NCBI GenBank assembly: GCA_001714685.2
Contig: MDTP02000066.1
Coordinates: 1 to 34,167 of the forward strand
Direction: 5' to 3'
Length of the DNA stretch: 34,167 bases
Source of the DNA: Methanosarcina sp. Ant1
GTDB lineage: Archaea; Halobacteriota; Methanosarcinia; Methanosarcinales; Methanosarcinaceae
Shown here: positions 1-34,167 of the stretch, one piece after another
Position numbering within the stretch: position 1 is the stretch's first letter
Layout: each line of letters opens with the position of its first letter
Program-made: the position numbers and the translations under genes
Notes under the pieces: generated by a model
Seen by the model: only the letters and a program-made list of their open reading frames with translations
Database searches by the model: none
Told to the model about the DNA's origin: nothing

Positions 1-159
1 AAGGACGCCCTTGAAACCGATGCGGATATATTGTCCAGCGCTTGTCCATTCTGTAAGAGAAACCTGTCGGATGGCCGAGACTCAATCAAAGCTACTGACC
101 TCGTTGTCGAGGACGTCATTGAGCTTGTCGCAGAGGCTTTAGGCCTTGAGACCACATAA
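1..159 (+). CDS. C-terminus of HdrD-like Cys-rich (CCG-domain) iron-sulfur protein (partial)
   Basis: Only the last 52 codons are inside the window; the gene starts upstream. The visible tail contains [10 protein letters not shown], a CxxC segment typical of the last part of a CCG domain. In HdrD/HdrB- and GlpC-like proteins, two such domains hold an unusual [4Fe-4S] cluster that acts in heterodisulfide or related redox chemistry. The tail then runs as an acidic helix ([15 protein letters not shown]) to a TAA stop. Family placement rests on this short motif and general composition, so the substrate (CoM-S-S-CoB or another electron acceptor) cannot be decided here. The CxxC context is clear; assignment to HdrD rather than a paralogue is an inference. 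Confidence 0.6.
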
Positions 160-442
160 GCGAAAGAAATGAAGGTTGGACTCCAGTCCTTACCTTTATT
201 ACTTCGGGAGTGCGGAGGGTCACGAATACCCCGTCCTTTACAGGCTGTCAGACAATTCAATTTTAGGGTAAAAAGATAACAAAAAGAAAGCACTTAAAAC
301 CTCTAATGGTGAACGAATTGGAAATAAATTCTACATGTTTGTACATGTCGGATAAAGATCTAAATTTTTGAAATCCTTTAGAACTCAAGTTTAAAATTTT
401 AATTGTTTAATTTTATAGAAATAAGACGGAGTTTTTTCATTT
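160..442. other. Intergenic region with short inverted repeat
   Basis: There is no convincing gene. Positions 333-348 hold two ACATGT hexamers spaced by four bases (ACATGTttgtACATGT), a possible operator or hairpin upstream of the M50 protease gene. An AT-rich stretch from about 385 to 420 could carry the promoter of that gene, but no single TATA box stands out. Confidence 0.3.
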
Positions 443-1150
443 ATGCAGTCATCTTTGAAAATAGGAAGTATAATGGGTATACCTATCAAACTGGACACAT
501 CTTTTCTTCTTGCACTTCCAATAGCTGCGTATTTTTCTGCGATCAATTCACAGCCATTTGGTTTTGCGGAAGTTGAGCCACCTATAGTTAGATATGCTCT
601 TTCTGCACTTTCTGCCATCTTCCTTTTTGCCTCAGTGCTTTTACATGAACTTGCTCACTCCTATTTTGCAAAGCGTTACGGGGCCAATATTATTAGCATC
701 ACTCTCTTCCTTTTTGGAGGTGTAGCCTCTATGGAAGAAATCCCAAAGAAACCTGGACAAGAAGCAAAGATGGCTTTTGCAGGGCCTTTAACGAGCCTCA
801 TTATAGGTTTTATCTGCCTGTTCACATACAGTTACATAATCTCCCCTAACCCTGCGCTTTCTCAAAACTCTGTATATCTTGTTATCTGGATTCTTGGATC
901 GATGAACTTAATGCTTGGGATCTTTAATTTATTACCTGCTTTTCCTATGGACGGGGGTAGGATGCTCCGTTCATTTTTTGCTAGGAAAATGTCTTATGTA
1001 AAGGCTACTCATAGTGCAGCTTCCGTCGGAAAGCTTGTTGCTATTCTCATGGCAATTTTTGGAATTTATATAGGTGATCTCTGGTTACCTCTAATTGCTC
1101 TCTATATTTATTCCAGCGCGTCTAATGAGGACCGATCTACTCAGACTTAG
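443..1150 (+). CDS. Membrane-embedded M50 (site-2 protease) zinc metallopeptidase
   Basis: The 235-aa integral membrane protein belongs to peptidase family M50, which cleaves peptide bonds within or near the membrane, often to release anchored regulators. The zinc motif HELAH lies at residues 68-72 inside a hydrophobic helix. The second signature, PAFPMDGGRMLRS around residue 170, supplies the third zinc-binding Asp. At least four to five hydrophobic segments are visible. No PDZ or CBS domain is fused, so this is the minimal catalytic form. The ATG at 443 follows ACGGAG; a second ATG in frame at residue 11 is possible but would trim the N-terminal cytosolic stretch. The substrate is unknown. 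Two very small genes follow on the same strand. Confidence 0.9.
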   Translation: MQSSLKIGSIMGIPIKLDTSFLLALPIAAYFSAINSQPFGFAEVEPPIVRYALSALSAIFLFASVLLHELAHSYFAKRYGANIISITLFLFGGVASMEEIPKKPGQEAKMAFAGPLTSLIIGFICLFTYSYIISPNPALSQNSVYLVIWILGSMNLMLGIFNLLPAFPMDGGRMLRSFFARKMSYVKATHSAASVGKLVAILMAIFGIYIGDLWLPLIALYIYSSASNEDRSTQT

Positions 1151-1203
1151 GTAGATCTAGATAATATTTTAGTTAGGAATATTATGCCAAAGAATGCGGA
1201 AGC

Positions 1204-1323
1204 ATGAGTTTAACGAGAACAAGAAGAGTAAGACTTTACAAATGTGGTAAATGTAAAGCATGGTTCCAGATACCTGTAATGAAGCTTGTTAACTGTAATA
1301 ATGGGCATAAGACCCTGAGATAA
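1204..1323 (+). CDS. 39-aa zinc-ribbon-like small protein
   Basis: A 39-codon frame encodes a very basic N-terminus (MSLTRTRRVRLYKCGKC) followed by a third Cys and a His near the end (VNCNNGHKTLR). The spacing CxxC-(~12)-C-(~3)-H suggests a half zinc ribbon or zinc knuckle that could bind nucleic acid or a protein partner. It lies 53 bp after the M50 protease stop and 26 bp before the next small gene, so the three could be co-transcribed. Upstream bases (GCGGAAGC) give only a weak ribosome binding site. Codon composition and the paired cysteines support real coding; the function is unknown. Confidence 0.55.
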   Translation: MSLTRTRRVRLYKCGKCKAWFQIPVMKLVNCNNGHKTLR

Positions 1324-1349
1324 AAACAGAAAACAGAAGGTGCAATAGC

Positions 1350-1490
1350 ATGAGTACAAAGAAAGTGATTAATTGCTCAAAATTAAAAGATGTGGCAACT
1401 TATCTTAAAAAAAAGGATGAAGCTAGTGATAATCCCTATCCTCAATTTAATGATTCGACAGCATCAGATTTAGTTAAGAAGAAGAAGTAA
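1350..1490 (+). CDS. 46-aa hypothetical charged protein
   Basis: A 46-codon frame with a good start context (AGAAGGTG eight bases ahead of the ATG) encodes a lysine-rich protein ending in VKKKK. No domain is recognised. It follows the 39-aa zinc-ribbon-like gene by 26 bp on the same strand, and a CRISPR-like array starts about 50 bp downstream. The ribosome binding site and the operon-like spacing are the main arguments that it is translated. Confidence 0.5.
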   Translation: MSTKKVINCSKLKDVATYLKKKDEASDNPYPQFNDSTASDLVKKKK

Positions 1491-1542
1491 AACAGCAAGT
1501 ACAGGCTACTAAAGAACCCGCTGCCCGACTTTATCCTATTCG

Positions 1543-1795
1543 GTTTCAATCTCTAACGAGTTTTTAAATCAATTTCAATAGCTTGTGCTATGTGGATCTT
1601 GAACATTATAGTAAGTTTCAATCTCTAACGAGTTTTCAAATCAATTTCAATAGCTTGTGCTATGTGGATCTTGAACATTATAGTAAGTTTCAATCTCTAA
1701 CGAGTTTTCAAATCAATTTCAATAGCTTGTGCTATGTGGATCTTGAACATTATAGTAAGTTTCAATCTCTAACGAGTTTTCAAATCAGTTGCAAT
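1543..1795. CRISPR. Short CRISPR-like array: four 37-bp repeats, three identical 35-bp spacers
   Basis: Repeats start at 1543, 1615, 1687 and 1759, an exact 72-bp period made of a 37-bp repeat and a 35-bp spacer. On the plus strand the repeat begins GTTTCAATCTCTAACGAG; its reverse complement ends ATTGAAAC, the 3' end common to many type I and III archaeal repeats. Repeat 1 differs by one base (T for C at repeat position 23). Repeat 4 has changes near its plus-strand 3' end (CAGTTGCAAT instead of CAATTTCAAT), like a degenerate terminal repeat. All three spacers, which start AGCTTGTGCTATGTGG, are identical, which is not how adaptation normally builds arrays. No cas gene is in the window. It could be an orphan array grown by unequal recombination, or a plain minisatellite that mimics CRISPR. 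The 72-bp period is a multiple of three, so a spurious reading frame runs through it. Confidence 0.65.
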
Positions 1796-1868
1796 TAATT
1801 TCTCCTAGCGGAATTGATGGAAAATTTTGGCGACCCCAGAAGATATTAAAAAGTCTCGAAAACGGACT

Positions 1869-1975
1869 TAGAGCCTATCCGAAAAGTTAGTAATGCATGT
1901 TGAAAAGTCACAATAGGTCCATAATATCAAAGTATCCTTTCCGGTTTTGCATATTGCGTTTGTAAAAGTTCTACT
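1869..1975. mobile_element. Partial copy of the AGAGCCTATCCGAAAAGT MITE (left end only)
   Basis: The sequence starts TTAGAGCCTATCCGAAAAGT and continues with diverged internal sequence of the elements at 19921-20104 and 22779-22917: GCATGTTG, AGGTCCATAATATCAA, TTTCCGG and GTAAAAGTT in the same order. The right inverted end is missing, so this is a decayed or truncated copy. Confidence 0.6.
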
Positions 1976-2244
1976 CAGTTATGAAAGAGTTACTGATGTT
2001 TCCACATACTATAACTCTTTCTTGGGAACCCCCACTGCCTCTTTTCAAACCCTATACCTGAAGATTAGATCCAAAAGAATAGGCTTTTTTCACATCCTAT
2101 AAGCTAGTCACACGCTCGTAGCGGGCTTTAAAGCCAGATTCAGGAAAATATATTGGCGCATCTTCTCTGGAATAGGCGCGAAGGTAAATTGAGTTTCCTG
2201 AACTTTAGGCTGATTTGCAGAATATATTTGAATAAAAGTTGGTT

Positions 2245-2418
2245 TTAAAGTTTCTTTACTTGTTTTTCCTTATTTTTTTGATATTTGAGGCATTTATCAT
2301 ATTTATCTGTCTCGCAGAGTATTTTTAAATCAGCGGATTTCAATTCTGTTTTGTCGATTCCACATTTGTATTTTGCTCTTTTGGGATTTTTGTCCGATTT
2401 AAGTTGGTCGCATTGCAT
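2245..2418 (-). CDS. 57-aa four-cysteine small protein
   Basis: A 57-codon minus-strand frame encodes a lysine-rich protein with cysteines at residues 3, 19, 35 and 43 (MQCDQLKSDKNP, YKCGID, ILCETDKYDKCLKYQ). The four Cys could bind a metal or a small Fe-S or zinc centre. The ATG is preceded by TGGTGACATAAAC, a GGTGA ribosome binding site at good distance. Composition is protein-like throughout, and the frame opposite it looks like a low-complexity shadow. It stands alone between the CRISPR-like array and the IS-like end at 2489. Function unknown; confidence comes from ribosome binding site plus composition. Confidence 0.55.
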   Translation of the reverse strand: MQCDQLKSDKNPKRAKYKCGIDKTELKSADLKILCETDKYDKCLKYQKNKEKQVKKL

Positions 2419-2488
2419 GTTTATGTCACCAGTTGAAAAAATAATGAGTTTTTGTTATATTAGGATTATGTATTTCGGTTCTGTAAAG

Positions 2489-2520
2489 GGCAGTGTTGCG
2501 AATTTGCTGTAAATTCAAAG
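2489..2520 (+). repeat. Left member of a ~31-bp inverted pair flanking the sensor kinase gene
   Basis: GGCAGTGTTGCGAATTTGC and the bases after it recur as the reverse complement at 5899-5929 with a single 1-base indel across 31-32 bp. The outer bases resemble IS6-family termini (GGCACTGTTGCAAA), but no transposase is present. Confidence 0.6.
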
Positions 2521-2622
2521 CCAAATTATTTCATGCTGCTTTTATTTTGTTCTTCCGCTGTGGAATTTTCTACCCATTTACTTCTTAAGATTTACGATTT
2601 TACAGAAAAATCTACACACTGT

Positions 2623-2640
2623 CTTAACCGAATACAAATG
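2623..2640. repeat. Solo end of the CATTTGT...CGGTTAA MITE
   Basis: CTTAACCGAATACAAATG here is identical to the right terminus of the complete MITE at 23558-23690. No partner end was found nearby, so this is probably a relic. Confidence 0.4.
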
Positions 2641-2745
2641 AATACTAATTTATATTCTATTTTTATTATAATAACTTACCAATAGTCTGCGACGAAGAGC
2701 CAAATAATCCAAGTCTCGAAGACTAACAGAGCATGCTGAAAAAGT

Positions 2746-2755
2746 ATTTATAATA
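2746..2755 (+). promoter_or_regulatory. Candidate TATA box for the sensor kinase gene
   Basis: ATTTATAATA lies in an AT-rich tract about 140 bp ahead of the preferred kinase start. It fits an archaeal TATA box, but several similar AT tracts are adjacent, so this is tentative. Confidence 0.25.
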
Positions 2756-2894
2756 TTATTATAATTTTTAATAAGTATTATAATCATTTTTGAGAGTTTA
2801 TCTTTTATGTATTTATTCTTTTAATTGCCATGGTAATTATTATTTAATAATGTGCTCATCGTTTGTGCAGTCTTTTGGGATGGTTATTTCACAT

Positions 2895-5483
2895 ATGGAG
2901 GAAAAACTTGTGTATATCTCTGGACCCGCTAAAAGTGACCAGAACACATTTGAAGAAAAAGTTCAGAAAATGGCTGATGTAGGGCTTGCCGGAATAATTG
3001 ACGTCAAGGAAATCCAGTCTTTGATGGACGATTTCTATAAACTTACCCATATTCCAATTGGTCTAAACGATCTCAAAGGTAATGTTCTGGTAAATGTTGG
3101 ATGGCAGGATATTTGCACTAGATTTCACAGGGTTCATCCCGAAGCCTGCAAGCACTGCATAGAAAGCAGAGTACAATTATCTTCAGGCATCCCCCCGGGA
3201 GAATATAAGTTATACAAGTGCAAGAACAACATGTGGGACATAGCAACTCCCATAATAGTGAATGGCCAGCACACTGGAAATATCTTCTCAGGACAGTTCT
3301 TTTTTGAGGATGAGCCTCTAGACTATGAGCTTTTCCGATCCCAGGCTAAAAAATACGGCTTCAATGAGAAAGAATACATAGCAGCTCTTGAAAAAGTTCC
3401 ACGGTTTAGCAGGAATGCTGTGGACACAAGCATGGCATTCTTCATGACATTTGCCAACATGCTCTCGCAGCTAAGCTACAGCAATATCAAGCTAGGCCAG
3501 TCGCTGGCGGAACGCGATGCCCTGATGGATGCGCTTCGCGAGAGCGAGAAACGTGAGCGAGTTCGTTCGGATGAACTAACAGTAGTATTGGATGCCGTGC
3601 CTGCCGTTGTGTTGATAACACATGATCCCGGGGCGCTTAAGATGACTGGTAACCGGATCTCATGTGAATGGCTCCAACTTCCGGAGAGAGCAAACTTGTC
3701 CAAAGCCGCACCGGAGGGGGAGAGACCTGAGACCTATAAGCTGTTCAAAGGCGGATTGGAGATCCCACTTGCAGATATGCCCGTGAGGATAGCGGCTTCA
3801 GGCAAAGAGGTACACGACTACGAGTTCGACATTGTCTATTCTGACGGCACGATGCGGCATTTATTGGGCGACGCCATACCCTTGCGTGACGATCAGGGCA
3901 ACCCACGCGGAGCCGTTGCTGCATTCATAAACATCACCGAGCGAAAAAAAGCTGAGATCATGCTTAAGGAAACACTAGACAATTTGGAGAAACTGGTTGA
4001 AGAGCGTACAGAAGAGCTTAAAACAGCTTTCAATTCATTGAAAGAAAGCGAACAAAGTCTTAGTGAAGCTCAAAAATTGGCTCACATAGGAAACTGGAAA
4101 TGGGATATTATTACAGATGAAGCATACTGGTCAGACGAAATGTATAGTATTTATGGACTTAAGCCTCAAGAATTTGAAGTTACTTATAACTTATTTTTAA
4201 CTTATGTACACCCAAATGATCGAGACTATGTAGATAATGCCGTTAAAAAAGCTTTAAATGGAGAACCCCTTGACATTGATTATAGAATCATCCTAGCTGA
4301 CGATTCTGAGCGAGTAGTCCATGCAAAATCTGAAGCTATTTTTGATGAGAATTATACTCCTGTTAGTATGAGAGTAACGGTTCAGGATATTACTGAACGT
4401 AAAAAGTCTGAAGAAAAACTTCAGGAAAGTGAAGAAAAGTACCGCAATATTGTAGAGATAGCAAATGAAGGTATATTGGTAGTTGACGCTGAACTCAGGA
4501 TTACTTACTATAATAAAAAACTGATGGATATGCTCGGATACAATCAAGTAGAGGGTATTGGCAGATCAATATGGGAATTCATTAGTGAAGAAGGCAAGAC
4601 TATAATCAAAAAAACTATGGAAAATGGGCGGAACGGTGTCAATGAAAGTTACGAGTTGGAATTAATATGTAAAGATGGCTCATCCTTATGGGCATTTATA
4701 AATGATAAATCCCTTTTTGATAAAGATGGAAAGTTTATGGGCTCGATAAGCATGCTCACTGACATCACCGAGCGAAAAAAAGCTGAAGAAGCTCTGGCAA
4801 ATATTGAGACTGCCCGTAAAAAGGAAATTCACCACAGGATCAAGAATAATTTGCAGGTAATATCTTCCCTTCTTGACCTTCAGGCTGAACAGTTCAAGGG
4901 TAGAAAGGATATTAAGGATTCAGAAGTTCTAGAAGCCTTCAGGGAGAGCCAAGACAGAGTGGTATCTATGGCTCTTATACATGAGGAACTGCATGAAGGT
5001 GGAGGAGACAATGAAGTGAATTTCTCACCATACATTGAAAAACTCGTTGAGAACCTTTTCAAGACATACAGGCTCGGAAATACCGATATCAGCTTAAACA
5101 TGTATGTGGAAGAGACCATTTTATTTGATATGGATACCAGAGTCCCATTGGGGATGGTCGTTAACGAACTAGTTTCCAACTCCCTCAAACATGCATTTAT
5201 AGGGAGAGATAAAGGAGAAATTAGAATCAAACTCCATCGAGAAGAAAGCAGAAATGAAGGAAAGAGTACCAATTTCATTCTGACTATTTCAGATAACGGT
5301 GTAGGCATTCCTGAGAACCTTAATATCGGAGACCTTGACAGTCTTGGGTTTCAGCTGGTAACCACACTTGTAGACCAGCTAGATGGAGAATTTAAACTGA
5401 AAAGGAATAATGGGACGGAGTTCACTATGAGGTTCACTGTAACAGAGAAAAATAAACAAGCATCAGCGCCAGCCCTAAAATAA
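2895..5483 (+). CDS. PocR/multi-PAS sensor histidine kinase (HisKA_2 type)
   Basis: This soluble-looking sensor kinase of about 862 aa has, in order: a PocR-type ligand-binding domain (about residues 30-205, with CTRFHRVHPEACKHC and a later Cys in YKCKNN), a short coiled coil, three PAS/PAC modules ending in repeated TERKK motifs, then a HisKA_2 dimerisation/phosphoacceptor domain (KKEIHHRIKNNLQV, about residue 645) and an HATPase_c domain (N box VVNELVSNSLKHAF near 752, G1 box DNGVGIP near 797). PocR domains in known members bind small hydrocarbon-derived ligands. No transmembrane helix or response regulator is fused or adjacent, so the partner is unknown. The frame is open upstream to a TTG at 2790, but that N-terminus is hydrophobic and unlike the family; ATG 2895 (MEEKLVYIS) is preferred, with ATG 2880 and 2850 possible. 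An inverted pair of IS-like ends brackets the gene. Confidence 0.85.
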   Translation: MEEKLVYISGPAKSDQNTFEEKVQKMADVGLAGIIDVKEIQSLMDDFYKLTHIPIGLNDLKGNVLVNVGWQDICTRFHRVHPEACKHCIESRVQLSSGIPPGEYKLYKCKNNMWDIATPIIVNGQHTGNIFSGQFFFEDEPLDYELFRSQAKKYGFNEKEYIAALEKVPRFSRNAVDTSMAFFMTFANMLSQLSYSNIKLGQSLAERDALMDALRESEKRERVRSDELTVVLDAVPAVVLITHDPGALKMTGNRISCEWLQLPERANLSKAAPEGERPETYKLFKGGLEIPLADMPVRIAASGKEVHDYEFDIVYSDGTMRHLLGDAIPLRDDQGNPRGAVAAFINITERKKAEIMLKETLDNLEKLVEERTEELKTAFNSLKESEQSLSEAQKLAHIGNWKWDIITDEAYWSDEMYSIYGLKPQEFEVTYNLFLTYVHPNDRDYVDNAVKKALNGEPLDIDYRIILADDSERVVHAKSEAIFDENYTPVSMRVTVQDITERKKSEEKLQESEEKYRNIVEIANEGILVVDAELRITYYNKKLMDMLGYNQVEGIGRSIWEFISEEGKTIIKKTMENGRNGVNESYELELICKDGSSLWAFINDKSLFDKDGKFMGSISMLTDITERKKAEEALANIETARKKEIHHRIKNNLQVISSLLDLQAEQFKGRKDIKDSEVLEAFRESQDRVVSMALIHEELHEGGGDNEVNFSPYIEKLVENLFKTYRLGNTDISLNMYVEETILFDMDTRVPLGMVVNELVSNSLKHAFIGRDKGEIRIKLHREESRNEGKSTNFILTISDNGVGIPENLNIGDLDSLGFQLVTTLVDQLDGEFKLKRNNGTEFTMRFTVTEKNKQASAPALK

Positions 5484-5898
5484 TTAATTGAATGTAACTA
5501 CCTACATTCGGCAGGTGAACGTAAAAACCCATTTTATTTTTCTACTGATATCGGTTTTTCAAAACTTTTAAAATTAAATTAATATTAATAACTTCTAAAT
5601 GTTGACAATATCCTCGTCAATATATATTTATTGTAAGCAGAAGAAATAACAAATCCTGTTAGAGGCTTCGTTCTCTTGACACTGATTTTTAATTATATTC
5701 ACAAAAAACAACGATCAAAAATATTCATATGTGAGAATGTATTTGCTGCCGAATGTAGGTAACTATACCCTGAATAGTTACCTTAATTCATGTAATATAA
5801 GTATCTCAAGGGGCTATGGATTAAGGAATCTGTTTTCAATCAAGTATAGAGGCTCTTTGTGAGCTGTTAGAAGACTATACTCAAGTATTTTGCCTTTT
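5484..5898. other. AT-rich intergenic region, no gene seen
   Basis: No coding frame is supported. The region holds the 16-bp inverted pair described separately and a TTGAC/GTCAA short inverted repeat near 5600-5620. Confidence 0.4.
5499..5761. repeat. 263-bp segment bounded by 16-bp perfect inverted repeats
   Basis: TACCTACATTCGGCAG at 5499-5514 is the exact reverse complement of CTGCCGAATGTAGGTA at 5746-5761. The enclosed DNA is AT-rich and noncoding. The shape fits a MITE or other nonautonomous element just behind the kinase gene, but no clear target duplication was identified. Confidence 0.45.
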
Positions 5899-5929
5899 CT
5901 TTGAATTTACACAAATTCGCAACACTGCC
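5899..5929 (-). repeat. Right member of the inverted pair flanking the sensor kinase gene
   Basis: This is the reverse complement of 2489-2520 apart from one missing C. It lies next to the broken gene fragment at 5945-6055, which suggests that an insertion event ended that gene here. Confidence 0.6.
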
Positions 5930-5944
5930 TGCCGCAAGGAATGT

Positions 5945-6055
5945 TTATAGTATTTTGGAATTTAGAACGCAGCTTTTGAGCATTCCGTTATCATGGTATT
6001 CCGCAAAAGCAATATCCTCTAAAACACCATATTTGTATTTTCCGTTTCCAAATAA
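5945..6055 (-). pseudogene. Gene fragment, stops on both sides
   Basis: A 36-codon stretch with protein-like composition (KYKYGVLEDIAFAEYHDNG, then MLKSCVLNSKIL) runs between an in-frame TAA at 6056-6058 and a TAA at 5945-5947, with no start codon at its beginning. The pattern of hydrophilic strand plus 'NG.LKS..L' resembles repeat units of MORN-like proteins. It lies directly downstream of the anfO-like gene on the same strand and is cut off by the IS-like end at 5899-5929. It is probably the relic of a longer gene. Confidence 0.4.
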
Positions 6056-6065
6056 TTACTGCCTT

Positions 6066-6695
6066 TTAAAGAGTTTGCACATGCACTATTCTAATGGTCT
6101 TTTTATTTGGCAATTCATTCACAGTTTCATACTCAAAACCTAAGACACCTATATCTATGTTAAACCATTTTGGAATATGACTGCAAGTGACATCCAGCCT
6201 GTTGAATTCTCCATTTTTCAGATAGGGAATCAGAATTTTCTTTGAAGTCAACTCCGGATTTTTTGAAAGGATTTCTTCCATATTAAGACAAAAATCACCT
6301 TTATTCATACCAGGTTTCAAAAATTGTATGATATCGAATTTTTGGGGTTTCTCCTTCCGCTCTTCAATTAGCTCAAGCATCTCTTTTTTGACTGAATCAA
6401 GAACATCCAATGCGCTATTTTCTACAAGGAATATTTCAAAGCCCGCTGCTTGAAAAGTGCCGAACGCTATCCCTGGGATTTCACTTGCAACCACTATTTT
6501 TACATAATCAAGCTGCTTTACGGTATTCCTCACAGCCATGCGTACCGCGGCAATACCCTTCGCGTTGCAAACTATATTTTCAAAACGGTTCAGAACTTTC
6601 CATTCCCCGCCCTCGTCCTCATATATTGCAACGAATCCCGGTTCAAATATTGAACTCGTTTTTTGGTTATTGTTTTCCACAACTGCAATTTTCAA
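6066..6695 (-). CDS. AnfO-like protein (Fe-only nitrogenase accessory family)
   Basis: The 209-aa protein begins LKIAVVENNNQKTSSIFEPG, followed by an acidic 'AIYEDEGGEW' strand, a 'VRMAVRNTVKQLDYVKIVV' segment and 'SEIPGIAFGTFQAAGFEIF'. This pattern is typical of the AnfO family, found with alternative iron-only nitrogenases. Start choice: a TTG at 6695-6693 lies seven bases after AGGAGG (minus strand), which is much better than the ATG ten codons upstream at 6725. No nitrogenase structural gene is in the window, so a role with nitrogenase here is inferred only from family. The last 100 residues (PQKFDIIQFLKPGMNKG onward) form a second region that may be specific to archaeal members. A gene fragment follows immediately downstream. 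Confidence 0.65.
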   Translation of the reverse strand: MKIAVVENNNQKTSSIFEPGFVAIYEDEGGEWKVLNRFENIVCNAKGIAAVRMAVRNTVKQLDYVKIVVASEIPGIAFGTFQAAGFEIFLVENSALDVLDSVKKEMLELIEERKEKPQKFDIIQFLKPGMNKGDFCLNMEEILSKNPELTSKKILIPYLKNGEFNRLDVTCSHIPKWFNIDIGVLGFEYETVNELPNKKTIRIVHVQTL

Positions 6696-6721
6696 GACAC
6701 ATCCTCCTTTTGTGTTACTAT

Positions 6722-6847
6722 TCATGATGATTTCAGGCTGTGATTAAAACAATTGCTCGCAGTCGGAACAATCCGCTCGATTTGCACAAGCTCTGTGGGA
6801 TTAATTCTGCAATCACAGGAATATATCGTTTGCGGCAGCGCGAACAT
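6722..6847 (-). CDS. Possible 41-aa ORF upstream of the anfO-like gene
   Basis: An ATG-initiated frame (MFALPQTIYSCDCRINPTEL and 21 further residues) ends 26 bp ahead of the anfO-like TTG start on the same strand, with GGGGT directly before the ATG. Composition is plausible, but there is no known motif apart from two close cysteines, and the start lies inside a GC-rich hairpin (CATACCCC...GGGGTATG, 6845-6871). It could be a leader peptide or chance. Confidence 0.2.
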   Translation of the reverse strand: MFALPQTIYSCDCRINPTELVQIERIVPTASNCFNHSLKSS

Positions 6848-6930
6848 ACCCCATAGCTACTGCGGGGTATGCCACCGCAACTTTGATTGGTCTTCAAGGA
6901 TTCCTATACACTCGGATCAGAAACCATTAT

Positions 6931-6960
6931 ATATTTCATACATAATATAATTATATTCTT
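6931..6960. promoter_or_regulatory. Divergent AT-rich promoter region
   Basis: ATTATATATTT and ATAATATAATTATATT lie between the divergent anfO-like gene (minus) and the 88-aa gene (plus). Both directions contain usable TATA-like boxes. Leaders of roughly 150-200 bases would result on each side. No GGAA-N6-TTCC (NrpR-type) operator was spotted. Confidence 0.3.
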
Positions 6961-7113
6961 TTAATATATGGGAGAAATAACAAGGCGAAAAATACAGGTG
7001 AAGGTAGAACGAACTTGAAGACTACAAATTGGAGCACAGACAGAAAAGAGGATAGAACTGCAGACAGTTGAGCCTTTCTTTTCAAAGAGTTATATTATAA
7101 AATAGGGGAAATT

Positions 7114-7380
7114 ATGAGTGTTATAGATGAACATATTGTTGACCAGAGTAAGTATATTGTCGATGTTGCTTTGAAACTACGAAATCTCGATCTTGAAATT
7201 GCTAAAAATCCAAACTGCTACGAGCTTAAGTCGAGGCGATTTAAAGTATTGGAAGATCTTCACGACAAAACTCGTGCAGAGATGGTGCAATCTGCAGCCG
7301 ATCTCCGTAGATATCGGGATAGGGATAAAGAGCAATGTGCCGATTGTATGAGATGTGATTTATATAAGGAGTTTGTTTGA
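7114..7380 (+). CDS. 88-aa helical protein with C-terminal CxxCxxC
   Basis: The protein is mostly charged and helical (two predicted helices separated by a Pro/Asn turn, about residues 8-75) and ends with CADCMRCDLY, a CxxCxxC-type metal-binding motif near residues 77-83. The ATG follows AAATAGGGGAAATT, a GGGG ribosome binding site at normal distance. It diverges from the anfO-like gene. I do not recognise the family. The Cys cluster at the end of a helical hairpin could bind zinc or an Fe-S cluster and mediate dimer or partner contacts; this is inference. Confidence 0.65.
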   Translation: MSVIDEHIVDQSKYIVDVALKLRNLDLEIAKNPNCYELKSRRFKVLEDLHDKTRAEMVQSAADLRRYRDRDKEQCADCMRCDLYKEFV

Positions 7381-7397
7381 GGTGTAACTGTATCACT

Positions 7398-7485
7398 GAC
7401 TTTCCCGTGCACCCGCGTGTATAGCTTTGCTTCGAAGGTATCTGAGGATCTAGTTGCCGACTTTCCCTCGCACCCGCGTGTATAG
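7398..7485. repeat. Two-unit CRISPR-like relic (27-bp repeats, 61-bp period)
   Basis: GACTTTCCCGTGCACCCGCG at 7398 and GACTTTCCCTCGCACCCGCG at 7459, each followed by TGTATAG, match at 25 of 27 positions. The 61-bp period equals the repeat-plus-spacer length typical of type I-E/I-F arrays. The core TTCCC-CGC-ACCC-GCG recalls the CCCCGC..GCGGGG hairpin of I-E repeats, but with a degraded right arm. No third unit or cas gene was found. It could also be a simple tandem duplication. Confidence 0.4.
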
Positions 7486-8025
7486 TGGTCACAGACAAAA
7501 GTTGTCCAACAGTGACCAAGCTGGATAACTCAAAAGAATCCCTGAAACTACTCAAATTCTGTTTCCTCCTGCCTACTACCTTCATTAGTTACTCTGTGAC
7601 TTGAACTTATAAATTAACTCAAAATTTTGTTATCTCCACTTCTTGCTTGGAGTCAATTGTGGAATACCTGGTCTTTCTGACATCTGGACCATCACCAAAA
7701 ATGGAGATCATTTTTACAAAACCGAGAATTTATTTTTATCTGAGTTTTCACATTAATAAGAGTTTCAGAACAACTTTCGCGATCATAAAACTCGATTGAT
7801 CATTCTGAGCTTGAAAATTCAAAGATTTAATTTTGAGTTTTGGGAGTAGCTCAATAAAAGAAATATCATACATGTAGTGTAAATGTTAGCATCAATTATG
7901 AGATGAAATGAAGTTTTGGCCGAATTCATTCATAATACGAGATATGAGATGTAATTTTGAGTTTCAGGACGGACTAAAAAAGAGGATGGCAAGCCTGAGA
8001 GCTTATTTTCACTTAAATTGAGGAT
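7486..8025. other. Intergenic region, no gene seen
   Basis: It contains TGGTCAC/GTGACCA, a 7-bp inverted repeat (about 7487-7520). A motif near 7820-7860 (TTCAAAGATTTAATTTTGAG, then TTTTGGGAGTAGCTCAATAAA) recurs in altered form at about 27480-27525. No reading frame with a start and protein-like composition was found. Confidence 0.35.
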
Positions 8026-9267
8026 TTATACGGAGTCATTTATACTTTTTTGCCCTCCAGCTATATGCCCCCTAATTTTCTGGAGTCTCTGTATTGCCCC
8101 TGATGCTCTCATGAACCTTCTGAAAATTATTATGGGCATATCAATACTGTCTTTTAAAAATGGTTTTATGTCTCTTTTATCGTAGACTGCAATGTAGCTT
8201 TCAGTGGAACTCCATATATTTTTCATAAATATAGGGAGATATTTTCTGCGCAGTATTAAATTTATAATTTCATGATTTAGATAAATAAAATGGATATCTT
8301 TATTCTTGACCTGAATCTGAGGATTTACATTTTTCCCTAGAGCATCAAGGTACTGGGCGTACTGTAGATTAACCCCTGAAAGATTCCCTACTCTGTGCCA
8401 CATCATTGAACGCAGGTTTATCTCCATAAGCTTGTATTTTTTGTCCCGTGAATCGTATTTGAATTCTGGCTCAGCAATCCCTTTTATATCCATTCCATTA
8501 AGGAGGGCTCTTCCCTGTATCCGAACTTCCTCTGGAGCTTTATTTGAGGCACTTGAAAAAACTCCGAAACTATCAGGATATTGAGCCAGTTTTTTTCCTG
8601 TCCACTCATTCAGGATTCTCCCTTTCAGATCTCTGTAAGCAACATAAGCATATAAGCAACTTTCATCCCCGGGGATAATTTCGGAAGCTAGAAATTTAAT
8701 TCCTGCATCCAGATAATTTTCTATCTTACTTTTTATATTCCTTAATTCTTCCGGCTTGTTTATCTTCATATTCCTGAAGATCCTAATCTTCAGGTCCTCC
8801 CTTTGTGCTGGCTTCAATAGTATGGGAAATTGAATTAATCCAATTTTTTCCAGGTCTTTTTTTTCTTGAATATATATTGTTTTAGGATAGGGAATGCCTA
8901 GCTGCTCGCAATAAGAGTACTGAACAAATTTATCTAGGCATACTAGCAGGTTTTCTTGGTTAAAAGGCAAAAAGCAGAATGAACTTATCTTATTATAGAG
9001 TTTATGCAGATTCTCAAGCTGAAGGTCATTTGTTGGAAATACCACAATTTTTTCATACTCTTCATGAAGTCTTTTAATCTCTCCATACAAGCTTTCTGGG
9101 GTATCGTTGATAAGCACAAATTTTTTTATTTTATTGCTGTATGAAGCTGATTCTCTGCAACATCCAAAAAGAATTATTTCTTCCACTTTTTTCTCATGCA
9201 ATTCCTGAATTATCGAATATCCATTGACGTTCCCTCCAAGAATCAATGCACAGCTACTTTTTTTCAT
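8026..9267 (-). CDS. ATP-grasp superfamily ligase, unknown substrate
   Basis: The 413-aa protein has an N-terminal preATP-grasp domain (ALILGGNVNGYSIIQELHEK) and an ATP-grasp fold from about residue 110 to 310. Visible elements are the ATP-binding Lys strand (FPILLKPAQRED), the ASEIIPGDES segment and the metal-binding end KLMEINLRSM. The domain order and size resemble carboxylate-amine ligases of the D-aspartate ligase / surface-polymer type. The C-terminal 100 residues are basic with hydrophobic patches and may contact the membrane. The ATG is preceded by AAGGAG. It stands alone, with low-GC codon use and no operon partners, next to a broken surface-protein gene, so a surface role or horizontal origin is possible but not shown. 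Confidence 0.75.
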   Translation of the reverse strand: MKKSSCALILGGNVNGYSIIQELHEKKVEEIILFGCCRESASYSNKIKKFVLINDTPESLYGEIKRLHEEYEKIVVFPTNDLQLENLHKLYNKISSFCFLPFNQENLLVCLDKFVQYSYCEQLGIPYPKTIYIQEKKDLEKIGLIQFPILLKPAQREDLKIRIFRNMKINKPEELRNIKSKIENYLDAGIKFLASEIIPGDESCLYAYVAYRDLKGRILNEWTGKKLAQYPDSFGVFSSASNKAPEEVRIQGRALLNGMDIKGIAEPEFKYDSRDKKYKLMEINLRSMMWHRVGNLSGVNLQYAQYLDALGKNVNPQIQVKNKDIHFIYLNHEIINLILRRKYLPIFMKNIWSSTESYIAVYDKRDIKPFLKDSIDMPIIIFRRFMRASGAIQRLQKIRGHIAGGQKSINDSV

Positions 9268-9651
9268 ACTATGAACTCCTTCTGCCGTAAACGTAGATTT
9301 TCAGAGGGTAATGGTTTATTTTCGGTGTTAACATTCAAATTTTCCATTATTTTATTTTTCACTCATCTTCCTACAAAATCAGGTTTTCACAAATTTCTTA
9401 AAGTTGCCATGACATAATAAATTCAGCATAAGCATCATGATTAACCTTATTTTTTAATCAAAATCAATTCATCAAGGTAAAATAAATTCTTCAAAATCGG
9501 GTTTCCTGCTAGATCCACGTTTATAAGTTTTCATTATTTGTATATGTTTATATGTATATCTCTTTTTATATTTTTCTCAAAAACTGACTTATTTAACTTT
9601 TTACTGAGTTTTATGTGATTGACATAACCGAAAACAATATTATAGTCAAGG
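9268..9651. other. AT-rich intergenic region, no intact gene
   Basis: No supported gene. The last part (from about 9618) may already belong to the decayed surface-protein gene that follows, as protein-like codons appear in more than one frame. Confidence 0.3.
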
Positions 9652-10040
9652 GTGAGCGTAGGAACAAATCCTATGCCTTCGGACAATTATATATTCAATT
9701 CAGCACCAGAAAATATGATAATATTTACCGCTTTTTCAATCTACATTTCAAGGGAAGCACCATTAAAAGTGATATTTACCGATAAAAACACTGGATCACC
9801 TACTTGTTGGTCTAGGAATTTGGAGAAGGAAATAATTCAACAGAGCAGAATCCAATGCATACATACTCTGCAGCAGGAAATTACACAGTAAAGCTTACAG
9901 CAAGCAATGCCGGTAGAAAGGATACAAATACAAGCGAAATAATAGTACAAGGTGCTCCCCCAAAGATCCCTGGCGGATTCAATTCTTTGATTTTTGTAAT
10001 GATTGTATCGTATCTCTGTAAAAAGTCAGCCAGAAACTAG
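9652..10040 (+). pseudogene. Frameshifted PKD-domain surface protein remnant
   Basis: Two adjoining frames together encode one PKD domain. The first carries APLKVIFTDKNTGSPTCWS; after a one-base loss near 9815-9825 the second carries GEGNNSTEQNPMHTYSAAG, NYTVKLTASNAGRKD and TSEIIVQG. The rest is a short Pro-Gly linker and a hydrophobic tail (SLIFVMIVSYLC then KKSARN), which looks like the C-terminal membrane anchor of Methanosarcina surface proteins. Upstream N-terminal domains are missing or unrecognisable. PKD domains in this group lie in large S-layer-associated or adhesive proteins. Both the frameshift and the lost N-terminus argue for a dead gene. Confidence 0.65.
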
Positions 10041-10130
10041 TGTCGCGTCAATTGCCAAGTATTTAATAATTGTGAATGATTATAATCGATTTCATACGCA
10101 GTTTCTTGGTTAAAGCGACCCGAGTGCTTC

Positions 10131-10194
10131 GATTCCAAAATAAACGCATAATTCTGTAGATACTTTTAGTTTTGAACTAAAATATCTCCATTAA
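10131..10194 (+). repeat. Dispersed ~64-bp repeat, copy 1
   Basis: GATTCCAAAATAAACGCATA and the following bases to the ATTAA near 10194 recur with few changes at 19860-19922, where the copy abuts a MITE. The same first bases also appear in weaker form near 34120. Noncoding; possibly an end of a decayed insertion element. Confidence 0.5.
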
Positions 10195-10261
10195 AATTAC
10201 CCGAGGCTCTATAAGCCCCGCCAGCAAGGTCGGGAACGGAAAAGCCTAATCAAGAAACCAT

Positions 10262-10341
10262 AACCGCGGAAAACGCGGAAAACGCGGAAATAATTGTACC
10301 CTTGGTTTCTTAATTCTGTGTCTTCCGTGTTTTCAGCGGTT
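10262..10341. repeat. REP-like palindrome with CGCGGAAAA tandem units
   Basis: AACCGCGGAAAACGCGGAA (10262-10280) pairs with TTCCGTGTTTTCAGCGGTT (10323-10341) at 17 of 19 positions, and AAGAAACCA/TGGTTTCTT pairs nearby. Inside are three direct copies of CGCGGAAA. The shape is that of a repetitive extragenic palindrome or a structured RNA; no gene is encoded. Confidence 0.5.
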
Positions 10342-10577
10342 TTCAAAAATAAAAGTTGCTCTGGCTCCCCCTCCTCTGCGAGCACATGGTATGTTAGCGC
10401 CACCGCTGGCAATTCCGAAAAAGAAGACAAAACCTGATATGAATTACGATTTCAAACAGAAATATTTACACTTAAATAACACTGGTTTCTGTAACTACGG
10501 AAAAAATGGACAAGTTCACTTCAGACTTTATAATCACAGAAAACGCGTAAAGCATGGAAATAAACTGTAAACTGTAA

Positions 10578-10705
10578 TTAGTCCTCTTGAGCGAAGCGAA
10601 AAGGACCTCGTGCTGTTGCACTTGCAGTGCAACTCCCAGAAATCTCCGATTTTCTGTGATCCCGAAGCGAAACTCGGGTAGCGAAACTCGGGTGAGGCAC
10701 AATTC
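10578..10705. repeat. Structured intergenic segment with hairpins and a tandem repeat
   Basis: It contains GTCCT/AGGAC (10581-10606), a perfect 8-bp stem with a 3-base loop (GTTGCACT tgc AGTGCAAC, 10615-10633), and GCGAAACTCGGGT repeated at 10667 and 10681. It sits just ahead of nob1 and may be a REP cluster or leader structure. No protein is supported here. Confidence 0.4.
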
Positions 10706-10755
10706 GGGATTGAGAAGCCAATGGATTATATACTAAAAAAGATAAGAGAAGGAAA

Positions 10756-11256
10756 ATGACCTGTTACATAACAGACTCTGCAGTTTTTATAATGGGGAAC
10801 TGCAATTTAGATTGTTCGCTGATGATTACCGTCCCTTCTGTTGCGGATGAATTAAAGAGCAGGGACGCCGTGCTTCGTTTTGATCTTGCAAAAGAAGCAG
10901 GCTTACGTGTGGAATGGCCAGAACCTGAAATGGTAAAAGAGGTTAGGAAAAAGGCTGAGCAGACCCGGGACTCAGAAGAGCTCTCAAAAACAGATATAGA
11001 AATCCTTGCAAAAGCTCTTGAGCACAGGGACAGGGGAATACTGCTTACGGATGATTATGCAGTCCAGAATGTTGCCGTACAGCTTGGGATTCAGGTTAAG
11101 CCTATTGCCCAGAAAAAGATTAGGGACATCATTATCTGGCAAAAGCAGTGTACTGGATGCAGAAAAACGTTTGATAAGGGGGATGTCTGCCTCATCTGCG
11201 GCTCTGCTCTTAAGAAAAAGAGGAAAAAAATTATAAAAGAAAAGATTCAATCTTAA
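10756..11256 (+). CDS. nob1: Nob1-like rRNA-processing endonuclease (PIN + zinc ribbon)
   Basis: The 166-aa protein combines a PIN nuclease domain and a C-terminal zinc ribbon, the standard archaeal Nob1 layout. Nob1 cuts the 3' end of pre-16S rRNA during small-subunit maturation. Acidic metal-binding residues are visible: Asp7 in YITDSAVF, the SKTDIEIL segment around residue 78 and LLTDDYAVQN around residue 97. The zinc ribbon is CTGCRKTF followed by CLICGS. The ATG is preceded by AGAGAAGGAAA. The C-terminal KKKRKKIIKEK tail probably contacts RNA. Length matches the family. No operon partner is close; the next gene starts 180 bp downstream on the same strand. Confidence 0.9.
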   Translation: MTCYITDSAVFIMGNCNLDCSLMITVPSVADELKSRDAVLRFDLAKEAGLRVEWPEPEMVKEVRKKAEQTRDSEELSKTDIEILAKALEHRDRGILLTDDYAVQNVAVQLGIQVKPIAQKKIRDIIIWQKQCTGCRKTFDKGDVCLICGSALKKKRKKIIKEKIQS

Positions 11257-11436
11257 ACTGAAGAAAAAGATATAACGCTTGATAGTATTATACTGTCTTA
11301 ATTGAGAAAACATAAACTTGAATAAAGTTTTTCAGGCAGTATTCCAGGCAAGAATCATAAGTATAATTGTAACTGTAGAACTGTAATACTGCGCCGGAAA
11401 TACAGCCGGATAAAAATATCAGGTGGGAATGGAGGC

Positions 11437-12051
11437 ATGAAGAATATAGAAGATTTAATCCAGAAAGCTGTAGAACTGCAGAGTAACGGGCTTGTTACCG
11501 GCCAGATTGCCGATGAACTCAACGTTTCAAGAGAAACGGTTACCTGGCTTTTAACCCGTTCAAAAAAAGAAGTAACAGCACCTGCTCCAAAAGATATTTC
11601 TGTAAACTGGAGCAGTATAGGGAAAAGTGCTATACGTCTCCACTACATCTCGCTTGCACTCTGCGACATGGTGAAGGAGACCCTGAAAAAAACAAACGCT
11701 GAAGTAGACGTGGTCGTTGGAGTTGCCGCCAGTGGTATTCCCCTGGCAAGCATGATGGCAAATGAACTGGGTGCAGACTTCGCCCTCTATCATTCCCGTA
11801 AAGGGCAGGATACAATCCAGCCGGGCCAGAAAGGGACCATAAGCAGAAATTTTGGAACCGTTGCCGGTAAAAACTGCGTAATCGTGGACGATGTTATTAC
11901 CACCGGTTCAACCACCATGGAAGTCATTGAACAGCTGAGAGAAATGGATGCAAAACCAAGAGTTGTAGTGGTTTTGGTGGACAAAAAAGGTGCAGATACA
12001 ATCGCTAATGTTCCGATTCAGTCTCTTGTAAAAATTGTACGTTTGGACTGA
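11437..12051 (+). CDS. gfcR: GfcR-like transcriptional regulator (HTH + PRTase domain)
   Basis: The 204-aa protein has an N-terminal helix-turn-helix ([20 protein letters not shown], residues 20-39) and a type I phosphoribosyltransferase domain with the PRPP loop [13 protein letters not shown] near residue 150. Proteins of this layout are often labelled orotate phosphoribosyltransferase-like, but the haloarchaeal homologue GfcR works as a transcription regulator of sugar metabolism. The HTH makes regulation more likely than catalysis. The start is secure: GGAGG lies four bases before the ATG. A strong hairpin follows at 12096-12122, so the gene is probably monocistronic. Its targets in a methanogen cannot be read from this window. 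Confidence 0.85.
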
Positions 12052-12095
12052 AAAGATAAAATATGGACAAAAAGTAAAAACGATTTACTTGTACT

Positions 12096-12122
12096 GAAAG
12101 CCTTTCCGAGGGGAAGGCTTTC
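12096..12122 (+). terminator. Strong 12-bp stem hairpin after gfcR-like gene
   Basis: GAAAGCCTTTCC gag GGGAAGGCTTTC forms a 12-bp stem (one G-T pair) with a 3-base loop, 45 bp after the stop, followed by an A/T-rich tract. It has the shape of an intrinsic terminator or 3'-end stabiliser. In archaea, T-tracts matter more than hairpins, so the terminator role is inferred. Confidence 0.5.
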
Positions 12123-12130
12123 TAAAATTT

Positions 12131-12190
12131 AAAGCTGTTTTTAAGCTATTTGTAAGCTATTTTTAAAGCTGTTTTTAAGCTATTTTTAAA
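12131..12190. repeat. Degenerate tandem repeat AAGCT(G/A)TTTTTA
   Basis: Five to six units of AAGCTGTTTTT / AAGCTATTTTTA follow one another in noncoding DNA between the gfcR-like hairpin and the convergent recJ-like gene. The rest of the gap to 12404 shows no gene. Confidence 0.55.
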
Positions 12191-12404
12191 GATATAAAAT
12201 CAATTAAAATAATTTGATATATTCTTTTATCCCTTAACGGAAGCTTTTTCATGTTTTTGATAGACAGAGTTTCACAGCATAATAAAATAAGATTTTAAAT
12301 TCGTAAAAAGCTGCACGAAGCTTCGCATAAAAAAGAGATCTCTTCCTTCATCCGCAGGAGTCACGGTAAAGGGAGCTAAGGAAAAAGAGGCTTGTTAAAG
12401 CCTT

Positions 12405-14537
12405 TTAATACTCAACTTCCGTAGATGCTATCTTTTCTGTAAGCTTTGACAACACTTCGGTCCTCATTCCTTCTACAAACTTGATACTGCCAACGACAAG
12501 ATGCCCTCCTCCACTGACGCCTGCACCTTTCATTTCTTCCCTGAGCTCCCTGACAATCATCGGGATATTCATAAGAACACCTTTGGAACGAATGACAGCA
12601 AAGTCAGGACCGTATCCCAGAGTGACCAATGGTTTGTTCGGATTCCTTTTGGTAAGTACATCGTGAACTTCTCCAGAGGTCTTTCCTGGTGGCGGGAAGG
12701 TGAATTTCTGGGCGTAGTTTTCGACGTCTATCACATTCATGATAACCCCATTTGCCAGATTCTGAGACTTGACGTTAAAGAGACAGATCTCAAGCTGCTC
12801 CCTGATCATTGTATTTGCCTGTTCGCAGAGCAGGGAAACCAAATTTGTATGGATATCGTGATCACCCAGATCCAGTATATCGTCGATAATGCCCTTTCCA
12901 CTGCTAAACCTAAGCCAGAACTGTTCATAATCCAGAGCCAGAGCCATTTCCTTCAATTCTTCAAGAGTATAGCGGTCCGAGGCAAGCGATATATACCTTC
13001 CAGCCTCTGGAGCCTCCGAGCGGTCCCCTACTGCTGAAACTGCAGGAAGATGCTTTATTGTATCACTGACGCTGGGATTGATCATACGAGCGACCTCAGC
13101 ACATAGCATACCTGCTGTAACCCCGAAATCTCCTCCCACGTGTGCAGGGTTTACGTGCCCTATCAGGTACTGATCAACGATTTCGTCCGGATGATGGTGG
13201 TCAATTACAAGCATACCGATGCCATAAACTTTGGCCTGGCGCATAGAGGGAACATCTTCTTCGGTTGACCCGTTGTCCACCAGGATTACAAGAGGCATTT
13301 TCTGCCCGTGCCTGGAGGAGTCTTCAAGCGCAAAAGAAATATCCCTTGTAACGTCTGCAAGCTCATAAAAAGGAGCCTTTGACGGAGCACGCTTGTAGAA
13401 ATAATATTCTGCATCAGCTCCACCGATTTCCGTAATAAGGGGTAGGATTGCCCGCTCAATTGCAATTGCTGAGGTAATCCCATCGGCGTCGGCATGATGC
13501 CTTAGAATGATTGGCGTTGAATGGAGAATCGCTTTTTTTATTTCTTTGGCGACGTGAAGCATCCTGGGTTTGAGCTTTTCCATTATATCGCTTTGGATCA
13601 GGAAGGGAATATCAGCAGGTGCCGCCTTTTCCTCAATGACCTTCTCAACTCTTTCCCTGACAGTTGCCGCCTTCTCTCCTGTAAGCAGCTTCATACTCAT
13701 GACTTCGATCTGAATCTGATCATCCCGCAGAGTCACTTCTCCAGTGATCGAAACAATCATTCCTGCGTCGATATGTGGATAAGAACGTTTCCCCGCACTC
13801 TCAAAAGCCGCACAGGGAACAAAGCCCCCTTCGTCGCTAATTGTGAAAATAGTGGGGCCGCTTGTCTGCTTTACCTGGATGACCTCTCCTTCGATTCGGA
13901 CGAGCCTGCCCTTCATACTGGGGTCTATTTTGGATGAGTTCTTAAGTGGAAGCTCTTTTTCAAGCTCGATAGTTTCGTATTTTGTAAGTGTTTTAGGGAT
14001 CAGATCAAGCTTTCCTCCGGTTTTGATGCTTTTTACCAGTACAATCACGGCCTCCCCCACTTCAGGCGGGATTCCAATATTGCTGGAATGCATAAGCCCC
14101 CTTACATGGGGATTAAGGTCCACAAAGACCCCGAAAGATGCTGTACTGCTTACTATGCCATGGTAAAGTTTTCCTGCCTCCACGTCCTTAAGGTCGCAGG
14201 ATTCATCAAGAGCATAGACATACTGGGAACGGAAACATGAATCGCATATCTCATCCTCGGTATCCCGAGATTCAGAAATGCGAGCTCCACAAACCTTGCA
14301 GACATATATCCTCCCAAGCCCCTCGCAGGTTTCACAGGGTGTATTCACTTCAATACTTCCAGTACCCTTACATTTCTCACATGCTGCACCGCTTTTCAAT
14401 AAACTGTCAATATCTTTCTCCGAAATTTTCATGAAATCTATTGATTTTGACTTGCCTTTTCCCTTGCATTGAGGGCAGATATCAGTTGAAATAACTTCAT
14501 AGCCACGTCCGTGGCACTCTGGACATTCCTTACTCAT
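12405..14537 (-). CDS. RecJ-like DHH phosphoesterase with DnaJ-type zinc knuckles, S1 and OB domains
   Basis: About 710 aa. N-terminus: four CxxCxGxG knuckles (CPECHGRG, CPQCKGKG, CEKCKGTG, CETCEGLG), then a CxxC pair ribbon (CKVCGAR...CDSC). Next come an S1 RNA-binding domain (KLYHGIVSSTASFGVFVDL, about 120-190) and an OB fold (RLVRIEGEVIQV, about 215-290). The DHH catalytic core follows, with RHHADADGITS, LVDNGS, LVIDHHHPDE and VGDRSE, then a DHHA1-like tail with VSGGGHLVVGS. All metal-binding motifs look intact. This is the standard archaeal RecJ-like layout; family members are nucleases or oligonucleotide phosphodiesterases in replication or RNA turnover. Start chosen at ATG 14537 (MSKECPECHG), preceded by GGTGTTGATATTA; the ATG 14 codons upstream adds a basic stretch unlike the family. 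Confidence 0.88.
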   Translation of the reverse strand: MSKECPECHGRGYEVISTDICPQCKGKGKSKSIDFMKISEKDIDSLLKSGAACEKCKGTGSIEVNTPCETCEGLGRIYVCKVCGARISESRDTEDEICDSCFRSQYVYALDESCDLKDVEAGKLYHGIVSSTASFGVFVDLNPHVRGLMHSSNIGIPPEVGEAVIVLVKSIKTGGKLDLIPKTLTKYETIELEKELPLKNSSKIDPSMKGRLVRIEGEVIQVKQTSGPTIFTISDEGGFVPCAAFESAGKRSYPHIDAGMIVSITGEVTLRDDQIQIEVMSMKLLTGEKAATVRERVEKVIEEKAAPADIPFLIQSDIMEKLKPRMLHVAKEIKKAILHSTPIILRHHADADGITSAIAIERAILPLITEIGGADAEYYFYKRAPSKAPFYELADVTRDISFALEDSSRHGQKMPLVILVDNGSTEEDVPSMRQAKVYGIGMLVIDHHHPDEIVDQYLIGHVNPAHVGGDFGVTAGMLCAEVARMINPSVSDTIKHLPAVSAVGDRSEAPEAGRYISLASDRYTLEELKEMALALDYEQFWLRFSSGKGIIDDILDLGDHDIHTNLVSLLCEQANTMIREQLEICLFNVKSQNLANGVIMNVIDVENYAQKFTFPPPGKTSGEVHDVLTKRNPNKPLVTLGYGPDFAVIRSKGVLMNIPMIVRELREEMKGAGVSGGGHLVVGSIKFVEGMRTEVLSKLTEKIASTEVEY

Positions 14538-14636
14538 TAATATCAACACCGTGGTTCTTCCGAACCTGCGTTTTCTCAATCTACTGTTTTTTATATTGAA
14601 AATAAACTTTCGAATCTGATCGCTCGATTTCTCTTT

Positions 14637-14801
14637 TTATGCCTTGAAGTCTACGATTAACTGTGTGGCCTTATCCAGCCGAAAATCGATACCTTTCCGG
14701 TCCTTTCTTTCCCTGTTTATCCGCTTTTCTTTTTTTGTATCTATGTTCCAGATAAGCATTTTTAGAAGCGACAGTTTGTCAGATACGGCTCTAAGCAGCA
14801 T
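14637..14801 (-). CDS. Possible 54-aa basic protein
   Basis: A 54-codon frame (MLLRAVSDKLSLLKMLIWNI, then a KKEKRINRERKDRKG stretch and ATQLIVDFKA) lies about 100 bp upstream of the recJ-like gene on the same strand. The composition is helical and strongly basic, and codon choice resembles neighbours. The ribosome binding site is weak. It could be a small nucleic-acid-binding protein or a gene remnant. Confidence 0.3.
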   Translation of the reverse strand: MLLRAVSDKLSLLKMLIWNIDTKKEKRINRERKDRKGIDFRLDKATQLIVDFKA

Positions 14802-15010
14802 CCGTAAGTTCCCGCAACTCCATAATATGCGTCTGGCATTTGCCGTTTCTCAGGATAGTTTCTCAAGAATCTGGAAAACTACAGTCCATGAAAGACCCGG
14901 AGCACGAAAGTAATTATATAGTTTTGCAGATATTTATAGAGATTGTAAAGTACAAAACATATGATTACGAATGCTCCATTGATGGGGAGTTTTAATATCT
15001 TCTCCAAATA

Positions 15011-15030
15011 AATAATAATTAATTATTATT
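15011..15030. promoter_or_regulatory. 20-bp perfect AT palindrome upstream of the slipin gene
   Basis: AATAATAATTAATTATTATT is its own reverse complement and lies about 45 bp before the slipin start, in the region where a TATA box and operator would be expected. It could be the core promoter or a regulator site; the low complexity of the sequence weakens the case. Confidence 0.3.
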
Positions 15031-15072
15031 AATTCTAATTTAAATATTAATGGAACAAGAGGTCATAAAATT

Positions 15073-15855
15073 ATGGTTGATTTCACCAGTGAATTATTAT
15101 TTCCTGTATTAATAGTTGTATTATTAATACTCTCACAATCTATAAAAATGGTTAATGAATATGAGAGGGTAGTTATTTTCAGGCTAGGTCGTCTTAGCGG
15201 AGTGAAAGGACCCGGGGTTTTCCTTATCATTCCGTTTGTTGATAAAGCGATTAAGATAGATCTGAGAGTTGTTACCATTGATATCCCTAAACAGGCAGTT
15301 ATCACAAGGGACAACGTAACGGTTGAAGTGGACGCTGTTGTTTATTACAAGGTAGTTGAGCCAGGAGCCGCTATAACTAAGGTTGAAAACTACATGTTTG
15401 CGACTTCTACCCTTTCACAGACCACCCTTAGAGACGTGCTGGGTCAGATGGAACTTGACGAACTACTTTCGGAAAGGGAACAAATCAACAAGCGAATTCA
15501 GGAACTTCTGGATGTATATACCGATCCATGGGGAATCAAGGTCACAGGGGTCACGATCAGGGATGTATCCTTGCCGGAGAATATGAAAAGAGCAATTGCC
15601 AAACAGGCTGAAGCCGAGAGAGAAAAGCGTTCCAGAATCATCCTTGCGGAAGGAGAATCCCAGGCTGCCAAGAAAATGACAGAAGCCGCGGCTCTCTATG
15701 AGGGAATACCCACAGCGATCAAACTGAGGGAGCTGCAAACTTTAGCCGAGATTGCCAGAGAAAAGAATCTCATAGTGGTTACAATGTCCCAAGCTCTTGA
15801 AACCGGGAACATAGCAGCCATATCTCAGGCTATTTCTAGAAGGAAAGAACAATAA
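15073..15855 (+). CDS. Slipin (stomatin/SPFH-domain membrane protein)
   Basis: The 260-aa protein has one N-terminal membrane helix (about residues 8-25), then the SPFH signature EYERVVIFRLGRLSGVKGPG and an SPFH/band-7 domain to about residue 190. A coiled-coil region rich in AEAEREKRSRIILAEGE comes next, and an oligomerisation segment (IVVTMSQALETGNIAAISQA) ends the protein. Slipins assemble into membrane rings and in archaea pair with an NfeD-type serine protease that cuts their C-terminal hydrophobic region. The very next gene is that protease, 25 bp downstream, so the two form an operon. The ATG follows AGAGGTCATAAAATT. Confidence 0.92.
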   Translation: MVDFTSELLFPVLIVVLLILSQSIKMVNEYERVVIFRLGRLSGVKGPGVFLIIPFVDKAIKIDLRVVTIDIPKQAVITRDNVTVEVDAVVYYKVVEPGAAITKVENYMFATSTLSQTTLRDVLGQMELDELLSEREQINKRIQELLDVYTDPWGIKVTGVTIRDVSLPENMKRAIAKQAEAEREKRSRIILAEGESQAAKKMTEAAALYEGIPTAIKLRELQTLAEIAREKNLIVVTMSQALETGNIAAISQAISRRKEQ

Positions 15856-15880
15856 AGGCGAAAGAAGAGTCTGAAGGAAA

Positions 15881-17212
15881 GTGCTGAGCAAAAAAGGACC
15901 GGTAAACATGCTTATGGAAAGGGTTCCCCGTTTCCTCCCTATTTTTTTTCTATGCTTCACCCTTATAGCCGTCTTTGTACCCGTTGCTGGGGCAGGGCCT
16001 GATAATAAGGTGCTTGTGCTTGAAATTTCCGAAGCCATAACCCCGGCTTCAGATGATATCATAGCTAATGCAATAGCAAAAGCTGAAAATGAAAATTTCG
16101 AGGCTCTCGTCATCAGCCTGGACACCCCTGGGGGAGGACTGGTAGAAACCCAGACAATCATAAGGATAATTGAGAATACAACCGTTCCTGTTATCGGATA
16201 TGTACCTGAGGGCGGGAAAGCCTGGTCAGCTGGGACTCTTATCCTGATGGGAACCGATATTGCTGCAATGGCTCCTTTCACGGTGATTGGTTCAGCGCAG
16301 CCAGTGCAGATATCCGCAGAGGGGACAAAACCCATCGAAGACGAAAAGATAATAAACGCTCTTGTCAAGTTTTCGGTTACAACTGCCAGCAAACACGGGA
16401 GAAATGAGACTTTTGCAGAAGAGGTAATTACGAAAAACAAAAATCTTGACGCTCAAGAAGCCCTCGAAGCAGGTGTAATAGAATATCTAGCTCCTTCAAT
16501 CTCGTATTTGCTGTCCCAGACCAACGGGCAGGTTGTTAAAGGAAAGGTTCTCAGGACTGGAAGTTCAAGCATTGAAAATTACGAACCCCCCCTTTCTCTT
16601 GCTTTATTGGGGCTCATCTCGAACCCGATCCTTTCTTCCCTTCTTTTGACTATCGGGCTTTACGCCATCATTTTTGGGATCTCAAGTCCTGGAGCCGGGG
16701 CAGAAGTTTTTGGGATCATTGCAATAGTGCTTGGGCTGATAGGTACAGGGTTTAATATTAATGTGGGTGCAATCTTCCTCATCCTTGTAGGGATAGGACT
16801 TCTTATTCTGGAAATTAAGATTCCAGGTTTTGGAATTTTCGGATTTGCCGGTCTAATTAGCCTTATAATAGGGAGTACACTCCTTATACCCATGGGAGGT
16901 GAAAACATCTACACTCCCGAATTCAGGAGGCTTCTGACCCTGACTGTTGTCGCCCCTACGGTTGTTTTCGGGTTATTCCTGGTCTTTGCAATTTATAAAG
17001 TAAGCGAGATAAGAAAGAAAAAACCGGTTATAGGATCAATTATAGGAGATACTGCCCGAACCATCGACCCTCTTGGGCCAGGGAAGTCAGGATTTGTCCG
17101 TTACAGTGGAGAGTACTGGCAAGCCAGATCCGATGAGGAAATAGAAGCTAAAGAAGAAGTGGAAATTATTGGAAAAGAAAGGGAAGTGCTTCTCGTAAAG
17201 CGAAAAACGTAA
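15881..17212 (+). CDS. NfeD long-form membrane serine protease (ClpP class)
   Basis: The 443-aa protein has a signal peptide (about residues 15-37), a ClpP/SppA-like protease domain (about 45-225) and four to five membrane helices. It ends in a soluble OB-fold NfeD domain (about 375-440: GDTARTIDPLGPGKSGFVRY). Catalytic features are visible: SLDTPGGG for the oxyanion loop, the Ser in GGKAWSAGTLILMG, and a conserved Lys in the helix before GRNETFAE. In characterised archaeal homologues this protease cleaves the partner slipin, encoded just upstream. The frame starts at GTG 15881, four bases after GAAGGA; an ATG at 15908 would keep the full signal peptide and is equally possible. Likely role: membrane quality control. 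Confidence 0.9.
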   Translation: MLSKKGPVNMLMERVPRFLPIFFLCFTLIAVFVPVAGAGPDNKVLVLEISEAITPASDDIIANAIAKAENENFEALVISLDTPGGGLVETQTIIRIIENTTVPVIGYVPEGGKAWSAGTLILMGTDIAAMAPFTVIGSAQPVQISAEGTKPIEDEKIINALVKFSVTTASKHGRNETFAEEVITKNKNLDAQEALEAGVIEYLAPSISYLLSQTNGQVVKGKVLRTGSSSIENYEPPLSLALLGLISNPILSSLLLTIGLYAIIFGISSPGAGAEVFGIIAIVLGLIGTGFNINVGAIFLILVGIGLLILEIKIPGFGIFGFAGLISLIIGSTLLIPMGGENIYTPEFRRLLTLTVVAPTVVFGLFLVFAIYKVSEIRKKKPVIGSIIGDTARTIDPLGPGKSGFVRYSGEYWQARSDEEIEAKEEVEIIGKEREVLLVKRKT

Positions 17213-17222
17213 TATTTCCTTT

Positions 17223-17290
17223 CTTTTCTGTTACTCGAGGATATCTTTTCTGTTACTCGAGGACATCTTTTCTGTTTTACTCGAGGATAT
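17223..17290. repeat. Three tandem 22-24-bp repeats between convergent genes
   Basis: CTTTTCTGTTACTCGAGGAT units start at 17223, 17245 and 17267; the third has a 2-base insertion. T-rich blocks on one strand end each unit, so transcripts from the nfeD-type gene may terminate here. The opposing gene ends at 17307. Confidence 0.6.
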
Positions 17291-17306
17291 CCAGGCATTA
17301 TTCAGT

Positions 17307-18641
17307 TTAATTTTTCTTTTTGCCTCTTATATGTTCAAGAACCCTATGCTTTTTATCGATAGCTTCTTCCGCTGCTCTGTCGATTGCAGCCCTCATATCC
17401 TCAAAATCTCGAGGGTTCTCTTCACCGTGCACCTTTTTAACAGGGGTATAGGCTGATTCTCGGAATCTGGGCGCAAAGTCTCGGATTTCCCCATTGACTA
17501 TAATTTCTGCTCCGCTTCCTTCTTCCACACGACCGATGATATCAATCTCGACATTTGCAGCCCGAACAGTTTCAAGAATCTCAGAGGCATATTCCGGTGG
17601 GGCAATAACCAGCAGGGCATCGAGAGACACGCCGAGGTAATCAATTTTAAGGAGCTCAAGCATGGAAAGCACCTTTGGGTTCACAAGAGCCCTTATTTTT
17701 TCTTCTTCAAAGACCATTTTTACGCATGCGGTCTTTGAGATTTCCCTGGCATCACCCCGGATTCCTCCATTGGTAACGTCGGTCATGGAATGGACCTTCC
17801 TGTAAAGTCCCGACTGCAGCAGAGCCTCACAGGCTTCCAGGAAACGGATGTTGATAGTCTCTTCCACGACATCATGCATTCCATAGTAAAGTGCAGTTGT
17901 GGAAATCGTGCCCCCACCTGCTCCTTCAGTCATAAGGATAAGGTCCCCTACCCGCGTTTGATTCCTGGAAGTAAGGGAAGAGGTTATACCTACAGCGCCA
18001 ACACCGCCTGTCATTCGTTCGCCTATGACCATATCCCCACCGATTCGAAGGGTGCTTCCGGTTATAAGAGGTATTCCGGTTAGTTCCGAAACCGTAGTGA
18101 TTCCTGCAATATGGTCAAATATCTTTGCCACATCTCCATCGTCTGCTATATGAATGTCGGAAAGCATAGCCAGCGGGCGGGATCCCATGGAATAGATATC
18201 ACGTAGAGCTGCCCTGGCTACATGAAAGCCTGAGAGAAAAGGAAAATCGCTCAGACGAGAGTGGATACCGTCAACCGTGACCACCAGATATTCATCACCG
18301 ATTTTGACAACCCCTGAGTCGTCAAGCTGGGAACTGTCTACAACTGCACCTGTCTGGCCTATAACCTCTCCGAGCTTGGAGTGAACGTAGAAATCCCCTG
18401 TGCCCCTGGAACCTACCCCGAATTCTCCCATTGAGACTCCTGAGAAAGTTGGACTTAGCACATCTCCTTCTACATTAAGTGTTGCTTTTGCCTCGCAAAC
18501 TACCGCAGCCGCAATCTCATGAGCCCTTTCGGGACTTATGTCCTTAATTTCAAGAATCCTTGAAGCCAGCTGTACTTCAAGCCCTGCTTCATTTGATGGG
18601 TCCTTTCTGAGAGCCCGTTTTGCATAGCCTTCTATATCCAT
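17307..18641 (-). CDS. AIR synthase (PurM/HypE/SelD superfamily)-related protein
   Basis: About 444 aa. An N-terminal helical domain (about residues 1-65, ALRKDPSNEAGLEVQL) precedes a PurM-like ATP-binding fold. That fold contains DDSGVVKIGDEYLVVTVDG, the FHVARAALRDIYSMGSRPLA helix, LITGSTLRIGGD, and the PurM C-terminal motif MTDVTNGGIRGDA. These match the superfamily of AIR synthase, HypE and thiamine-phosphate kinase, with the HypE-like COG1973 group the closest guess. No C-terminal HypE cysteine is present, so carbamoyl transfer like that of HypE is unlikely. Start chosen at ATG 18641 (MDIEGYAKRAL); an ATG three codons upstream (18650) is possible, and a longer frame to 18749 has an unlike N-terminus. 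hisH lies upstream on the same strand, about 230 bp away. Confidence 0.7.
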   Translation of the reverse strand: MDIEGYAKRALRKDPSNEAGLEVQLASRILEIKDISPERAHEIAAAVVCEAKATLNVEGDVLSPTFSGVSMGEFGVGSRGTGDFYVHSKLGEVIGQTGAVVDSSQLDDSGVVKIGDEYLVVTVDGIHSRLSDFPFLSGFHVARAALRDIYSMGSRPLAMLSDIHIADDGDVAKIFDHIAGITTVSELTGIPLITGSTLRIGGDMVIGERMTGGVGAVGITSSLTSRNQTRVGDLILMTEGAGGGTISTTALYYGMHDVVEETINIRFLEACEALLQSGLYRKVHSMTDVTNGGIRGDAREISKTACVKMVFEEEKIRALVNPKVLSMLELLKIDYLGVSLDALLVIAPPEYASEILETVRAANVEIDIIGRVEEGSGAEIIVNGEIRDFAPRFRESAYTPVKKVHGEENPRDFEDMRAAIDRAAEEAIDKKHRVLEHIRGKKKN

Positions 18642-18831
18642 ATAAACCATCTCTTGCAGATATCTCGGCCCTAATATTGAAGGGCAGGGAATTGCACAAG
18701 TATTAATCTGCTGAACTAAGTATTCTAATTTAAAGAGCTTAAGAGTCATAACTTAACTGTTGAATAAAAATAAAAAGTAAATTTTAAAATTTATTTCAAG
18801 CTTTAATACAAAAGCAAATTCTCCAGATATC

Positions 18832-18888
18832 TTTCAGCACATTTTACATCTTTTCAGCACATTTTACATCTTTTCAGCACATTTCTAC
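18832..18888. repeat. 20-bp tandem repeat across the hisH stop codon
   Basis: TTTCAGCACATTTTACATCT occurs twice in full (18832, 18852) and once in part (18872), where it includes the last hisH codons and stop. The 3' end of hisH has therefore been duplicated into the intergenic DNA. Confidence 0.65.
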
Positions 18889-19482
18889 AAAATTTTTCAG
18901 GATCTTCAGCCCGGTAGATCCACTTTTCTCAGGGTGAAATTGGGTACCCATCACATTGCCTTTCGAGCTGACCACAGAAGCTGAAAATTCCAGCCCATAA
19001 TTACACGATGCAAGGGTATTTTCAGGAGTCGTGTCCACGTAGTAAGAATGTACGAAATATACGAAAGAGTTTTCAGGAATGCCTTCAAACAAAGGGTGAT
19101 CCTGCTTGATTCCAATATTATTCCAGCCCATATGAGGTACTTTTAATTCTGACTTTGGAAAGCGTAGAACCTTGCCAGAAATAAAGTCAAGCCCGTCGGT
19201 CAGCTTCCCTTCCTCAGAAGAGCTCATCAGAACCTGCTGTCCGAGGCAAATTCCAAGAATCGGTTTTCCTGACCTTATGTAATCTTGTATAATTCCTTTG
19301 ATGGGGACAAGGCATTTCATCGCATCCACAAAAGCGCCGACACCAGGGAGAATTACCCCGTCTGCGGCAAGGATCTCCTCAGGATCCCCGGAAATAGCTG
19401 GACTGGCGCCAACGTGTTCTAGCCCCTTTTGAACACTCCGGAGATTTCCAAGCCCGTAATCGAGAATCACTATTCTTTTCAT
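18874..19482 (-). CDS. hisH: Imidazole glycerol phosphate synthase, glutamine amidotransferase subunit
   Basis: The 202-aa class I glutamine amidotransferase supplies ammonia from glutamine to HisF in the fifth step of histidine synthesis. Visible features: the N-terminal ILDYGLGNLRSV, the nucleophile Cys79 in GKPILGICLGQQ, and the His183/Glu185 pair in GTQFHPEKSG. VHSYYVD, also typical of HisH, is present. Length matches the family. No hisF or other his gene is in the window, as is common for scattered his genes in methanogens. The ATG follows GTTAGAGCT, a weak ribosome binding site, with an AT-rich likely promoter near 19598-19615. The stop codon lies inside a tandem repeat. Confidence 0.95.
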   Translation of the reverse strand: MKRIVILDYGLGNLRSVQKGLEHVGASPAISGDPEEILAADGVILPGVGAFVDAMKCLVPIKGIIQDYIRSGKPILGICLGQQVLMSSSEEGKLTDGLDFISGKVLRFPKSELKVPHMGWNNIGIKQDHPLFEGIPENSFVYFVHSYYVDTTPENTLASCNYGLEFSASVVSSKGNVMGTQFHPEKSGSTGLKILKNFVEMC

Positions 19483-19859
19483 AGCTCTAACAAATAAGTT
19501 AAAATAGATTAAGCTTACGACAACAGAAAAGAGGATAAAGATAATTAAAAGGACAAGAATTAAGCAGAAAAATTAAAGGCTGATTTTTTAGTGAAGCAAT
19601 ATAAATAAATTCTTGATTTTTATTATATATCGTTTTAAATTATAATCTTTCCAACCTATATATGTATATGGGTTAAATATATAGATATGGAGATTATCTA
19701 TATATACAAGAATATCCTATTGCATTTATCCGATAAACATTTAGCCCATTACCGTCCTCCCCACATCAAAAAATACCCAAAAATCTCTTCCTGATAGACC
19801 TCTTCTCTACAGTAATGGGTGAAAAATCGGATTTTTCTTTTTTCAAGTACTGGTGATCC

Positions 19860-19922
19860 GATTCCAAAATAGACGCATAATTCTGTATATAATTTTGATT
19901 TTGAACTGAAATATCTACATTA
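19860..19922 (+). repeat. Dispersed ~63-bp repeat, copy 2
   Basis: This matches 10131-10194 with a few substitutions. It ends at the TA where the MITE at 19921 starts, whereas copy 1 continues into unrelated sequence, so the MITE probably inserted at this edge. Confidence 0.5.
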
Positions 19923-20104
19923 AGAGCCTATCCGAAAAGTCATAATGGCATGTTGTAAAAAGTCATAATGGCATGTTGTAAAAAGTCATAATGGCATGTT
20001 GTAAAGTTACACTAGGTCTATAATATCAAGTATCGTTTCCGGCTGTGTATGTTGCCAATTGTAAAAGCTATAGTAGGTCACAACACTTTTCGGATAGGCT
20101 CTTA
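19921..20104. mobile_element. MITE with 18-bp terminal inverted repeats, TA flanks
   Basis: AGAGCCTATCCGAAAAGT at the left is mirrored perfectly at the right, each flanked by TA, which fits an IS630/Tc1-like TA duplication. The 184-bp element carries no gene. Near the left end a 23-bp unit beginning AAAAGTCATAATGGCATG is tandemly repeated three times; the sister copy at 22779-22917 has only one unit. Same orientation as that copy. Confidence 0.75.
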
Positions 20105-20199
20105 GCGCCTTCTCAATAAAAATACAGTAGGTTAATAGCTTATTTGCTATTTAGATGATAAAAACTTTGATTTTAATTTTATAAAGCATTATGTTCCAT

Positions 20200-20251
20200 A
20201 ATTATGGCATTCAATCCAAAAAATATGAAAGCGAAAGCGAATGCCATAATT
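20200..20251. repeat. 13-bp perfect stem, 26-base loop, upstream of pstS
   Basis: AATTATGGCATTC (20200-20212) pairs exactly with GAATGCCATAATT (20239-20251). A 25-codon ATG frame (MAFNPKNMKAKANAIIANTH plus five residues) starts at 20204 inside the stem and ends at 20281. It could be a small RNA, a regulatory leader or chance; no T-tract follows. Confidence 0.35.
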
Positions 20252-20565
20252 GCAAATACACATCGTTTTCCAAAAAACTAAGTTTTTATTCGACTTTGTG
20301 ATCAATTCTAAAGATAAATAAAGAATATGGTTATAAATAATGAGTTTTTAAAGTGTTTTTTTGACTAGAAGCTTTAATTTAATACTTAATGTCAAAAAGA
20401 GGCACTTAATATCCTTAATTCGCACAATAACTTTGGAAGATATTAATTAATTTTTTATCAATGTAGCCCCTATTTTATCTATATTTTGTATAGTGACTAT
20501 ATACTTAATTACTTAAGCTGATGCACCTATTCCATATTTACTTCTCAATAGTATATATCGAGAAT

Positions 20566-20575
20566 CTTTATATAG
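20566..20575 (+). promoter_or_regulatory. Candidate TATA box for pstS
   Basis: CTTTATATAG lies about 90 bp before the pstS ATG in AT-rich DNA and fits an archaeal TATA box, giving a leader of roughly 65 bases. GTATATATCG at 20551 is a second option. Confidence 0.4.
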
Positions 20576-20666
20576 TTCGCTCTTTTTATTATGCTCTATA
20601 CGGGTTGCAAGTTTAATGTACATAGATTATTGACTTGTCGTATTTATTTAAAGGAGTATCTTTGAC

Positions 20667-21614
20667 ATGGCAAATAAATTAAAAACCTACACAATCCTCA
20701 CATTACTGGTGATTGGACTTGTGTTTCTGGGAATTGGATGTGCTGAAAAAAATAGTGGAGGTTCTGCCCCTGCTCAGAATATCTCTTCAGAAGGAGCCCC
20801 AGTACAGGAAGCTACTGCCTCCGAAGCACCACAGGGCACTGATGCCTCTGGAGAACAGAGCATTTCTGTGAAAGGCTCTGACACAATTCTGCCTCTTGCA
20901 CAGGCTGAAGCTGAAGAATTCATGAATGAAAGCTCTGGGAAAAGTGTATCAGTTACGGGAGGCGGGTCCGGTGTTGGGATTGCAGCTCTCATTGACGGGC
21001 AGGTAGACATTGCTACTGCATCCAGAGAAATAAATGCTAACGAAACCGAAGCCGCTAAAAAGAATGGAATCAATCCTGTGGAGCATTCTATTGCCTATGA
21101 CGGAATTACAGCGGTTGTAAACCCTGCAAATCCGGTTTCTGAACTTACCTTTGACCAGCTTCGCGGCATCTACAATGGGAGCATCAGCAACTGGAAAGAA
21201 GTTGGCGGTGAAGATAAGCCGATTGCAGTAATTTCCAGGGACAGCAGTTCCGGAACTTATAAAGACTTCCAGAAAGATGTTATGCTTGGGGATGAATACC
21301 GGCCCGATGCCCTTACTCAGCCTGCTACAGGAGGAGTAGTTGGTGAGGTTTCTCAGAACCCCAACGCAATCGGATACATCGGCTTTGCATACATCGATAA
21401 TAGCATAAAGGCCTTAAGCCTGGACAAAGGAAACGGATCCGTAACTCCAACTGCTGAAAGCATTCTAAATGGTGCATACCCGCTTTCGAGGGCTCTCTAC
21501 TTCTATACCAATGGGGAACCTTCAGGTCCCACAAAGGAATTCATCGACTTTGTGTTGAGCGAGAAAGGGCAGAACCTTGTGAGTGAAGTCGGGTACATCC
21601 CGCTAAAAAAGTAA
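20667..21614 (+). CDS. pstS: Phosphate ABC transporter substrate-binding lipoprotein PstS
   Basis: The 315-aa periplasmic-type phosphate-binding protein has a lipoprotein signal (hydrophobic residues 9-24, Cys25 in LGIGCAEK), a Ser/Ala/Gly/Pro-rich linker to about residue 70, and the phosphate-binding fold. Ligand-site motifs are SVKGSDTILPLAQ, VTGGGSGVGIAAL, ATASREINANE and SRDSSSGTYKDFQK. It would capture phosphate outside the membrane and hand it to PstCA. AAAGGAG ten bases ahead of the ATG sets the start. The gene looks intact, but its normal partners downstream are destroyed (pstC-pstB fusion relic, frameshifted phoU), so it has no local permease. It may serve another Pst copy elsewhere or be on the way to decay. 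Confidence 0.93.
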   Translation: MANKLKTYTILTLLVIGLVFLGIGCAEKNSGGSAPAQNISSEGAPVQEATASEAPQGTDASGEQSISVKGSDTILPLAQAEAEEFMNESSGKSVSVTGGGSGVGIAALIDGQVDIATASREINANETEAAKKNGINPVEHSIAYDGITAVVNPANPVSELTFDQLRGIYNGSISNWKEVGGEDKPIAVISRDSSSGTYKDFQKDVMLGDEYRPDALTQPATGGVVGEVSQNPNAIGYIGFAYIDNSIKALSLDKGNGSVTPTAESILNGAYPLSRALYFYTNGEPSGPTKEFIDFVLSEKGQNLVSEVGYIPLKK

Positions 21615-21668
21615 ATAAGTGAAGGATATTTCAAGGGAATAAAATATTTAACAGGAATTAAGGAAAAG

Positions 21669-22009
21669 GAGATCGAATAGGCGCTGTTTTCAGTCAGTGC
21701 CCCTACGGTCGTAATCCTTCTCCTTATATGCCTTTTTTATTCGGGATAGTCTACTTCTCTTTAAAGACACGTCTTTTCTGGACTTTCTTACCGGGAAGTT
21801 CTGGTATCCAACATCCGTAAACAAGCAATTTGGGATACTGCCTTTTCTTTTGACCCTCTTGTTATACTGCCGGAGCAATTCTTTTTGCGACGCCCATGGG
21901 AGTTGTTATCCTTAGGGGAGAATTTATTGAGTTAGGTCAAAGAAGGCAGATTTTTCATAACAATCAAGAAAAGAATACTGAGGATTACATTACCTGCAGG
22001 TTTGGGTGA
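21669..22009 (+). pseudogene. pstC 5' part fused to pstB 3' end (deletion remnant)
   Basis: After an AAAAGGAGA ribosome binding site, broken frames encode the start of PstC. ALFSVSAPTVVILLLICLF is followed, after a frame change, by DFLTGKFWYPTS, NKQFGILPFLL and, after another, TAGAILFATPMGVV. At about 21905 the sequence passes directly into LRGEFIELGQRRQIF and TEDYITCRFG followed by a stop, the characteristic C-terminus of the ATPase PstB. The rest of pstC, all of pstA and about 90 percent of pstB are missing. In-frame stops and frameshifts in the pstC part show that the relic is not translated usefully. phoU follows directly, as in intact pstSCAB-phoU operons. Confidence 0.8.
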
Positions 22010-22106
22010 TTGAAAATCTCGAGAACGATATCTAAAGCAGCTGGATCTACTCAAGGAGTCAGTAATTTCATTTGGAAAGACGGTTGAACTGGTCTTCAAC
22101 GATTCG

Positions 22107-22664
22107 ATGATTGCAGTTATAGATCTAGATGTCAAGCTTGCTGAAAGAACACTTGCTCTTGAGGCAAAAGCGGATAAATTTGAGGACGAAATTGAGATCT
22201 CCATTAGTGACCTGCTTGCGCTTCAGCAGCCCATGGCCAGCGATCTTCGGCTTGTAGTATCCTCTCTCAAGATCTCAGCGGACCTCAAAAGAATTATGGG
22301 ACTTTCAATCAATATTGCCAAAATTCCCGGAAGAATCGAAGGTGGACATATAAGACCTCCCATAAATATGAAAAAAATGGCGGATATTGCAGCATACATG
22401 CTTGAGAATTCCATTAAAGCTTTCGAGACCCAAGATGCTGAACTCGCAAGGGCTACAGCAGCTCGGGACGAAGATGTGGACAAGCTCTTTTATGCAGTCT
22501 GGGTTGAGTTGATCGAAATGATGGCAAAAGATACGAGCATCATTTCCAGAGCCACGTATTTACTTTTCCTGATTCGCTACATTGAAAGGATTGCTGATCA
22601 CTGTTGTAATGTTTGTGAGAGTATAGTCTATCTTACTACGGCTGAGCGGGTCAAAGTAAATTGA
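22107..22664 (+). CDS. phoU: PhoU-like phosphate regulator, N-terminus frameshifted
   Basis: The intact frame from ATG 22107 gives 185 aa of a two-repeat helical PhoU protein, with ALQQPMASDLRLVVSSLKIS and YIERIADHCCNVCES as repeat signatures. PhoU normally links Pst activity to phosphate signalling. In the same frame, codons 22014-22106 upstream still encode PhoU residues (RERYLKQLDLLKESV, FGKTVELVFNDS) but begin right after an in-frame TGA. A TTG at 22010, next to the pstB stop, would restore the usual start if one A of the AAAA run were absent. So either a frameshift removed the first about 32 residues, or this run is a sequence error. The shortened protein lacks its first helix; function is doubtful. 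Confidence 0.75.
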   Translation: MIAVIDLDVKLAERTLALEAKADKFEDEIEISISDLLALQQPMASDLRLVVSSLKISADLKRIMGLSINIAKIPGRIEGGHIRPPINMKKMADIAAYMLENSIKAFETQDAELARATAARDEDVDKLFYAVWVELIEMMAKDTSIISRATYLLFLIRYIERIADHCCNVCESIVYLTTAERVKVN

Positions 22665-22778
22665 AAAACTTTTTGACAATATGTAGTCGCCCCCGAAATA
22701 TACTGCAACATTATTATATTAAGGATAAATATATTAATTGACTTATAATTATGGATCTGTTTACTACCATGCTATTAC

Positions 22779-22917
22779 TAAGAGCCTATCCGAAAAGTCA
22801 ATAATTGCATGTTGTAAAAGATACAAAGAGTCTTTAACGTCGAGTATTCGTTCAGGTTGTGTATATGGCCAATGTAAAAGTTGCAGTAGGTCATAACACT
22901 TTTCGGATAGGCTCTTA
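22779..22917. mobile_element. Second full MITE of the AGAGCCTATCCGAAAAGT family
   Basis: This 139-bp element has perfect terminal inverted repeats flanked by TA on both sides. Internal blocks GCATGTTGTAAAA, GGCCAATGTAAAAG and CAGTAGGTCATAACACTT match the 19921 copy. With that copy it brackets the pstS-phoU remnant in the same orientation. No gene inside. Confidence 0.75.
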
Positions 22918-23081
22918 GTGTGGTCTTCAATATCCTCGGAGTAATTAGCTTGATTATGTCACATTACAAGGTGAAGCGTTATCATTAGATCTCGTATGCC
23001 AAAGATATTGTTCGTAGTGAAATCGAGAACAGCGATTGGAATAACTTCTAAGCTGACAAAGTCAAGTGTTTATCTTCACGT
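22918..23081. other. Short intergenic region after MITE
   Basis: No gene recognised. A stretch reading SYAKDIVRSEIENSDWNN near 22975-23050 is protein-like but interrupted by stops; it may be a relic. Confidence 0.2.
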
Positions 23082-23462
23082 TTACTTGTTGACTTGGTTT
23101 TCAATTTCGGAATGAGTTTGTGTATATTCGTCTTGTAAACTGGTGTATTCGCTGAGTGCCATCTCAAGCTCTAACTTTATTAATTTGGCTTTTGCTTTTT
23201 TTATTAAAGTTTTGTCTGCTGCTATTTTGTCGAAATTTTCGATGTCATTTGAAAACTGTTTTATTTCATCCTTTGAAATAAGTTTATCTTCTTTCGCTTC
23301 TTTTAACAGACTCCTCTTATTTTCTTTTATGGTATTTGCTTTACTCACTATATCTTCTAGTTTTGCGATATTGGATTTAAGTTTACTGATTTCTTCTGGT
23401 ATATTAGTGTCTTCTGTCATCGTATCACTCTTAACTGTCATCGTATTCTTCTTAACTGTCAT
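23082..23462 (-). CDS. 126-aa coiled-coil protein
   Basis: Almost the whole protein is predicted helical coiled coil (heptad-like Leu/Ile/Lys/Glu pattern, about residues 20-120), with no cysteine and no membrane helix. The N-terminus is built from a repeated 21-bp unit: ATGACAGTTAAG, again ATGACAGTTAAG, then ATGACAGAAGAC, giving three in-frame ATGs (residues 1, 8 and 15). A GAGGGAG ribosome binding site lies just ahead of the first. The family is unknown. It lies directly downstream, on the same strand, of a decayed pentapeptide-repeat gene and may once have formed an operon with it. Confidence 0.6.
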   Translation of the reverse strand: MTVKKNTMTVKSDTMTEDTNIPEEISKLKSNIAKLEDIVSKANTIKENKRSLLKEAKEDKLISKDEIKQFSNDIENFDKIAADKTLIKKAKAKLIKLELEMALSEYTSLQDEYTQTHSEIENQVNK

Positions 23463-23521
23463 CGTCTCCCTCTTAAATAGTTATATTTGGTCGCTTATAA
23501 TAAGTATAAAATCATTAACTG

Positions 23522-24197
23522 TCATTTATCAGGTACTTCAAAAAGGGAAGGGTATTTCATTTGTCATCGGTTAACGAATTTTATGCACAACTTCGAATAC
23601 CACGTATAGTGATTTTCCGACTTGAATGTTGAGATTTTAGCATAAAAAATAACACTTTCATGCATTTTATCTCTTAACCGAATACAAATGAAGGGTATTT
23701 TACTTTTAGTGGTATGAGAAGTTCTTTGTCTATTTTTGCATTATAAAGTGTTTTTACTTTAGACAGCTGATCAATTGTTAATTGATGAGTTCTTAGAAAA
23801 TTAGCCTCTTCAAGGTCAGCCATTGTGAAATTTGCCTCTTTAAGGTTAGCTCCTTCAAGGTTAGCCATAAAAATGTAAGCATTTGCAAGGTTAGCTCCTT
23901 CTAGGTGAGCCTTTACTAATTTAGCCCCTTCAAGGTGAGTATTTATTAATTTAGCTCCTCTAAGTTGAGCTCTTTGGAGATACGCCCCGCTAAGGTTGGC
24001 TTTTGTGAGGTTAGCGCCTTCTAGATGAGCCATTTCGAGGTGAGCTTCTTTAAGGTTAGCCTCCTCAAAGTTAGCCTCTTTAAGATAAGCTCCCATGAAG
24101 TCAGCCCTTATAAGGTTAGCTCCTTTAAGTTTAGCTTTTTCAGGTTAGCCCCTCTAAGATTAGCCTCGTTAATGTAAATTTCTGTAAGATTTGTCAT
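23522..24197 (-). pseudogene. Pentapeptide-repeat protein gene, frameshifted and MITE-interrupted
   Basis: The ancestral gene reads from ATG 24197 (MTNLTEIYIN, after AAAGGGTTTTGC) through A(N/D)LXX repeats to a C-terminus KYPSLFEVPDK with stop at 23522. Two lesions break it. One T is missing in the run at about 24135-24139, shifting frame after ANLRGANLK. A MITE (23558-23690) has inserted in codons near the end, so the current frame ends early with KYPSFVFG at 23674. The longest remaining frame is 24096-23674, 140 aa, with about 15 pentapeptide units followed by the conserved tail LTIDQLSKVKTLYNAKIDKE. Such proteins fold as right-handed beta-helices. It is a paralogue of the gene at 31381; roles are unknown. 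Confidence 0.7.
23558..23690. mobile_element. ~133-bp MITE with 11-bp target duplication in pentapeptide gene
   Basis: The left end CATTTGTCATCGGTTAA and the right end (reverse complement CATTTGTATTCGGTTAA) match at 15 of 17 bases. GAAGGGTATTT lies directly outside on both sides (23547-23557 and 23690-23700; the last G may belong to the end). Removing one copy of the duplication plus the element restores an open C-terminus, which confirms insertion. No gene inside. Confidence 0.75.
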
Positions 24198-24649
24198 GCA
24201 AAACCCTTTCATTACTCTTTCGCCTACATTAAGCCGTCTTCCATTTTATGAGCCATTAATTTTAACAGTAATAGGACTTAAACATTAAATATAATAATCA
24301 AGCCATTGAAGTTGTACTACATTTGTATTATTAGTATTAGTTGTAATAAAACAATATAGCGTATATAGAAACATGATTAAGAAACTACTATTAATTAAAA
24401 CAAGACGTTATACATTCAAATAGTTGTTAAGTTCTGGCAAGTATTCATTTTTCTCAATATGTTTTTCTAAATATTCTAATTATTTTCCTTAAATAAATAA
24501 TACGAATGACATAATATTATTTTAAGCTGCTATTAATTAAAAAACGATTCATTTAATTCTACGCATTTGAATATTTAATCAGATAAGACAATTATACTTA
24601 ATTAATTGATATAAATGAAGTAATCTGTTCTTAATTTCACCAAATCTTA
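24198..24649. other. AT-rich intergenic region, no gene seen
   Basis: About 450 bp of very AT-rich DNA containing several short AATTAATTAA-type tracts. Neither strand shows a credible coding frame, ribosome binding site or clear repeat apart from the half MITE that follows. Confidence 0.4.
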
Positions 24650-24730
24650 AACGGCCGAAACGGATACCCGGATATTATGGACCTAGTGTAACTTTACAAC
24701 ATGCCATTATGACTTTTCGGATAGGCTCTA
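24650..24730. mobile_element. Inverted half copy of the AGAGCCTATCCGAAAAGT MITE
   Basis: Read on the minus strand, it matches the left half of the 19921 element (inverted repeat, CATAATGGCATGTTGTAAAG, TTACACTAGGTC, ATAATATC, then GTTTCGGCC-like sequence) and then stops. The other inverted end is absent, so the copy is truncated. It lies 17 bp after the end of the CYTH-CHAD gene. Confidence 0.65.
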
Positions 24731-24747
24731 AATAGCCATATCTTCCT

Positions 24748-27321
24748 TCATAAAGACGCTATCTCTTTATACAGGTTTTTGATTGCACTTTCAATTCTCT
24801 GCCTGAAATCCTCACTCTGGATTTTCGCCCAAGCTTCTGGAAAGGTGTCGAGTAGTGTCTGGAGTTCTTCTTCCCTGTATGCCTTGTAAGCTTCTATTCC
24901 TTTCAGACCCTCTGAGGTTTTCTTTTCTCCGGAATTTTTTCCCTCTTCTGAAAGTCCCCAGTCTCCGGTCTGCAAATAAGATTCCAGCAAGTAGATTGCA
25001 ACCACAGAATCGTGCAGGTCTCCAAGGTGATCCTGCAAGGCTGTGAATTCCTTGACCATTGTTTCTGCTTCTTTTCCCAACACGTCTCCAAAGAACTCAA
25101 GTGTATAGCGCAGTCCTTTGGCCGCAATCCTCAGTCTGTGCAACCTCTCTACAGAGACGTGAGGCCCTTCTACCCATTCGGAATAGGCACTGATTTCTGA
25201 GAAACGGCCATAGAGGATAGAAGGAAGCACATCCGTTACTCTATGTGGCAGAACATCGTGTTTTCTGGTTGTAGTTGGCAGAGCCCAGGATCCGAAAACA
25301 GCAAGAGAGTCTGAGAACTCCTTTTTGAAATTTGCGTATCTTTCGCTTTTCAGGTAGATGATCATGTTTTTCCGGGCTTTTTTTCTCTCTTCGGAAAGCA
25401 CGGCAAATAGGGGATCAAGATCATGTTCGTTCTCAGGAGGTAGTTTTTTAAGATACCCTTCAGCTTTTTCCCGAAAAACGTCTAAATCCCTGACATCCCT
25501 GAGTGCTCCAAGGGTACTTCTGAGTCCTTTTAGGCGAGGTTCAAGCTTTTTGGAATCCAGGTACGCTTCAAAGACCTTTGCAGCAGCCCTCATTCTGCGG
25601 ATCGCTACCCTCATATCGTGCAGGTCTTCTATGTTTTCTCCCTTCCGGGTTCCTTTTTCATGGGCAAGCATTCTGGCAAATTGCTGGGAAAAAACCTTCT
25701 GAGCTACCATAGCCATGGAGTTTTCGGGTCTGACTGCAAATTTCAGGTCCCCTTTCTCTTTTTTACTTTCATCCTTTTTTTCGGTTTCTTCTGCCTTTCT
25801 TTCAATAATTTCGACTTCATCCATCTCTTTGCCCGGTTTGAAGAGGAATTTTGTGCCGAAAAGATATTCCCAGAGTTCGCTTCTCTTTTCTGCTCTTTTT
25901 ACAGCTTTTTCCGCATTTTGCCCGAAAATTTCTACTTCAACTGCTCCCTCGACCTGCCTGATCCTGTCTGGCAGGAATTTCCAGTCCCCTTTTTCAAGGA
26001 GGTCCGCAATCCGGATGAAAGACGCGAGAATAAGAGCTTTGTTCTTGATTTCTGGAGGTAGCATGATATGTGATTCTTCAAAAACTGAAGACAGGTTCTT
26101 TACGCTGATTTCGGGGGACTGAAGTTCCATGATGAGAGCAAGCATTCTGGACTCGTGGAGCTTTAACCCTTTAAGAGGATGGGTCAGGAGAATTTCCTTA
26201 CCCATCTTGACTTTTTCTTCCGGTGAAACCGAGATTCCGATGTTCTGAAGGAGAGTTGCAAAGCCCAGTATTTCCCTCTCTTTCTGCCCTAACTTGTGGT
26301 AGGGGAAAGATCCGTCAAAAAGTATGAGTGCGTTGGTCCTGATCTTTTCTGCCCTGGCTTCATCTGCTCCATAGAGCTCAAAGAGGGTTTTGAGTGTCCA
26401 CTCCTTGAAACCTCTATCTTCCTGGCTTTTGCCCAGGGCGTAGCGCCCGGTCTGGAAATGGAATTCTCTTGACCCATGATTTTCAGAGCCAAAAGGGAAA
26501 CTGGAAAGCCTTTCTTTTTCAAACCGGGAGTACAGGGCTTCAATCTCTGGCTCGGGGACTTTCAGGAGAAGGCTCAATTCCGCTGTATTCAAACCCTTAT
26601 CAAGTGAAAGGAGAATTCCAGCCTGCTTTCCATATACATTTTCTTGGTCTGCGAGCTGCATACAAAAAGCCCTTTCTCTGAAGCTCAAAAGGGTTTTTTC
26701 CGGCAGATTATCTTTGAAGATAAGAGCCCTTTCGAATTTGGAAATAGGATTTTCTGCAAGGTTATAATTTCCCAGCAAGTATTCCACAATAGCCTGCAAA
26801 TCTTGAGGAGTCCCTCCCGTCTTCAGTTCAATTTCAAGTTCGCTGTAGAGCTTTTCTCTGTTTTCACTTTTAAGGCTCACCTGGTCCAGAGAAAATTCGG
26901 CTATATGCCTTTCCCCCAGTTTCACCTGACGTACAACCCTTTTTTGTTTAAGTTTCAGGAGTGGAAGCAGGTCAAAGCCTGAGCTAAGTTCGAAAATCTG
27001 TTTCCTTATCCTGATATCTGGACATTCAAAGACAGAAGCCTCTTTCGGTAGAAAACTGACGTATTCTTCTCTCCTGTGTACCCCAGCTTCGAACCCTCCC
27101 AGGCTTTTGATAGTCAACCAATGTCCTTCTTTTCCCATCTCTTTCCGTAGCCGTAGAAAATAGCCTTCAGCCATTAAAGCCGTTTTTTTTGTGTCCAGGA
27201 AGGTATCTTCGATAAGCAGTACTGCAGCTTCGGAAAGAGAATAATCTCCCAGTTGAGATAGCGTTTCAATATCTTGAATTTCTGCTTCATCAAGTACCAG
27301 AAACTTTGATTCGATTTCCAT
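24748..27321 (-). CDS. CYTH / Ppx-GppA-like HD / CHAD three-domain protein
   Basis: 857 aa. Residues 1-200 are a CYTH (triphosphate tunnel) domain with the ExExK signature at the start (MEIESKF) and further Arg/Lys/Glu strands (LRLRKEMG, YSELEIELK). Residues about 290-500 resemble the C-terminal HD-like domain of exopolyphosphatase/GppA proteins (LGFATLLQNIGISVS, ILASFIRIADLLEKGD), without the catalytic N-terminal part. Residues about 530-850 form a CHAD domain (LHDMRVAIRRMRAAAK near 567, RLHRLRIAAKGLRYTLE), a helical bundle with conserved basic and His residues known to bind polyphosphate. Domains split in other proteins are here on one chain. The ATG follows AGAGGGGAAAAC. It lies 230 bp downstream of the PPDK-like gene on the same strand. 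Likely a polyphosphate- or triphosphate-handling protein; the chemistry is inferred. Confidence 0.85.
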   Translation of the reverse strand: MEIESKFLVLDEAEIQDIETLSQLGDYSLSEAAVLLIEDTFLDTKKTALMAEGYFLRLRKEMGKEGHWLTIKSLGGFEAGVHRREEYVSFLPKEASVFECPDIRIRKQIFELSSGFDLLPLLKLKQKRVVRQVKLGERHIAEFSLDQVSLKSENREKLYSELEIELKTGGTPQDLQAIVEYLLGNYNLAENPISKFERALIFKDNLPEKTLLSFRERAFCMQLADQENVYGKQAGILLSLDKGLNTAELSLLLKVPEPEIEALYSRFEKERLSSFPFGSENHGSREFHFQTGRYALGKSQEDRGFKEWTLKTLFELYGADEARAEKIRTNALILFDGSFPYHKLGQKEREILGFATLLQNIGISVSPEEKVKMGKEILLTHPLKGLKLHESRMLALIMELQSPEISVKNLSSVFEESHIMLPPEIKNKALILASFIRIADLLEKGDWKFLPDRIRQVEGAVEVEIFGQNAEKAVKRAEKRSELWEYLFGTKFLFKPGKEMDEVEIIERKAEETEKKDESKKEKGDLKFAVRPENSMAMVAQKVFSQQFARMLAHEKGTRKGENIEDLHDMRVAIRRMRAAAKVFEAYLDSKKLEPRLKGLRSTLGALRDVRDLDVFREKAEGYLKKLPPENEHDLDPLFAVLSEERKKARKNMIIYLKSERYANFKKEFSDSLAVFGSWALPTTTRKHDVLPHRVTDVLPSILYGRFSEISAYSEWVEGPHVSVERLHRLRIAAKGLRYTLEFFGDVLGKEAETMVKEFTALQDHLGDLHDSVVAIYLLESYLQTGDWGLSEEGKNSGEKKTSEGLKGIEAYKAYREEELQTLLDTFPEAWAKIQSEDFRQRIESAIKNLYKEIASL

Positions 27322-27550
27322 GTTTTCCCCTCTACTATAACACGAACAATATAGCCACTTCTTATCATATCCACACTTTTATTAATGAGCTAATCCTAAA
27401 ACTTCTCATATTCTTGATAATTGGGATTTTTCAGGATTGTTTTCATGGCTAGAAACTTGATTAGTCACTCAAATATTAGATTCAAAGAAGTAAATATTGA
27501 GTTTTGGAATCAGCTCATAAATTTAATCCTCAGGAGAAAAAAATTTGTCC

Positions 27551-29173
27551 TCAAGCAGCTGTTTCTCGTTTCCATACATCCACCACTTTAAGCAGTTCTA
27601 CAGGCTTTTCGAACGTGACTTCAACTTCTCCCTCATAGACCTCCCCGCTTATCCCTTCCAGACTTATCGCGTCTCCTTCCATGAACTCTTTTCCTCCGAT
27701 GCTGCATTTCCTGCCTATGGGATCAATTTTGAGTTCCCTGCAGTTGACAATACAGACTTTTCCCATCTGGCGAGCTACAACGGCTGCATGAGCAGTTCTG
27801 GCGCCTCTAGATGTTAGGAGGCCTGCAGAAGCGTGGATTCCTGGAAGATCATCAGGAGAAGGGATTTCCCGGACAAGAATTTCGGTTCTTTCGTGAGCAT
27901 AGCTCTTTGCCCTCTCACTGCTGAACGCGATCTTCCCGACAGCAACCCCACTTGAGGCAGAGTCACCTTTTGCCAGAGGGAGTTTATTAGTCCTGATTTT
28001 CTGCACTGAAATAGAATCCAGGTCTACTCCCTCCAGCTTTTTTAGAGCCTCCTCAGGGGAAATAAGCCCCTCTTTTACAAGGTCGACTGCAATTCTCAGG
28101 GCTGCCATTGGAGAACGTTTCCCATTTCGGCTCTGAAGGATGTTGAGTTTTCCTTCTTCGACAGTAAATTCGATGTCCTGCATGTCCCTGAAATGGGCTT
28201 CGAGCTTATCCCCTGTGCCCTCAAGTTCCTTGTAAACAACAGTAAGGGCAGTTTTCAGCTCAATTCCTGGAGTTCCCGCCCTTGAGCCTGAGACCACGTC
28301 CTCTCCCTGGGCTTCGAACCTGAAATCGACTACAGGCAGTTTTTCCCCTGTCCATGGACTCCGGGTAAAATAGATCCCTGCACCTGAGTTCATGCCCATA
28401 TTTCCAAAAACCATAGTCTGGACAGTGACTGCCGTGCCCCTGACTCCTTTGATATTGTTGATTTCCCGAAATTCCCTTGCCCTGGGGCCCATCCAGGAAT
28501 CAAGCACCGCCCGTACTGCAAGTTCAAGTTGCTCTTGTGCATCCTCGGGGAAAGGTCTCCCACGTTCTTCAAAGAAAAGCCGTTCATAATCCCCCGCAAG
28601 TTTCCTCAACTCCATGTAATCCAACTCTTTTTCTTCCGGAACTCCAGCGGCCTCGATTGCGGAGTTCATCAGGCCCCGATAGAGGGACGGATCCTGGGAA
28701 AACACTATTCTTCCAAATCCTTCTATTAACCTCCGATACGAGTCCCAGGCAAAACTGGGGTTCCCTGTCCTGGCAATGAGGGGCCTGACCGTACCCCTGG
28801 AAAGCCCCACGTTCAGGAGGGTTTCCATAGATCCTGGCATGGAAGCCGCGGCACCGGACCTGACCGAAACCATCAGGGGAGGAGAGCCCCCAAAAACCTT
28901 TCCTGTTGCACTTTCTAGGAAAGAGACTCCCTTCCTGAGGAGGCCGGGCAAATCATCGGGAAGATGCCTGGAATTTTTGAAGTAATCCTCACATACCGAG
29001 ATGTTCAGGACAAAACCAGGGGGCACAGGAACACCCATTGAAGACATGGCTATAAGGATCGAACCTTTGTCCCCAAAGGCTTCCCTGGGGGCATATTCCC
29101 CCTTTCCCTTCCCAAATTCAAGCATCCTTGCTTCTGTTATCTTTTTTTCAGCTCCCTGGATATTTTCAGGCAT
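27551..29173 (-). CDS. PPDK/PEP synthase-like protein lacking the PEP/pyruvate-binding domain
   Basis: 540 aa. Residues about 20-370 match the PPDK/PEP synthase ATP-grasp domain (FGDKGSILIAMSSMGVPVPP, LMVSVRSGAAASMPGSMETL, GIYFTRSPWTGEKL, IEFTVEEGKLNILQSRNGKR). Residues about 400-510 form the swivelling phosphohistidine domain, with catalytic His462 in SRGARTAHAAVVARQMG. The protein ends about 75 residues after this His, so the C-terminal TIM barrel that binds PEP/pyruvate is missing. It can presumably autophosphorylate from ATP but must use another acceptor, as in other PEP-utiliser fusions such as rifampin phosphotransferase. Start at ATG 29173: GGAGG nine bases upstream and one base after the stop of the DUF47-like gene, indicating translational coupling. 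A longer frame to 29233 is unlikely. Confidence 0.85.
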   Translation of the reverse strand: MPENIQGAEKKITEARMLEFGKGKGEYAPREAFGDKGSILIAMSSMGVPVPPGFVLNISVCEDYFKNSRHLPDDLPGLLRKGVSFLESATGKVFGGSPPLMVSVRSGAAASMPGSMETLLNVGLSRGTVRPLIARTGNPSFAWDSYRRLIEGFGRIVFSQDPSLYRGLMNSAIEAAGVPEEKELDYMELRKLAGDYERLFFEERGRPFPEDAQEQLELAVRAVLDSWMGPRAREFREINNIKGVRGTAVTVQTMVFGNMGMNSGAGIYFTRSPWTGEKLPVVDFRFEAQGEDVVSGSRAGTPGIELKTALTVVYKELEGTGDKLEAHFRDMQDIEFTVEEGKLNILQSRNGKRSPMAALRIAVDLVKEGLISPEEALKKLEGVDLDSISVQKIRTNKLPLAKGDSASSGVAVGKIAFSSERAKSYAHERTEILVREIPSPDDLPGIHASAGLLTSRGARTAHAAVVARQMGKVCIVNCRELKIDPIGRKCSIGGKEFMEGDAISLEGISGEVYEGEVEVTFEKPVELLKVVDVWKRETAA

Positions 29174-29174
29174 T

Positions 29175-31148
29175 TCAATGTCCCTCCCAAACGTGTACCT
29201 CAAAAGCCCTCTCCCGAATTGTAAAGGCTGCAAGCATAAGGGAATTTGAAGCCTCCTCTATTTTTGTTGCAATATCGCGGGCAAGCATGGCTTCTTTGAA
29301 ATCGGTGCTTACTTCGACTATTACCCTGTTTGCCTTCCTGAAAGCCTCGTCACATGTCCTTTCCAGGCTGATAACCTGCGCCGTAGACCCGAAAAACGCC
29401 TGCATCTCATCAGGGGTGCATATCCGGGTACTGCACTGGTAAGCGTAAACAGTTTTCAGAAACTCCCGGCTGCTTTCCAGGACTATCCCTGCCATCTTTT
29501 CCAGGCTTTCTAGAATCCTCCGGGATATATCGACTGGAGGGATAAGGGTGGCAAAAAAGACAGCGTCTTCAAGGGCGTCAATAACATCATCCATATGGAA
29601 GATCAGTTTTTCAAAGAAGTCTGCATTTTCGATCCTTTTTGAAATAGTTCTGATCCTGTTTACGAACTCGTCGGCCTGGCTTTCCCAGACTTTTGCTCTC
29701 TTTGAGTTCCTGAGGACAAAATTAGGTTCTCCTTTATAAGCAATGTAGAGAAGGGAACCGCGGACAGCCCCTGCAGTTTCAACGATCAGGGACGCATGTT
29801 CCGAGCATATCTCCATAAGGTCTTGCTCTGCGGAATGGAAATACCTGAGAAGCTCAGCCCTGATCTCGTCCTGGATGAGAAGGAGGGGGTCTCCGGCAAG
29901 CAGTCCCTTTGAAGCCCTTTGAAGGACCCACTGGAAATACTCGGTTGTCCTCTCCCTTCCTATGATCTGGTAGAGCGGCTCCCCGTAGGGGAGAGGCGCC
30001 CTGGAAGCAAGTTCAAGAGCCCCGAAGATAAGCTGTTCTCCCCCCAGTATCAGGAATGCCCTGTGCCCGCATTCATTTTCGGCTGCCCAGCGGAGCACCT
30101 TTACGCAGTCTGCATTACGCATGAAGTTCCGGAGGCTTTTCCTGGCGCGGTTCCAATCGATGAGAAAAACTATCCTGGAACCCAGAAGAGCCAGAAAGTT
30201 CTTCAGCTCTTCCCTGCCCTTTGCCAGGAAGCGGCCCACTGAAAGGTGGTAGAGCTTGTCCTCAAACTTCTCGCCTGATGCCCTGGAGACGGTATCCTCC
30301 CAGGATGTACCTGTCTCCTCAAAAAGGCTCTGGAAAAAAAGCAGCCTCTGCAAATGAATATCGGTATAAGTAACGGATGCCTCAAGCCCCCTAACATTGA
30401 CCACGAGCACATGAGCCTCGGTCTCTCCGATATCGTTCTGGATCACAAGCTTGCCTGCAATGCGGGTTGCAGTTGTCCCAAGCCCTGGGTGCTCGAACTT
30501 AAGGGAAAAAGTCCGGTTCACGCCCGACATGAAAGAAATTATCAGTTTCCGGTCCTCTTCTGCCACCAGATAGACCTTTGCCCCTTCTAGATTTTCAACA
30601 GCAAGCTCTTCCTGAATCCTGTTTAAGGCTTTGTGGACGTCCATGACCAGGATGTGGAGGCTGTCGCTTTTTCCCCTGTTCCCGGAAGTTAGAGCTCTTA
30701 TGAAATCCCCTCTCAGAATCCCGGGTTCGCTAGCTGAAAGCCCTGCCTCAATTTCGGCTCCGGAGCGTTTTAACTCTTCCAGTCTTGCCTCAAATTCCTT
30801 CCCCTCGGCCCTGCCAGTAGCAAGCAGAGGTTTCAGCATTTCGTTCATGCAGCCCCAGACTCTGGAGAGAATTTCTTCGGCAAAAGGAACAATGTAAATG
30901 TCATGCCCTTTTTTCAGGGCTCCAGAAACAATCCTATCAAACTTTGCATTTTCCTCTCCTGCATTTTCCCTCTCGATCCTGAGGGAAGGAAACTCCAGCT
31001 GCGGATGTTCTGCCTTTTCCCTGGCAGTCTGCAGGAGAGTGAAGTAATATTTGATTCTGTCGTTTGCAGTGAGAGCAGAGTTCACAAGCTCGGGAAGGAG
31101 GAGGCCCTCCTCTCCGAGTTCTCTTACGATAGATTTTTTTTCAACCAT
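29175..31148 (-). CDS. Large protein with C-terminal DUF47/PhoU-like domain
   Basis: About 657 aa, no membrane helix or signal seen. The last ~200 residues resemble the DUF47/PhoU-like helical bundle that regulates phosphate transporters: a heptad helix AEQDLMEICSEHASLIVE, VWESQADEFVNRIRTISKRI, FHMDDVIDALEDAVFF, then long helices. The first ~440 residues match nothing I can name. They contain a beta-rich segment with VYLVAEEDRKLIISFM, LKFEHPGLGTTATRI, LVIQNDIGETEAHVLVVNV and TYTDIHLQR; the conserved His/Asp pattern suggests a metal- or phosphate-binding site. Start chosen at ATG 31148 (MVEKKSIVREL, GGGGATGGGG upstream); an ATG eight codons earlier (31172) is possible. It is the first gene of the cluster and is coupled to the PPDK-like gene with a one-base gap. 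Confidence 0.7.
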   Translation of the reverse strand: MVEKKSIVRELGEEGLLLPELVNSALTANDRIKYYFTLLQTAREKAEHPQLEFPSLRIERENAGEENAKFDRIVSGALKKGHDIYIVPFAEEILSRVWGCMNEMLKPLLATGRAEGKEFEARLEELKRSGAEIEAGLSASEPGILRGDFIRALTSGNRGKSDSLHILVMDVHKALNRIQEELAVENLEGAKVYLVAEEDRKLIISFMSGVNRTFSLKFEHPGLGTTATRIAGKLVIQNDIGETEAHVLVVNVRGLEASVTYTDIHLQRLLFFQSLFEETGTSWEDTVSRASGEKFEDKLYHLSVGRFLAKGREELKNFLALLGSRIVFLIDWNRARKSLRNFMRNADCVKVLRWAAENECGHRAFLILGGEQLIFGALELASRAPLPYGEPLYQIIGRERTTEYFQWVLQRASKGLLAGDPLLLIQDEIRAELLRYFHSAEQDLMEICSEHASLIVETAGAVRGSLLYIAYKGEPNFVLRNSKRAKVWESQADEFVNRIRTISKRIENADFFEKLIFHMDDVIDALEDAVFFATLIPPVDISRRILESLEKMAGIVLESSREFLKTVYAYQCSTRICTPDEMQAFFGSTAQVISLERTCDEAFRKANRVIVEVSTDFKEAMLARDIATKIEEASNSLMLAAFTIRERAFEVHVWEGH

Positions 31149-31325
31149 TCCCCATCCCCGATAGAAGCTCATGGCTTCAGATTTCTCTATTTATGACCAT
31201 TATGACCAGAAAGAAGAAAACCCTAAAAACCAGTTTAAAGGGTTCTGCAACCGTATATTTAAGAATACGTATGTGGGGACTTATAAATCATTGGTAACCC
31301 TAAATTACAACAATGAGCTTGGTGG

Positions 31326-31351
31326 AATTCCAAATTCTTTTAGTTGGAATT
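31326..31351 (-). terminator. Hairpin downstream of the second pentapeptide gene
   Basis: AATTCCAA (31326-31333) pairs with TTGGAATT (31344-31351), an 8-bp stem and 10-base loop, 30 bp after the stop of the minus-strand pentapeptide gene. It could stop or stabilise that transcript; evidence is structural only. Confidence 0.3.
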
Positions 31352-31380
31352 TTGGAAGCACAGCATTCAGCAAATACTCT

Positions 31381-32235
31381 TCAAGGATCCTCTTTTGTGA
31401 TTTCAAAAAGGGCAGGGTATTTTCCTTTTAGTGATGTGAGAAGTTCTTCGTCTATTTTTGCCTTATACAGTGTTTTCACTTTAGAAAGCTGGTCAATCGA
31501 TAAATCCAGAGCCCCTTTAAGGTTAGCTCCTTCAAGGTTAGCCTTTCTGAGGTTAGTTCCTTTAAGGTTAGTCCCTTTAAGGTTCGCTTTTATAAGGTTA
31601 GCCCCTTCAAATGTAGCTCCTATAAGGTTCGCTTTTATAAGGTTAGCCCCTACAAGGTTCGCTTTCGTAAGGTTAGCCCCTTTAAGATTAGCACTTATAA
31701 GTACAGCCGCTTCAAGGTTAGCCCCTTCAAATTTAGCCTCTTTAAATTTAGCCGCTTCAAGGTTAGCCTTTGTAAGGTTGGCCCCTTTGAGGTTAGCCCC
31801 TTTAAGTTTAGCCGCTTCAAGGTTAGCTCCTTGGAGGTTAGCTCCTTCAAGGTTAGCCTCTCTAAGATTAGCTTTTTCAAGGTTAGCTCCTTTAAGGTTA
31901 GTCCCTTTAAGGTTAGCCTCTTGAAGGTTAGCCTCTTGAAGGTCTGCTTCTTTAAGGTCAGCCCCTATAAGGTTAGCCTTTTCAAGGTCAGCTCCTTCAA
32001 GGTTAGCTCCTTCAAATCTAGCCCCTTTAAGGTTAGTCTCTTGAAGGTCAGCTCCTTGGAGGTTAGCCCCTTTAAGATTAGCCCTTTTAAGGTTAGCCCC
32101 TTCGAGTTTAGCTTCTATAAGGTCAGCTCCCTGGAGGTTAGCTCCTTGGAGGTTAGTTTCTTGAAGGTCAGCTCCATAAAGGTTAGCCACTTGAAGGTTA
32201 GCTCCTTTAAGGTTAGCTTCTATAAGGTTAGCCAC
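31381..32235 (-). CDS. Pentapeptide-repeat protein (start uncertain)
   Basis: From GTG 32235 the frame gives 284 aa, nearly all A(N/D)LXX repeats (about 46 units), followed by LSIDQLSKVKTLYKAKIDEE and a tail ending KYPALFEITKEDP. This tail is shared with the broken paralogue at 23522-24197. The repeat coding continues in the same frame upstream of 32235 for about 14 more units and a non-repeat leader (NPEELASDKLKIEIDTPERK) to an in-frame TAA at 32539-32541, yet that stretch has no ATG, GTG or TTG. Either a frameshift has hit the first codons (a GTG at 32525 lies in another frame after AGGGGA), or translation starts inside the repeats. The expected product is a long right-handed beta-helix; partners and function are unknown. 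Confidence 0.75.
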   Translation of the reverse strand: MANLIEANLKGANLQVANLYGADLQETNLQGANLQGADLIEAKLEGANLKRANLKGANLQGADLQETNLKGARFEGANLEGADLEKANLIGADLKEADLQEANLQEANLKGTNLKGANLEKANLREANLEGANLQGANLEAAKLKGANLKGANLTKANLEAAKFKEAKFEGANLEAAVLISANLKGANLTKANLVGANLIKANLIGATFEGANLIKANLKGTNLKGTNLRKANLEGANLKGALDLSIDQLSKVKTLYKAKIDEELLTSLKGKYPALFEITKEDP

Positions 32236-32541
32236 TTGGAAGTTAGCCTCTTTAAGGTTAGCTCCTCGAAGGTTAGCCTTTTCAAGGATAGCTCCTTGTA
32301 GGTTGGCCTTCTCAAGGTTAGCCCTTTCAAGGTTAGCCCCTTTAAGATTAGCCCCTATAAGGTTAGCTCCTTGAAGGTTAGCCTCTATAAGGTTAGCTCC
32401 TTTAAGGTTAGCCTCTATAAAGTTAGCTCCTTTAAGGTTAGCTCTCCGAAGGTCTTTTCTCTCTGGAGTATCAATTTCTATTTTGAGTTTATCGGATGCA
32501 AGTTCTTCTGGATTCCTTGTTTCACTCCCCTGTTTATTTTA

Positions 32542-32849
32542 AAGCAAGCCTTCAGTTATTAGCTAATAAGTAAGTCATTTTCTGCATTCTCAGATAGTGA
32601 AGAATTTAATAATCGCCTTCTGTGTGTTCCAATCAACTGTATTGTTTTAAACCAATATAATGCCTTTACATACGTATTTTTTTAGAACATTAATTCGAGA
32701 TCCACTTTTTTAAAGTCTATTTTTGGTACGATTTAGTTTTAAGGTCGTAATTTAGAGTATTCACAAAATATCTATATAGAATGTACCCCACAAATATAGC
32801 ATTAGGTCATTACTCCTAACTGAACTTTGATCCAGATCATGAAAATTGA
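32542..32849. other. AT-rich intergenic region, no gene seen
   Basis: It holds only AT-rich tracts (for example AAATATCTATATAGAATG near 32765-32782, a possible promoter element) between the pentapeptide gene and the arsC cassette. Confidence 0.35.
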
Positions 32850-33471
32850 ATTTCTTAGAGCCTGTCTTAAAATTAAATTTGACCAATCATAATACTAATC
32901 TATTATCATACGCAACAATATTGAGATGGCAACAAGTACGATATCACAGGAAAAGAAGAAGGTTCTCTTTCTTTGTACCCATAACTCAGCCAGATCCCAG
33001 ATGGCTGAAGGTCTTTTAAGATCTGTTTATGGAGACCGATACGAAGCATACAGCGCCGGTGTTGAGGCTACAACTGTTAATCCTCTTGCAGTAATGGTCA
33101 TGAAGGAGATAGGCATCGATATCTCTGGTCAGTATTCCAAAACTCCCCAAGAATATCAGGATATCATATTTGACCTGGCGGTCACGGTCTGCGACAACGC
33201 TAAAGCAGCCTGTCCTATCATCATCACGAATCTGGAGCGTCCTACCAAGTTAACTAAAGCACGAGAAGTAATCCATAAAAGTTTCGATGACCCTGCCACG
33301 ACTGTGGGATCGGAGGAGGAGCAGCTCAAGGTATTCAGGCGTGTCAGAGATGAGATAAAAGACTGGATCTCTCAGACACTCGGGAAATAATCCGGATTTT
33401 TGTTGTCTGCCTGGCATTATTTTTGCCCTTTTGAAGAAATTGTCTGAATTTTAAGACAGCCTCTAAGAAAT
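32850..33471. mobile_element. Inverted-repeat-bounded cassette carrying the arsC-like gene
   Basis: A 25-bp sequence at 32850-32874 (core TTAGAGCCTGTCTTAAAATT) is repeated inverted at 33447-33471 with one mismatch. Between them lies only the arsC-like gene, no transposase. The first bases (AGAGCCTGTC) resemble the ends of the other MITE family in the window. This fits a mobile insertion cassette mobilised in trans by a related IS; target duplication is not clear because the palindrome extends to the edges. Confidence 0.6.
32926..33390 (+). CDS. arsC: Arsenate reductase / low-MW phosphatase-fold protein (ArsC type)
   Basis: The 154-aa protein of the thioredoxin-coupled ArsC group has the phosphatase loop LCTHNSARS with Cys17-X5-Arg23, and two redox cysteines, Cys89 and Cys96 (VTVCDNAKAACP), at the spacing used for the disulfide relay in ArsC. 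HKSFDDPA near residue 126 corresponds to the general-acid Asp loop. It would reduce arsenate to arsenite for export. No arsR, arsB or acr3 gene is adjacent. The NPLAV and SKTPQE segments also fit. The ATG follows ATATTGAG, a weak ribosome binding site. The gene sits alone between 25-bp inverted repeats, which suggests transfer as a passenger. Confidence 0.88.
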   Translation: MATSTISQEKKKVLFLCTHNSARSQMAEGLLRSVYGDRYEAYSAGVEATTVNPLAVMVMKEIGIDISGQYSKTPQEYQDIIFDLAVTVCDNAKAACPIIITNLERPTKLTKAREVIHKSFDDPATTVGSEEEQLKVFRRVRDEIKDWISQTLGK

Positions 33472-33588
33472 CCTTCCTTGATCTAACTTCAAAGATTTAA
33501 TTTGTGACATATTTTGGAATAGATGCACTAGTTCAAAGAAGCATTTTTTGAGTTTTGTGATCGTTCAACTGAAAATAAGAGGAATAAT

Positions 33589-34038
33589 ATGAATGCCGAA
33601 TCTGGAAAAGATGAAAAAAAAATAACAGACGCTGTGTTTACTACTAACCTTGTCTTCTTTTGGCTTAAATCAAAATTATGTTTAACGAATAAAAGATTAA
33701 CAGGTCAAGTACCGAATACCATCTTAGGGTTTATTCCTGCAGGGAAGTCTGAAATAGTTCACCCAGTGAAATCAATTTCATCTGTAGGATATTCTACTAA
33801 AGCTCACCCCAGGAGATTAATTTTAGGACTCCTCCTTTTACTTTTTGGGCTAGCGATTCATTCTTTTGGATCGCTTCTTTATTTTTTACTAGGAATAATA
33901 ATGTTAAATAACAGTTATACTACTAAGTTTGAAGTTTTTACTAACACTGCTAGGCCACAAGGGTTTGAAATTTCAATTTTAGAAAAGTCGAAAATGGAAG
34001 ATTTTGTAACAGAAATAAAAACTTTAATTACTAAGTAA
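33589..34038 (+). CDS. 149-aa membrane protein with PH-like pattern
   Basis: The N-terminal half (ITDAVFTTNLVFFWLKSKLC, LTNKRLTGQVPNTILGFIPA) has the strand pattern of bacterial PH-like domains: an 'LTNKRL' turn and a 'GKSEIVHPVKSISSVGY' strand pair. One or two membrane helices follow (LILGLLLLLFGLAIHSFG, LLYFLLGIIMLNN, about residues 77-107). A last beta pair (YTTKFEVFTN, GFEISILEKSKMEDF) closes the fold, so the membrane hairpin is inserted within it. AGAGGA five bases before the ATG supports the start. The gene is alone on the plus strand after the arsC cassette. Family assignment is by fold pattern only. Confidence 0.6.
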   Translation: MNAESGKDEKKITDAVFTTNLVFFWLKSKLCLTNKRLTGQVPNTILGFIPAGKSEIVHPVKSISSVGYSTKAHPRRLILGLLLLLFGLAIHSFGSLLYFLLGIIMLNNSYTTKFEVFTNTARPQGFEISILEKSKMEDFVTEIKTLITK

Positions 34039-34167
34039 TAATGAAAATTGTAACTTTCCGCGTAACTCAAAATTAGAAATTCTCATATTCCAGTACTTCA
34101 CCAACTCGTAAGCAGTGATTATATAATCCGATTTCCAAAATAATAAAAGAGCTATATATATTGGGAT
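34039..34167. other. Right-edge intergenic sequence
   Basis: No gene. TTATATAATCCGATTTCCAAAATAA near 34118 weakly resembles the start of the dispersed repeat at 10131 and 19860. Confidence 0.25.

Follow-up and report, generated by a model that had tools for sequence, protein, structure and literature searches.

The window, i.e. the whole stretch of 34,167 nucleotides that we analyzed, belongs to a 4.29 Mb Methanosarcina-like genome whose closest relatives, according to the tree of protein A, are Methanosarcina MAGs. It harbors three genes, here called A, B and C, which are genuine ORFs, lie on the minus strand and run in one direction, as an earlier sequence-only reading of this DNA had noticed. 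The features considered here are:

20667–21614, plus strand, gene for a PstS-like phosphate-binding protein
24748–27321, minus strand, gene C (857 aa; CYTH, Ppx domain III/degenerate HD and CHAD)
27551–29173, minus strand, gene B (540 aa; ATG start at 29173)
29174–29174, minus strand, single intergenic base (A stop to B start)
29175–31148, minus strand, gene A (657 aa; stop at 29175)

The 1 bp gap after the stop of A supports the translational coupling that had been proposed for A and B, and the distance between B and C, previously given as 230 bp, is 229 bp. Gene A starts at 31148 (MVEKKS...), a start common to its homologues. An alternative in-frame ATG is located 24 bp upstream (31172), but the homologues give no support for it.

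The sequence-only reading had combined all three genes into one system. This did not hold up: only A and B are conserved as a unit. A scan of 84,980 species genomes revealed 466 encoded relatives of A; 80 of these were fetched and, together with 13 regions from a phylum survey, yielded 93 loci. B follows directly downstream of A in 90 of them, while the contigs of the other three (L047, L084 and L091) stop at A. In 76 loci with mechanically assigned start codons, the genes are a median of 4 bp apart, and in 69 of these the gap is 30 bp or less. Over 77 loci, A and B diverge in parallel, with a correlation of r=0.90 between their pairwise divergences. The conserved unit is therefore A plus B, and the pairing is far beyond chance. 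Gene order, whose conservation the earlier reading had wanted checked, is thus kept across phyla for A and B, but A and C are found close to each other only in Methanosarcina relatives (L032 and L035).

A-B is a scattered two-gene cassette that spans six or more phyla, with full-length A present in one copy per genome. The archaeal hosts are Methanosarcina, Methanolobus, Methanomicrobiales, Methanoperedens (ANME-2d), thaumarchaea and Thermoplasmata; the bacterial ones are Betaproteobacteria (including five Accumulibacter), Gammaproteobacteria, Planctomycetes and Desulfuromonadales. Both genes also occur together on Methylocella and Aquabacterium plasmids. The distribution is patchy: in the window's phylum, 14 of the 295 genomes surveyed encode full-length A. 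The cassette is annotated merely as 'DUF47' and 'PEP/pyruvate-binding', and homologues of A appear in public records as 'DUF47 family protein' or 'phosphate transport regulator'. Barrel-less PPDKs of Rhodococcus and Diaphorobacter do not have A as a neighbour, so such proteins can have other partners.

Protein B is the more readily recognized of the pair. It matches PPDK_N (1.4e-34) and the phosphohistidine domain PEP-utilizers (1.6e-16), and the same Pfam search gave no match to the PEP/pyruvate barrel (PF02896). Residues 10–513 of the Clostridium symbiosum PPDK align with B without large gaps (E about 1e-124), and B ends at about PPDK residue 513, which is where the linker to the barrel starts. 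The earlier description of B as an ATP-to-histidine phosphotransfer unit without the PEP/pyruvate domain was thus correct. It consists of an ATP-grasp domain and a swivelling phosphohistidine domain, with His462 predicted as the phosphorylated residue. The equivalents of K22, R92, E323, Q335 and R337 (C. symbiosum numbering) are kept in all 78 of 78 homologues of B, and those of T453 and H455 (TxH) in 77 of 78, the remaining row being an alignment gap. Since all seven of these ATP and phosphohistidine residues are retained, B should be capable of phosphorylating its histidine with ATP. Its score of 537.7 bits against the full-length PPDK model TIGR01828 is below the curated cut-off of 843.45, and the 405.3 bits against the short-type model NF004531 are below the cut-off of 456. 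No PPK1 or PPK2 catalytic domain was found by Pfam in A, B or C; the PPK1 of the host is located elsewhere in the genome.

Protein A comprises an N-terminal domain (residues 1–430) without a family match and a tail (430–652) of the PhoU/DUF47 fold. No Pfam or NCBIfam family scores above its cut-off, and the tail reaches only 10.7 bits against DUF47/PhoU (PF01865), well under the gathering score of 24.4. A profile built from ten relatives of A gives a weak match to 3l39 (E=0.008), and a profile search with A finds free-standing ORFs of DUF47 size. The structure prediction is more telling. An AlphaFold model of full-length A from a ten-sequence alignment (pLDDT 82.6) displays two parts, of which the tail forms a six-helix bundle of the PhoU type. 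VIA gives Z scores of 20–25 to nine PhoU/DUF47 chains, with 24.8 over 205 residues for 3l39 and 22.6 for the Pseudomonas PhoU 4q25. In the AF2 model, residues 430–652 clearly adopt a PhoU fold, and the PhoU/DUF47-type tail that had been suspected for A is confirmed at this level despite its low sequence score.

The N-terminal domain, modelled alone with 38 sequences, was predicted with confidence (pLDDT 89.4, pTM 0.81). A Foldseek search against the PDB returned nothing below E 0.076, a profile search of the domain against PDB and Pfam gave no match, and no homology to C was detected. The best VIA-align matches, a helical borrelial protein (Z 8.3) and the DNA-binding domain of phage T4 MotA (Z 8.2), are in the noise range and were discounted. 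The domain therefore has no convincing fold match, which does not show that the predicted fold is new. There is no barrel in the structure models of A. Among 86 homologues, about 80 residues are near-invariant; most of these lie in the N-terminal domain, where they form the motifs HPGLxTTAT, QNDIGxTxAH, YTDxHxxR, IDWNxxRK and GH. Six of them are histidines (H165, H172, H220, H246, H265 and H362); others are R268, R336, K337, QNDIG (237–241), D263 and DWN (331–333). Such a basic, histidine-rich set of invariant residues would suit a phosphate-handling site.

In gene C, CYTH, Ppx/GppA domain III and CHAD each score above their Pfam cut-offs. The CHAD match is strong (PF05235, 9.8e-55, 186 bits; match to 6qv7 with E 1.7e-25), and CHAD domains bind polyphosphate (PMC6537752). 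CYTH and CHAD had been named correctly before, but the 'exopolyphosphatase-like HD' is a Ppx domain III, and the catalytic Ppx-GppA domain (PF02541) has no match in C. The HD doublet of domain III reads QN in C, so this stretch is probably not catalytic; the L032 orthologue has HD. A second CYTH-HD-CHAD protein of the host genome, 59% identical to C, is encoded beside PPK1 and PPX on another contig, while copies near A-B in two other Methanosarcina relatives (L032 and L035) are 76% and 83% identical to C. Of the nine Methanosarcina genomes that we sampled, the eight besides the host each encode a single CHAD protein and lack A. Judged by these comparisons, C is a lineage-specific extra that travels with A-B in Methanosarcina only and a paralogue of the ppk1-linked copy. 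Orthologues of the PstS-like protein (67–82%) also lie near A-B in three other Methanosarcina relatives (L031, L032 and L035), in changed order.

We then consider the wider neighbourhood of A-B, for which a genomic link to phosphate and polyphosphate had been claimed. The link stands for archaea, where PPK1, PPK2, PPX, CHAD, PhoU and Pst genes are found as neighbours, but mostly not for bacteria. Of 58 archaeal loci, 18 have at least one PPK1, PPX, CHAD, PhoU or Pst gene no further than about 8 kb away, versus 0 of 40 evenly spaced control regions from the same genomes, searched with the same queries (p=2e-5); among bacterial loci there are 2 of 27 (p=0.16). These counts ignore relatedness, the query families were chosen after the loci had been seen, and weak PstB matches, which are generic ABC transporters, were excluded. 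Statistical support for the phosphate link is therefore confined to archaea. The phosphate-linked loci are spread over separate branches of the A tree. PPK1 is found within 8 kb of A in 4 of 13 surveyed genomes (0.1 expected). The phylum survey also associates A with whole-genome content, if relatedness is ignored: CHAD is present in 14 of 14 A-bearing genomes versus 54 of 281 without A (p=4e-10), and PPK1 in 13 of 14 versus 76 of 281 (p=9e-7). A-B is nevertheless absent from most polyphosphate-making archaea. Examples of linked loci are:

Methanolinea (L050), one strand: ppk1 2348–4639, chad 4536–6236, ppx 6233–7819, A 8001–9944, B 9944–11542
Methanoperedens (L069), one strand: PPK1, CHAD, a metallophosphoesterase-PpxIII-HD protein, A, B
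Methanolobus (L121): CHAD-PPK1-PPX on one side of A-B, a two-domain PPK2 and CYTH-HD on the other
Thaumarchaeon (L122): PPX, CHAD, PhoU and PstCAB, then A-B
Accumulibacter (L119): PstS, PstC/A and PstB upstream of A-B

In addition, Pst/PhoU genes adjoin the A-B region in L047, L064, L077 and L080, and CHAD proteins of types other than C lie near A-B in several methanogens. A PHA synthase gene adjoins A-B in three thaumarchaea. For the bacterial loci, we looked for a recurring neighbourhood with 81 neighbour ORFs, and no family occurred more than twice. The bacterial neighbours are mixed and metabolic, for example beta-oxidation genes on the Methylocella plasmid.

We consider it somewhat better than an even bet (about 55%) that A and B together make up a two-subunit dikinase, derived from PPDK, that serves phosphate and polyphosphate metabolism in archaea. 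The obligate pairing, the intact catalytic residues, the PhoU fold and the archaeal linkage to polyphosphate genes all support this. The ATP-grasp domain of B would move the beta-phosphate of ATP to the swivelling His462 and release AMP; if B acts like PPDK, PPi would be formed from Pi as well. The loaded His462 domain could then dock on A, with transfer to A or from A, and the conserved N-terminal domain of A would stand in for the PEP/pyruvate barrel as the acceptor site, while the PhoU-like tail might adjust the exchange to the phosphate status. In archaea, A-B could be an enzyme that exchanges phosphoryl groups of ATP/AMP with a phosphate pool, or a switch that controls this pool. That the two proteins form a complex, that phosphate passes to A, which acceptor is used and in which direction the reaction runs are inferences, and it is the pairing that suggests A as a separate acceptor subunit for the histidine phosphate of B. 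In this family B is never found without its partner, and the conservation of A is that of an enzyme; hence A most likely provides the acceptor site or serves as the acceptor itself, with the PhoU tail as phosphate-linked control. Because phosphate linkage is almost missing in bacteria and the neighbours there are mixed, a role in polyphosphate metabolism may be restricted to archaea or be secondary.

The main rival is a regulatory phosphorelay, in which B would be a histidine kinase that senses ATP/AMP/Pi and PPi. It is modelled on VadK (Rv1127c), a barrel-less PPDK of mycobacteria that autophosphorylates with ATP/Mg at the equivalent histidine and works by binding metabolic enzymes (PMC13400623). 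B would phosphorylate A at a conserved histidine, or just bind it, and the PhoU-like tail would then control Pi uptake or polyphosphate enzymes, with no metabolite as the final acceptor. The PhoU fold and the invariant histidines of A are in line with such a relay, as are the Pst/PhoU genes in the four loci mentioned above. However, the large conserved N-terminal domain, dense in invariant polar motifs, has more the look of a catalytic or substrate site than of a regulator, and the strongest linkages are to polyphosphate enzymes, not to Pst alone. We regard the relay as possible, if somewhat unlikely. VadK (short type, NF004531/PRK05878) shares the barrel-less ATP-grasp and histidine architecture with B, yet its partner is Rv1126c instead of a 657-aa PhoU-tailed protein, its context is the methylcitrate cycle and not phosphate or polyphosphate, and B remains below the NF004531 cut-off. 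A different possibility is that A-B phosphorylates an organic metabolite bound by A, in which case the polyphosphate neighbourhood would reflect energy supply or co-acquisition only. Known dikinases do swap the acceptor domain and keep the ATP-grasp and histidine domains (PMC4844700, PMC7500099), and both the mixed metabolic neighbours in bacteria and the thaumarchaeal PHA synthase would fit. But no metabolic pathway recurs across bacteria, whereas phosphate and polyphosphate genes recur across archaea, which makes a small organic acceptor quite unlikely.

Two further explanations fare worse. The orthologues of C near A-B in two other Methanosarcina relatives, the polyphosphate-binding ability of CHAD (PMC6537752) and the other types of CHAD protein that several methanogens encode near A-B could indicate, in line with the sequence-only reading, that all three proteins work as one polyphosphate machine in which C carries the polymer. 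This is very doubtful: C is not beside A-B in most lineages, is a paralogue of a ppk1-linked gene and has its own upstream region in the 229 bp that separate it from B. It is extremely improbable that B is the N-terminal half of a split PPDK that interconverts pyruvate and PEP with a separately encoded barrel, although its end-to-end alignment with PPDK might suggest this. The host genome also encodes full-length PPDK and/or PEPS-type proteins (ORFs of 895 and 810 aa), complete PPDK and/or PEPS/EI are present in the A-B genomes, and a barrel search of these genomes, on which we rejected the split, showed no clear stand-alone barrel gene. Therefore, B is not half of an ordinary PPDK. That A has no barrel and that B always accompanies A argue in the same direction.

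A more specific version of the two-subunit dikinase is a polyphosphate dikinase that catalyzes ATP + Pi + polyP(n) <-> AMP + PPi + polyP(n+1) via a phosphohistidine. The A-B thaumarchaea examined and one Thermoplasmata MAG do not contain PPK1 (MAGs may be incomplete); most of these PPK1-less archaea have both CHAD and PPX, and two are also without PPK2. This combination favors a polyphosphate dikinase a little. The proposal loses ground because the bacterial context is weak and because A is rare in the phylum of the thaumarchaeon G297, where full-length A is present in only 2 of 398 genomes, which speaks against a general solution. All in all, we consider this reaction unlikely. If it does take place, it would be a third route by which polyphosphate is made or spent, either regenerating ATP from AMP, PPi and polyphosphate or building the polymer without PPK1.

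Neither barrel-less PPDK kinases nor dikinases with an exchanged acceptor unit are new, as VadK and phenylphosphate synthase exemplify. Relatives of PPDK with another acceptor unit phosphorylate phenol, aniline and rifampin (PMC7500099; PMC4844700). With PPDK itself (TIGR01828; 1KBL, C. symbiosum), B shares the ATP-grasp and swivelling phosphohistidine domains and all catalytic residues tested, but it has no PEP/pyruvate TIM barrel, is always paired with A and stays below the TIGR01828 cut-off. Phenylphosphate synthase (PpsAB), phenylphosphoamidate synthase (PasAB) and rifampin phosphotransferase (RPH) resemble A-B in combining dikinase chemistry with a changed acceptor unit, and Pps and Pas are two-subunit enzymes as well (PMC7500099, PMC4844700). 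However, they are split between ATP-binding and histidine subunits or form a single chain, whereas in A-B the ATP-grasp and histidine domains are together in B, and A would be a separate, unrelated acceptor or effector. PhoU/DUF47 proteins (PhoU_div) share the predicted fold of residues 430–652, but A carries an extra conserved domain of 430 residues and sits with B. Finally, A-B lies inside or beside archaeal ppk1-CHAD-PPX loci in several methanogens and Methanoperedens, although neither protein belongs to the polyphosphate enzymes described so far. In the open-licence papers searched we found no description of the A-B pair, of partner A or of the link to polyphosphate loci.

What sets the cassette apart is that an intact phosphohistidine donor is paired with a large conserved protein and that, in archaea, both are statistically tied to polyphosphate genes. 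With the ppk1-chad-ppx-A-B operon there is a clear test case in which to ask if polyphosphate is fed or controlled by PPDK-type chemistry. The answer bears on how PPK1-less archaea could deal with polyphosphate and on the reason for the presence of A-B in Accumulibacter, a polyphosphate accumulator.

Two minor observations concern the set of loci. Apparent long ORFs (e.g. in L108) resembled A-B gene fusions, but these proved to be the B frame remaining open upstream of A in G+C-rich DNA. The A tree follows the phyla for the most part, with some exceptions. The 'Thermoleophilia' locus L063 sits among the methanogens in this tree, and its bin is therefore probably contaminated.

Polyphosphate handling genes occur without a known polymer-forming kinase in five thaumarchaeal and Thermoplasmata genomes (G297, G302, G308, G309, G310) that carry A-B, the gene pair for the PhoU/DUF47-tailed protein and the barrel-less PPDK. 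PPK1 was not found in any of them and PPK2 is also missing from two, while most have both CHAD and PPX. In three thaumarchaeal genomes, the gene adjoining A-B matches PHA synthase (PhaC-like abhydrolase):

L077/L122, 7816-9180: PHA synthase-like gene
L090, 5929-7317: PHA synthase-like gene
L092, 1558-2961: PHA synthase-like gene

Together with Accumulibacter, these neighbours hint that A-B is tied to a carbon-storage polymer besides polyphosphate. On a Methylocella tundrae plasmid (L116, 11660-13815), A-B ends a beta-oxidation gene run containing thiolase, hydroxyacyl-CoA dehydrogenase, acyl-CoA dehydrogenase and enoyl-CoA hydratase.

In the window, A-B and the CYTH-HD-CHAD gene C are enclosed by two pentapeptide-repeat genes, all on the same strand:

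23674-24200 (-): pentapeptide-repeat gene, one side
31381-32235 (-): pentapeptide-repeat gene, other side

These two are related (~50% protein and ~70% DNA identity), and A-B-C looks as if it were inserted between, or bordered by, recombining paralogues. Apparent frameshifts disrupt A in three Methanosarcina MAGs (L032, L033, L035) and likewise B in L035; they may stem either from errors in sequencing or from gene decay.

Other barrel-less PPDKs were seen without A beside them on two plasmids:

L166, 3938-5425: Rhodococcus plasmid
L167, 3923-5443: Diaphorobacter plasmid

One lies in an aromatic-alcohol catabolic run; the other is preceded by a ~206-aa hypothetical gene overlapping it by 4 bp, a pair that perhaps resembles mycobacterial Rv1126c/VadK.
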